Positions 1 through 46,617 of a stretch of 46,617 nt of DNA are shown here, in pieces. The translations under genes and the position numbers were made by a program. The DNA comes from a virus. Position 1 is the first letter of the stretch, and each line of letters opens with the position of its first letter. The notes beneath the pieces were generated by a model. It worked only from the letters and a program-made list of their open reading frames with translations. It ran no database searches and was not told the origin of the DNA. The stretch is taken from positions 1 to 46,617 of IMG/VR virus record IMGVR_UViG_3300020179_000054. The stretch is one strand, 5' to 3'.

Positions 1-330
1 GTAAACACAATTTGTAGGGGTAGAGCAATGTCTGCTGCTGCTCTTATTCTTTGTGCAGGAACCGGTATTCGTGCTGCTTCTCAATACAGCACAATCATGT
101 TCCATGAAATAAGTTCAGATATTTACGGTAAATCTTCTGATATGAAAGCCAATGTTCAACACATGGAAAAATTAGAAGAAATACTTTTGGAAATACTTAA
201 ATCAAATTCAAACAAAGAAAAAGATTTTTGGAAAAATGTAACAATTAAGGATTATTACATCACACCGAAAGATGCATTAGATATGGGTGTAATTGATGCA
301 ATAATTCCACCAAAACATAAGAGAGGTTGA
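1..330 (+). CDS. ClpP-like serine protease, C-terminal part (5' end outside window)
   Basis: The reading frame is open from base 1, so the gene begins upstream of the window. An ATG at 28 lies inside the conserved fold and is not a credible start. The sequence TICRGRAMSAAALILCAGT aligns with the ClpP nucleophile region (TICVGQAASMGAFLLAAGT). The catalytic Ser is at bases 31-33, the His in TIMFHEI at 103-105 and the Asp in IKDYYIT at 250-252, so the triad looks intact. The end, DALDMGVIDAII, matches the terminal ClpP helix and strand. ClpP-type (S14) peptidases are ATP-dependent protease cores in cells; in phages they can act as prohead maturation proteases. The gene is followed one base later by a small membrane protein and then the late sigma factor, so a virion-related role is plausible but not shown. 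Confidence 0.85.
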   Translation, partial: VNTICRGRAMSAAALILCAGTGIRAASQYSTIMFHEISSDIYGKSSDMKANVQHMEKLEEILLEILKSNSNKEKDFWKNVTIKDYYITPKDALDMGVIDAIIPPKHKRG

Positions 331-331
331 T

Positions 332-697
332 ATGATAATTGGAATAATTGTTTTATCCGTTTTATTAACGGCATCGGTATATGTGAATATAAACTTGTAT
401 AAAAAGTTTGATAAATTAGAAGAAATGGCAGAAGATAATGTTGATACGCTTTTAGAAAATGAAAGGTTCCTAACCGAATTAAAAAATAGAGTTTTATCAC
501 AACAATCTTATTTAAGACAATTAGATAGGATTGGTTCGTTTGAAGCTGATGATGAAACTGGATATTTTTTCAAAGAAATGAAAGATATTGTAAATGATAT
601 TGCAGTTTATTTTGGTGAAGCACCGTTGGATGACCAAAGAAGTTCTATTCTTGAAAAACCAAAATTTGATGCAAGATTTGAAAAGGATTATTTATGA
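332..697 (+). CDS. small membrane-anchored coiled-coil protein, unknown function
   Basis: A 121-residue protein starting at an ATG about seven bases after an AGAGG purine run. Residues 2-20 (starting MIIGIIVLSVLLTASVYVN) form one hydrophobic segment, likely an uncleaved N-terminal membrane anchor. Residues 25-65 are charged and heptad-like, suggesting a coiled coil, and the rest is acidic. It starts right after the ClpP-like gene and overlaps the sigma factor gene by four bases (ATGA), so it is almost certainly co-transcribed and translationally coupled. I recognise no enzymatic motif. Similar short anchored proteins occur beside sigma factor genes in marine T4-like phages, but I cannot assign a role. 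Confidence 0.75.
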   Translation: MIIGIIVLSVLLTASVYVNINLYKKFDKLEEMAEDNVDTLLENERFLTELKNRVLSQQSYLRQLDRIGSFEADDETGYFFKEMKDIVNDIAVYFGEAPLDDQRSSILEKPKFDARFEKDYL

Positions 698-1428
698 AAC
701 AAAAACGAAGTCCTAAAAAACCTAATATTTACTTTACACAAGAAACGGAAGATGCAATAGTATTGTATAATTCAATGGAAGATGATATACAAAGAAATAT
801 CATTTATACTAAAAAAATACATCCTGCATTTTACAAGTTAGCAGAAATTATGATACATCGTTTTAAGTTTTACAATTTTGATGTAGGACACGAAGATGTT
901 AAACATGAAGTCATATCTTTTCTTCACGAAAAAATACACAAATATAAAGCTGAAAACGGTAAAGCATTTTCATATTTTTCTATTGTTGCTAAGAACTATT
1001 TGATTGCCGAAAATAATAAAAACTATTATCATTTTAAGCGTAGTCAAGATATTGGTGCTATTGATTTGGAGAGAAATGTTGTAAATGAAAAAGTTAGACA
1101 TGATTTCATTGAAGAAAAAAGAGACTTTATAGATATATTTATTACAATAATTGAAAAAAATTTGGGGTTATTTTTCTCAAAACAACGTGATATTCAAGTT
1201 GCAGATACTATTTTATACCTATTTAAGACAAGAGATAACATAGAAAATTACAACAAGAAAGCAATATACATACTTGTTAGAGAAAGAACTGGTGTTAGTT
1301 CACAACATATAACAAGTGTAATAACAAAAATAAAACAAATATACTTTGTATTGTATAAAGAATACACGAATGGGATAAGAATTGATAAATTGACATGGTA
1401 TCAATTACAAAACATTATTAACAAATGA
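694..1428 (+). CDS. 55: gp55-like late-transcription sigma factor
   Basis: A 244-residue protein resembling T4 gp55, the small sigma-70-family factor that directs host RNA polymerase to late promoters. Residues about 45-115 carry the gp55/sigma region 2 pattern: a helix ending in MIHRFKFYNFDVGHEDVKHE, then FLHEKIHKYKAENGKAFSYF and a basic helix NKNYYHFKRSQD, matching the T4 order of helix, RFNFSGY, and the segment following it. The C-terminal part (about 170-244) is basic and helical and longer than in T4 gp55, which has 185 residues. The start overlaps the preceding stop. Its presence implies dedicated late promoters; candidate -33-less sites are listed before the fibre genes. The assignment rests on motif recognition and was not checked by a database search. 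Confidence 0.72.
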   Translation: MKQKRSPKKPNIYFTQETEDAIVLYNSMEDDIQRNIIYTKKIHPAFYKLAEIMIHRFKFYNFDVGHEDVKHEVISFLHEKIHKYKAENGKAFSYFSIVAKNYLIAENNKNYYHFKRSQDIGAIDLERNVVNEKVRHDFIEEKRDFIDIFITIIEKNLGLFFSKQRDIQVADTILYLFKTRDNIENYNKKAIYILVRERTGVSSQHITSVITKIKQIYFVLYKEYTNGIRIDKLTWYQLQNIINK

Positions 1429-1441
1429 GATATTTATTTAT

Positions 1442-1822
1442 ATGAACTTTGATCAAGAACTTTTTGGAAATAAAAAATTTTCTGATTTGTTAAAAGACAT
1501 ATATGATAATCAGAAGAAAAAAGACCGTCAGATAAACCTTCTTATTGCTGACTTAAAACCTATGTTGAACAACATAAGTGATGCTGCTATTTTAGTACCA
1601 GCAATTAAGGACTTCATGGAAGTAGGTGTAAAGAATGATGAACACTTGGTAAAATTGGCAGCAGTTATACAACGTGCTATGACAAACAAGGGAGATGAAA
1701 CGTCTTCATTTTTAACAGACGAAGAAAAAGAAGCTTTATTAAAAAGCATAGAAGAAATTAAAGAAGAACAAAAGGAAGAAAACATTGGCAGTTCTGTTCA
1801 ATACCCAAAAACTGATACTTGA
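1442..1822 (+). CDS. small acidic helical protein, unknown function
   Basis: A 126-residue protein, predicted mostly helical with no membrane segment. The N-terminus has FGNKKFSDLLKDIYDNQKKK, the middle is a hydrophobic helix pair, and the C-terminus is strongly acidic and Glu/Lys-rich (about residues 88-115). It lies between the sigma factor and the hub gene, and its last 38 bases overlap the start of the hub gene in another frame. No clear Shine-Dalgarno sequence precedes the ATG, and the leader is AT-only. Genes of this size and place are common in marine T4-like phages, so a structural or assembly role is possible, but no function can be assigned. Confidence 0.7.
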   Translation: MNFDQELFGNKKFSDLLKDIYDNQKKKDRQINLLIADLKPMLNNISDAAILVPAIKDFMEVGVKNDEHLVKLAAVIQRAMTNKGDETSSFLTDEEKEALLKSIEEIKEEQKEENIGSSVQYPKTDT

Positions 1823-3233
1823 TGGAAATGAATATGAGTATTTTCCTGCGGAAGTTAAGGACGTAGATTATACCGATCGTGATCCTCAAAGGTTGTATAA
1901 AATTAAATGTACCTTAATAGGAGCATTTGGATCTATGGCAAATGGTGCATTGATGGAAGCAAGACCACTTAATTCTAATATAAAACATTTGCCTATAATA
2001 GGTGAAGTAGTTTTAATAACAAAATCAACAGGTGCATATGCAAACGCAATATCACCTTCACAAGATTATTACTACACGGCACCCATATCAATTCAAAGCC
2101 ATGTTCATCATAACGGTGTTCCTGGAGTAACAAAAATTCCAATAAGTTTGAGACAAAGAGTAAATTCAAAAGAAAATAGAGATAATGCAACTGATGGTAT
2201 AACAAATACACCAAAAGATAGATTACAAACGGGCGAAGAAATTGATCCCTTTTTTCCAGAAAGAACAGACGTTTATCCAATACAACCATATCCTGGCGAT
2301 ATAATTTTTGAAGGAAGATGGGGACAATCTATAAGATTTGGATCTACTATTGATACAAGAAATATTTTCAATGTATATCCTCTTTGGTCTGCAGGACAAG
2401 GTGCATCTGGAAACCCAATAACTATAATTTCAAACGGTACTAATCCTTCACCAAAAGGAATGAATAGTTTTACAATAGAAAATCCAGATAAAGATGATTC
2501 GTCAATATGGCTAACATCGGGACAATCCGTAAGGTTTAACCCTGCATCAAGAACATACCCATCCATTCGTTCTAAAAAAATAAATTCATATAGAAATACA
2601 CAATATGCTGGAAATCAGATATTACTTGCATCCGAAAGAATAATTTTAAATGCAAGAGAAAATGAAATTATTGGATTTTCAAAAAGAGGAGTTGGGTTTT
2701 CATCTGAAGGATCAATATCCCTTGATGGTAAAAATTTTGTAGAAGCTGAAGCAAAAAGAATACATTTGGGAGTAAATGCTGTTTCACCTGCTTTATTGGG
2801 TGATAAAACAATGGTTTGGTTGAATCAATTATGTACATTATTAACAGATTTAATAGATACTATTGTTAATGCAACATATCCAACGGCACTTGGACCAACA
2901 ACTGGACCACCACTCAATATGTCTAAATTTCTAAGCATATCTTCAGAAGTTGATACAATAAAAGATAAAATAGATACATTAAAAAGTAATCTTGTTTTCT
3001 TAAATGAAAACTCAGGTGGTCCAAGTGAAGAAGCTCAATCGGGTGCAAGAAGAAATGAACAAGTTGGAACATATGAATCATATGATGGTGAAATGGCTCC
3101 AACAGATACCGATACTGAAGAAACAAATGAATGGGGAGAAAGAAAAGAATTAACTCCTGAAGATGAATACCTTGCTAAAAATGACGATGCAATTTTAGGT
3201 GATGATGAAGTTGAAGATAATATTGTTCCATAA
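1785..3233 (+). CDS. 5: gp5-like baseplate hub/spike protein (OB-fold, no lysozyme domain)
   Basis: A 482-residue protein. The start is TTG at 1785, preceded by AAAGGAAG at a suitable distance; the first in-frame ATG is well inside the conserved domain. Residues about 20-130 look like the gp5/VgrG OB-fold (RLYKIKCTLIGAFGSM, then LPIIGEVVLITKS). The segment GDIIFEGRWGQSIRFGST (about 171-188) is typical of the hub proteins of marine T4-like phages. Residues about 275-330 (LLASERIILNARENEIIGFS onward) resemble a short-strand beta-helix spike. The T4 gp5 lysozyme domain is absent; the following gene may supply a hydrolase instead. The C-terminus (410-482) is acidic and low-complexity. It overlaps the upstream gene by 38 bases. 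Confidence 0.75.
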   Translation: MAVLFNTQKLILDGNEYEYFPAEVKDVDYTDRDPQRLYKIKCTLIGAFGSMANGALMEARPLNSNIKHLPIIGEVVLITKSTGAYANAISPSQDYYYTAPISIQSHVHHNGVPGVTKIPISLRQRVNSKENRDNATDGITNTPKDRLQTGEEIDPFFPERTDVYPIQPYPGDIIFEGRWGQSIRFGSTIDTRNIFNVYPLWSAGQGASGNPITIISNGTNPSPKGMNSFTIENPDKDDSSIWLTSGQSVRFNPASRTYPSIRSKKINSYRNTQYAGNQILLASERIILNARENEIIGFSKRGVGFSSEGSISLDGKNFVEAEAKRIHLGVNAVSPALLGDKTMVWLNQLCTLLTDLIDTIVNATYPTALGPTTGPPLNMSKFLSISSEVDTIKDKIDTLKSNLVFLNENSGGPSEEAQSGARRNEQVGTYESYDGEMAPTDTDTEETNEWGERKELTPEDEYLAKNDDAILGDDEVEDNIVP

Positions 3234-3244
3234 TAGGATATGTA

Positions 3245-6200
3245 ATGGCTGGTATAGATGACATAGAACGTGAAGAAACTCCACAAGAAACATTAACTCG
3301 ATTAATACGTGAAGGTAGATCATTAACTAGTGCCGATAGAGTGCGTATTTTAACTGGCAAATGGCAAGATTCAAATAATACTTCACCTGCTCCACAAACA
3401 ACTGAATCATCAACTGGTAATGTATCAACACTTGCTAATTCAGATCCAACTAATCCAAATACTAGTAATAATTTATCAGGTATGGACACTACTCCACCCC
3501 CACAAAGACCTGTAGATCCTCCTGTTGATCAAACATCGTATTTATATTATGATATTTGGTTAAAAAAAGGTATATCGCCGTATGAAGATTTAACACCACA
3601 TAAACCAAAAATGTATTATACAAATGAAGGTGCATTAATTGCTAGTTTACCAAGAGATGAACAATTAGATGAAAACGCAGTAAGACATCGTTATAGATTT
3701 TGTAGATGTGAAGGTGATCCAGATAATGTTGCTGAAATTAGAGCAAATGCAAGAATGGGTTTTGCTCCAAGAGGTGGATCGGATAGAGCCCGAGTAATAC
3801 GAGAAGCGGGATATTATGTAAAATTTCCCGAAAATGCAGATCCTAACAATCCTAATTCTTCATATGCTCCTGATTTTACTGAACCACTATGGATATTGAA
3901 TCAAAGGAATGAAGTTCAATATATTGGTGATGATAAATGTCCTGAAGGTAGAAAAAGATACACTGCAGATAATGTTCAACTGGGAAAAGAAGATAATATT
4001 ACTGAACCTATACCTGATCCAAAACCAGAAGATAAAAAAGATACTATTACTTATGAAAAAGTTGAAATTCAAAGAATTGAATTAAAAGGTGCAGATGTTT
4101 TTTTAAATGGAGCGAAAGGACCAAAAATAGAAAGTATAAAATATCCACCCATAATAATTGATAGTATAACTATACCGAGTGGATCAGAAGGTAAAGTTAC
4201 ATTACCTGATCTTGAAATAATAAAAGAACCATTTATTGTTGAACCTCAATCAATTTCTGGTGATCCACCAAAAGAAATTATAGATGATGTTAGGATAGAA
4301 CCAATGAAATTTATTGGTGATGAATTTATTAAAATAAAGGATAATTTACCAATAACTTTTAGATCAGTAACAATGCCTGCCGTAATAATAGATTCATTGG
4401 AATTTCCAAAACCATTGCCTGAAAATGCTCAACTTCCACCAATTGTAGCATCAGATGAAGTAATATATTTACCTGAAAAAGAATATTCATTTGCAGATTT
4501 TCAACCAAGTGAAATCACAACAAGTGATAGTAACGCAGATGTTAAAGGTGAAACTATTTTATTAAAGAATGTAGAGTTAAAAGTTCCAATTAAAGATAAA
4601 ACAACTTCATTAAAATTTTGGAAAGTAATGGTTGATAAACCAGAAATAAAACTTGAAGACGAAAAAAATGAACAGTTAATAGTAAAAATTCCAAATGTAA
4701 TGATACCAATATCACCAAAACCAACGCAAAATGTTGAAAAGTTGATAACATCAAAATTATTATTAAACCATAATTTAATAAAATATGTACCAGATGAACC
4801 ACAACCAACGGAAAAATTAAAGGATAAATATATTATTTATACAATGACAGGAAAAACTGTGCCACCAGTTGGTGATGTTTACTTTGATGATGATGATGGA
4901 TCTACTATCTATTATGGTGTAAACCAACCATATAGAGATAAAACTCCCGTAAAAAATGAGTTTGAATACTGTAAATGTAGTGGAGATACCGGTGAAACAT
5001 CATATCAAAGAGCCAATGCTAGATTGGGTATATTGCAAGGTGGTTCATTGAATAAAAAATACTTTAAAAGAACAGATAGAGATGTAATAGCTGGAACCAT
5101 TGGAGTATACATAGGCGATGACAAGTGTCCTGAAGGCGAATCAGAATTAACAAATGCACAAAATCCAGATAATACAACTACTCTTATTCCAGATAAAGAA
5201 GAAGTAATAAATATATCAGACATTACCTTGGATTTAAAAGATATTGTATCAAAAAATTTTGAAAAATTTGACAATCTTCCACAAGAATCAATAGATAGAT
5301 TACCAAAAATAACAATTAACAATATTGAAATTCCTATTATATTAGAAAATGGTGGAACAGCTCAAAAAGATGCAGAAAAAATACCTGTACCATTTGAAAA
5401 ATTAGAAAAAAAAGAAGTAGTAAGTGAAAATAACATAATTGTTCAAGAAGAACCACCAAAACCAAAGGAACAAATAACAGTTCCTCCGCCAAAAGCACAA
5501 GATAATATTGGTGGTAAAGGAAAAGGTGAAAAAAATGGAAAAGGTGATCGTAAAGGAAAAGGTAAAGAGAAAAAAGAAAAACCAAAAAAGAAAGGTGGGA
5601 AGGATAAACTTCAAAAAGCACTAGAAGCTGAAGCAAAAAAGGCCTGGTATAATACACTTCCTGTTACAGATATAGGAGCTGGAGAAGCTGCTATTAATAT
5701 ATCAAAAGGTAGAGATATTCCAAAAGCGCCAGGAAACGGAATGCCCAAGGATTTTGTTGGAAAAGGTGTGTTGCAAGGTGTTGGTCATTCCAGACGGTGG
5801 CATAATACTAACACTTTTGCCGATTGGCAATGGCTTTGGCCTATGAGTTCAAAATTCAATCCAGGTCCTCCTAATGGTCCAGCTGAAACTTGGGTAGCAG
5901 GTAACAGCAGACCGTCTGATTCTGGAGGTCCTTGGTGGGAGTATTTATCAAATTGGAATCGTAACGAACCTGCATATGGATCTACGGGAAATGTGGGCGG
6001 TGAATGGACCGGTGGTGATGTTACAGTATTCTTTGATAGAATTGGTAGATTTATCATGTTTGATGAACAATACGCTCCTTTTAGCATGAAAAGATATAAT
6101 CAGAGCCTCAAAAAAATGCAATTATCAGAGAGTGATGTAAAGGGTAATCCAAAATTGGGGAAAGTTGATGATTGGGTAAAACCACCAATTAATTATACAT

Positions 6201-7621
6201 ACCGAATTTGGAGAACTGGAATCAATCAAGGTAATATTACCTTTAACAACCAAGAAGATATGTTTGGTGAATGGCAGTACAGCCGTTCTGCGCTTCCAGG
6301 AACACAATATCCATATGGTTTTAGACATCCATATATGGTTGCCGGTAAAGGTTTAATACGTCAATATATTCCAAGAGCATTTAATGCTGATTGGAATACA
6401 CTCCTTAGCAAGTTTAGACTTTCTAAAAAAGTTGATCCAGAATATGTTGATCCTAATGCTAAACCGCTTGATAATACAAATTTAAATAATAAAAACAAAA
6501 AAAACAAAGACACAAAACCAATACCAGAATACGGAGGACCATTACCACTAGATTACAAATGTTCTTTATTGGATGTTGGTATAATTATGAATTTTTTTCA
6601 ATCTGGATATGTAAATAGATATAAATTACCAGGAAGCGGTAATTTTCCACCACTTGCATCATCGGGAACAGAACACCATTTAATGATGGTGCACACCGTT
6701 ACACCAGATTGGGTTAAAGGTAGAATCAGAATTGATCCAATGGTTGGAACATTTAATAGAAAATCAAGGATAAATTTAAACTGGGCTCACGAACCACATT
6801 GGTGTGGAATATCTACTGATTTCTTTTTAAGAAAAGGTGGTTTTGATAGACAAGGTACAACAAGTGTTAAATCAAATGAATCGGCACTAATAAATGGTGG
6901 TTTTCCATTAAATAGACCACGATTGGAAGAAACGATAGAAGAAACTTGGCAATCAAGTAAATGGGAATTATTAGGTGGAGTTGGTACTACTATACGAGAA
7001 GTATATCGAAGGGCATACGTAAAACATGGTAGAGAAAATTTTGAACACCCAATAACACCCGAATATTTAAATGAATACAAAGATAAAATAAATTCAATTT
7101 GGTTTATTGAAAATATACACTTTCAAAAAGATGGAAAAGGACAAAGTGGTAAATTAACACAACTTGGTTATGATTTAATAAGAAAAGTATTAAATCCTGA
7201 TATAATAGATTGGCCTGCAGCAACAATATCTCATACAGGCCATGTTGAGTCTGTTGCGGGCATGGATGTGGATGGTGAGGTAATGCGATTAGGTGGAAAT
7301 ACGAGTACAGATGGTAAAAGAGGAACTTCAAATAACACCATGGGTTTATTTTTAACCAACCTAGCAGATTTTTCAGGATATCCACCATCTGCAGATAGAG
7401 GTGGTTTTGTTGTAATTGGAAGACCAGAAGGATATAAGAATGACCACGTAATAAAAGCAAGAACTAAAGCTGGTATTGCTGCACCTTGGATAATAACTCC
7501 AGTTATGCAAACCTATTTTGATTTTGTTGAATTAAATCCTGATCCAGAATATCCAGTTTACAATACTTATTGGCAAAGAATCAACACTATAAATACTGTT
7601 TTTCAATCAAAAAACCTTTGA
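3245..7621 (+). CDS. giant hub-associated structural protein with C-terminal candidate cysteine peptidoglycan hydrolase
   Basis: A 1458-residue protein. Residues 1-100 are Pro/Thr/Asn-rich. Two related cysteine modules occur: CRCEGD at 153 followed by RANARMG and YIGDDKCPEG, and CKCSGD at 576 followed by RANARLG and YIGDDKCPEG. Between them lies a long beta-rich stretch of repeating I-P-x-I segments. Residues about 755-798 are a Lys/Gly-rich linker. The C-terminal half is Trp- and aromatic-rich. Near its end, HWCGISTDFFLRKGG (Cys1187), HTGHVESVAG (His1333) and RLGGNTS (Asn1352) follow the order of CHAP/NlpC-P60 cysteine amidases (WC..., GHV, GNTS), although the Cys-His spacing is unusually long. 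It follows the lysozyme-less gp5-like gene directly, so it may be the cell-wall-degrading component of the tail tip. The enzyme call is inference; the structural context is firm. Confidence 0.65.
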   Translation: MAGIDDIEREETPQETLTRLIREGRSLTSADRVRILTGKWQDSNNTSPAPQTTESSTGNVSTLANSDPTNPNTSNNLSGMDTTPPPQRPVDPPVDQTSYLYYDIWLKKGISPYEDLTPHKPKMYYTNEGALIASLPRDEQLDENAVRHRYRFCRCEGDPDNVAEIRANARMGFAPRGGSDRARVIREAGYYVKFPENADPNNPNSSYAPDFTEPLWILNQRNEVQYIGDDKCPEGRKRYTADNVQLGKEDNITEPIPDPKPEDKKDTITYEKVEIQRIELKGADVFLNGAKGPKIESIKYPPIIIDSITIPSGSEGKVTLPDLEIIKEPFIVEPQSISGDPPKEIIDDVRIEPMKFIGDEFIKIKDNLPITFRSVTMPAVIIDSLEFPKPLPENAQLPPIVASDEVIYLPEKEYSFADFQPSEITTSDSNADVKGETILLKNVELKVPIKDKTTSLKFWKVMVDKPEIKLEDEKNEQLIVKIPNVMIPISPKPTQNVEKLITSKLLLNHNLIKYVPDEPQPTEKLKDKYIIYTMTGKTVPPVGDVYFDDDDGSTIYYGVNQPYRDKTPVKNEFEYCKCSGDTGETSYQRANARLGILQGGSLNKKYFKRTDRDVIAGTIGVYIGDDKCPEGESELTNAQNPDNTTTLIPDKEEVINISDITLDLKDIVSKNFEKFDNLPQESIDRLPKITINNIEIPIILENGGTAQKDAEKIPVPFEKLEKKEVVSENNIIVQEEPPKPKEQITVPPPKAQDNIGGKGKGEKNGKGDRKGKGKEKKEKPKKKGGKDKLQKALEAEAKKAWYNTLPVTDIGAGEAAINISKGRDIPKAPGNGMPKDFVGKGVLQGVGHSRRWHNTNTFADWQWLWPMSSKFNPGPPNGPAETWVAGNSRPSDSGGPWWEYLSNWNRNEPAYGSTGNVGGEWTGGDVTVFFDRIGRFIMFDEQYAPFSMKRYNQSLKKMQLSESDVKGNPKLGKVDDWVKPPINYTYRIWRTGINQGNITFNNQEDMFGEWQYSRSALPGTQYPYGFRHPYMVAGKGLIRQYIPRAFNADWNTLLSKFRLSKKVDPEYVDPNAKPLDNTNLNNKNKKNKDTKPIPEYGGPLPLDYKCSLLDVGIIMNFFQSGYVNRYKLPGSGNFPPLASSGTEHHLMMVHTVTPDWVKGRIRIDPMVGTFNRKSRINLNWAHEPHWCGISTDFFLRKGGFDRQGTTSVKSNESALINGGFPLNRPRLEETIEETWQSSKWELLGGVGTTIREVYRRAYVKHGRENFEHPITPEYLNEYKDKINSIWFIENIHFQKDGKGQSGKLTQLGYDLIRKVLNPDIIDWPAATISHTGHVESVAGMDVDGEVMRLGGNTSTDGKRGTSNNTMGLFLTNLADFSGYPPSADRGGFVVIGRPEGYKNDHVIKARTKAGIAAPWIITPVMQTYFDFVELNPDPEYPVYNTYWQRINTINTVFQSKNL

Positions 7622-7629
7622 GGTATATC

Positions 7630-8058
7630 GTGGATACAAAAAAATTTTTACAAGAAATACGGTCAATAATAAGAGAAGAAATAGATTATGCACTTGATAA
7701 AAAATTGTCCCAAAAACAATCAAAAAAGGATGAAGTTTCTACTCTTAAACACGGAATGACAATATACAAAGAACAACATAATCCAAAAAAAGTTGTTAAA
7801 CCAAAAACACAAAAAACTGAATTTGGTTCTATACAAGAACTTCTTGCAGAAACAAGAAGAAGTTTACAAGAAAGTTCTGATATGGAAAATGAATTTAATT
7901 TTACTGCGGACATGGCAGAAGGATTTGGGTATGAAAGAAACGGTGCTGCAATACCACAAGGTTTTTCACAACAAGAAATTCCAAACGAAGTTATGTCTGC
8001 ATTAACAAGAGATTATTCTGATCTTATGAAAAAAATTGATGAAAAAAAAGGGAGATAA
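7630..8058 (+). CDS. small helical protein before gp25, likely baseplate-associated
   Basis: I place the start at GTG 7630 because GAGG at 7620-7623 lies six bases upstream. An in-frame TTG at 7570 would extend the protein 20 residues but would overlap the preceding gene by 52 bases with no ribosome site. The resulting protein has 142 residues: a charged N-terminal helix (DTKKFLQEIRSIIREEIDYA), a basic middle, and an acidic C-terminal region with NEVMSALTRDYSDLMKKI. No known domain is recognised. It sits three bases before gp25, a position often held by short conserved proteins in marine T4-like phages, so a baseplate accessory role is likely. Confidence 0.75.
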   Translation: MDTKKFLQEIRSIIREEIDYALDKKLSQKQSKKDEVSTLKHGMTIYKEQHNPKKVVKPKTQKTEFGSIQELLAETRRSLQESSDMENEFNFTADMAEGFGYERNGAAIPQGFSQQEIPNEVMSALTRDYSDLMKKIDEKKGR

Positions 8059-8061
8059 AAA

Positions 8062-8592
8062 ATGGCAATGATTAATTTTACAAGAAGGCCAAGTGGTGGT
8101 ATTGGTGATTTACAATATATTAAAAATGAAAAAAAAATAAACAACCCAATTGGCGTAACATATCCGTTTAACAATAATAATGGAATATTTTACAAATCTT
8201 ATACAAATTATGAACAAGTATTAACTAACTTAAAAATGTTATTATTGACAACAAAAGGTGAACGTTATTTACAACCAGAATTTGGCACAGATTTAAAACG
8301 TTTACTTTTTGAAAACATTGCAAATGAAGAAGAATTTAAGGAAAAAATTACTGGTACAATAACGTCTGCAATAAGCCGTTGGTTATTTTATTTAAATGTA
8401 ATAAAATGTAAAGTTAATTTTAATCTTGACGAAAGTGGTGATATAAAAGATGCTGCTAATACTATTAATATAGAATTGGAGGTAAATATAGTTGGAACAC
8501 CTATAAATCTACCGATTCGTATATTTATTTCTGATACCGGTGCTTTAAGGTTAGAAAGTGCAATTTATCCAAATACGAAGAGTAGTTACTAA
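8062..8592 (+). CDS. 25: gp25-like baseplate wedge subunit
   Basis: A 176-residue protein of the gp25/gpW family. The hallmark is KMLLLTTKGERYLQPEFG (about residues 58-75), corresponding to the family's N-R-K-G-E-R-x-x-x-P-x-F-G core, followed by LKRLLFENI. T4 gp25 (132 residues) forms the wedge core and contacts the sheath initiator region; this version has a longer N-terminus. The start is preceded by AAAGGGAG in the previous gene's end, and its last base overlaps the ATG of the gp6-like gene (TAATG). Gene order gp25-gp6 matches other T4-like phages, which supports the assignment. Confidence 0.9.
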   Translation: MAMINFTRRPSGGIGDLQYIKNEKKINNPIGVTYPFNNNNGIFYKSYTNYEQVLTNLKMLLLTTKGERYLQPEFGTDLKRLLFENIANEEEFKEKITGTITSAISRWLFYLNVIKCKVNFNLDESGDIKDAANTINIELEVNIVGTPINLPIRIFISDTGALRLESAIYPNTKSSY

Positions 8593-10508
8593 TGGCAGAT
8601 TTGATTAAAAAGGATGTTCGTTATCTTTCAAGAGATTTTAATTCATTAAAAACAAATCTTATTGATTTTGCAAAAAATTATTTTCCAGATACTTACCAAG
8701 ATTTTAATGAAGCATCTCCTGGTATGATGTTTATGGAAATGGCTGCTTATGTTGGTGATGTACTTTCTTTTTATACTGATGTGAATTTACAAGAATCAAT
8801 GATATTACATGCATCAGAAAAAAGAAATATATTTAACTTAGCACAGTCTCTTGGGTATATGCCAAAATTAAATTCATCGGCTAATGCAAAAATAGATGTA
8901 TTTCAGTTAGTTCCATCAAAAACATCTGGTACAGAAATTGTTCCAGATATGTCATACGCATTTGCAATAGAACCCGGAATGATACTTATTTCAGATCTGC
9001 CAACCGATGGATCAAATAGTAACATTACTGAAAACGCAGTTTTTAGAACAACGGAGTATTTAGATTTTAAGTATAGTGGTAGTTTCAGTCCAACAGAAAT
9101 TACACCATTTGAAATTGATGATATAACCGGTGAAATTACTTTTTGGTTATTAAAAAAACAAGTTAATGCCGTTTCTGGAAAAATTGTAAAACAAGAATTT
9201 AATTTTCTTGAACCAAAAAAATATGATAAAGTTGTAATAGAAGATCCAAATGCTATAGAATTTTTATATGCAACTGATAAAGAAGGTAATACATGGCATT
9301 ATGTTCCTTATCTTGCACAAGATACAATATATGAGGCAGTTCCAAATATACCAAGAAATGATAAAGAATTAAGTACATTTAGAAATGAAACTCCTTATTT
9401 GTTAAAATTAAAAAAAATAACAAGAAAATTTACTGTAAAATTTGGTTCAAATGGTAGGCATGAAATAATGTTTGGTCCTGGATTGGCAAATGTTGTTGAT
9501 GAAGAATTTATACCTAATCCCGATTTAGTTGGAAATTCTGTAACCGGTATAGAAACATCTCCTTCTTTGGATATAGATCCTTCAAATTTTTTAAGAACAA
9601 AAACTTATGGATTAGCACCAAGTAATACTCAATTAACAATATGTTACACATCTGGTGGTGGTATTAATGATAATGTTCCTGCTGATACAATTACACAAAT
9701 TGGACAAAGAAAAATAATACTTGATAAAACTGGTTTAGATCAAACTCTTTACAACCAAGTTATAGGTAGTCTTGCTGTAACAAATCCTGAACCTGCAAAT
9801 GGCGGTAAAAATGAGGAAGATATAAATGAAATAAGACAAAATGCACTTTCTTATTTTGCATCACAAAATCGAGCAGTAACAAAAGAAGATTACATAATAC
9901 GTGCTTATAGTATGCCACAAAAATACGGTTCTATTGCAAAAGCTTATGTAACAAGAAATACACAATTAACTTATGACGATGTATTTTACAGCGATAGAAG
10001 ACAAAATAATTTAGCATTAGGATTTTATGTTTTAGGTTATGATTCAAACCATAAATTAGCAAAAGTAAATACTGCTACAAAAGAAAATATAAAAACATAT
10101 CTTAGCGAATATAGAATACTTACCGATGCTATTGAAATAAAAGATGCATATGTAATAAACATTGGAATTGAATTTGACATAATAACTTTGCCAAATCAAA
10201 ATGGAAATGAAGTTATATTAAAATGTATAGATAAATTAAAACAATATTTTGATATAAAAAGATGGCAAATTAATCAACCTATTGTTATTAGTAATGTATT
10301 TACAGAATTGGACAGAGTTGAGGGAGTTCAAACTGTTGTAAATGTAAAATTTAAAAATTTGTATGATCAGGCATTGGGTTATTCAAAAAATGTTTATGAT
10401 TTAGATAGTGCAACAAAAAATGGTATAATATTCCCATCGCTTGATCCATCTATATTTGAAATCAAATATCCAGATAATGATATTCTTGGTAGAGTGAGGG
10501 CGTTCTAA
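8592..10508 (+). CDS. 6: gp6-like baseplate wedge protein
   Basis: A 638-residue protein, close to T4 gp6 (660). The N-terminus has the gp6/baseplate J pattern: VRYLSRDFNSLKTNLIDFAK, then EASPGMMFMEMAAYVGDVLS and LGYMPKLNSSANA. The later segment around NQVIGSLAVTNPEPANGG and RAVTKEDYIIRAYSMP corresponds to the J-family core in which the protein commits to the ring. gp6 dimers form the inner iris of the T4 baseplate that opens on contraction. It is coupled to gp25 upstream (one-base overlap) and to the next structural gene downstream (one-base overlap). Confidence 0.88.
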   Translation: MADLIKKDVRYLSRDFNSLKTNLIDFAKNYFPDTYQDFNEASPGMMFMEMAAYVGDVLSFYTDVNLQESMILHASEKRNIFNLAQSLGYMPKLNSSANAKIDVFQLVPSKTSGTEIVPDMSYAFAIEPGMILISDLPTDGSNSNITENAVFRTTEYLDFKYSGSFSPTEITPFEIDDITGEITFWLLKKQVNAVSGKIVKQEFNFLEPKKYDKVVIEDPNAIEFLYATDKEGNTWHYVPYLAQDTIYEAVPNIPRNDKELSTFRNETPYLLKLKKITRKFTVKFGSNGRHEIMFGPGLANVVDEEFIPNPDLVGNSVTGIETSPSLDIDPSNFLRTKTYGLAPSNTQLTICYTSGGGINDNVPADTITQIGQRKIILDKTGLDQTLYNQVIGSLAVTNPEPANGGKNEEDINEIRQNALSYFASQNRAVTKEDYIIRAYSMPQKYGSIAKAYVTRNTQLTYDDVFYSDRRQNNLALGFYVLGYDSNHKLAKVNTATKENIKTYLSEYRILTDAIEIKDAYVINIGIEFDIITLPNQNGNEVILKCIDKLKQYFDIKRWQINQPIVISNVFTELDRVEGVQTVVNVKFKNLYDQALGYSKNVYDLDSATKNGIIFPSLDPSIFEIKYPDNDILGRVRAF

Positions 10509-11680
10509 TGATATACTCAATATATCCAGTTAAAGATACAACATTATACGAAGAAAGTGTAAATTTAAATAGCGGTATTGATTCAATACTTGAACTAAAA
10601 CATGAATACAAAAATATAACTGGATCATTGTATAATAGCCGGATATTGATTAAATTTGATGTAACTGAAATTGAACAAAACATAAATGCTGGTAAAATTT
10701 CACAAAATGCTAAATATTATTTATCTTTACGTTCAGCAGATGCAAGAGAAATTCCACAAGAATACTCAATATATGCGTATCCTTTAAGCAGTTCTTGGAT
10801 AAATGGTACTGGAAAATATAATCATGTTCCCATAACAAAAGATGGTGCTTCTTGGAAATATAGAACATCAATGAATACGGGTACTGAATGGGAAATACCA
10901 CCTGCAACATCTTCATTTGAATGGGATAATATTTCACAAACATGGGTTGATGCTGCCGTATTATTTGGTTCAAATTTATCTGCAAATGTTACATCATCAT
11001 ATTACAATAAAAAAGGCGGTGGAACATGGTGGGATTACGATAACTTGGAATGTGTACAAAATTACAGTTTTGAAACTGCAGATTTATACATGGATGTTAC
11101 CGATATTGTAAAAAAATGGGTAACTGGATCTGGAAAAATAGTAAATGATGGATTTATATTAAAATTTAGTGCAGAACAAGAAACATCATTGGATCCATTA
11201 AATAGTTTAAAATTTTTTGGTACAGATAGTAATACAATTTATGTTCCAAGACTTAATGTAGTTTGGGACGACCAATCATTTACCACTGGAAGTTTATTAT
11301 CTGCAAACTTTGATAATTTATCAATAAATGTAAAATTAAAAAAATTTTATGCAGAAAAAGAAAAAGCAAAAATAAGAATATATGCAAATAAAAGATATCC
11401 AGAAAAAAATTATACAACACAATCATACCACATAGTAAATTATTATTTACCATCTTCTTCATATTATGAAGTAAGAGATGCATATACAGATGAAGTAATA
11501 CTACCATTTGATGTAACAGGATCAAAAATTAGTTGTGATTCAGAAGGTAATTATTTTAACATATGGATGAACTCATTTCAACCAGAAAGATTTTATAGAA
11601 TAGTTGTAAAAGTTGAAGAAAACGGTGGTGACGTTGTAAAAATTTTTGATAACAATTATTATTTTAAGGTAACAAGATGA
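10508..11680 (+). CDS. structural protein with DNRLRE-like beta domain
   Basis: A 390-residue protein. Residues about 1-255 resemble the DNRLRE/disaggregatase-type beta-sandwich: an opening with IYPVKDTTLYEE, then SRILIKFDVTEIE, paired strands, LYMDVTDIVKKWVTGSG and GFILKFSAE. This fold is common in surface and phage structural proteins. Residues about 256-390 form a second beta-rich domain ending NNYYFKVTR. No signal peptide or catalytic motif is visible. Its place straight after gp6 suggests a peripheral wedge protein, in the position where T4 has gp7 or gp8. It overlaps the next gene by four bases. The exact role is unknown. Confidence 0.7.
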   Translation: MIYSIYPVKDTTLYEESVNLNSGIDSILELKHEYKNITGSLYNSRILIKFDVTEIEQNINAGKISQNAKYYLSLRSADAREIPQEYSIYAYPLSSSWINGTGKYNHVPITKDGASWKYRTSMNTGTEWEIPPATSSFEWDNISQTWVDAAVLFGSNLSANVTSSYYNKKGGGTWWDYDNLECVQNYSFETADLYMDVTDIVKKWVTGSGKIVNDGFILKFSAEQETSLDPLNSLKFFGTDSNTIYVPRLNVVWDDQSFTTGSLLSANFDNLSINVKLKKFYAEKEKAKIRIYANKRYPEKNYTTQSYHIVNYYLPSSSYYEVRDAYTDEVILPFDVTGSKISCDSEGNYFNIWMNSFQPERFYRIVVKVEENGGDVVKIFDNNYYFKVTR

Positions 11681-12117
11681 GCCACGAAATTGTAAGAAAT
11701 TCAGTTGGAGCAATTAGACACATACGAACACAAACAAATTCTGGAAAAATTGAAGTTGATGTTTCTGATGATAGATTTTTGATAGATAGCTATGATTATG
11801 TTTCAAATAGATCTTTTACAAAAATTGAAGATGCTATTACTTCTGAAATACATATATTAACATTGGCTGCAACCGATGCATTTACTAGCACAGAAGTTGG
11901 TTCTCGATATATTTCTAATCTTAAAAATTTGGTAAATGTAAATTCCAATTCACAACAAGCATTACGTGCAAAAATAGAAAGATTAGAAGCTGATGTACAA
12001 ACATATCAAAGTCTTTACAAATCAGCAGGTATTGCTAATAAGAAATTAGAACGAAGAATAAATGCATTGAGATGGGAGTCAAGTGTATTAAAAGATACAC
12101 TAAATAATTCAATATAA
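11677..12117 (+). CDS. small coiled-coil virion-associated protein
   Basis: A 146-residue protein that overlaps the preceding gene (ATGA). Residues 1-50 are beta-rich (GKIEVDVSDDRFLIDSYDY). Residues about 85-140 form a clear heptad-repeat coiled coil (AKIERLEADVQTYQSLYKSA, then KKLERRINALRWE). It lies 14 bases before the gp7-like gene. I recognise no family. The context inside the wedge operon points to an assembly or structural accessory protein. Confidence 0.7.
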   Translation: MSHEIVRNSVGAIRHIRTQTNSGKIEVDVSDDRFLIDSYDYVSNRSFTKIEDAITSEIHILTLAATDAFTSTEVGSRYISNLKNLVNVNSNSQQALRAKIERLEADVQTYQSLYKSAGIANKKLERRINALRWESSVLKDTLNNSI

Positions 12118-12131
12118 GGTTTTATTAAAAA

Positions 12132-15100
12132 ATGTCAAAATTTGGTTACAAAAATATAAACGAAATTTTATCAACAAAAGGTTTTACGAGAGGGATTAGA
12201 TTACTTGATACAGCCCAAACTCGTAGAATTATTCCGCGTTTTGATAAAATAAATCCAAATACTACGGATAGAATTACCGGTGGTTTTGAATCAATAGAAA
12301 TGCATGTATTTAATATCAATACAGTGCATTTGTTATCAATATATGACATAGATACATGGACAATAGATAATACACCAGAAACAAATAATTTACAAATACA
12401 ACTTGATATACATAAAGATCTTGAAGTATTAGATTTAAGTCCATCAACATACAGAGTAGTATACAATTTCTTTAGAAATTTTATAGGATCCGCTTATGGA
12501 TCAAAAATGTTTATTTCTGAAATTTCTTCGGATAGAACAGAATTAAAATTATCATTATCTGAACCAGAAAATCCAATTATGCTAGAACAATTAAAAACAT
12601 TTGTTCTAGATTATCTATCTCCAAAAAAATATTTACCACCTATTATTTTAAACTTTGGTGAAAATCAAATTGTTAGCGTCATAAATCTAACATCAGACGG
12701 AAGTACAACTAGTTTTTATGTTAAATTGTATGAAGAATTACCAGACACAATAGAATTATTCTACGAATGTTGGGTTGGTAGTGAAATAATAAAACCATAT
12801 TTAGAAATAATTTCAGTTGAACAGCCAGAAGTTGTATTACCAACAAATAAAATAGCGGGACCAAATTTTGATGTTGAAACAAATTATTGGACAATATCGG
12901 AAACAGACTATAAATCTTGGACAGACTTATTATCTACAAATGTAGCAACATCACAAGAAATACTAAACAGATACATTTTTGATTCTGGTTCTACTGTAAA
13001 ATTAAATTTAGATTTTACAGAATTTACAAATTTTATATTTTATTCATCTGCTGAAGAAAGAGTTAAAAACTTTGCATATAAAGTAAATTTAATTCAAACG
13101 TATGATACACAATTATCAATAATAGAAAGTTATAGTGGATCATTTACTGGATCTCTTTCTCATGGCGCTTGGAATCCTAGTTTTAATATAACAGGTTCTT
13201 TTTCTGCATCATTTGTGAATAATAAAGTTAATATACGAAATTTAAAAAATAAAGTTTTAGGTGGTTTTGATGAATTTGAAAAATGGTTGTATTATGATTT
13301 AAGCGGTAGTTACAATTATACATTTCAAACAACTGCTTCAATTACACCATATCCAAAATATGAAGTAAGTAGTAGTAATTTTGATATTAATACAAAATTC
13401 GGAAAGTATAAATTATACGATGTAAAATCTAACGTATTCATAGATTGGTATGAAGATTTGTTAGATAAAGCAACCGATTTTGACATGAAAAACTTTAATT
13501 CATTGAATAGAACTATACCAGAAGAAATTTCAATTGATAATGAAAATTCTGCATATGTTTCTTTTGTTAATATGATTGGACAACATTTTGATATAATGTA
13601 TTTGTATACCGATCACATAACAAAGAAAAATACAAGAATAGAAAATCCAAAAGACGGATTATCACAAGATTTAGTGTATAATGTAACACAAAATTTAGGT
13701 TGGACATTAACACATGGTACTCAAGCAAAAGACCTTTGGGAATATGCATTAGGATTAAGTGGAAGTGGTGAACCAATTTGGACTGGAAAAACATTAACAA
13801 ATAGATATGACACATTAAGTGATGAAGAAAGAACAAAAGAAGTATGGCGTAGAATACTTAATAATCTTCCATATATTTACAAAACAAAAGGAACTGCTAG
13901 AGGAATAAAAGCATTGCTTTCTGCTTATGGTATACCACAAACAATGTTAAGTATACGTGAGTTTGGCGGTCCTGATATTGCAGATTTTGGAATAATCCCT
14001 AGAGCTGATTTTGAAAAATCAACATATTTTTTAAATTTTGCCGGTACTTATCCACTCCCAACAAGACAACATCATGTAAGTGTTCCTTGGGAACGTGTAA
14101 ATAATGATGTTGGTGAATGGACATATCCTGATACACTAACATTTCGTTGGAGAATGGAACCTGAAAAAAGTTATGGATATGGTTTAAGTCCAACTCAAAC
14201 ATTATTGCAAAAAAATTCTGGAAGTAATGTTGATTGGTTTGTTGTTGTAAGTAAAGACTCAACTGAAAGTGAAAGAGGTAGTGTTTATTTTTATTTAGGA
14301 AATGGCACTGGATATGCAACTGCTTCCATAACCGATCAATATTTGTATGACAACATACCATTAAATTTGATGATTAGACGAAGTTTGAGAAATGATCAAA
14401 CATCTTCAAATCAAGTGTATGATTTAGTATTAAAAACAAATAAATATGGAAAAATTGCTGTTGAAGCATCCGCTTCAATTGTAGTTAGTGGTAGTATTAG
14501 TGGAAGTTACAATGAACGATGGACAAGAGACGGAGTTTTATTTATAGGATCAGGATCTAATTCAGAAACCACAGATATTTTATCTGGATCTGTATTTGAG
14601 TTAAGATATTGGTCAAGACCATTATCAACTGGATCTTTTAATAATCATGTTCTTTCTGCTAGGTCATATAATGGTAACACTCCAACTTCTTCATTTTATG
14701 ATTTACAAGCTCAATGGAAATTTTGGCAGAAATTTGATGCTAGTGTTACAAAAAGTTTAGATAGTAGCCATCCTGATCAAAAGAAAAATACTTTTTATAG
14801 TTCTTCCAAAAAAGCAACTTTTCATGGATTTAATTCATCTTCATGGGAACCAATATATGAAGTATATTCTATGGAAGTTCCTTCAACTGCTGGTGATACA
14901 CCTTATGCACAAAAAACAAGGATTGATTCGGGTTCTTTGTATGCAGGTATACACCCATATGTTTCTACTGAAATTTCAATGTTTGATGAATCACCCGTTG
15001 ATTCAAATAAATTAATGGTTGCATTTTCACCACAACATATAATAAATGAAGACATATATGAGGCAATAGGTTATACAACAATAGACGATTATTTTGGGTA

Positions 15101-16232
15101 TTATGATGATATGTACAAAAATGAATACCCAAAATTAAAATGGTTTGCTAGTGAGTATTGGCAAAAATATCCAAATAAAAACGATTTTACTGCTTACATA
15201 AATTTAATATCCATATATGATTTTAGTTTATTTGAACAAATACGGCAAACTTTACCCGCAAGGGCAAATCCAATACTGGGTTTAGTTGTTGAACCAAATG
15301 TATTGGAACGTTCAAAAGTTGCTGCTTTGCGTGGAATTGAAGGTGAAAGTAGAGATAAATTTGTAAAAGAAACTCCAGATTTAGACACATTACCTGATCC
15401 AAGTGCAAATTTAGAAAAAAAAGTAACAACAATATACATTGGATTTGATACAGTAGTGCGTAAATCACAAGATATTAATGTTGGTTTATCAAACAATGAT
15501 ATTGATTTAAATTTTGATTTGGAAGGAAATAAAGATGATTTGTTGGGTGAACACGATATAAAAACATTTGCCTACATATTAAATAATAGTAGTAAAATTC
15601 AAAAAGTTGATGATTTGAATTTAAAACCAGAAACAAAAATAGATTACAGACAATACTTATCTTTACTTGATGAAACAAAAATAAAATTGTTATCAAAATA
15701 CAATCAATTAAATACAAGTATTTTTGAAAAATTAAAATTTGTTTCAACATTAAATAAAATTTACGCAGGTTCATTACCATCGGCTTCATTTGTAGTTTCG
15801 TATAATAAAATAAGTATTTATCCAGATGCAACATTACAACAAAATCTTGGATATGGTCCTAAATGGAATTATAGAAATAGTATAAAACCAATAAGACAAG
15901 CACTTATTGTTCCAATTACATCATCAAGACGTGATGATTATTACAAAATTTTTGCTCCAATTTATTCTACAGCAATAAGTGCAAGTGAAAATATGTTTTC
16001 ACAATTTATTATTAAAAGTGCACCATATACAAATCCTGCAAATTTACCGGCTGGAACTAGACGTAGAAATTTTGAAGGATCAAAAAATCAATCTGAGGCA
16101 TTAAATTTTGTTGATGCATCAAAACCATTTATATCACAACCGGCAATAATAAACACGGCAATTTGTGCTGAAAGGCCTTGTCCACCTGATTTATTTAATT
16201 TGCCGCATTTGACACTGAATAGGGACGATTAA
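12132..16232 (+). CDS. gp7-like large baseplate wedge protein with lectin-like insertion
   Basis: A 1366-residue protein. The segment WRRILNNLPYIYKTKGTARG followed by IKALLSAYGIP (about 571-602) is the tail protein I/gp7-type core seen in wedge proteins of marine T4-like phages. It is followed by a concanavalin/LamG-like region (about 650-870: TFRWRMEPEKS, LMIRRSLRND, FELRYWSRPL) that could bind carbohydrate. Upstream parts contain Ser/Gly-rich beta segments (SGSFTGSLSHG). The C-terminal 350 residues include a helical hydrophobic segment (DFSLFEQIRQTLPARANPIL) and end with a Cys/Pro-rich tail (CAERPCPPDLF). T4 gp7 has 1032 residues; the extra length is mostly the lectin-like insert. It is the last gene of the baseplate transcription block. 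The gp7 equivalence is inferred from gene order and core motif. Confidence 0.62.
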   Translation: MSKFGYKNINEILSTKGFTRGIRLLDTAQTRRIIPRFDKINPNTTDRITGGFESIEMHVFNINTVHLLSIYDIDTWTIDNTPETNNLQIQLDIHKDLEVLDLSPSTYRVVYNFFRNFIGSAYGSKMFISEISSDRTELKLSLSEPENPIMLEQLKTFVLDYLSPKKYLPPIILNFGENQIVSVINLTSDGSTTSFYVKLYEELPDTIELFYECWVGSEIIKPYLEIISVEQPEVVLPTNKIAGPNFDVETNYWTISETDYKSWTDLLSTNVATSQEILNRYIFDSGSTVKLNLDFTEFTNFIFYSSAEERVKNFAYKVNLIQTYDTQLSIIESYSGSFTGSLSHGAWNPSFNITGSFSASFVNNKVNIRNLKNKVLGGFDEFEKWLYYDLSGSYNYTFQTTASITPYPKYEVSSSNFDINTKFGKYKLYDVKSNVFIDWYEDLLDKATDFDMKNFNSLNRTIPEEISIDNENSAYVSFVNMIGQHFDIMYLYTDHITKKNTRIENPKDGLSQDLVYNVTQNLGWTLTHGTQAKDLWEYALGLSGSGEPIWTGKTLTNRYDTLSDEERTKEVWRRILNNLPYIYKTKGTARGIKALLSAYGIPQTMLSIREFGGPDIADFGIIPRADFEKSTYFLNFAGTYPLPTRQHHVSVPWERVNNDVGEWTYPDTLTFRWRMEPEKSYGYGLSPTQTLLQKNSGSNVDWFVVVSKDSTESERGSVYFYLGNGTGYATASITDQYLYDNIPLNLMIRRSLRNDQTSSNQVYDLVLKTNKYGKIAVEASASIVVSGSISGSYNERWTRDGVLFIGSGSNSETTDILSGSVFELRYWSRPLSTGSFNNHVLSARSYNGNTPTSSFYDLQAQWKFWQKFDASVTKSLDSSHPDQKKNTFYSSSKKATFHGFNSSSWEPIYEVYSMEVPSTAGDTPYAQKTRIDSGSLYAGIHPYVSTEISMFDESPVDSNKLMVAFSPQHIINEDIYEAIGYTTIDDYFGYYDDMYKNEYPKLKWFASEYWQKYPNKNDFTAYINLISIYDFSLFEQIRQTLPARANPILGLVVEPNVLERSKVAALRGIEGESRDKFVKETPDLDTLPDPSANLEKKVTTIYIGFDTVVRKSQDINVGLSNNDIDLNFDLEGNKDDLLGEHDIKTFAYILNNSSKIQKVDDLNLKPETKIDYRQYLSLLDETKIKLLSKYNQLNTSIFEKLKFVSTLNKIYAGSLPSASFVVSYNKISIYPDATLQQNLGYGPKWNYRNSIKPIRQALIVPITSSRRDDYYKIFAPIYSTAISASENMFSQFIIKSAPYTNPANLPAGTRRRNFEGSKNQSEALNFVDASKPFISQPAIINTAICAERPCPPDLFNLPHLTLNRDD

Positions 16233-16233
16233 T

Positions 16234-16260
16234 AATAATTGTATTAAAAATACAATTATT
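16234..16260 (+). terminator. AT-only inverted repeat, possible terminator or operator
   Basis: A perfect 10-bp inverted repeat (AATAATTGTA / TACAATTATT) with a 7-base loop, starting two bases after the stop of the gp7-like gene. The stem is almost pure A/T and no T-run follows, so it would be a weak terminator. The right arm also abuts the -33 element of the next promoter, so an operator role is equally possible. Confidence 0.45.
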
Positions 16261-16290
16261 TGTAAATAAAATGTAAAATTAGTATATTTA
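16259..16290 (+). promoter_or_regulatory. Bacteroidota-type promoter before the 16330 gene
   Basis: TTTG at 16259-16262, a 20-base spacer, then TATATTTA at 16283-16290. This fits the Bacteroidota sigma-A form (TTTG, 19-21 bases, TAnnTTTG) with one mismatch in the last base. The expected transcript would start around 16297, leaving a leader with AAAGGAG ahead of the ATG at 16330. Confidence 0.6.
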
Positions 16291-16329
16291 TAGTAGTAAA
16301 AATGTTTAGTTTTAAAAAGGAGTACAACA

Positions 16330-16971
16330 ATGGGTTATTTGAATAATCAAACAGTTACGATTGATGCAAAATTAACAAAAAAAGGTCGTGAATTGTTAGC
16401 AAAAGGTAGAAGTCAGTTCAACATTACACAATTTGCACTTGCAGATGATGAAGTTGATTATGATTTGTGGAATGTTTCTCACCCACTCGGTATTGATTAC
16501 TTTGGTACAGTCATAGAAAATATGCCAGTTACGGAAGCAATTACTGATGAAACACAGGCACTAAAATATAAATTGGTAACAATGGATAGAGGACAAATTT
16601 CAATTCCATATCTTAAATTGTTGGAAAATAAAGAAGAAATTACATTTGAAATTGCTTCTGGACAAACAGTTGGTACATCAATCCAACAGGCAATAAATCC
16701 ACAAACTTTGCAAGTTGGAAATGCTGGTGTAAAAGAAACTCAATTAAATTCATCATATACTTTTACATTATTAGATAACACTTATGTTAGATTTTCAAAT
16801 GTTGCTGATCCTGGTATAGGAAAATCGGTAACATTTTCTGGAACAAATACTGTAATTATTCCACGAACACCAGTTGTTTTTAGTTCTACAAAAAGAACAA
16901 AATTAATTATTTCTGGTAATGATACTGGTGCAAGATTAGTAGTTCCAGTTACCATTATACCAGCTACATAA
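16330..16971 (+). CDS. conserved virion structural protein of marine T4-like phages
   Basis: A 213-residue protein with a strong ribosome site (AAAAAGGAG). The N-terminus is the characteristic GYLNNQTVTIDAKLTKKGR, followed by FNITQFALADDEVDYDLWN and IENMPVTEA. I recognise this as a conserved structural family in marine T4-like phages with no assigned function. Residues about 120-213 look like an Ig-like beta domain (SSYTFTLLDNTYVRFSN, KLIISGNDTGARLVVPV). It opens the second structural transcription block and precedes five paralogous fibre-type genes, so it may be a collar, baseplate-periphery or fibre-attachment protein. Confidence 0.72.
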   Translation: MGYLNNQTVTIDAKLTKKGRELLAKGRSQFNITQFALADDEVDYDLWNVSHPLGIDYFGTVIENMPVTEAITDETQALKYKLVTMDRGQISIPYLKLLENKEEITFEIASGQTVGTSIQQAINPQTLQVGNAGVKETQLNSSYTFTLLDNTYVRFSNVADPGIGKSVTFSGTNTVIIPRTPVVFSSTKRTKLIISGNDTGARLVVPVTIIPAT

Positions 16972-17018
16972 TGTATTATTTTGATAATTTGTTTTATGAA
17001 TTTAATTAGGATATAGCT

Positions 17019-18137
17019 ATGATATTTAGTCAGGTTGAAAATACCGCAATAACAGATACTCTCGGTACAAACCTCAAATCAATTTATACAAGAGGTTTGT
17101 GGAATAGTGAAAATGGTGTTGCAGAATTGTTAAATTTTTATACAAGTTCTTTACAAGGAACTTCGTCTAAAAGATACTATTATGAAGTATGGTCTTCTGC
17201 ATCACTTGAATGTGATGATGAACGTATGTTTTCTGTAGCATATGGTCATATTGCTGGCTCTGGATCAAAAAATGAAGGTGGTGAAATAAACGATACACCT
17301 TCACGGGCAATATATTCTCAATACAAATTATCATGTCTTGATGGTGATGAAGAAGGGATTTATATTAGTGGATTAAATGGTTTCAAAAAAGAAATAAAAC
17401 ATTTTTACGTAATAAACATTAACCAAGATAAATTTGGTGATAAACTTGATCCAGGTAATTTTGAAATAAATTTGGCAGAATTAAATGGCGGTGCTTATGC
17501 CAACAATGTATTTACTGGTAGTAATGTTCAAGTAAGTTCGTCTAAAAAAGTAATATCTTTAATTGATGACTCAAATGATTCTTCTAATTTTTTGGAATTT
17601 AGTGATACTACATCTGTTCCAAAAAATATAGTTAGTGGAACTCTATTAAATGGTATTCACAATAGTGATGATCCACATTATTATGGTGTAGTTTATCCTG
17701 ATAGAGGTGTTATTCTTTTGGATGCAGACGCATTAGATGTTTCTGCTTCATTTAATACAGTTGGTAGTAGCTCATTATATGGTGATAATTCATATAAAAT
17801 ATTTACATCAATAAGTGGTGCCGCTTCAAATAAAACAGTTGGTTTTACTGCTAGAGCAGTTGATGTAAGAAATACACATTATGTGTTTATTCGTGTTCGT
17901 AATACAGAATTTAATTACTCTAATAACCCAACGTATGTTACAGGATCACAAGATCAATCATCCAAAGGAAAAATTAGACATCAAATGTTTGTAGAATCTC
18001 CGTATACATACATAACATCAATTGGTTTGTATAATAATCAACAACCTGCGGAATTAATTGCTGTTGGCAAATTGAGTCAACCAATAATTAAATCACCAAA
18101 TTCGGAATTGATAATCACAGTAAGATTAGTATATTAA
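17019..18137 (+). CDS. fibre-type structural protein, paralogue family member 1
   Basis: A 372-residue protein, essentially one copy of a module shared by this and the next four genes. Landmarks are RGLWNSENG, SSKRYYYEVW, FSVAYGHIAGSGSKN, DTPSRAIYSQYKL, FYVININQDKFGDKLDPGNF, GVVYPDRGVILLDADAL and the C-terminal block EFNYSNNPTYVTG ... YITSIGLYNN ... LIAVGKLSQPI. This is the most compact family member and may define the minimal fold. An AGGATAT purine run precedes the start. No catalytic motif is seen. A role as a baseplate-periphery or fibre subunit is inferred from context and from the Tyr/Asn/Gly-rich beta character. Confidence 0.68.
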   Translation: MIFSQVENTAITDTLGTNLKSIYTRGLWNSENGVAELLNFYTSSLQGTSSKRYYYEVWSSASLECDDERMFSVAYGHIAGSGSKNEGGEINDTPSRAIYSQYKLSCLDGDEEGIYISGLNGFKKEIKHFYVININQDKFGDKLDPGNFEINLAELNGGAYANNVFTGSNVQVSSSKKVISLIDDSNDSSNFLEFSDTTSVPKNIVSGTLLNGIHNSDDPHYYGVVYPDRGVILLDADALDVSASFNTVGSSSLYGDNSYKIFTSISGAASNKTVGFTARAVDVRNTHYVFIRVRNTEFNYSNNPTYVTGSQDQSSKGKIRHQMFVESPYTYITSIGLYNNQQPAELIAVGKLSQPIIKSPNSELIITVRLVY

Positions 18138-18154
18138 AATAAGAGTATTAAGTT

Positions 18155-19240
18155 ATGACAAATTATATCTACAAACAATTTAATGAAGATACTGACATTC
18201 ATCCGGATCAAAGAGAAGTAGTTACTGCTCCTCTTTGGTCCAATGGACAGGCGGCATTAACAGCTATTCATACAAGTTCTACTCAAAATATAACACAACA
18301 AGAATATTATATTGAATGTTTCAATAGTCAATCCAATGTTGAAGGTGCAGAAAGTCAATTTTCTATTGCTTATTGTGATTATGACTCAAGTGGATCATCA
18401 ACTGGATCTTTGGGAACAGATCTTTATATTAGACCAACAAAAACAAATTATTCCCAATATGCACAATTACTATTGCCTGTTGGTATAGATATTTTTACAT
18501 TCAATGATGGTGAACCAACAGAAGAAAGTTCCAATTATGTTTATGTAATAAATGTAAACACCGCAAGATTTAAGGATAGAATTGACACGGGAAATTGGCA
18601 ATTCTCATTGGCTTCATTGGATCACACCGGTTCAGTAAACCCAACTGCCAGTATGACCACATTGATTGACAATTCCTCTGGAACTACTACGGAATTAAAT
18701 GGTCAAGGTGGCAGACAATATAGAATAGTAAGTGGTAGTATAATTGATGGTATTTATTCAGAGGATCAAACTCCATGGGGATTATTTTATCCAGACAATG
18801 GAATATTTGTATTAAATGGTAAAGCATTAGATGTTTCTTGTTCTTTTGATACAAATAGAGCACCAGATACCGGAAGTGGAACATTTAATCATAAAAGATT
18901 AGTTACGTCTATGCAGGGAGCTACATCAAACGGTTTATACTTTCAAGGAAGAACAAACGAAGTAATTTCTTCTTTATATTATTTCGCAAGAGTTCGTTGG
19001 AATGAATACAATTATAGTAATAATCCAAGTTTTTATGCAGGAAATACTCTCAATTACGGTCAATTAAAACATCCTACAATGGGTCCATCAATGGGAACAG
19101 CTGGTAATCCAGAAACATTTATTACAACAATTGGTATGTATGATGATGCAGAAAATTTACTTGCTGTTGCTAAATTGAGTCAACCGATTAAAAATACGTT
19201 TGACCATGAATCGATTTTCAAAATTAAGTTAGATTACTAA
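18155..19240 (+). CDS. fibre-type structural protein, paralogue family member 2
   Basis: A 361-residue protein with the same module as its upstream neighbour but strongly diverged: APLWSNGQAAL, EYYIECFNS, RPTKTNYSQYAQL, VYVINVNTARFKDRIDTGNW, WGLFYPDNGIFVLNGKALDV, then EYNYSNNPSFYAG, FITTIGMYDDAENLLAVAKL. It consists only of the module. It is separated from the first copy by 17 bases with AAGAG before the ATG. Divergence between adjacent copies indicates an old duplication, probably for different binding or assembly positions. No function is known. Confidence 0.68.
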   Translation: MTNYIYKQFNEDTDIHPDQREVVTAPLWSNGQAALTAIHTSSTQNITQQEYYIECFNSQSNVEGAESQFSIAYCDYDSSGSSTGSLGTDLYIRPTKTNYSQYAQLLLPVGIDIFTFNDGEPTEESSNYVYVINVNTARFKDRIDTGNWQFSLASLDHTGSVNPTASMTTLIDNSSGTTTELNGQGGRQYRIVSGSIIDGIYSEDQTPWGLFYPDNGIFVLNGKALDVSCSFDTNRAPDTGSGTFNHKRLVTSMQGATSNGLYFQGRTNEVISSLYYFARVRWNEYNYSNNPSFYAGNTLNYGQLKHPTMGPSMGTAGNPETFITTIGMYDDAENLLAVAKLSQPIKNTFDHESIFKIKLDY

Positions 19241-19254
19241 TAAGAGTTATTTAA

Positions 19255-22092
19255 ATGAGTTTAAAAACACCAGTTACCGATGATGATTATAGATCGCTTA
19301 CACTTGCTGATTTAAGAGGATATTTTGATGCAATAGATTATTATGAAAGAAATGGTAATTCAACTGCTGCACAAACAATATATTCTATATTAAATGGTAT
19401 ACTTCAAAAAAGTACATTATTATCAGATCCAGGTGCATTTGTAACCGGCATTAAAGATTATTTACAATTAAATAATAAACTGATAACTGGAGATCTTACA
19501 CTTTTAAAAAATTTAAAAGATAATACCCCAACAACAAGAGGGGATTTACCAACCACAACTAATTTGTTTTTAACTGATTGTGCTAATACTCTAGGTGGAT
19601 CTATTATATTATCTTTGGGTAATATACGAGAAGAACAAGTTGATATAAAATATGGTGATGTAACAAATGAAGATTTTTCATTTTTACGTGAGCCAGGTGT
19701 AAAAAGATGTAGATTAGTTGCGGACTTATATTATTGTTGTATTGCAGATTTTGGTGGTGATTTAACACGTGCTGGAAGTGGAAGAAGGGAAACAAAAACT
19801 GGAATTGCTTATTCTGGAATAGTTCTTGCTGAGTCTATATTATCATATTACTATGAAGATTGTGGACCTCTTGATGAAAAAACACAATTAGCAACTTGTA
19901 GAAGACCAGTTTGGCAATCATGGTATGATATGTCTGATATAGGAGCATATCAAGAATGGAAAACGTTAGACGGAAATGGAAATTTAATTCCATGGTCTCA
20001 AACAATTTCTGGAAAGGGAATAATAGAATTAATAATGTCTGGTGTTGGAACTGGTATTAATGCAAAAGTAAATGTTAGATTTGCATTTTCAGATCAACCC
20101 TGTATTCCAATAGGAAGTGGTGTAGATAATCCATTTGATAATAGTAGAGGTTCGTACATTGATAAAATAATGATGCGAACAAAAGATTCAAGTGGTAAAA
20201 ATTTTAGATTATACGAAAGTGTTTCTGTTTATAGTGGTCTTGCCGGTCAAATTCAAAGATTAAGTAAATCTGGTATACAAAATAGTGCAGAGTTTAATTA
20301 CAATATAAATACCGATGATGATGCTCAAGCTAGAAGAATTGAAAATGCATATCCATCTGGATGTAGAGGTAAAGGCGAATGTATTTGTGGTGGAGATGAC
20401 ATCAATGATTGCGTTGAAGTTGAACAACCAACAGTAGAAAGGCGTCAAAAAGTAGGATCAAATGGTGATCTTATTTATGTTGATGAATATTCAACTGAAA
20501 ATATGTATACAATAGTTCCAGATCAACCTTGTTATGAGGGTAGAATTAGAAGAAGATTAAGGTTTATTGCTAATGAAAGAAAAATTATTGTAACAAAAAA
20601 TTGTCCTGGAAAAGATCCAGTTCGTTATGAAAAATGGGTTGATGATAATTTTATACCAGAAAGTTCACAAGCCAGTGTAGTAGAAATAGATTTTCTTGAT
20701 GTACGTCCTGCATTTGATAGTACAGGTAAACCACTATTTCCTGGATGTATAGGAAAAGAAGAATGTAATGATGAAGAACCATATGTTGATCCAAGTGATC
20801 CATGTGGTTGTTTTGAAATTCATGCTTCAAAATGTTACATAAAATATCCAGATTATACTACTCCTGGTGGATATAAACTTCCTGGATTAAGAATTTTATC
20901 CAAAGAAAATTTTAGTGGATTAGGTCCAGGAATAAAAGTTAAAAGAAGAAATAAATCTGCACATTGTTTAGACAATCCAATTAGAGTATACAATGGATTA
21001 ATTGATACAAAAGATGTATTAACTGGTAGAGAAACAAAAGTTATACGAGGTTTGTTCAATGACAAACAATCATTAACTTGTTATGCAACAAGTTCATTAC
21101 AATCTACCTCATCAAAAGAATACTATTATCAAATAACTGATTGTGAAGAATGTGATTTAATAAATTATTTTGGTGTTGCTTATGGTCATTACAACGGTTC
21201 TGGTTCAAAAATGTCTGGATATGAATCAAATGACTCACCAACAAGAGCAATATATTCACAGGCAAGATTAATTTCTTTGGATCCACCAGAAAAACAATTT
21301 AGTTTTTATACAAATGCTACTGTATCATTATCGGATGAAATTTATATTATTAATTTCAATAGAGATGCAATTGTAAATAAACTTGATCCAGGTAATTTTG
21401 AAATAGGATTAAGTGAATTAAGTGGAAATTCTTATGCCAATAATATCCATACTGGTAGTAATGTACAAGTAAGTTCATCCAATAAAGTTTTAACATTTAT
21501 TGATAATTCAAATGATTTAACCGAAGAAATTAGTTGTACAAATGAATATGGTGATGTTTATTATTATTTAATAAGTGGTAGTCTTGCAGATGGTGCTCAT
21601 TCAACAGGACTTGGAACGGAAGAAACAAATGCAACATTTAAAACATATGGTATTGTTTATCCAAATTCTGGTTTAATTATTTTGGATGCAAAAAAATTAA
21701 ATGAAGAACTTTCATTTAATAGTGTAACTGGTAGTAATATAGCCGGTGATAATGCATTCAAGTTGTATAAATCTATTGTTGGTGCATCGGATTTAAATTA
21801 TCCAATGAAAGCAAGAAATATAAACAATAAAACAACAAATCATTATTTTATTCGTGTTTCTGCTAATATGGCAAATTACAGTAATAATCCTACATTTGTA
21901 TTAGAAAATCCAACAAATCAAACAACTGGACTTATTCGTTATGATTGTTTTAAAAATGATCCTATTACATTTATTACAACTATTGGATTGTATAATAACA
22001 GTAGAGAATTGCTTGCTATTGCAAAATTAAGTAAACCTTTAATGAAAACACCAAATGTTGATTTATTGATAAAAATACGTCTACATTGGTAA
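19255..22092 (+). CDS. large Cys-rich fibre-type protein with shared C-terminal module, family member 3
   Basis: A 945-residue protein. Residues 1-110 are helical (TLADLRGYFDAIDYYERNGN). Residues about 115-590 are a separate cysteine-rich region with clustered pairs (LYYCCIADFGG, GECICGGDD, DPCGCFEIHASKC). This could bind metal or form disulfides after lysis. The C-terminal 355 residues are the family module: IRGLFNDKQSLTCY, SSKEYYYQITDCEECD, GVAYGHYNGSGSK, IYIINFNRDAIVNKLDPGNF, NYSNNPTFVLENP, FITTIGLYNNSRELLAIAKL. The N-terminal part probably gives the position-specific role, with the module as common fibre or attachment domain. This is inference. Confidence 0.66.
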   Translation: MSLKTPVTDDDYRSLTLADLRGYFDAIDYYERNGNSTAAQTIYSILNGILQKSTLLSDPGAFVTGIKDYLQLNNKLITGDLTLLKNLKDNTPTTRGDLPTTTNLFLTDCANTLGGSIILSLGNIREEQVDIKYGDVTNEDFSFLREPGVKRCRLVADLYYCCIADFGGDLTRAGSGRRETKTGIAYSGIVLAESILSYYYEDCGPLDEKTQLATCRRPVWQSWYDMSDIGAYQEWKTLDGNGNLIPWSQTISGKGIIELIMSGVGTGINAKVNVRFAFSDQPCIPIGSGVDNPFDNSRGSYIDKIMMRTKDSSGKNFRLYESVSVYSGLAGQIQRLSKSGIQNSAEFNYNINTDDDAQARRIENAYPSGCRGKGECICGGDDINDCVEVEQPTVERRQKVGSNGDLIYVDEYSTENMYTIVPDQPCYEGRIRRRLRFIANERKIIVTKNCPGKDPVRYEKWVDDNFIPESSQASVVEIDFLDVRPAFDSTGKPLFPGCIGKEECNDEEPYVDPSDPCGCFEIHASKCYIKYPDYTTPGGYKLPGLRILSKENFSGLGPGIKVKRRNKSAHCLDNPIRVYNGLIDTKDVLTGRETKVIRGLFNDKQSLTCYATSSLQSTSSKEYYYQITDCEECDLINYFGVAYGHYNGSGSKMSGYESNDSPTRAIYSQARLISLDPPEKQFSFYTNATVSLSDEIYIINFNRDAIVNKLDPGNFEIGLSELSGNSYANNIHTGSNVQVSSSNKVLTFIDNSNDLTEEISCTNEYGDVYYYLISGSLADGAHSTGLGTEETNATFKTYGIVYPNSGLIILDAKKLNEELSFNSVTGSNIAGDNAFKLYKSIVGASDLNYPMKARNINNKTTNHYFIRVSANMANYSNNPTFVLENPTNQTTGLIRYDCFKNDPITFITTIGLYNNSRELLAIAKLSKPLMKTPNVDLLIKIRLHW

Positions 22093-22109
22093 TAATATAA
22101 AGTGAAGTT

Positions 22110-25043
22110 ATGGCATTAAGTTCTCAACAACAAATTATAGTAAATGCCTACAAAGTTGCATTGAATAATAAAGAAGCAACCAGTATATTGATTTCTGGTA
22201 ATAATATAAGTGGTAGAATTACAAATCCTCTTGCATTAGATGAATTTACTTTAATAAGTAAAATTGCTCTTACTGTAAAAGATTATATCAACAATTATAT
22301 CAAAAAAGGTGGAAAGGATCCTTTTGAAAAATGGTTAAGATCAACAATTCCCACATATGTAACTGAATGGAATGACCTTTACAAAAAAAATCCTTTATTT
22401 GAAAATTTTAGGTCATTGATATTGATAATTAGTCCTGGTATAGCAAGTACAACTATTGGACAATGGACATTAAGTGCAGCACAAACTAAACCAACTCCAA
22501 GTGAATTTGAAGCTATGGATGTTGGATATATTGGTGCAATCAAAAATGGTGATAATCTTGTTTTGCTTGGTAGAACTGTTAGAGTATTAAACATTCACAG
22601 AACTGCAAATCAGTTTGCATTATCAACCACAAGAACGTTTACTTTTAATGTAAATCGAATAGATGGAAAACTTGATAAATTAACAGTTAATGTACCCACT
22701 AACATTGAAGTATTTTTTGCTTCGTCAAAAAATATACTAACGGCAAATGCAGATGATACAAAAATTGTATTAAACCAAATGTCAGAACAATACAATGCAG
22801 GTATTGCAAAAAACACTCCACCACAAGAACTTGTAAACATATATCATTTAATGCCATTTTCTCCAAAGTTAAAATTAGATGGTACTGATAGAAAATATCA
22901 AAATTTTACATATAAGATTGGTTTTTTGAATGCAGAAAGTTTATCATTTCTTGAAAAAGAAACAAAAATTTCAAAAGATTTTTTGTATGATTTAGAATGT
23001 TTATGGATAGAACAGGAAAATTATCCAAATGAATTGGCATTAAGTCATGTTCCTTTATTTTCTGGTTGGCCAAAAAATGTAGATGGATCTTACAAGGATG
23101 TTGTTGATGAATATTATGAAGATTTATGGAAAAGTCAAATACATGCAAGATTTGTATTTTTAGTAAAAGACGAAATACTTGATAATATAATTGAATTTTT
23201 CTCAAATGCAACTCCAAATTCTGTTCCATTTATGCCAGTAATAGATACAGAATTTAAATATAATTTGGCAATTTTACCGGCAGGTGCAACAAGACCATCA
23301 GTAGTTGATCAAAGATTTTCATTAGACGTAATAACATCTGGTGCAAATACATTTGATCCAACAACATTTATTGACAACAGAAATGCAATACAAACCTATG
23401 GTCAGTTGGTTGATTTTGATTATCAAAAAGAAAATCCAACCGGTACAGCAAACAGAATAGATTTATTAAGTTGGTTAAGACTTACTGTTATACCCGCATT
23501 GGCCTCAAGACAAGTTTATAGAAATAGACCAAACATAACTGATCAAGTATTAGTAAATAATATCGTTTCTTCACAAATGTTTACACAAATATGGGATATA
23601 AATTTTAGAAGAAATAATATAGAAATTGTAACAAACGATGAAGAACATTCTGCAATGTCTATTTTGATAGAAAATGCATTGACGGGATTAGAAAAATTAG
23701 ATGTTGATTGGAAAACAATAAACATACTGATATTAAATTTATTAAAAAGATACATAGATTTTACAAAATTTAGAGGTTATCCGCCAATAGTTGGTTTTCC
23801 TATTGGGTTTATGGCGGATTATGATAGATTTGGTATAATTGAAGGATTTAGATACGGTGGTGATCAAATCAATGATGTTGGAACAAACTCGTCAAAACCA
23901 CCTATTGTACAACCTGATCCATTTATTGATTTGGATATAGCAGAAGATTGGTTTCCAGATCCTCCTTATATTTTTAAAGGAATATCAAAAGCAAATGATT
24001 ATTTTAAATCAATAAAACTATTAAAAACAAGAGGATTGTTTAGATGTAGTGGAGAAAAAATATCTACATTTTATACTGGTTCTACGAGTGTTAGTCATTC
24101 AAAATATTTTATTCCCGTTTACGATACACCACCAACAAACTCAAATGCATACCATAGATTTGATTTAGCATTTGGTCATACCGATGGTTCTGGATCAAGT
24201 TATATTGTAGATGACATAGACATTCTGCCATCAAAAAGTATTTATCGAAAATATATGCTAGAATATATGGGAACAACCGAAGGTAAATTTAAGTTTAAAG
24301 ATGGTAAAACATCCGATTATATTTATGTTATTGAATTTAATAGAGACGATATTAAAGATAGAATTGATCCAGGTAATATACAAATTACATTTTGTCCACT
24401 TTCATCAAGTTCAAATCAATTAATAAACACGGGAAGTAACTTCCAAGTAGATTATACAAGTGGTCAAATCTATACTCTAATTGATGATAGTAATGATGTT
24501 GATGAAAGTGAAAGTATTGTAAATTACATACAAGACCATTATTATTTAATATCAGGATCAATTCAAGAAGGTGCATATGATGATAATAACAAAGAAGCAT
24601 GGGGTATAGTTTTTCCAAAAAATGGCGTTATAGTATTAGATGGAACAATGATGGATCAATCATGTTCATTTAATACTGTTACTGCATCAATTGATGGTGA
24701 TAACAGTAGAAAATTATTATTATCTATTAGTGGTTCATGTTCTCCTAATCCAATGAGAACAACAAGTGGTTCATGGTTTGGTAGGTCTACCGAAGAATAC
24801 ATGAGAGAGACTTATGTTTGCCGTGTTCAAGGTAATGAATTTAATTATACAAATAATTATACATATACAAATGATAGTGGTTCTTTAAAGAATTTTCAAA
24901 TACTTACACCATTTACATACATAACATCTGTTGGATTATACAATAGAAATGGGGATTTGGTTGCCGTTGGAAACACACATAGACCATTAAGAAAAGATAG
25001 AAATACTGAATATATTTTTCAAGTTAGAGTTAGGTTAATTTAA
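22110..25043 (+). CDS. large fibre-type protein with shared C-terminal module, family member 4
   Basis: A 977-residue protein with a GTGAAG run before the ATG. Residues 1-120 are helical, with WLRSTIPTYVTEWNDLYKKN resembling a small all-alpha assembly domain. Residues about 120-300 form a beta domain. Residues about 300-625 are mixed and include a segment rich in aromatic residues (GYPPIVGFPIGFMADYDRFG). The module starts around residue 630 (KTRGLFRCSGEKISTFYTG) and includes LAFGHTDGSGSS, YVIEFNRDDIKDRIDPGN, WGIVFPKNGVIVLDGTMMD, EFNYTNNYTYTND and YITSVGLYNRNGDLVAVGNT. The function of the N-terminal part is unknown. The shared module and position support a peripheral structural role. Confidence 0.66.
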   Translation: MALSSQQQIIVNAYKVALNNKEATSILISGNNISGRITNPLALDEFTLISKIALTVKDYINNYIKKGGKDPFEKWLRSTIPTYVTEWNDLYKKNPLFENFRSLILIISPGIASTTIGQWTLSAAQTKPTPSEFEAMDVGYIGAIKNGDNLVLLGRTVRVLNIHRTANQFALSTTRTFTFNVNRIDGKLDKLTVNVPTNIEVFFASSKNILTANADDTKIVLNQMSEQYNAGIAKNTPPQELVNIYHLMPFSPKLKLDGTDRKYQNFTYKIGFLNAESLSFLEKETKISKDFLYDLECLWIEQENYPNELALSHVPLFSGWPKNVDGSYKDVVDEYYEDLWKSQIHARFVFLVKDEILDNIIEFFSNATPNSVPFMPVIDTEFKYNLAILPAGATRPSVVDQRFSLDVITSGANTFDPTTFIDNRNAIQTYGQLVDFDYQKENPTGTANRIDLLSWLRLTVIPALASRQVYRNRPNITDQVLVNNIVSSQMFTQIWDINFRRNNIEIVTNDEEHSAMSILIENALTGLEKLDVDWKTINILILNLLKRYIDFTKFRGYPPIVGFPIGFMADYDRFGIIEGFRYGGDQINDVGTNSSKPPIVQPDPFIDLDIAEDWFPDPPYIFKGISKANDYFKSIKLLKTRGLFRCSGEKISTFYTGSTSVSHSKYFIPVYDTPPTNSNAYHRFDLAFGHTDGSGSSYIVDDIDILPSKSIYRKYMLEYMGTTEGKFKFKDGKTSDYIYVIEFNRDDIKDRIDPGNIQITFCPLSSSSNQLINTGSNFQVDYTSGQIYTLIDDSNDVDESESIVNYIQDHYYLISGSIQEGAYDDNNKEAWGIVFPKNGVIVLDGTMMDQSCSFNTVTASIDGDNSRKLLLSISGSCSPNPMRTTSGSWFGRSTEEYMRETYVCRVQGNEFNYTNNYTYTNDSGSLKNFQILTPFTYITSVGLYNRNGDLVAVGNTHRPLRKDRNTEYIFQVRVRLI

Positions 25044-25046
25044 AAA

Positions 25047-26921
25047 ATGGAAACTCTTGATATATCACCCCAACGCCAAAATCCTCCATTAAATCCTGTA
25101 ATTGGAAGTGGCTATAAACCATTTATGGTTGATGGCGCCGGTTCAAATTATGTATTCAAAAGACTAAAATCAGGTGATTATACAATTAGACCTATTACTG
25201 TAAAAAAAACTTGGGAATTTACAACAAATACTTCCAGTATAAATTATTATGCAAATAATAAAATTGAACCTTATAGATTTTTATATCCAGAAAATCATAA
25301 GTATTTTGGAAACATTGTAAACATTTCATCATCATTATATCAAAGACCTTTTTTATCTCAAAGTTTAGATCCAAAATTATTATGGTATTATTTAGATCAT
25401 AACTACTATACGGACTATAATAAAAATGATAAAGTTTCATCGTATGTTATGGATTATACTTTAGAAAAATCTTTGTCCGAGTCCGGTTCAATGCTTGTTA
25501 TACCAAGATCATGTATAGGTGAAGGTATTTACAAAAAAAGTATTGAAATAAAACATTTTAATATAACAACGTCTTCATTGAATTATACATTAGTAGATGA
25601 TGGTTATGGTAATATATTAGACACATCTATTAATCCTACAAAAATTATTGACAAAAATAATTTAGTATTGTATGTTGGATTTAACGAAAAATATCGTGAA
25701 AGAGATTTTCGTAAAAAAAGAAGTGACTATGTAATTGACTATTCTATTAGAGAAAATAATGTAAAAATTGTAAGTAGTAGTTTTAAAAAAATATCATATA
25801 GCTCTGGAATACCATTAAATGATGTAAGTGCCTCTTCTGGAATTTCTGTAAATTTAACCGGATCATATTTTCATGTTCAAGAAAAAAATAGATTTAATTT
25901 TGGAAGAAATGAAAATTTTGCATTTAGTTTTTGGTTAAATGTTCCAGTATCTCAATCAGATACAACAAACACATATAATAATCTTTTTACAAAAAATTAT
26001 GTAACATATAAAGATTATTTAGTGCAAGGAAGTAAATCAGATAATCCTTTTGATATATTTGAAATTACTGTTGATGGTGTTAATGTAAAAAATAAAATAG
26101 AAACGGTTGAAACTAAAAAATCAATTAATCAATATCCATTTGATATAACATTAACAAATTATACACATGAAGAACCAAACAAAATACTATTTAAACAAAA
26201 ATCAATAAATAGAATAAATGAAGTTAGTTCAAGTGCATTATCTACACAAACTTGGCATCATATTGTTTGTCAAAAATCCGCAAGTTGTTTACAAATATGG
26301 GTAGACGGAAATCTTGATATTAGTCAAGATTTGCCAACACTTTCTGGAACAAGAAATGATAGTAATTTTTATATTGCAGGAAATGGAACAGATATTTCAT
26401 CTTATCACGGAGTTTTGGATGAAGTAAGAATTTACAATAAATTTTTAAATTCAAATGACATTGCAAATTTATATGATAATGATTATCAATATGGTTATGC
26501 ATATCAATCAAGACGTGTTGGTAATGTGTTTTACAATGAAGGTATAATAACGATAGCTGATCCAAGACCAAAATATAATAATGCTTTGCTTGGAAGAAAC
26601 GGTAATTTTGATTATCATACAACAGATTATGGATTTGAAGGTAAGTTTAAATCACAAGTAACATTTTATGAACATGAAATTATTTGTAAAATTCGTAGAC
26701 ATGAATTTAATTTTACACAAAATCCAAGTATACGAAAAGATAAAGATAGTGATTCACATTTAATAGAAGATTATGTAACTGGTTCATATTTTAATCCTTA
26801 TGTAACAACAATTGGTTTGTATAATGATAATCAAGAATTAGTTGCTATTGCAAAGTTAGCAAATCCAACAGCAAAACGAGATGATGTAGATATGAATTTT
26901 ATTGTAAGGTTTGATATTTAA
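25047..26921 (+). CDS. fibre-type protein with LamG-like lectin domain, family member 5
   Basis: A 624-residue protein starting three bases after the previous stop. The family module is interrupted here by a concanavalin/LamG-like domain at about residues 265-473: RFNFGRNENFAFSFWLNVPV, TQTWHHIVCQKSASCLQIWV, then GVLDEVRIYNKFLNSNDIAN, the standard LamG_3 ending. The C-terminal block HEFNFTQNPSIRKD, YVTTIGLYNDNQELVAIAKL is retained. LamG folds commonly bind glycans, so this copy is a candidate receptor- or capsule-binding subunit. Its stop codon overlaps the start of the endonuclease gene (TAATG). Confidence 0.7.
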   Translation: METLDISPQRQNPPLNPVIGSGYKPFMVDGAGSNYVFKRLKSGDYTIRPITVKKTWEFTTNTSSINYYANNKIEPYRFLYPENHKYFGNIVNISSSLYQRPFLSQSLDPKLLWYYLDHNYYTDYNKNDKVSSYVMDYTLEKSLSESGSMLVIPRSCIGEGIYKKSIEIKHFNITTSSLNYTLVDDGYGNILDTSINPTKIIDKNNLVLYVGFNEKYRERDFRKKRSDYVIDYSIRENNVKIVSSSFKKISYSSGIPLNDVSASSGISVNLTGSYFHVQEKNRFNFGRNENFAFSFWLNVPVSQSDTTNTYNNLFTKNYVTYKDYLVQGSKSDNPFDIFEITVDGVNVKNKIETVETKKSINQYPFDITLTNYTHEEPNKILFKQKSINRINEVSSSALSTQTWHHIVCQKSASCLQIWVDGNLDISQDLPTLSGTRNDSNFYIAGNGTDISSYHGVLDEVRIYNKFLNSNDIANLYDNDYQYGYAYQSRRVGNVFYNEGIITIADPRPKYNNALLGRNGNFDYHTTDYGFEGKFKSQVTFYEHEIICKIRRHEFNFTQNPSIRKDKDSDSHLIEDYVTGSYFNPYVTTIGLYNDNQELVAIAKLANPTAKRDDVDMNFIVRFDI

Positions 26922-27328
26922 TGCGTAGAAATCAAGTTGCAATAAAACATGGATTTCGTAGTGGGTTAGAAGATATAGTAAATGATATGCTTAAAGAAAA
27001 TGGTAAATCATTCTCCTACGAAAGTGAAAAAATATCCTACATCCAACCGGAAACTAAACACAATTATACGCCAGATTTTGTCCTAAACAAAACGGATGGC
27101 AACAAAATGTATATTGAAACAAAGGGTAGATGGGTAAAAACAGACAGATTAAAATTTGATTTGATATTCGATCAATATCCAGAAATAGACATTCGTTTTG
27201 TATTCCAAAATCCAAATGCAAAATTATACAAAGGAAGTAAAACAACCTATGCTCAATACTGTGATAAGAAAGGGTGGCATTGGGCAAAAAAAGAAATACC
27301 AGAGGAATGGTTGAAAGAATGTTTGTAA
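26921..27328 (+). CDS. T7 endonuclease I-type Holliday-junction resolvase
   Basis: A 135-residue protein, similar in size to T7 gp3 (149). It matches endonuclease I along its length: RSGLEDIVNDML, NYTPDFVL, MYIETKGRW, FVFQNPNAKLYKGSKTTYAQ and a final EEWLKE. The metal-binding catalytic set is present as Glu17, Asp52, Glu66 and Lys68. These enzymes cut branched DNA, resolving recombination and replication intermediates before packaging. T4 uses the unrelated endonuclease VII for this job, so a T7-type enzyme in a T4-like phage is a module swap. It is coupled to the upstream fibre gene by a one-base overlap. The 3' end, coding for EEWLKECL, is duplicated 533 bases downstream. Confidence 0.92.
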   Translation: MRRNQVAIKHGFRSGLEDIVNDMLKENGKSFSYESEKISYIQPETKHNYTPDFVLNKTDGNKMYIETKGRWVKTDRLKFDLIFDQYPEIDIRFVFQNPNAKLYKGSKTTYAQYCDKKGWHWAKKEIPEEWLKECL

Positions 27329-27351
27329 TTGTAACAAATTTTTCTTATATT
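27302..27351 (+). repeat. 50-bp direct repeat, copy 1 (gene end plus promoter)
   Basis: This segment carries the last codons of the endonuclease (EEWLKECL), its stop and the following promoter region. It recurs at 27835-27884 with only a few substitutions, so it encodes the same eight residues and stop there. The substitutions include synonymous changes (TTG/TTA, TGT/TGC). Confidence 0.85.
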
Positions 27352-27353
27352 TA
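27322..27353 (+). promoter_or_regulatory. Bacteroidota-type promoter before the 27388 gene
   Basis: TTTG at 27322-27325 overlaps the endonuclease stop codon. A 20-base spacer and TATATTTA at 27346-27353 follow. The arrangement matches TTTG-N20-TAnnTTTG except for the last base. The transcript would begin near 27360 and include a T-run and GGAG before the ATG at 27388. Confidence 0.6.
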
Positions 27354-27387
27354 TTGCTATACCAAGTATTTTTTTTGGAGATTATGA

Positions 27388-27687
27388 ATGAATAAACAAA
27401 GAATGCAAAAACTTGCTGGTCTTTTGAAGGAAAACATCAATGAAGCCAGTGGTAAAATCAATGCGAAAATTACAGCTGTTGAATTTGATTTTGAATCAGA
27501 TGACGATTATGGGGATGTATCTCCAGCAGAACAGAAAAAATTTGTTGCTTCTGTAATAGGTAAAACGTATCAAGTTGATGACGAAGATGAAATTGCAGAC
27601 GCTATTTCAGACGATACAGGGTGGTTAGTAATGAGTTTACAATACGAACTTCAAGATGCAATAGTTCAACGTAAAATGAAAAAGTAA
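27388..27687 (+). CDS. small acidic protein, unknown function
   Basis: A 99-residue protein with GGAG at 27377-27380 seven bases before the ATG; the ATG at 27384 meets a stop after three codons. The N-terminus NKQRMQKLAGLLKENINEAS is a helical peptide that I associate with many small proteins of marine T4-like phages. The middle is very acidic (FDFESDDDYGDVSPAEQ, VDDEDEIADAISDD). There are no Cys residues or known motifs. It has its own upstream promoter. The acidic character is compatible with a DNA-mimic or protein-binding role, but no function can be assigned. Confidence 0.7.
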   Translation: MNKQRMQKLAGLLKENINEASGKINAKITAVEFDFESDDDYGDVSPAEQKKFVASVIGKTYQVDDEDEIADAISDDTGWLVMSLQYELQDAIVQRKMKK

Positions 27688-27705
27688 AATCTTCTTAAAG
27701 AAGCC

Positions 27706-27861
27706 ATGGAGCTAACCATAGACCAAAATCTTCCGAATGCTATCAACAAAATTACATCATTCAGCAATGAATATTGGAATAAAATACGGGAGTATGAAAG
27801 AAATACGGTGGAACCTTTCACGGAGCGGTTGGCAGAAGAATGGTTAAAAGAATGCTTGTAA
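27706..27861 (+). CDS. 51-residue ORF ending in a copy of the endonuclease C-terminus
   Basis: An open frame of 51 codons: MELTIDQNLPNAINKITSFS, then NEYWNKIREYERNTVEPFTE, then RLAEEWLKECL. The last eight residues and stop are identical to those of the endonuclease at 27328. The frame is continuous with the preceding gene across its TAA, so readthrough would fuse the two. No good ribosome site is visible; an AAAGAAG lies about six bases upstream. It may be a real mini-gene, or a remnant left when a segment carrying the endonuclease end and promoter was copied here. Confidence 0.4.
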   Translation: MELTIDQNLPNAINKITSFSNEYWNKIREYERNTVEPFTERLAEEWLKECL

Positions 27862-27884
27862 TTGTAACAAATTTTTCTTATATT
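27835..27884 (+). repeat. 50-bp direct repeat, copy 2
   Basis: Second copy of the segment at 27302-27351. It again joins a gene end (EEWLKECL and stop) to a promoter, here that of the primase gene. Beyond the shared part, this copy continues into the right arm of a perfect inverted repeat that copy 1 lacks. Confidence 0.85.
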
Positions 27885-27886
27885 TG
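27855..27886 (+). promoter_or_regulatory. Bacteroidota-type promoter before the primase gene
   Basis: CTTG at 27855-27858, a 20-base spacer, then TATATTTG at 27879-27886, an exact TAnnTTTG element. The site lies 32 bases before the primase ATG at 27918. Confidence 0.65.
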
Positions 27887-27892
27887 TTACAA
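27862..27892 (+). promoter_or_regulatory. 11-bp perfect inverted repeat overlapping the primase promoter
   Basis: Arms TTGTAACAAAT (27862-27872) and ATTTGTTACAA (27882-27892) flank a 9-base loop. The right arm covers the -7 element, so the palindrome could be a repressor or activator site. It could also be an RNA stem-loop of the kind found in promoter-early stem-loop cassettes of T4-like phages. No T-run follows, so a terminator is less likely. Confidence 0.55.
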
Positions 27893-27917
27893 GTATTATT
27901 TTCCGTAAAGTGTGGTT

Positions 27918-28871
27918 ATGATAAATTACGATTTGTTATCTCTTGTTGAGAAAGTTCTTGGTAAAGGTAGAAGAACATCTGGCAACAATTATTCATTCTT
28001 TTCACCTTTCATCAGTCATTACAAACCAAAACTTGAAATTGATTTAACTGTAAACAATAACGGTGAAAATCCATGGCATTGTTGGGTTAGTAATGCTAAA
28101 GGTAGAAGTATAGTTTCACTATTCAAAAAAGTAAAAGCAGGTAAACAATACCTAGATGACTTAAATAAAATACTCAAAACAAAAAATCTATACATTAAAG
28201 ATAAATCCGAAACAAAAGAAGAATTGGTTTTACCAAAAGAATTTATCCGTTTATACGAATACCCAAAGATAAAAGACATTCAAGTAAAAATGCAAATGAA
28301 ACAAGCATTAAATTATTTGAAATCAAGAGGAATTGGTAGAACGGATATATTGCGTTATGGGATTGGTTATTGTCCTAATGGTAATTATTCTGGCAGAATT
28401 ATTGTTCCATCTTATGATGAAAACTTCAATCTAAACTTTTTTGTTTCTCGTTCTATTTTTGAAGAAGACACATTAAAATATAAAAATCCAAAATGGAGTA
28501 AAGATGTTATTGGATTTGATTGTTTTATTGATTGGGATGAACCGGTTACACTTGTTGAAGGTGTATTCGATGCAATTACTGCACGATATAATGCAGTTCC
28601 ACTCTTCGGCAAAATTATTCAACCAAAACTTCGAGAAAGAATTTTACTTCGCAAACCACCAAAAATAATTGTTGCACTTGATAATGATGCTTATTCGGAT
28701 GCCATAAAAATATCTTCATCGCTTCTATCAGAAGGTATAAATGTTTCAATAGTTCAAATGCAAAGTAAAGATATAAATGAAATGGGTTTCAAGGATTTTT
28801 CAAGTTTGAAATCAGTTACACCACCAACAGACAGTTATGATATAATTAAACAAAGGATATTATATGCTTAA
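27918..28871 (+). CDS. 61: DNA primase, gp61/DnaG type, TOPRIM fold
   Basis: A 317-residue protein; I choose ATG 27918 over GTG 27912 because it better fits the promoter distance. The TOPRIM signature is clear: TLVEGVFDAITA with Glu214 and IIVALDNDAYSD with Asp255 and Asp257. Upstream, YLKSRGIGRTDILRYGIGYC and GRIIVPSYDENFNLNFFVSR match the RNA polymerase domain of DnaG-type primases. The N-terminal zinc-binding region is recognisable by shape (FFSPFISHYKPKLEID, NPWHCWVSNAKGRSIVSLF), but the expected Cys/His ligands are mostly replaced (Ser-Pro-Phe-Ile-Ser-His; only one Cys). It would make RNA primers with the phage helicase. It overlaps the MRE11-RAD50 gene by eight bases. Confidence 0.85.
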   Translation: MINYDLLSLVEKVLGKGRRTSGNNYSFFSPFISHYKPKLEIDLTVNNNGENPWHCWVSNAKGRSIVSLFKKVKAGKQYLDDLNKILKTKNLYIKDKSETKEELVLPKEFIRLYEYPKIKDIQVKMQMKQALNYLKSRGIGRTDILRYGIGYCPNGNYSGRIIVPSYDENFNLNFFVSRSIFEEDTLKYKNPKWSKDVIGFDCFIDWDEPVTLVEGVFDAITARYNAVPLFGKIIQPKLRERILLRKPPKIIVALDNDAYSDAIKISSSLLSEGINVSIVQMQSKDINEMGFKDFSSLKSVTPPTDSYDIIKQRILYA

Positions 28872-31800
28872 AGAAACATTGTGGTCAGGCGGACTTTCCC
28901 GTGTTGATACCATATTACATATTGCTGATGTTCACATTCGTAATCTAAAAAGACACGATGAATATAGAAGTGTGTTCAAAAAACTTTATGATATTTGTGA
29001 AAGTAAAGTAAAAGAAAATCCTAACACAATAATATATCTTGCCGGTGACATCGTTCATGCAAAAACAGACATGACACCTGAACTTGTTAATATGGTTACT
29101 GAATTTCTTGATACTCTTTCAAGAATTGCACCAACAATTTTGATTGCAGGTAATCACGACTGTAACTTGAATAACATGAGTAGAATGGATGCACTTTCAC
29201 CGATTGTTTCTATGATAAATGGTGAAATGAATGAATTATTTTATCTAAAACAAACCGGTGTATACTCATTGGAGAATGTTGATTTTTTTCTTAATTCTGT
29301 TTACGAAAATCCAAAAGACTTTATTTTAGCAAATGATGTTCAAAGTGATAGAGCAAAAATAGTATTGTATCATGGACCAGTTGATAGAGCAGCAACCGAT
29401 GCCGGTGTTCTTATGAAACACAATGATGTAAAGATTGAAATGTTTGATGGGTTCGACTATGGTATGTTTGGAGATATTCATAAGTTTCAATATCTTGATG
29501 TTGATGGTAAGTTTGCTTATGCGGGTTCACTCATACAACAAAATTATGGTGAAGGTTTAGTTCACGGTATCATTGAATGGGATATTAAGAATAAAAAATC
29601 AAAGTTTATTGAAATTGAAAACGATTGGTCATATCACACTATTGATGTTGAAAACGGTAAAATTAAAAAGTTGCCAACAAAGTGGACAAAGTATAATTCT
29701 ATTCGTTTGAGAATATCAAACACACAACATTCAGAAGTTAATCAAATAATGACTGAACTAAAATCATTGACAAATGTTATAGATATTAGGACACAACATC
29801 TTGTTGGTTCAAGTAATGGTAATGTTCAAACAAAAGTAAATCCAATTGGTAAAATTCGTGATGTTGAATACCAAAACAAACTTATTACTAATTATGTAAA
29901 CGATAAGTTTTCAGTAACAGACGATATACTTGAAAAGATTAGGGGTATAAATAGAAATGTAAATACCAAATTATCAGAAAGTGATGTTGTTCGTAATCTT
30001 ATATGGAAACCAATTTCATTTGAATTTGAAAATATGTTTTCATACGGTAAGGGTAATAGAATACAATTAGATGGGATGAATGGAATATACGGATTGTTTG
30101 CACCAAATGCAAGTGGTAAGTCTTCCATTCTTGATGCAATTATGTTCTGTCTATTTGATAAATGCTCGAGAACATTCAAAGCAGCACAAGTTCTCAATAA
30201 TAAAAAAGATAACTTTCAATGTAAACTACATTTTATGATTGGTGAGAAAAACTTTTACATAAAGAGAGTTGCCACGAAAGAAAAGAAAGGAAATGTAAAA
30301 GTTAATGTAGATTTTTGGTATGAAGAAAACGGTGATTTGGTATCACTCAACGGCGAAGACCGTGATGGGACTAATTACGCCATACGGAAGTATATCGGAA
30401 CTTATGATGATTTTGTCCTAACGGCAATGTCATTGCAAGGTAATAATACAAACTTCGTAGATAAAGCACAAAAGGATAGAAAGGATTTGTTGGCACAATT
30501 CTTTGACTTAAATTTATTTGAGGAACTAAATTCTATTGCTACGGATGAAGTGAAGGGATTACAGGCATTGGTCAAGGAATTTAAGAAACAAGACCATTCA
30601 ACAAAATTAGCAGATGCCATTGGTATTCATAAAGCAAATACAATACTTTTGGAAGAAACAACTGATCAGAAGGGTTATATTGAGAAAAAAATAGAAAAAT
30701 TAACCGTTTTCATTTCCGAATTAAATAAAAAACTAATACCGATTGCAGACAATTTTTCTTCCAAATCTGTCCAATCATTATTAGATAAGAGATATTTATT
30801 AGATAGAAAGAGTAATGATTTAATAAATGAAATAAAGTCATTAGAGGATGAATTGGGTGATGCAAAAACATCACATGAAAAGTATATTGGTTTATCAAAA
30901 GAGTTTGATAAAGAAACTCTTATGGAAAAGAAAGAAAGGATTGACATTGTTCGTAACCGAATAACAGAACTTGAAGCTGATTTGCGTAGTGTAAAGTTAA
31001 AAGTCCAACATTGTCAAGATAAAATTGATAATTTGAAAGACCATGAGTATGATCCAAACTGTGAGTTTTGTGTAAATAATGTTTTTGTTAAGGATGCAGA
31101 AAGAGCAAAATCACAGATTTGGGGATTTGAACAAGACAGAGATGAATTGAATTTTGAATTGCGTAATTTGAACGAGGAATTTACAAAAAATTCACCCGTT
31201 TATTCTGAATTAGAAAAATTACATTCTCTCGAAAATAGTGCTTTCAAATATGAGAAACAAATTTATTCGGTAGAAAAACAAATTTTTTCTGCAAAAGAAG
31301 AACAGAAAAGAATACATGATGAAATTGGTAACATAGATATTCAGATTGAAAAGTATAAAGAAAATGAAGATGCCATCAATCAGAATAACAAAATTCAATC
31401 AGAAATTGATGAATTGGAAACTGAAAAGAATACTCTATTAAAAGTTGAATTGAAGAAAATTGATGAAAGTATTTTAGAGTATAATGGAAATGTAAAGGTT
31501 AGTGAAAAGGTAATAGATGAATGTGAAGTATCTATACAAAAGTTGAAAGACCTTGAAAAAGAATATGAAGCATACGATTATTATTTGAAGGCGGTAAATA
31601 GAAACGGTGTTCCGTATGAATTGATAAGTAATGCTTTGCCAAGTATTCAAGAAGAAACAAATAATATATTGGCAAATGTGGTTGATTTTCAAGTCCTATT
31701 TGATACAGACGGAAAGAGTATTAACACATACATAGTATATGACGATGACCGTTTTTGGAATTTGGAATTGTCAAGTGGTATGGAAAAATTTATTTCATCA

Positions 31801-32043
31801 CTTGCCATAAGAACAGCATTGATACAAGTTTCGTCTTTACCAAGACCAAACTTTATTGCAATAGATGAAGGATTGGGTGTTCTTGATCCAACAGTTATGG
31901 CAAACTTCTCTCTGTTCATGGAGTATTTGAAAACACAATTTGAGTTTGTGATACTTATATCACACATAGATAGTGTTCGTGACATGGTGGACAATCACAT
32001 TGAGATTAAAAAAGAAAACGGATTTTCTAAAATAGAGACATAA
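28864..32043 (+). CDS. single-chain MRE11-RAD50 (gp47-gp46) recombination nuclease
   Basis: A 1059-residue protein containing both subunits normally encoded separately. Residues about 10-370 are an MRE11/SbcD/gp47 phosphoesterase: ADVHIR (Asp22, His24), AGDIVH (Asp62), GNHD (96-99), LYHGPVD and GDIHKF (203-208). Residues about 385-1059 are RAD50/SbcC/gp46: Walker A GLFAPNASGKSS with Lys419, a long coiled coil, a zinc-hook CEFC (Cys733, Cys736), the signature LSSGMEKF (969-976) and Walker B FIAIDEGLGVLD (Asp1001, Glu1002). The complex resects DNA ends for recombination-dependent replication and host DNA breakdown. T4 has two genes (339 and 560 residues). The frame is continuous with no internal stop, so the fusion is visible directly. 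Confidence 0.93.
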   Translation: MLKETLWSGGLSRVDTILHIADVHIRNLKRHDEYRSVFKKLYDICESKVKENPNTIIYLAGDIVHAKTDMTPELVNMVTEFLDTLSRIAPTILIAGNHDCNLNNMSRMDALSPIVSMINGEMNELFYLKQTGVYSLENVDFFLNSVYENPKDFILANDVQSDRAKIVLYHGPVDRAATDAGVLMKHNDVKIEMFDGFDYGMFGDIHKFQYLDVDGKFAYAGSLIQQNYGEGLVHGIIEWDIKNKKSKFIEIENDWSYHTIDVENGKIKKLPTKWTKYNSIRLRISNTQHSEVNQIMTELKSLTNVIDIRTQHLVGSSNGNVQTKVNPIGKIRDVEYQNKLITNYVNDKFSVTDDILEKIRGINRNVNTKLSESDVVRNLIWKPISFEFENMFSYGKGNRIQLDGMNGIYGLFAPNASGKSSILDAIMFCLFDKCSRTFKAAQVLNNKKDNFQCKLHFMIGEKNFYIKRVATKEKKGNVKVNVDFWYEENGDLVSLNGEDRDGTNYAIRKYIGTYDDFVLTAMSLQGNNTNFVDKAQKDRKDLLAQFFDLNLFEELNSIATDEVKGLQALVKEFKKQDHSTKLADAIGIHKANTILLEETTDQKGYIEKKIEKLTVFISELNKKLIPIADNFSSKSVQSLLDKRYLLDRKSNDLINEIKSLEDELGDAKTSHEKYIGLSKEFDKETLMEKKERIDIVRNRITELEADLRSVKLKVQHCQDKIDNLKDHEYDPNCEFCVNNVFVKDAERAKSQIWGFEQDRDELNFELRNLNEEFTKNSPVYSELEKLHSLENSAFKYEKQIYSVEKQIFSAKEEQKRIHDEIGNIDIQIEKYKENEDAINQNNKIQSEIDELETEKNTLLKVELKKIDESILEYNGNVKVSEKVIDECEVSIQKLKDLEKEYEAYDYYLKAVNRNGVPYELISNALPSIQEETNNILANVVDFQVLFDTDGKSINTYIVYDDDRFWNLELSSGMEKFISSLAIRTALIQVSSLPRPNFIAIDEGLGVLDPTVMANFSLFMEYLKTQFEFVILISHIDSVRDMVDNHIEIKKENGFSKIET

Positions 32044-32054
32044 TTGAGAAATAG

Positions 32055-35000
32055 ATGATAAGACGAGAATTACAAAGTAAAAATTTGGGCAGAGTTCGTA
32101 CACGATTTGAAGATAAAACTTCAAATTCTCCTAATTTTATCAATGTAACTTCAAAACAAAATTTGATAAAATCTGGTAAAAATCATTTTACATATAAGCC
32201 AAATTTTAAATATCTATCATCAAACTTTCCAATTGAAATTGATATTGTTGCTAGTAATGGTAGAACAATTTATTATGAAAGTACAAATAAATTGGATGTT
32301 GATGGATCTAGAATTTTATCAATATACATATATGATATAAACCTTATTGGTGAAATTAGTATTATATTTGTTGGAACGGCATCCCATGATTTATCATTAA
32401 AAAGTCTTCCAAGGAACGACGTAGTTAGTAGAAATTTTAAGTACATCCATAGGATGAATTTAAATTCTTTTGAAAAAAATGACTCAAAAATTATATTTTC
32501 AAAAACCCCTTCATTTGATATAAAAGAAATTTCTTCTTATGTTATTGAAGAAAAATTTGATGACAAAAAATTAAAAAAATTAAGTGGAACTGGATCTTAT
32601 TCGTATAATGCAGATTCTGTTTCATTAATTGACGGTAAAAATGAATTCAAACCTGAAATGAAAGGTGGAACTGTATCCTTTCCTTTTCTATCAAAACTAA
32701 CATTTCCATCTGGATCTAGAGCATACGGTGATCAACCATTTAAAACTTCTGTTGCGGCATTCCGTGCTCCAGCAAGAATAACTCTTGAAGATAGAATGTT
32801 TGTAACCGCATCTTTCGGAAGAGATAGAGGTTTATTAAAACCAGTCACTTCTATACAACAGCAACACTATGTGATTGAATATAATGATAGTTCAAAACAA
32901 AGGGTAATAACGGAAAATCTTAAACCGTATGCTAAAATAGATATTACTAATTTAGATGTAGATACTGGTAAGGTAACAAGGGTAAAAGTTCATACGAAAA
33001 GTTCATTCCGCCCATCAAGTGAATTTGAATTGGCTTATGATGGTGAGGTTTATCCAAAAAATACATTAGTTGAGTCAAATAATAATATAATTGAAAATCC
33101 TTTGGGAGTTTTTGATAATAAATTGATATTGACAGTTTCGGGATCAACAACCACATCTTCAATTGATCCTGTTAATTATTGGAGAGTTGAAGCAATAAAC
33201 GGTGCTCCGGGTGCTACAAAAGTAACCAGTTCAAGGTTTATTCCAAATGGAATACAACTTGTTCCATCCATAGGATCTACTCTTTCTGGAAATCAAGAAC
33301 ATTTACTAATACAAACATCCAGTTATGCAACAACTTTTGTTGCAAATTCTGTTTACAATCTGTCATTTAATTATTCATTAGGTACACCGCAACAAGATAC
33401 TAGACCGCAAAAAATTGCAGTTTATATTGAAGGAAGTGCATTTGTAAATAATTCACCACACGGAAAGTATTTGGGTGATGTACCTGGAACTGGATCAAAT
33501 GGTGCTGTTGCTTTTAATTATTCAATTCCAATAGTTCCAAATTTTGGCGGTAACGGTGTATTAAAATTTTTAATGAGAGATAATGCAACAATATCCGATA
33601 TATCTATTAAAGAAAAATTAGATTTAGGGTTTTCACCTAGTAATACTATTCTATACGTTCCTATTAAAAATGTTCATAGAAATGAATATTTAGATTTTAA
33701 ATTTGAATTTTTTGATTTTACATCTAAACCCGCAGATAAAAGTTTCATCAAAACAGGAATTCCTTTTGTTGGCGGTAATCTATATGCAGCTGGTAATGAT
33801 ACCACAATAAATGGTGGTAGATTTACCGGTTCATTCAATGGCCAATTTACAGGAAATCTAACAGGTTCAGTAGCAGGAACATCAGGATATGCAATATCTG
33901 CATCTTATGCACACAATGCTACTACTATTACTGGTTCAAATGGAACCAACGGATCATCAGGTGAATCTGGTTCCCCTGGAGCAAATGGTACATCGGGAAC
34001 GAATGGATCATCCGGTGCTCAAGGTGCTCCCGGTGCTGGTGGTGCTAATGGATCAAACGGTTCATCCGGTTCGGATGGATCATCCGGAACAGGTGGCTCA
34101 TCTGGAAATAATGGTAGTTCTGGTGAAAGTGGATCCGGAGGTTCTTCCGGAACAAGTGGATCATCCGGATCAGATGGTTCATCTGGCCAATCTGGAACTG
34201 CCGGTTCTGGTGGCACATCTGGATCTTCTGGATCATCAGGATCTTCTGGATCATCAGGATCTTCTGGATCATCAGGATCTTCTGGATCATCTGGTGAAAC
34301 ATATGGTACATCTGGAACTTCGGGCACATCTGGAACAAGCGGTAGTTCTGGAGAAAATGGTTCTCAAGGTTCTACTGGTTCAGCTGGAACTTCAGGAACT
34401 TCTGGTACATCCGGTGAAACATTTGGTACATCGGGAACAACCGGTACATCTGGAACAACCGGTACATCAGGTTCTTCCGGTATAGATGGTACATCTGGAA
34501 CAACCGGTACATCAGGTTCTTCCGGTATAGATGGTACATCGGGAACAACAGGCACATCTGGAACAACCGGTACATCTGGAACAACCGGTACATCTGGTAC
34601 AACGGGTACTTCTGGTACATCCGGTGAAACATATGGGACATCTGGAAGTGGTGGAAGCTCTGGAACTTCTGGAACATCAGGATCAAGTGCATCATCTGGT
34701 ACATCTGGAACAACAGGTACATCTGGAACAACAGGCACATCTGGAACAACCGGTACATCTGGAACAACAGGCACATCTGGAACAACCGGTACATCTGGAA
34801 CAACAGGCACATCTGGAACAACCGGTACATCTGGAACAAGTGGTAGTACGGGTTCATCTGGATTTTCTGGTGATAAGTATACAACATCATCAAGCACTAG
34901 TAATACGATTGGAACTGGATCAAAAACATTTACAGTGGAAACTAATTTGTCTTTTATTGTAGGTCAAGTTATTATTATTGCATATGATTCTAATAATAAA

Positions 35001-37376
35001 ATGCTTGGTGTAGTTACTTCGTACAATAGTGGAAATGGTCAATTTGTAGTTAATATAGATGGAAGTGTTGGTAGTGGCACATATTCAACGTGGTCAATAT
35101 CTTTAGCTGGAGTAAATGGTTCATCTGGATCTTCAGGATCTTCAGGATCTTCTGGATTATCTGGTTCATCTGGATCATCAGGAACAGATGGATCATCTGG
35201 AACAAACGGACAAAATGGTACATCTGGAACAAACGGACAAAATGGTACATCTGGAACAAATGGTGTAAAAGGAGATACCGGTGATGCGGGCACATCCGGT
35301 ACATCTGGAACTGCTGGATCATCTGGTCAAACATATGGAACATCTGGAACTGCTGGATCATCTGGAATTGATGGTTCAGATGGTACATTTGGAACATCAG
35401 GAACAAATGGAACATCCGGAACAGCTGGATCATCTGGTATAAAAGGAGATACCGGTTCTGGTGGCACATCCGGATCATCCGGCGAAAATGGAACGTCTGG
35501 ATCATCTGGAACCACAGGCACATCCGGCGAAAATGGAACGTCTGGATCATCTGGTGAAAATGGAAGTTCTGGAACAAGTGGAGATCGTGGTACATCTGGA
35601 TCATCTGGAACCGGTGGAACATCCGGATCAAGTGGTATAAACGGTATTAATGGTACAAGTGGAAGTGGTGGTTCATCCGGTACGGATGGTACATTTGGGA
35701 CATCGGGATTATCTGGAACCAATGGCACATCTGGAACTAGTGGGATTCAGGGAATGCCTGGATCATCGGGAACATCTGCAACTTCTGGAACAAATGGAAC
35801 ATCAGGAACATCAGGTAGTGCGGGTTCGGATGGATCATCTGGATCTTCTGGTGTAAAGGGAGATACTGGTGTTCCGGGAACATCTGGAACTTCAGGAACT
35901 GCTGGTTCATCCGGATCAAATGGTGTGATGGGTCCTTCAGGAACATCGGGATCTTCCGGTGATTCTGGTTCTTCTGGAAGTAGTGGGACTACTGGAACTG
36001 CTGGTAGTTCTGGAACAAATGGAACTAGTGGGGGTCAGGGAATACCTGGAACATCGGGAACATCTGCAACTTCTGGAACAGATGGAACATCAGGAACATC
36101 AGGTAGTGCGGGTTCGGATGGATCATCTGGATCATCCGGTGGTAAAGGAGATACTGGTAATCCTGGAACATCAGGTTCTTCCGGTGAAAATGGTACATTT
36201 GGAACATCAGGAACAAATGGAACATCCGGAACAGCTGGTGCTTCTGGAACAAATGGAACTAGTGGAAATGCTGGAACAAGTGGATCTTCTGGACTTTTTG
36301 GTGGTAACAGTCAGAAATATATTTTTAATACAAATACTGATGATACTGATACTATTAATGGGAATTTAAAATTTAACAATGCAACATATTCTAATGTCAC
36401 ACAAATTTTTATAGACGATTTAAATTCTTCTGGCGTTGATATATCATCAACTTGGATTGCCTCATTAGATGATTCTACTAATTCTATTAGAGGAACAATT
36501 CGTATATTTAAGGAATATGATTCATCTACATTTGTAGTATTTAATATCACAACTAATAATATAACTGCTACGGGATATAAAAAAATAAATGTTTCTCATG
36601 TAGTTAGTTCTGGAACATTTGCTAATAGTGATAGTATAATAATAACATTTGCTCGGTCAGGTGATGGTGGAACTGGCGGTACATCTGGCAATACTGGTAC
36701 TGCTGGAACTTCTGGCTCAAACGGTAAAAATGGTACAGACGGATCATCCGGTAGTGCTGGTTCAGACGGATCATCGGGATCTTCTGGAGTGAGTGGAACA
36801 AACGGAACTTCTGGATCAAATGGTGTTTCAGGAACAGCAGGCACTTCAGGTACATCTGGAACAACAGGTACATCTGGAACAACAGGCACATCTGGAACAT
36901 CTGGTACTTCTGGAACAAGAGGAACATCTGGTACTTCTGGAGCAGGAGGTACTGGTGGAACTTCCGGTCAAGGTGGTACTGCTGGATCATCCGGTCAAGG
37001 TGGTACTGCTGGATCATCCGGTCAAACATTTGGTACATCTGGCTCTTCAGGTAGTGCTGGTGCTCAAGGATCTCCTGGAGTTCCAGGATCATCTGGTTCA
37101 GCAGGTTCATCTGGAATAAGTGGAACTACAAAAGATACAATTACAATCGGTGATGGAATATTAGATACATATGATGTTGTTCATACTGTAAACAGTACGG
37201 ATATTATGGTATCAGTTAGAGACATCGGTACAGACCAATTATTATATCCAATGGCTGCAGTAATTCCGGGAAATGTTACATCTTATACGGCAACCGTAAT
37301 AGATGCAGATACAGTTCAATTGGTATTTGGTGCAGCAGTTGATGTTAACCAATACAAAGTAATTATCATTGGATAA
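32055..37376 (+). CDS. giant collagen-like tail fibre with three Gly-Ser/Thr blocks
   Basis: A 1773-residue protein. Residues 1-600 are beta-rich, with an attachment-like start and a carbohydrate-binding-like region (about 340-530). FTGSFNGQFTGNLTGSVAGT then leads into collagen-like triplets Gly-X-Y with X and Y mainly Ser, Thr, Asn and Glu. The blocks span residues about 627-939, 1019-1413 and 1536-1690. The globular inserts differ: 940-1018 (KTFTVETNLSFIVGQVIIIA) and about 1416-1535 (KYIFNTNTDDTDTINGNLKF). The C-terminal domain (about 1692-1773) is a compact beta domain (DTITIGDGILDTYDVVHTVN), likely the tip or trimerisation knob. Few prolines occur, unlike animal collagen. The dense Ser/Thr content and the glycosyltransferases downstream make these blocks candidate O-glycosylation targets. 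Confidence 0.8.
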   Translation: MIRRELQSKNLGRVRTRFEDKTSNSPNFINVTSKQNLIKSGKNHFTYKPNFKYLSSNFPIEIDIVASNGRTIYYESTNKLDVDGSRILSIYIYDINLIGEISIIFVGTASHDLSLKSLPRNDVVSRNFKYIHRMNLNSFEKNDSKIIFSKTPSFDIKEISSYVIEEKFDDKKLKKLSGTGSYSYNADSVSLIDGKNEFKPEMKGGTVSFPFLSKLTFPSGSRAYGDQPFKTSVAAFRAPARITLEDRMFVTASFGRDRGLLKPVTSIQQQHYVIEYNDSSKQRVITENLKPYAKIDITNLDVDTGKVTRVKVHTKSSFRPSSEFELAYDGEVYPKNTLVESNNNIIENPLGVFDNKLILTVSGSTTTSSIDPVNYWRVEAINGAPGATKVTSSRFIPNGIQLVPSIGSTLSGNQEHLLIQTSSYATTFVANSVYNLSFNYSLGTPQQDTRPQKIAVYIEGSAFVNNSPHGKYLGDVPGTGSNGAVAFNYSIPIVPNFGGNGVLKFLMRDNATISDISIKEKLDLGFSPSNTILYVPIKNVHRNEYLDFKFEFFDFTSKPADKSFIKTGIPFVGGNLYAAGNDTTINGGRFTGSFNGQFTGNLTGSVAGTSGYAISASYAHNATTITGSNGTNGSSGESGSPGANGTSGTNGSSGAQGAPGAGGANGSNGSSGSDGSSGTGGSSGNNGSSGESGSGGSSGTSGSSGSDGSSGQSGTAGSGGTSGSSGSSGSSGSSGSSGSSGSSGSSGETYGTSGTSGTSGTSGSSGENGSQGSTGSAGTSGTSGTSGETFGTSGTTGTSGTTGTSGSSGIDGTSGTTGTSGSSGIDGTSGTTGTSGTTGTSGTTGTSGTTGTSGTSGETYGTSGSGGSSGTSGTSGSSASSGTSGTTGTSGTTGTSGTTGTSGTTGTSGTTGTSGTTGTSGTTGTSGTSGSTGSSGFSGDKYTTSSSTSNTIGTGSKTFTVETNLSFIVGQVIIIAYDSNNKMLGVVTSYNSGNGQFVVNIDGSVGSGTYSTWSISLAGVNGSSGSSGSSGSSGLSGSSGSSGTDGSSGTNGQNGTSGTNGQNGTSGTNGVKGDTGDAGTSGTSGTAGSSGQTYGTSGTAGSSGIDGSDGTFGTSGTNGTSGTAGSSGIKGDTGSGGTSGSSGENGTSGSSGTTGTSGENGTSGSSGENGSSGTSGDRGTSGSSGTGGTSGSSGINGINGTSGSGGSSGTDGTFGTSGLSGTNGTSGTSGIQGMPGSSGTSATSGTNGTSGTSGSAGSDGSSGSSGVKGDTGVPGTSGTSGTAGSSGSNGVMGPSGTSGSSGDSGSSGSSGTTGTAGSSGTNGTSGGQGIPGTSGTSATSGTDGTSGTSGSAGSDGSSGSSGGKGDTGNPGTSGSSGENGTFGTSGTNGTSGTAGASGTNGTSGNAGTSGSSGLFGGNSQKYIFNTNTDDTDTINGNLKFNNATYSNVTQIFIDDLNSSGVDISSTWIASLDDSTNSIRGTIRIFKEYDSSTFVVFNITTNNITATGYKKINVSHVVSSGTFANSDSIIITFARSGDGGTGGTSGNTGTAGTSGSNGKNGTDGSSGSAGSDGSSGSSGVSGTNGTSGSNGVSGTAGTSGTSGTTGTSGTTGTSGTSGTSGTRGTSGTSGAGGTGGTSGQGGTAGSSGQGGTAGSSGQTFGTSGSSGSAGAQGSPGVPGSSGSAGSSGISGTTKDTITIGDGILDTYDVVHTVNSTDIMVSVRDIGTDQLLYPMAAVIPGNVTSYTATVIDADTVQLVFGAAVDVNQYKVIIIG
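34221..34292 (+). repeat. 18-bp tandem repeat encoding GSSGSS
   Basis: Four near-identical units of GGATCTTCTGGATCATCA in tandem inside collagen-like block 1. The alternating use of TCT and TCA codons is preserved in every unit, indicating DNA-level duplication rather than only amino-acid selection. Confidence 0.9.
34699..34836 (+). repeat. 18-bp tandem repeats encoding GTTGTS
   Basis: Consecutive units of the form GGAACAACMGGYACATCT (alternating CAGGC/CCGGT variants). A related run lies at about 34435-34610. The alternation of two variants implies a 36-bp higher-order unit. Confidence 0.88.
35733..36178 (+). repeat. about 145-bp direct repeat, 288 bp offset, in collagen block 2
   Basis: The segment from 35733 (GGAACTAGTGGGATTCAGGG onward) recurs from 36021 at a constant offset of 288 bases with scattered substitutions. 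The same distinctive codons, including the rare GSATSG-type triplet and the GTGGTAAAGGAGATACTGG-like region, appear in both. This shows segmental duplication within the fibre gene. Confidence 0.8.
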
Positions 37377-37387
37377 AAAATCTTTTA

Positions 37388-37398
37388 CATATTTATAG
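37388..37398 (+). promoter_or_regulatory. candidate late promoter, CATATTTATAG
   Basis: This sequence lies 53 bases before the TTG start at 37441, in one of the few real intergenic gaps. No TTG element occurs at the usual -33 distance. Similar -33-less sites precede the other fibre genes, as expected for a gp55-type late sigma that needs only a -10 element. The reverse complement reads CTATAAATATG and contains the T4 late motif TATAAATA, but no gene lies on that strand. Confidence 0.4.
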
Positions 37399-37440
37399 TG
37401 AGAATGTATCAATACATACACACACTATGAGAGAGAATAA

Positions 37441-38940
37441 TTGCCAAGTTCACAAAGAGACCTAACCAATCTATTTGTTTCCGAGTCTTATTATAGATTA
37501 CTTCAAACGGATCCTGTTGATGACTCAACACTTCTTGACGGAACTGGATCTCTTGTTACTTTATTGGCTGTATCTGGAACCGTAGATGCTTACTATTTTA
37601 AGGGTGACGGTTCTCAATTAACCAATATCGGTGCGGCATCATTACCTAATGGTGTAGTATCATCATCTGTTCAAACCCTTTCACACCTTGTTGGGACAAA
37701 TGTAATATCAGGTTCTGCTCAAAGAGGAGTGCTTGGTCTTGCTACAACTGACTCACCAACATTTAGTAACTTAACTCTAACTGGTGATTTAACTGCTAGA
37801 CAGTTAATTATTTCATCATCGGTAATAAATGTAACCCAATCATTCAGTAGTGGTTCAAATATATTCGGAAATGATATATTGGACACACATCAATTTACCG
37901 GTTCGGTATTTATATCAGGATCCGTATATGGAACATTTGTTGGTGACGGTAGTGGATTGACAAATCTTGTTGCTGCTGGCACAATATCATCTTCACAACA
38001 AATACAAAACTTTGGATTTATTACTTCAAGTGTATGGAATGAAATTCTAAATAAACCAAGTGGAATTGTATCAAGTTCAGTTCAAGTATTGAGTGGAACT
38101 GGAATAGTATCATCTTCTACACAAAGAAGTTCTATTGGATTGGGAACAAATGATAATGTTGTATTTGGAAATATATCTGGTAGTAATTTAACAATAGATG
38201 GTAATGCATTTATTGATGGAACTCTTACTGCTAGAACTTATGTGGTATCGTCATCAATCGTTGATATACAATCAATTAAGGCATCCGGTTCAACTGCATT
38301 CGGTGACACAATAGATGATACTCACCAATTTACTGGTTCATTATTTTTAAGTGGTTCACTTACATCACAAGGAACAATTACTGCTCCACTTTTTAGTGGT
38401 GTATTTTCTGGTGTAATTTCATCTTCACAACAAATTCAAGATTTAGGATTTGTTACTGATGGTGAATTGGGTGGTAGCGTTTATTGGGATAATATACTCA
38501 ATAAACCAAGTGGTATAGTATCATCTTCTACACAAACACTTTCACATTTATTTGGAACAAACATTATTTCTGGATCAGGTCAAAGGGGTGTATTAGGTTT
38601 GGCAGAAAGTGATTCACCTAGATTTTCAACATTATATGCAACAAATGCAAATTTTGACGGAAACCTTTTAGTAGGCGGAACAATAACTGCAAGAACTTAT
38701 GTAATATCATCATCCGTAGTTAATTATCAAACACTTTTAATATCTGGATCAACAAAATTTGGTGATAGTTTAGATGATATTCACCAAATAACTGGATCTA
38801 TGAATATAACTGGTAGTCTAAACATAGATAGTATAAACGTAAATAGTAATTTTATATTACCCACAATAAGTGAACTTCCCATAATATATTCAACCGGAAG
38901 TTTAATAATTTCAGGAAGTAATCTATATTTATTCATATAA
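37441..38940 (+). CDS. modular tail fibre protein with three repeated Ser-rich modules
   Basis: A 499-residue protein with a TTG start; GAGAGAGAA lies just upstream and no in-frame ATG is near. Three related modules occur with pattern T-A-R ... SSS ... SGS ... FG(D/N) ... D(D/T)xHQ-(F/I)TGS: DLTARQLIISSSVI with DTHQFTGSVFISGS, GTLTARTYVVSSSIV with DDTHQFTGSLFLSGS, and GTITARTYVISSSVV with DDIHQITGSMNITGS. Linkers contain FVGDGSGLTNL and VVSSSVQTLSHLVGTNVISG. Such modules are common in fibres of marine T4-like phages. A fourth module of this type lies in the fibre at 45297. The C-terminus is short and hydrophobic (GSLIISGSNLYLFI). It is probably an extended fibre shaft. Confidence 0.72.
   Translation: MPSSQRDLTNLFVSESYYRLLQTDPVDDSTLLDGTGSLVTLLAVSGTVDAYYFKGDGSQLTNIGAASLPNGVVSSSVQTLSHLVGTNVISGSAQRGVLGLATTDSPTFSNLTLTGDLTARQLIISSSVINVTQSFSSGSNIFGNDILDTHQFTGSVFISGSVYGTFVGDGSGLTNLVAAGTISSSQQIQNFGFITSSVWNEILNKPSGIVSSSVQVLSGTGIVSSSTQRSSIGLGTNDNVVFGNISGSNLTIDGNAFIDGTLTARTYVVSSSIVDIQSIKASGSTAFGDTIDDTHQFTGSLFLSGSLTSQGTITAPLFSGVFSGVISSSQQIQDLGFVTDGELGGSVYWDNILNKPSGIVSSSTQTLSHLFGTNIISGSGQRGVLGLAESDSPRFSTLYATNANFDGNLLVGGTITARTYVISSSVVNYQTLLISGSTKFGDSLDDIHQITGSMNITGSLNIDSINVNSNFILPTISELPIIYSTGSLIISGSNLYLFI
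38924..38934 (+). promoter_or_regulatory. candidate late promoter, TATATTTATTC
   Basis: It lies within the last codons of the preceding fibre gene, 41 bases before the ATG at 38965. No TTTG is found 19-21 bases upstream. The motif and distance match those before 37441 and 45297. GGAG precedes the ATG. Confidence 0.35.
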
Positions 38941-38964
38941 ACAATATAATTTTTGGAGAATTAA

Positions 38965-40188
38965 ATGGCAACGTGGAAAAAAATCATAGTATCGGGTAGT
39001 GTAGCCGAATTAGCAGCGGTTAGCGCTTCGGTTGGTGTGTTAGTCGGTACTAATCAACAAATTCAACCAACACACGCAAATACCCGATTGACTGGTTCTT
39101 TCACGGGTTCATTCACAGGCGATGGTACTGGTTTAACAGGTGTTACTGCAACTGCAACATTTCCTTCAACTGCAAAAACAACACTTGCAGGTTCAGACAA
39201 ATTTTTTGTAAATGATGATGCCGGTGATGCAACAAGTGGTAATAAGAAAATTACATTATCAAATTTATTAACTGATATTGCGGGTGATGGTTTATCCGCA
39301 GTTGGTGGTGAAACACTAAATGTTAATTTTCCAAGTGGAACAGTTAGTGGTTCATCATTTAGTTCACCATCACAAGGCACGGTTCGTGCAACAATTAACG
39401 GTGTAAATACAGATGTTGATACCGGTCTACAAACAGGAGACAGTCCAACATTTGTTGATGTAACTTTAACAGGCGATATTACTGTTGGTGGCAATGATAT
39501 TAAGATGAATGGTGGCACAACTGCCCTCACATTTAGTGGAACAGGTGATGTAGAAGTTGCTGGTGATTTGAAAGTAACCGGTAATGATATTAAGATGAAT
39601 GGTGGCACAACTGCCCTCACATTTAGTGGAACAGGTGATGTAGAAGTTGCTGGTGATTTGAAAGTAACCGGTAATGATATTAAGATGAATGGTGGCACAA
39701 CTGCCCTCACATTTAGTGGAACAGGTGATGTAGAAGTTGCTGGTGATTTGAAAGTAACCGGTAATGATATTAAATCAAGTGGTGGAACAACTGCAATTAC
39801 TCTTAATGGTGCTAATGTTACTGTTGCAGGTGATTTAACTGTTAATGGAACAACAACAACACTGGATACAACAAATCTTTTAGTTGAAGACCAATTCGCA
39901 TTATTTGCTTCTGGTTCTGACGGAAATACTGATGGTGGTATAATTGTTCAACAAGGTTCAACAACCGGCTATGCTTTGGGAGTTGATGCCAGTGCAGACC
40001 GATGGGCACTTCAAAACAATTTGGCACCAAGTGGTGTTTCTAGTATTACACCTGATGCATTTATGGGTGTGATACAACAATGGACAACTGGTAATCAACC
40101 TCCAGCTCCACAATACGGCGGTGCAACTGCATACGGAACAATCGGTGTTGAAATTGACACCAAAGAGGTGTACATTTGGGTAGGATAA
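38965..40188 (+). CDS. tail fibre protein with perfect 30-residue tandem repeats
   Basis: A 407-residue protein. Its N-terminus MATWKKIIVSGSVAELAAVS is closely similar to that of the fibre at 45297 (MPNWKKIVVSGSQAHLSSVT), suggesting a shared virion-attachment peptide. Residues 30-55 hold TGSFTGSFTGDGTGLTGVT. Residues about 65-130 contain FFVNDDAGDATSGNKKITLS, a segment I know from marine phage fibres. Three identical 30-residue repeats (NDIKMNGGTTALTFSGTGDV and the ten residues after) follow at about 177-266. The C-terminus (LLVEDQFALFASGSDGNTDG, then VEIDTKEVYIWVG) is a common fibre end. A GGAG ribosome site is present. It is probably a fibre shaft with beta-helical repeats. Confidence 0.75.
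   Translation: MATWKKIIVSGSVAELAAVSASVGVLVGTNQQIQPTHANTRLTGSFTGSFTGDGTGLTGVTATATFPSTAKTTLAGSDKFFVNDDAGDATSGNKKITLSNLLTDIAGDGLSAVGGETLNVNFPSGTVSGSSFSSPSQGTVRATINGVNTDVDTGLQTGDSPTFVDVTLTGDITVGGNDIKMNGGTTALTFSGTGDVEVAGDLKVTGNDIKMNGGTTALTFSGTGDVEVAGDLKVTGNDIKMNGGTTALTFSGTGDVEVAGDLKVTGNDIKSSGGTTAITLNGANVTVAGDLTVNGTTTTLDTTNLLVEDQFALFASGSDGNTDGGIIVQQGSTTGYALGVDASADRWALQNNLAPSGVSSITPDAFMGVIQQWTTGNQPPAPQYGGATAYGTIGVEIDTKEVYIWVG
39493..39773 (+). repeat. perfect 90-bp tandem repeat, three copies plus 11 bp
   Basis: Units 39493-39582, 39583-39672 and 39673-39762 appear identical base for base, followed by the first 11 bases of a fourth. The preceding junction differs by one base (GGC versus GGT). The length of 90 bp keeps the frame, so unit number can change without disrupting the gene. 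Confidence 0.95.
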
Positions 40189-40194
40189 TTTTGC

Positions 40195-40225
40195 TTTGAT
40201 ATATTATTAAAAATTGTTATATTTG
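40195..40225 (+). promoter_or_regulatory. Bacteroidota-type promoter before the glycosylation block
   Basis: TTTG at 40195-40198, a 19-base spacer and TATATTTG at 40218-40225 form an exact match to the Bacteroidota consensus. It is the best such site in the window. It sits just after the fibre stop and drives the 40252 gene and probably both glycosyltransferase genes. Confidence 0.7.
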
Positions 40226-40251
40226 TTATGAAAAAAATTATAGGTTATATT

Positions 40252-40428
40252 ATGGCTTTGATTAAAAAAGAAAATAACGAAAATAGTCCGATACCTCCAA
40301 TTCCTCCTTTTTCAAAGGGGGAGTTGGAGTTTTTATTAAAATTGATTTCGGAATGCACATTTCAAGGGAAAGAAGTGCAAGTTGTATATGACCTTGTATA
40401 CAAACTTCAGCAGTTATATGTAAAATAA
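40252..40428 (+). CDS. small conserved phage protein containing a terminator-like hairpin
   Basis: A 58-residue protein. An upstream ATG at 40228 is only three bases past the -7 element and would precede the transcript start, so I choose 40252. The C-terminal two thirds, FSKGELEFLLKLISECTFQG then VQVVYDLVYKLQQLYVK, is a two-helix family that I recognise as common in marine T4-like phages; its role is unknown. The N-terminal part is a basic, Pro-rich stretch (NSPIPPIPPFSKGE) coded by a strong DNA inverted repeat. It is followed 15 bases later by the first glycosyltransferase gene. Confidence 0.68.
   Translation: MALIKKENNENSPIPPIPPFSKGELEFLLKLISECTFQGKEVQVVYDLVYKLQQLYVK
40295..40334 (+). terminator. 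strong hairpin with T-run inside the 40252 gene
   Basis: Bases 40295-40310 can pair with 40314-40329: a 16-bp stem with two G-U pairs, a three-base loop (TTC), and then TTTTT at 40330-40334. This is the classical form of an intrinsic terminator, with C/T-rich and G-rich arms (CTCCTTT / AAAGGGGGAG), and is unlike the surrounding sequence. It lies within codons of a short gene and upstream of both glycosyltransferases, so it could attenuate them. Confidence 0.55.
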
Positions 40429-40442
40429 TAAACAGGTGTTTT

Positions 40443-43148
40443 GTGAAAAAAGTTTTGTTTGTGGTGCCACATCTTTCCACAGGTGGTTTGCCGCAATATA
40501 CTCTATCTCTTATTAAAAAAATAAAAGATAAAGTTGATGTATATTGTATTGAATACTCAATGTTATCTCCTACGTTTATTGTTCAAAGAAATCAAATAAT
40601 AGAATTATTGGGTGATAAATTTTATTGTTTAGAAGAAAATAAACAATACTTGAATGATTTAATTCATAAAATAAATCCAGATATTATACATCTTCAAGAA
40701 ATGCCAGAATTTTTTATGGCAAACGAAGTTGCTGATATTTTATATTCAGTTGATAGAACATATAAAATAGTTGAAACGTCACATGACTCATCTTTTAATT
40801 CTTCAAGTAAAAGATTTTTTCCAGATTATTTTGCACTAATATCGGAATATCAAAGAAAAGAGTTTTCAAAATTAAATATACCTATAACTCTTGTTGAATA
40901 CGATATTGAGTACAAAAATCGTGCAAACAGAGAAGAAATCCTAAAAAAATTAGGATTAGATCCAAACATAAAACATATTCTTAATGTTGGTCTTTTTACT
41001 CCAAGAAAAAATCAAGCGGAAATATTTGAATATGCTAAAAAAATGATAGACCAACCTGTTCAATTTCATTTTTTAGGAAATCAGGCAGATAACTTTTATA
41101 GTTATTGGGAACCTCTGTTGAGAGATAAACCCAACAACGTAAAGATTTGGGGTGAAAGGAATGATGTTGATATTTTTTATTCTTGTATGGATTTATTTTT
41201 ATTTACATCAAGAGGAACAGACAATGATAAAGAAACCAGTCCGCTTGTAATCAGAGAAGCAATTGGACATCAAATACCATCTTTAATATACAATTTGCCG
41301 GTTTATTTGGGAATGTATGACAAATATGATAACATAACATATTTGGATTTCAAAAATCTTGAAAAAAATATAAATTTGATAAAAGAAAAATTGAATTTAT
41401 TGGATGAAAAAAATTATTTACATCCATTTGAAACATTATACGGTCCTGTTGATTTGAGTTCAATAGATTACCCAAACACTATGTATGAGGCGATGGTATA
41501 TCATGGTGAAGCAGCTGCTATGTGGTGGGGTGCATTCATTCACAAGGAACTTGACCGTAGTGATGTTAAAATAGAACATGGTGATATTTTTGTTGATTTA
41601 GGTGCAAACATAGGTGTATCTTCATATTATGCACTAAAACACGGTGCAAAAAAAGTTTATTGTTTTGAACCAGACCAAAAAGTTTTATCATTACTTGAAA
41701 AAAATATAAAAAGAGATAAGGAAACATTTAATTATGCTATTTCAAATGAAAGAAGTGAACTAGAACTATACCATTGGCCATATAATGATATACATAAAGG
41801 ACCGAAATATACCGTTAAATGTATAAAATTAGAAGATGTTTTTGATTTAGTAAAAGAGCCCGTAATTGACTATTTGAAAATAGATATTGAAGGATTTGAA
41901 GAAAACATTTTTGATGATATTTCACAAGATACTATACATCGTGTTAAAAAAATGTTTATAGAGTATCATAATGGTGAAAATACACAATCTTTTGTTGAAA
42001 AGATACAAAAGTTGGGATTTAGTGTTAGAGTAGAATATGGTAATGGTCAAAACTACATATATTGTTACAATAAAAATTTTAAGATTATGGATGAAAAGAG
42101 TGTTGCAATTACAATATCAACTTATTCAAAAAGTCAATTTATTAAAGAAAAAACAATAGAGTGTGTAAATGCTATAAAAAAATACACGGAATATCCTGTA
42201 ATATGCACCGATCATAATTCTGCAGAAAAATCAATAATAGATTGCGTAGACTATTATTTTTACGATGCAAATAATGTTTTAACAACTCATACATTTTACG
42301 ATACATGGTGGATGGAAACTTATGATGCTAAAATTTTGGTAAAATTAAGACCAAGTAAAAATAATGGTTATCATGGTTCTGCAGTTCATCAAAATATTTT
42401 TGCCGGTATTTCATTGGCAAATATGTTAAAATATGATTATGTTGTTTTTATGAATTTTGATGTAATACTTGACGATATTGACTCGAAACGTTTGATAGAA
42501 TGTGTTAATAGGTTAAAAAATAGTGATAAAAGTGCTTTCTTTTTGATGACAAATGAAATGGAAGGTAATTGTTTAAAAACAGTATTTTTTATTACAAAAC
42601 CAAAATTTTATTTGGATAAAATGGAAAATATCACAAATGTGCAAGAATATGAAAATTTGGTAATAAAACATCAATCCGAGTCAAATGGTTTAGAAAATCT
42701 ATATTACAATATTCTTAAAAATAACTTGGATGAAATTATTATTGAAAATATGTCTGAATTGGATTTTTTCAATTCATCCTATACAAAAAATACAGAAAAG
42801 AAAAGTTTTACAAGTAGTCAAACTGAATATTCTGCTATTTTACCTATTGAAAATTCAAAGGATGACAATAATGTTGTTTTATTTTACAAATCACAAAATG
42901 ATTTAGCATTCGACTATAAATGGGAAGTTTATTCACAGAACAATCTAATAGTGGAACATTTTATACCCGCATTTAAAAAAGAAATCAATAGTAATGAAGT
43001 ATTTACTGATACTAAATTTTTCAAATGTGAAATTGATAAACAATATGATATATTTTTAAAAATTGTTAATGATGATAGCGTGGTAAAGAAATTTACAGAT
43101 ATTACCATAGAACAGATTAAAGAACAAGGAACATTTCAATTTAAATAA
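40443..43148 (+). CDS. three-domain glycosyltransferase: GT4, FkbM methyltransferase, GT-A-like
   Basis: A 901-residue protein with GTG start and AGG nearby. Residues 1-330 are a GT4/GT-B glycosyltransferase: VVPHLSTGGLPQYTLSL at the N-terminus, NVGLFTPRKN (G183-N190) and the E-x7-E motif ETSPLVIRE (264-272). Residues about 345-550 are an FkbM-type SAM-dependent methyltransferase: IFVDLGANIGVSSYYA (Asp385), VYCFEPDQ, and YLKIDIEGFEENIF (481-486). Residues about 556-770 resemble a GT-A-like fold with VAITISTYSK and FMNFDVILDD (Asp673, Asp677). The last 120 residues are unassigned and beta-rich. FkbM enzymes O-methylate sugars, so the protein may add a sugar and cap it. Nine bases separate it from the next transferase. 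Likely acceptors are the nearby Ser/Thr-rich fibres, though LPS modification is an alternative. Confidence 0.82.
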   Translation: MKKVLFVVPHLSTGGLPQYTLSLIKKIKDKVDVYCIEYSMLSPTFIVQRNQIIELLGDKFYCLEENKQYLNDLIHKINPDIIHLQEMPEFFMANEVADILYSVDRTYKIVETSHDSSFNSSSKRFFPDYFALISEYQRKEFSKLNIPITLVEYDIEYKNRANREEILKKLGLDPNIKHILNVGLFTPRKNQAEIFEYAKKMIDQPVQFHFLGNQADNFYSYWEPLLRDKPNNVKIWGERNDVDIFYSCMDLFLFTSRGTDNDKETSPLVIREAIGHQIPSLIYNLPVYLGMYDKYDNITYLDFKNLEKNINLIKEKLNLLDEKNYLHPFETLYGPVDLSSIDYPNTMYEAMVYHGEAAAMWWGAFIHKELDRSDVKIEHGDIFVDLGANIGVSSYYALKHGAKKVYCFEPDQKVLSLLEKNIKRDKETFNYAISNERSELELYHWPYNDIHKGPKYTVKCIKLEDVFDLVKEPVIDYLKIDIEGFEENIFDDISQDTIHRVKKMFIEYHNGENTQSFVEKIQKLGFSVRVEYGNGQNYIYCYNKNFKIMDEKSVAITISTYSKSQFIKEKTIECVNAIKKYTEYPVICTDHNSAEKSIIDCVDYYFYDANNVLTTHTFYDTWWMETYDAKILVKLRPSKNNGYHGSAVHQNIFAGISLANMLKYDYVVFMNFDVILDDIDSKRLIECVNRLKNSDKSAFFLMTNEMEGNCLKTVFFITKPKFYLDKMENITNVQEYENLVIKHQSESNGLENLYYNILKNNLDEIIIENMSELDFFNSSYTKNTEKKSFTSSQTEYSAILPIENSKDDNNVVLFYKSQNDLAFDYKWEVYSQNNLIVEHFIPAFKKEINSNEVFTDTKFFKCEIDKQYDIFLKIVNDDSVVKKFTDITIEQIKEQGTFQFK

Positions 43149-43156
43149 AAGGTAAT

Positions 43157-45250
43157 TTGATGAAAATTGCACAAATACATTTAGGTCTACTTCCGATTCC
43201 ACCAAACGGATGGGGTGCTGTTGAAAAAATAATTTGGGAATATAAACTTGAATTAGAACAACTTGGACATCAAGTAGATATACCATATATCAATGAAATA
43301 AAAAAAGGTGAGTATGATATAGTTCATGTTCATACCTGGAACCAAGCACTTGAATTATATCAAATGGGAATACCTTACATATACACCTGCCATGACCACC
43401 ATGTATTTCTTGCTGGAAAAGACACACAATTATACAAGGATAATTTATTGGCAATGAAATGTTCTGAATTATCAATAGTTCCTGCAAAGTATCTAATAGA
43501 ATATTTTGATGGTATTCCAATTTATCTTGAACATGGAGTTAGATTAGAGAATTATATTATCGGCAAAAAAAATAAGAACATAAAACTTTTATGCGTTGGT
43601 AACAACGGTTTAATACATGATACTAATTTTGACAGAAAAGGATTTAGTTATGCAATTCAGTCTGCTAATAATTTGGAATTAGATATTACGATAGTTGGAC
43701 CAACAAAATCAAATAAAAATTATTTTGATAATAACAAGAATTTAATTACCGATAATGTAAATATACTTTATGATTTGAGTGATACTGAATTAAGTTCAGT
43801 TTATGAAACGCATGATATTTTAGTCCACGCAACATCTATTGAAGCGGGACATCCACCACTAACGATATTAGAGGCAGCAGCAGCTGGATTACCTATAATT
43901 ACTACTGATTGTTCTGGCGATTTACATACATCGAAAGTTAAGAGGGAAGTTAAAAATGTTGTTACTGGTATACAAAATGTGATAAATAATTACGAAGAAG
44001 AACAACAAAAAACAATAGATAGTGTTAATAACTTTCATTGGAAAAATGTTGTAGAAAAACTTAATATTATTTATCACGAAACAATTTCAAGAACAATGAA
44101 AAGTTCGGTATTACACATATATGATAAAGTTAGAAAAAACATAAATAATAATAACATCGAAATAAACTTTATAGATGGTGCCAGTGTAACTATTAATGGA
44201 CAACAACCGATTAATTATGATGTTAAATTTATAGACAATGATACCAATTTTGTATTGTATCAAACTACAATACAAAATAATAGTTGGGCAAAACCAAATA
44301 GAAAATGGTTTACAAATTGGAAAGTAATTGTAACCGAACAAGATGGTAAAACCATTGAACATATTATTGATTTAAAAAATAAAAATGTTTTGATAGAATT
44401 TGACTCAAAATCAATTGGTGATACTATTGCATGGATACCGTATATTCAAAAATTTAAAGATAAACATAATTGTAAATTATATGTTTTTACTTTTCATAAT
44501 GAATTATTTAAAGAAAAATATCCAGAAATTGAATTTGTAAATGATACAAATTCCATAAAAAATTTATACGCATCATATAAAATTGGTTGGTATTTTGAAC
44601 TTGATACCGGATATAATCTTAACATGAATAAAAACGAAACTCATAAAATTCCATTACAACAAACTATTACTGATACTATTGGTTTAGAATATGAAGAAAT
44701 TAAACCAAAAATAAAAACATTACCAAAACACAACACGGATAAACCTTATATTTGTATTGCAACAAACTCTACTGCTCAGGCAAAGTATTGGAACAATCCA
44801 ACTGGTTGGCAAGAGTTAGTTGATTATGTAAAATCAAAAGAATATGATGTTTATTTATTATCCAAAGAGGAAGACGGATACATGGGAAACAAACAACCCG
44901 ATGGTGTTATTAAAATAAAAGATAAGACACTTGAAGAAATAGGATCTATATTACAGAGTGCTAAATGTTTTGTTGGTATTGGCAGTGGACTTTCTTGGTA
45001 TTCTTGGGCACTTAACGTTCCAACCATTTTGGTAAGTGGATTTTCTGAACCATTAAATGAAATGAAATCTGATGTAATTCGTATAATAAACGAAGATGTT
45101 TGTCATGGTTGTTTTGCTAAACATCTTTTTGATAGAGGAGATTGGAATTGGTGTCCTGAACATAAAGGAACTGAAAGACAATTTGAGTGCACTAAAACAA
45201 TAACATTTGATATGATAAAACCTCACATAGAAAAGTTATTAAAAGCATAA
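43157..45250 (+). CDS. bifunctional glycosyltransferase: GT4 fused to TibC-type O-heptosyltransferase
   Basis: A 697-residue protein. Residues 1-320 are a GT4 domain (QIHLGLLPIPPNGWGAVEKI, CVGNNG, EAGHPPLTILEAAAAGLPII with Glu229 and Glu239). Residues about 336-697 match the autotransporter strand-loop-strand O-heptosyltransferase group (TibC/BAHT, GT9): INFIDGASVTI, LIEFDSKSIGDTIAWIPYI (Asp416-Asp422), TAQAKYWNNPTGWQEL (542-553), KEEDGYMGN, FVGIGSGLSWYSWAL, and FSEPLNEM. The family's iron-binding cysteines are present: CHGC (649, 652), WCPEH (666) and FEC (678). TibC-type enzymes transfer heptose to Ser of surface beta-repeat proteins. The next gene encodes a Ser/Thr-rich collagen-like fibre, the obvious candidate substrate. 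The donor sugar cannot be told from sequence alone. Confidence 0.88.
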   Translation: MMKIAQIHLGLLPIPPNGWGAVEKIIWEYKLELEQLGHQVDIPYINEIKKGEYDIVHVHTWNQALELYQMGIPYIYTCHDHHVFLAGKDTQLYKDNLLAMKCSELSIVPAKYLIEYFDGIPIYLEHGVRLENYIIGKKNKNIKLLCVGNNGLIHDTNFDRKGFSYAIQSANNLELDITIVGPTKSNKNYFDNNKNLITDNVNILYDLSDTELSSVYETHDILVHATSIEAGHPPLTILEAAAAGLPIITTDCSGDLHTSKVKREVKNVVTGIQNVINNYEEEQQKTIDSVNNFHWKNVVEKLNIIYHETISRTMKSSVLHIYDKVRKNINNNNIEINFIDGASVTINGQQPINYDVKFIDNDTNFVLYQTTIQNNSWAKPNRKWFTNWKVIVTEQDGKTIEHIIDLKNKNVLIEFDSKSIGDTIAWIPYIQKFKDKHNCKLYVFTFHNELFKEKYPEIEFVNDTNSIKNLYASYKIGWYFELDTGYNLNMNKNETHKIPLQQTITDTIGLEYEEIKPKIKTLPKHNTDKPYICIATNSTAQAKYWNNPTGWQELVDYVKSKEYDVYLLSKEEDGYMGNKQPDGVIKIKDKTLEEIGSILQSAKCFVGIGSGLSWYSWALNVPTILVSGFSEPLNEMKSDVIRIINEDVCHGCFAKHLFDRGDWNWCPEHKGTERQFECTKTITFDMIKPHIEKLLKA

Positions 45251-45255
45251 AATCA

Positions 45256-45266
45256 CATATTTATAC
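45256..45266 (+). promoter_or_regulatory. candidate late promoter, CATATTTATAC
   Basis: It starts six bases after the stop of the glycosyltransferase and 41 bases before the TTG start at 45297. No -33 TTG element is present. It is almost identical to the site at 37388 before another fibre gene, which supports a shared late-promoter motif. Confidence 0.4.
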
Positions 45267-45296
45267 AAGTATTCATATAAATCGTGGAGTTACCGA

Positions 45297-46617
45297 TTGC
45301 CCAATTGGAAAAAAATAGTAGTAAGTGGAAGTCAGGCACACCTATCATCAGTAACAGCATCAAATGGATCTATAATATCTGGTTCACTTGGTGTAACAGG
45401 TTCCATAGATATAATTGGTAATTTGATAATAAACGGAACAAGTTATACCACAGCACCATCTGGAATAAATGGAACAGCAGGAACATCTGGTGCAACTGGT
45501 CCCATTGGTGCTCCTGGTGCTTCAGGTTCATCTGGTTCATCTGGTTCAAGTGGAACAAGCGGAACTTCTGGTGCTGCTGGTCATACTGGTGCCGCTGGTT
45601 CATCTGGAACATCTGGTTCAAGTGGTTCAAGTGGTTCAAGTGGAACTTCTGGAACTTCTGGTTCATCAGGAACATCCGGAACTTCAGGAACATCTGGTGC
45701 CGCTGGTGCTTCAGGTTCATCTGGAACTTCTGGTTCATCTGGAACATCTGGTGCCGCTGGTGCTTCAGGTTCATCTGGAACTTCTGGTTCATCTGGAACA
45801 TCTGGTGCCGCTGGTGCTTCAGGTTCATCTGGAACATCTGGATCAAGTGGAACTTCTGGTTCATCGGGATCGTCAGGAACACCAGGATCAAGTGGAACGT
45901 CCGGAACAGGATTTAATACTATAAACAGTCCTGCTGCTAATAGATTATTAGTTAGTGACGGAACAACAAATGCTGCTACTGCTTCTGCTAATTTAACTTT
46001 TAACGGAACAACATTAACAGTAACAGGCAATGCTGTAGTAAACGGAACGCTAACTGCTAGAGAATTTAAGTCAGAATTGGTATCTGCTTCAATAATATTT
46101 CAAAGTGGTTCAAATAAATTTGGTGATACACAAGATGACACACATCAAGTAACCGGTTCTATGTCTATAACTGGTTCGTTACTGATACCACGATATGCAA
46201 GTAATCCAACGGCAGTTCTTGGTGGAATTTATTACAACACCGGTGATAACAACATATACCGTTCAAACGGTTCAACTTGGTCTTCTGCGGCTGGTTCAAG
46301 TGGAACTTCTGGTTCATCTGGAACATCTGGTTCATCAGGAACATCTGGTGCCGCTGGTGCCGCTGGTTCATCTGGAACATCTGGTTCATCAGGAACATCT
46401 GGTGCCGCTGGTGCTTCAGGTTCATCGGGAACATCAGGAACTTCTGGTTCATCAGGAACATCTGGTGCCACTGGTGCTTCAGGTTCATCTGGAACATCTG
46501 GTGCCGCTGGTGCTTCAGGTTCATCGGGAACATCAGGAACTTCTGGTTCATCAGGAACATCTGGTGCCACTGGTGCTTCAGGTTCATCTGGAACATCTGG
46601 TGCCGCTGGTGCTTCAG
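45297..46617 (+). CDS. collagen-like tail fibre, 3' end outside window
   Basis: The frame is open from TTG 45297 to the window edge (440 codons). GGAG at 45286-45289 is seven bases upstream. The N-terminus MPNWKKIVVSGSQAHLSSVT parallels the fibre at 38965. Residues about 57-203 are Gly-X-Y triplets (GTAGTSGATGPIGAPGASG onward, mainly GSS, GTS and GAA). Residues about 205-320 form a globular part with NTINSPAANRLLVSDGTTNA, then GTLTAREFKSELVSASIIFQ and DTQDDTHQVTGSMSITGSLL, the same module found three times in the 37441 fibre. A second collagen-like block starts near residue 326 and runs off the window. Both blocks are rich in Ser/Thr and follow the O-heptosyltransferase gene directly. Confidence 0.78.
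   Translation, partial: MPNWKKIVVSGSQAHLSSVTASNGSIISGSLGVTGSIDIIGNLIINGTSYTTAPSGINGTAGTSGATGPIGAPGASGSSGSSGSSGTSGTSGAAGHTGAAGSSGTSGSSGSSGSSGTSGTSGSSGTSGTSGTSGAAGASGSSGTSGSSGTSGAAGASGSSGTSGSSGTSGAAGASGSSGTSGSSGTSGSSGSSGTPGSSGTSGTGFNTINSPAANRLLVSDGTTNAATASANLTFNGTTLTVTGNAVVNGTLTAREFKSELVSASIIFQSGSNKFGDTQDDTHQVTGSMSITGSLLIPRYASNPTAVLGGIYYNTGDNNIYRSNGSTWSSAAGSSGTSGSSGTSGSSGTSGAAGAAGSSGTSGSSGTSGAAGASGSSGTSGTSGSSGTSGATGASGSSGTSGAAGASGSSGTSGTSGSSGTSGATGASGSSGTSGAAGAS
45696..45857 (+). repeat. 54-bp tandem repeat in collagen-like fibre
   Basis: Units start at 45696, 45750 and 45804 (GGTGCCGCTGGTGCTTCAGG onward), giving an 18-residue period GAAGASGSSGTSGSSGTS. The first two copies appear identical; the third diverges toward its end. 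Confidence 0.9.
46401..46617 (+). repeat. 99-bp tandem repeat running off the window
   Basis: The unit starting at 46401 recurs at 46500 and a third begins near 46599. The period of 99 bases (33 residues) combines GAAGASGSSGTSGTSG and a GATGASG variant. The repeat continues at least to the window end. Confidence 0.88.

Follow-up and report, generated by a model that had tools for sequence, protein, structure and literature searches.

Candidate phage-encoded O-glycosylation of collagen-like fibres by a TibC-type transferase

Bacillus BclA carries O-glycans on Thr, and its Pro-rich triplets and different sugar pathway distinguish it from the phage proteins described here, in whose triplets Pro occupies 0.6% of the X and 2.7% of the Y positions. 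What the two would share is a glycosylated collagen-like repeat (PMC8968730). Mimivirus L230, a collagen lysyl hydroxylase/glucosyltransferase, is described as attaching sugar to collagen-like peptides of viral origin, but it acts by hydroxylysine glucosylation, is GLT25D1-like and belongs to a virus of amoebae (PMC9614988). In the cuticle collagen of Riftia, galactosylated Thr is said to aid thermal stability (PMC10141479), an analogy only, as this is an animal protein. Among phages, virion proteins of mycobacteriophages carry glycans (Freeman et al. 2023, as cited in PMC12619734); the relevant passages of the citing paper concern capsid and tail tube subunits and mention neither TibC nor collagen-like acceptors. 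The initial annotation knew of no phage system with the combination reported here, and this holds in part: virion glycosylation was already known, whereas no TibC/collagen-like phage glycosylation system was found among the matches listed in the literature searched.

The closest enzymes are TibC and AAH, bacterial autotransporter heptosyltransferases that add heptose to surface proteins (BAHT; TIGR04414; PDB 4RAP and 4RB4). The window protein shares with them the full-length fold, the catalytic Asp, the donor-site Thr, Lys and Trp, the iron finger and the N-terminal beta-barrel; it differs in having lost Arg-286, in being phage-encoded and in its partner, a Gly-(Thr/Ser)-Ser protein rather than an AIDA/TibA autotransporter. 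Phage TibC-type domains, unlike TibC and AAH, also frequently share a polypeptide with GT4 or further domains.

Collagen-like genes of the window

The window is the whole 46,617-nt stretch analysed, from an uncultured phage (IMGVR_UViG_3300020179_000054, positions 1-46,617), and all features described lie on its forward strand. The ORF positions of the initial annotation were all reproduced, as were its two large multidomain transferases inside 40443-45250, which Pfam, NCBIfam and PHROG recognized. A fused SbcC/SbcD-like (gp46/47) gene at 28864-32043, identified by PHROG 77 and 100 and by its order in relatives, lies directly upstream of the first collagen-like gene and served as synteny anchor.

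That gene (32055-37376) encodes fibre 1, a 1773-residue Ser/Thr-rich protein and proposed glycan acceptor, whose Gly-X-X tract spans residues 627-1692 with interruptions (33933-37130); tandem repeats occupy 34140-37025 of the gene. Runs of at least four triplets contain 259 Gly-X-X triplets, 225 of them with Ser or Thr at X or Y, and 1000 shufflings by residue gave a maximum of 16. The second proposed acceptor (45297-46617) runs off the end of the window; its 440 visible residues hold 85 triplets in runs of at least four, 72 with Ser or Thr. The Collagen model PF01391 (Gly-X-Y repeat; cut-off 27.2) scored 311 and 128 bits, respectively, identifying both proteins as collagen-like. The hundreds of triplets earlier ascribed to each gene are thus present in the first, while the second, incomplete gene has fewer. 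Matches of fibre 1 to tail fibre PHROGs were confined to the repeats, and these labels were dropped as evidence of fibre type for the collagen genes.

Between fibre 1 and both transferases lie two genes kept in relatives, encoding Ser/Thr-rich proteins of 499 (37441-38940) and 407 residues (38965-40188). Having neither collagen repeats nor a PHROG match, they are called fibre-like from context.

Pooled over phages, Pro was even scarcer than in the window (0.2% of X and 0.5% of Y in 7034 triplets). With triplets so poor in Pro, it is doubtful that the tracts, judged from their composition, would form a stable triple helix unmodified.

The two transferases

The gene at 43157-45250 encodes a 697-residue protein, probably starting at the ATG at 43160 after aaaaggtaa, in which a GT4 domain (residues 1-311) is fused to a TibC-type O-heptosyltransferase domain (residues 331-697; 44147-45247). 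Pfam sees GT4 and GT9. The GT9 part scores 295.6 bits with TIGR04414 (hepto_Aah_TibC; cut-off 200), residues 331-693 aligning to positions 9-373 of 374 and hence over nearly the full length; the Pfam model TibC_1st gave no match in the window at the 0.001 level. The closest solved structure is TibC itself (PDB 4rap, E 1.8e-62). A predicted model (pLDDT 86) superposed on TibC 4rb4 with Z 37.1 and an rmsd of 2.5 over 354 aligned residues and covers TibC residues 21-389, so that an N-terminal beta-barrel and a GT-B fold are predicted.

The TibC residues Asp-110, Thr-226, Lys-230 and Trp-305, whose roles are described in PMC4358343, all have equivalents (the base Asp 422, Thr 539, Lys 543 and Trp 614), phosphate-binding residues among them, and iron-finger cysteines are found at 649, 652, 666 and 678. 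Across an alignment of 88 phage rows, near-copies included, these positions are kept in 86 to 88; the four cysteines are present in 86 and fall in a gap in two. Score, structural match, fold and conserved residues together strongly support the TibC-type identity. LPS heptosyltransferase identity was rejected, as all such models gave at most 30.3 bits against cut-offs of at least 170 (TIGR02193, 30.3 bits, cut-off 185.3; NF008204, 24.8 bits, cut-off 437).

The preceding gene (40443-43148) encodes a 901-residue transferase, proposed to act in glycan extension and methylation, with a GT4 domain (residues 1-321), an FkbM methyltransferase domain (383-528), a region without a Pfam name at about 551-735 that is possibly GT-A-like, and a C-terminal region, likewise without a family assignment. 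Among the matches listed, a fold search with its model returned only GT4 proteins; the GT4 part resembled HepE (Z 23.6, other parts barely covered), and the FkbM and C-terminal parts were poorly modelled. K189, E264 and E272 are invariant in 19 rows. As a query, this protein found just two close loci. The suggestion that FkbM may methylate the glycan has to be weakened: absence of the domain from the relative L002/L131 led us to reject it as a core step, and methylation is better seen as variable trimming.

Both transferase genes are under constraint, with a dN/dS of 0.12-0.23 in four pairwise comparisons, of which three involve the window and the fourth two relatives. Among the compared relatives, picked via TibC or gp46/47, TibC is constant and partner domains shuffle.

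Two other targets have to be weighed against the fibres. Glycosylation of the phage DNA seems scarcely credible: T4 AGT structures do occur among the GT4-fold matches of the 901-residue model (Z about 19.6) but rank below many other transferases in the fold list, TibC is described as acting on proteins (PMC4358343), and the transferase genes sit among fibre-like genes. Alternatively, the enzymes could modify the host surface (LPS or capsule), excluding other phages for example, and the fibres would be nearby as part of a shared host-recognition island. Pelagimyophage islands that mix tail fibres and glycosyltransferases have been interpreted in this way (PMC7029224), a huge-phage heptosyltransferase has been taken for an LPS enzyme (PMC10747093), and the GT4 domains of both window transferases resemble many sugar transferases. 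The low scores of the LPS models and the fit of the TibC family over nearly the whole domain, iron finger included, argue against this reading, as do the surveys below, and we regard it as improbable.

Pairing of TibC-type genes with Ser/Thr tracts

The TibC-type gene ends 46 bp before the Gly-(Thr/Ser)-Ser gene at 45297, another such gene lies nearby, and its neighbours are collagen-like or fibre-like genes, with no autotransporter acceptor gene adjoining. We gathered further TibC loci with pattern seeds from one query, which under-samples distant TibC genes, and scored a tract wherever the fetched stretch held a Gly-X-X ORF with at least 20 triplets. Tracts were present in 59/80 TibC loci, 0/49 loci of another phage glycosyltransferase and 0/80 baseplate loci (not dereplicated); the control genes came from a seawater-isolated cyanophage and were not matched to the TibC loci by habitat. 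In stretches of at least 12 kb the counts were 55/68, 0/34 and 0/32 (near-copies included), and after clustering of the TibC loci 35/52 clusters at 90% identity and 27/38 at 70% retained a tract. Terminase loci of the same lineages reached 20 triplets in 3/59 cases. The initial annotation had asked whether such transferases occur independently of Ser/Thr-rich fibres; they are mostly paired (59/80 TibC against 0/129 control loci), and the 0/49 for another phage transferase speaks against a shared host-surface island.

A chance or assembly pairing, in which repeats and transferases both gather in variable regions without functional connection, would accord with the hypervariability reported for pelagimyophage fibre regions (PMC7029224). 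However, 16 of the 17 TibC contigs or records of at least 100 kb (near-copies included) have a tract close by, a figure that 1,000,000 simulations, each placing three tracts at random and treating related contigs as independent, never reached. The converse search started from the repeats. Each pattern returned at least 120 stretches, of which 80 were listed, and those examined were of at least 20 kb: 50 Ser/Thr contigs, omitting L396, L397, L399, L400 and L401, and 49 controls, all those listed at that length. TibC exceeded its cut-off in 16/50 contigs picked by Ser/Thr collagen repeats, one of which (L325) has a mostly non-Ser/Thr longest tract, compared with 0/49 picked by Gly-[DEAPQH]-[KE] repeats (Fisher, 4e-6). 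Most tested Ser/Thr-tract contigs lack TibC on the same contig (26/41 of those with at least 20 triplets, some possibly fragments), which favours chance. The Collagen model exceeded its cut-off in 32/36 hand-chosen TibC records. A counterexample is LR756504, a phage of 636 kb in which TibC occurs and the Collagen model finds nothing. Weighing these counts with the bacterial loci described next, we consider a chance pairing very unlikely.

In bacteria, phage-type TibC adjoins a secreted-looking Gly-Thr-Ser protein in 9/10 loci (4/5 among those that had not prompted the test), and classical TibC does so in 0/5, with AIDA beside it in three loci. Only 40 bp separate the tract gene from TibC in Methylobacter luteus; a prophage origin was rejected, since the neighbours are Mfd, PhoH, CorC, QueA-like and other ordinary chromosomal genes, a setting that also disfavours the host-surface explanation. 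Among phages, the isolate Microcystis phage Mel-JY01 (PP395634) has both TibC and a collagen-like gene, the latter an unannotated ORF where the record begins; none of the papers among the matches listed names this phage. The recurrence of the pairing in other phages and some bacteria suggests, at the level of gene content, that these phages decorate the fibres they encode with sugar. The earlier claim that this phage glycosylates its fibres thereby gains support from comparative genomics rather than from chemistry.

Donor sugar and proposed pathway

Arg-286, which contacts adenine and is required in TibC (PMC4358343), is Ile in the window protein. The position is not Arg in 83/88 phage rows (Ile, Val, Leu, Thr or Ala; near-copies included) and is Ile, Val or Met in methanotroph-type TibC, so the nucleotide preference may differ from that of TibC. 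The idea that losing Arg-286 strictly accompanies a tract partner was rejected, given a gammaproteobacterial locus (L617) in which a 298-bit TibC keeps the Arg beside a tract protein.

Fibre glycosylation could therefore be correct and the first sugar not a heptose, the lost adenine contact admitting another nucleotide sugar and the family name being misleading. No HldE halves were found in the window (phmmer), and no HldE II in its nearest relatives or in the whole record of Mel-JY01, whose "cytidylyltransferase-like" gene has only weak nucleotidyltransferase matches. On the other hand, Thr-226, Lys-230 and Trp-305 are retained, and HldE halves or HldD, scoring below curated cut-offs, lie near TibC in L044, L045, L052/L053, L055 and L074, including TibC domains without Arg-286 (Leu in L044, Val in L052 and L055). 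These loci contain 276 triplets in L044, 8 in L052/L053, 7 in L074 and none in L045 and L055; since L044 alone has at least 20, it is rare for one stretch to offer evidence of both donor and tract. On balance we judge a non-heptose first sugar rather unlikely.

Our preferred reading, which we hold to be probable, is that the phage encodes protein O-glycosylation of its own collagen-like fibres, with heptose added first and then extended or methylated. A re-check weakened the case for the donor and strengthened that from bacteria, and our overall judgement stayed the same. The computations cover the identity of the domains, the residues of the active site, an association with Ser/Thr tracts that other collagen repeats do not share, the bacterial pairing and the ADP-heptose genes near some TibC genes; we infer the reaction, the acceptor residues, this phage's sugar, its extension and methylation, and the benefit. 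In the cytoplasm, while virions assemble, the TibC-type domain would place a heptose, whose donor is most likely an ADP-heptose, on Ser/Thr residues of the Gly-(Thr/Ser)-Ser tracts. GT4 and other transferase domains, whether part of the same protein or encoded next to it, would then build on that sugar, and in systems with FkbM this domain would O-methylate the glycan. Given how little Pro the tracts contain, the sugar may also hold the fibre shaft in shape.

A broader scheme can be offered only tentatively: a distinct TibC subfamily would read a Gly-(Thr/Ser)-Ser code, tract and TibC would form a portable two-gene module common to phages and bacteria, heptose on Ser/Thr would take over the stabilizing role of Pro and hydroxyproline in other collagens, ADP-heptose would be phage-made in some lineages, and GT4 and FkbM would be exchangeable. 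The subfamily so conceived scores about 300 bits to TIGR04414 and mostly lacks Arg-286; the phage shaft would be collagen-like and "sweet" with almost no Pro, GT4 and FkbM domains diversifying the outer glycan.

The proposed pathway gives a testable function to recurrent phage glycosyltransferases that tend to be interpreted as modifying LPS or DNA. It could explain why phages encode Ser/Thr collagen-like proteins, reaching about 3,200 residues, with so little Pro, and it predicts a new acceptor sequence for bacterial TibC-type enzymes; direct testing is feasible in Mel-JY01 and M. luteus. If true, such fibres would be densely covered in glycans, with possible consequences for adsorption, stability and recognition.

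TibC-type transferase within a fibre gene run

The window, a virus record of 46,617 bases, encodes a protease, a baseplate wedge protein, a primase and a fused gp46/47-like protein. In its 3′ third, the gp46/47-like gene is followed by a 1773-aa collagen-like protein (32055-37376), two Ser/Thr-rich fibre-like genes, a 901-aa protein with GT4/FkbM domains (40443-43148, +), a 697-aa protein with GT4/GT9 domains (43157-45250, +) and a second collagen-like protein truncated by the window end (45297-46617), an arrangement matching the two multidomain glycosyltransferases amid fibre genes described in the initial annotation. The 1773-aa protein contains 259 Gly-X-X triplets (runs of at least four) against a maximum of 16 in 1000 shuffles, well above chance expectation. 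Within the 407-aa fibre-like gene (38965-40188), 3.4 copies of a 90-bp unit, 98% identical, occupy 39493-39794 and mark a recent in-frame duplication.

The GT9 part of the 697-aa protein scored 295.6 bits with the NCBIfam model hepto_Aah_TibC (cut-off 200), while LPS heptosyltransferase models gave at most 30.3 bits with this protein, and the only solved structures matching it by sequence (E up to 0.1) were TibC entries (best E 1.8e-62). Residues 331-697 of its AlphaFold model (pLDDT 86) matched the TibC fold with Z 37.1 and rmsd 2.5 over 354 aligned residues. The protein keeps the catalytic base Asp-110 and the phosphate contacts Thr-226 and Lys-230 (TibC numbering; roles according to passages of PMC4358343), together with Trp-305 and all four cysteines of the iron finger. 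Model score, fold and these residues support membership of the TibC-type O-heptosyltransferases, the enzymes that the initial annotation named for comparison. The adenine contact Arg-286 is replaced by Ile and was Arg in five of 88 phage rows of the TibC alignment, which include near-copies. A tree placed the classical rows, TibC among them, on the other side of a 100/100 split from the phage and methanotroph rows; its bootstrap was not fully settled. The enzyme belongs to the sequence family of the bacterial autotransporter heptosyltransferases (BAHT) and would work alike, but was not classed as a classical BAHT because it lacks the adenine contact and its neighbours include no autotransporter partner.

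Members of the window's lineage share a gene order, in which gp46/47 precedes the collagen gene and a pair of fibre genes, and these are followed by the GT4 protein, the TibC protein and a further fibre gene. Transferase domains move between relatives within this order: GT4 is joined by FkbM and further domains in the window, lacks FkbM in loci L002/L131, TibC stands alone in L033 and L064, and a further domain accompanies TibC in L040-L042. Microcystis phage Mel-JY01 (L082, PP395634), isolated on Microcystis elabens, has GT4 and TibC joined in a single protein of 1227 aa; its deposited name is 'methyltransferase FkbM', but Pfam gave no FkbM match in it. Its collagen-like ORF (L082:2-3052, +; 185 triplets, open at the record start) is not listed in the record, which instead has three hypothetical genes there, two on the minus strand and a short one on the plus strand. 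A Ser/Thr-rich gene lies between fibre genes and transferases in L006 (L006:6573-7304), and likewise in L002, L003 and L031, and is missing from the window; that of L006, the one tested of the four, has a lectin-like Laminin_G_3 domain.

Association with Ser/Thr-rich tracts in phages

Searching with the 697-aa protein yielded 80 viral TibC loci, 59 of which had an ORF with at least 20 Gly-X-X triplets in the fetched stretch, compared with 0/49 loci of a cyanophage Bellamy GT4 gene, 0/80 of the Bellamy baseplate gene and 3/59 for the terminase of Mel-JY01. When only stretches of at least 12 kb were counted, the figures were 55/68, 0/34, 0/32 and 2/21. Clustering of the TibC domains left tracts in 35/52 clusters at 90% identity, 27/38 at 70% and 14/20 at 60%, and a tract lay near TibC in 16 of 17 contigs or records of at least 100 kb, some being related. 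All 36 whole records (33 contigs picked from TibC loci and three named records) had TibC over the cut-off and 32 also had Collagen over its own; of the other four, three are contigs that have TibC at one end, and the fourth is phage LR756504 (636 kb). L013, a TibC locus with no collagen gene nearby, has a 1313-aa gene directly after TibC (L013:12199-16140) with a tail sheath domain at its end. Locus L076 holds a tandem pair of TibC-type ORFs 7 bp apart (L076:9872-11939); in the genome search of this contig, a second TibC frame ran through two TAA stops.

The tracts follow a Gly-(Thr/Ser)-Ser pattern: across 7034 phage triplets, X was Thr in 48% and Ser in 37.5%, and Y was Ser in 82%. Pro stood at X in 0.2% and at Y in 0.5% (0.6% and 2.7% in the window), unlike bacterial collagens, for which a passage of PMC8968730 gives 19-31% Pro in X.

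Among the matches listed for contigs of at least 20 kb chosen solely by Gly-[ST]-[ST] repeats, TibC exceeded the cut-off in 16/50 (17/50 if a sub-cut-off match is counted), versus 0/49 among those listed for Gly-[DEAPQH]-[KE] repeats; where the stretches had at least 20 triplets, these listed matches gave 15/41 and 0/24, respectively. In this sample, TibC was thus missing from most contigs that carry a tract; some of these contigs may be fragmentary, and many tracts may be independent of TibC. The refuting survey outlined in the initial annotation, of whether such transferases occur independently of Ser/Thr-rich fibres, came out mostly in favour of its proposal.

TibC-tract pairs in bacterial genomes

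A scan of named genomes found phage-type TibC adjoining a Gly-Thr-Ser repeat protein, with a signal peptide judged by eye, in Methylobacter luteus and relatives. The M. luteus pair is flanked by chromosomal Mfd, CsiV, PhoH, CorC and QueA-like genes, ordinary neighbours that rule out a prophage origin. A search of 201 genomes of its family gave 13 TibC genes over the cut-off in 12 genomes, and 12 loci were fetched. The four classical loci (654-663 bits, Arg-286) had no tract neighbour, and three adjoined an AIDA autotransporter stalk, whereas seven of the eight phage-type loci (303-327 bits, Ile/Val/Met-286) had a tract neighbour (Fisher 0.010); four of these eight were genomes that had prompted the search, and three of the four new ones had a tract neighbour.

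Two new loci came from searching 369 genomes at class level and 399 from the family of the Polaromonas bin. L617, from a gammaproteobacterial-class genome, keeps Arg-286 (298 bits) and has, 108 bp off, a 112-aa lipoprotein-like Gly-Thr-Ser protein (L617:2081-2419). L618 (616 bits, Arg-286) had no tract in its locus, and an N-terminus beside its TibC resembles an autotransporter signal. With the Polaromonas locus (L087/L619), a tract adjoined 9/10 phage-type and 0/5 classical loci; given these counts and the Arg-286 of L617, score class tracks the partner type more closely than Arg-286 does. L089, filed as a Bacteroidetes bin, was left out of the count; its FkbM and TibC fusions are of phage type and it also holds a collagen-like Ser/Thr ORF, which makes it probably a phage contig.

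Sugar donor and proposed fibre glycosylation

Genes whose best models were HldE or HldD, with scores below the cut-offs of these models, lie near several phage TibC genes: TibC is directly adjoined by HldE domains II and I in L052/L053 and by domain II in L055, both halves lie ~0.4 kb beyond TibC in L044 and 1.3-2 kb away on the opposite strand in L074, and in L045 the next 1-2 kb hold genes of HldD-like and HldE I type. Of these loci, L044 alone has a tract of at least 20 triplets. Arg-286 is also missing from TibC in L044, L052 and L055, loci that have HldE genes, so its loss alone is no argument against an ADP-heptose donor. No HldE match was found in the window and no HldE II in Mel-JY01; in both phages the sugar donor would come from the host. 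Large proteins near TibC in L055 (L055:12011-14776) and Mel-JY01 (L082:11243-13162) have an N-terminal nucleotidyltransferase-like domain with weak matches to NMN adenylyltransferase models.

Transferases beside fibres in pelagimyophages (in passages of PMC7029224) and a huge-phage heptosyltransferase (in those of PMC10747093) have been interpreted as LPS enzymes. Among the literature matches listed, none described a phage that pairs a TibC-type enzyme with fibres of collagen-like type, in line with the initial annotation, which knew of no described phage system with this combination. Parallels named in the matched passages are virion glycosylation in mycobacteriophages (cited in PMC12619734), mimivirus L230 (PMC9614988), BclA (PMC8968730) and Riftia collagen, whose glycosylated Thr is tied to stability (PMC10141479). 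The identity of the enzyme and its tract neighbours in phage and bacterial phage-type loci argue for the self-glycosylation first proposed, in which the TibC-type enzyme would probably serve the phage to glycosylate collagen-like fibres of its own.
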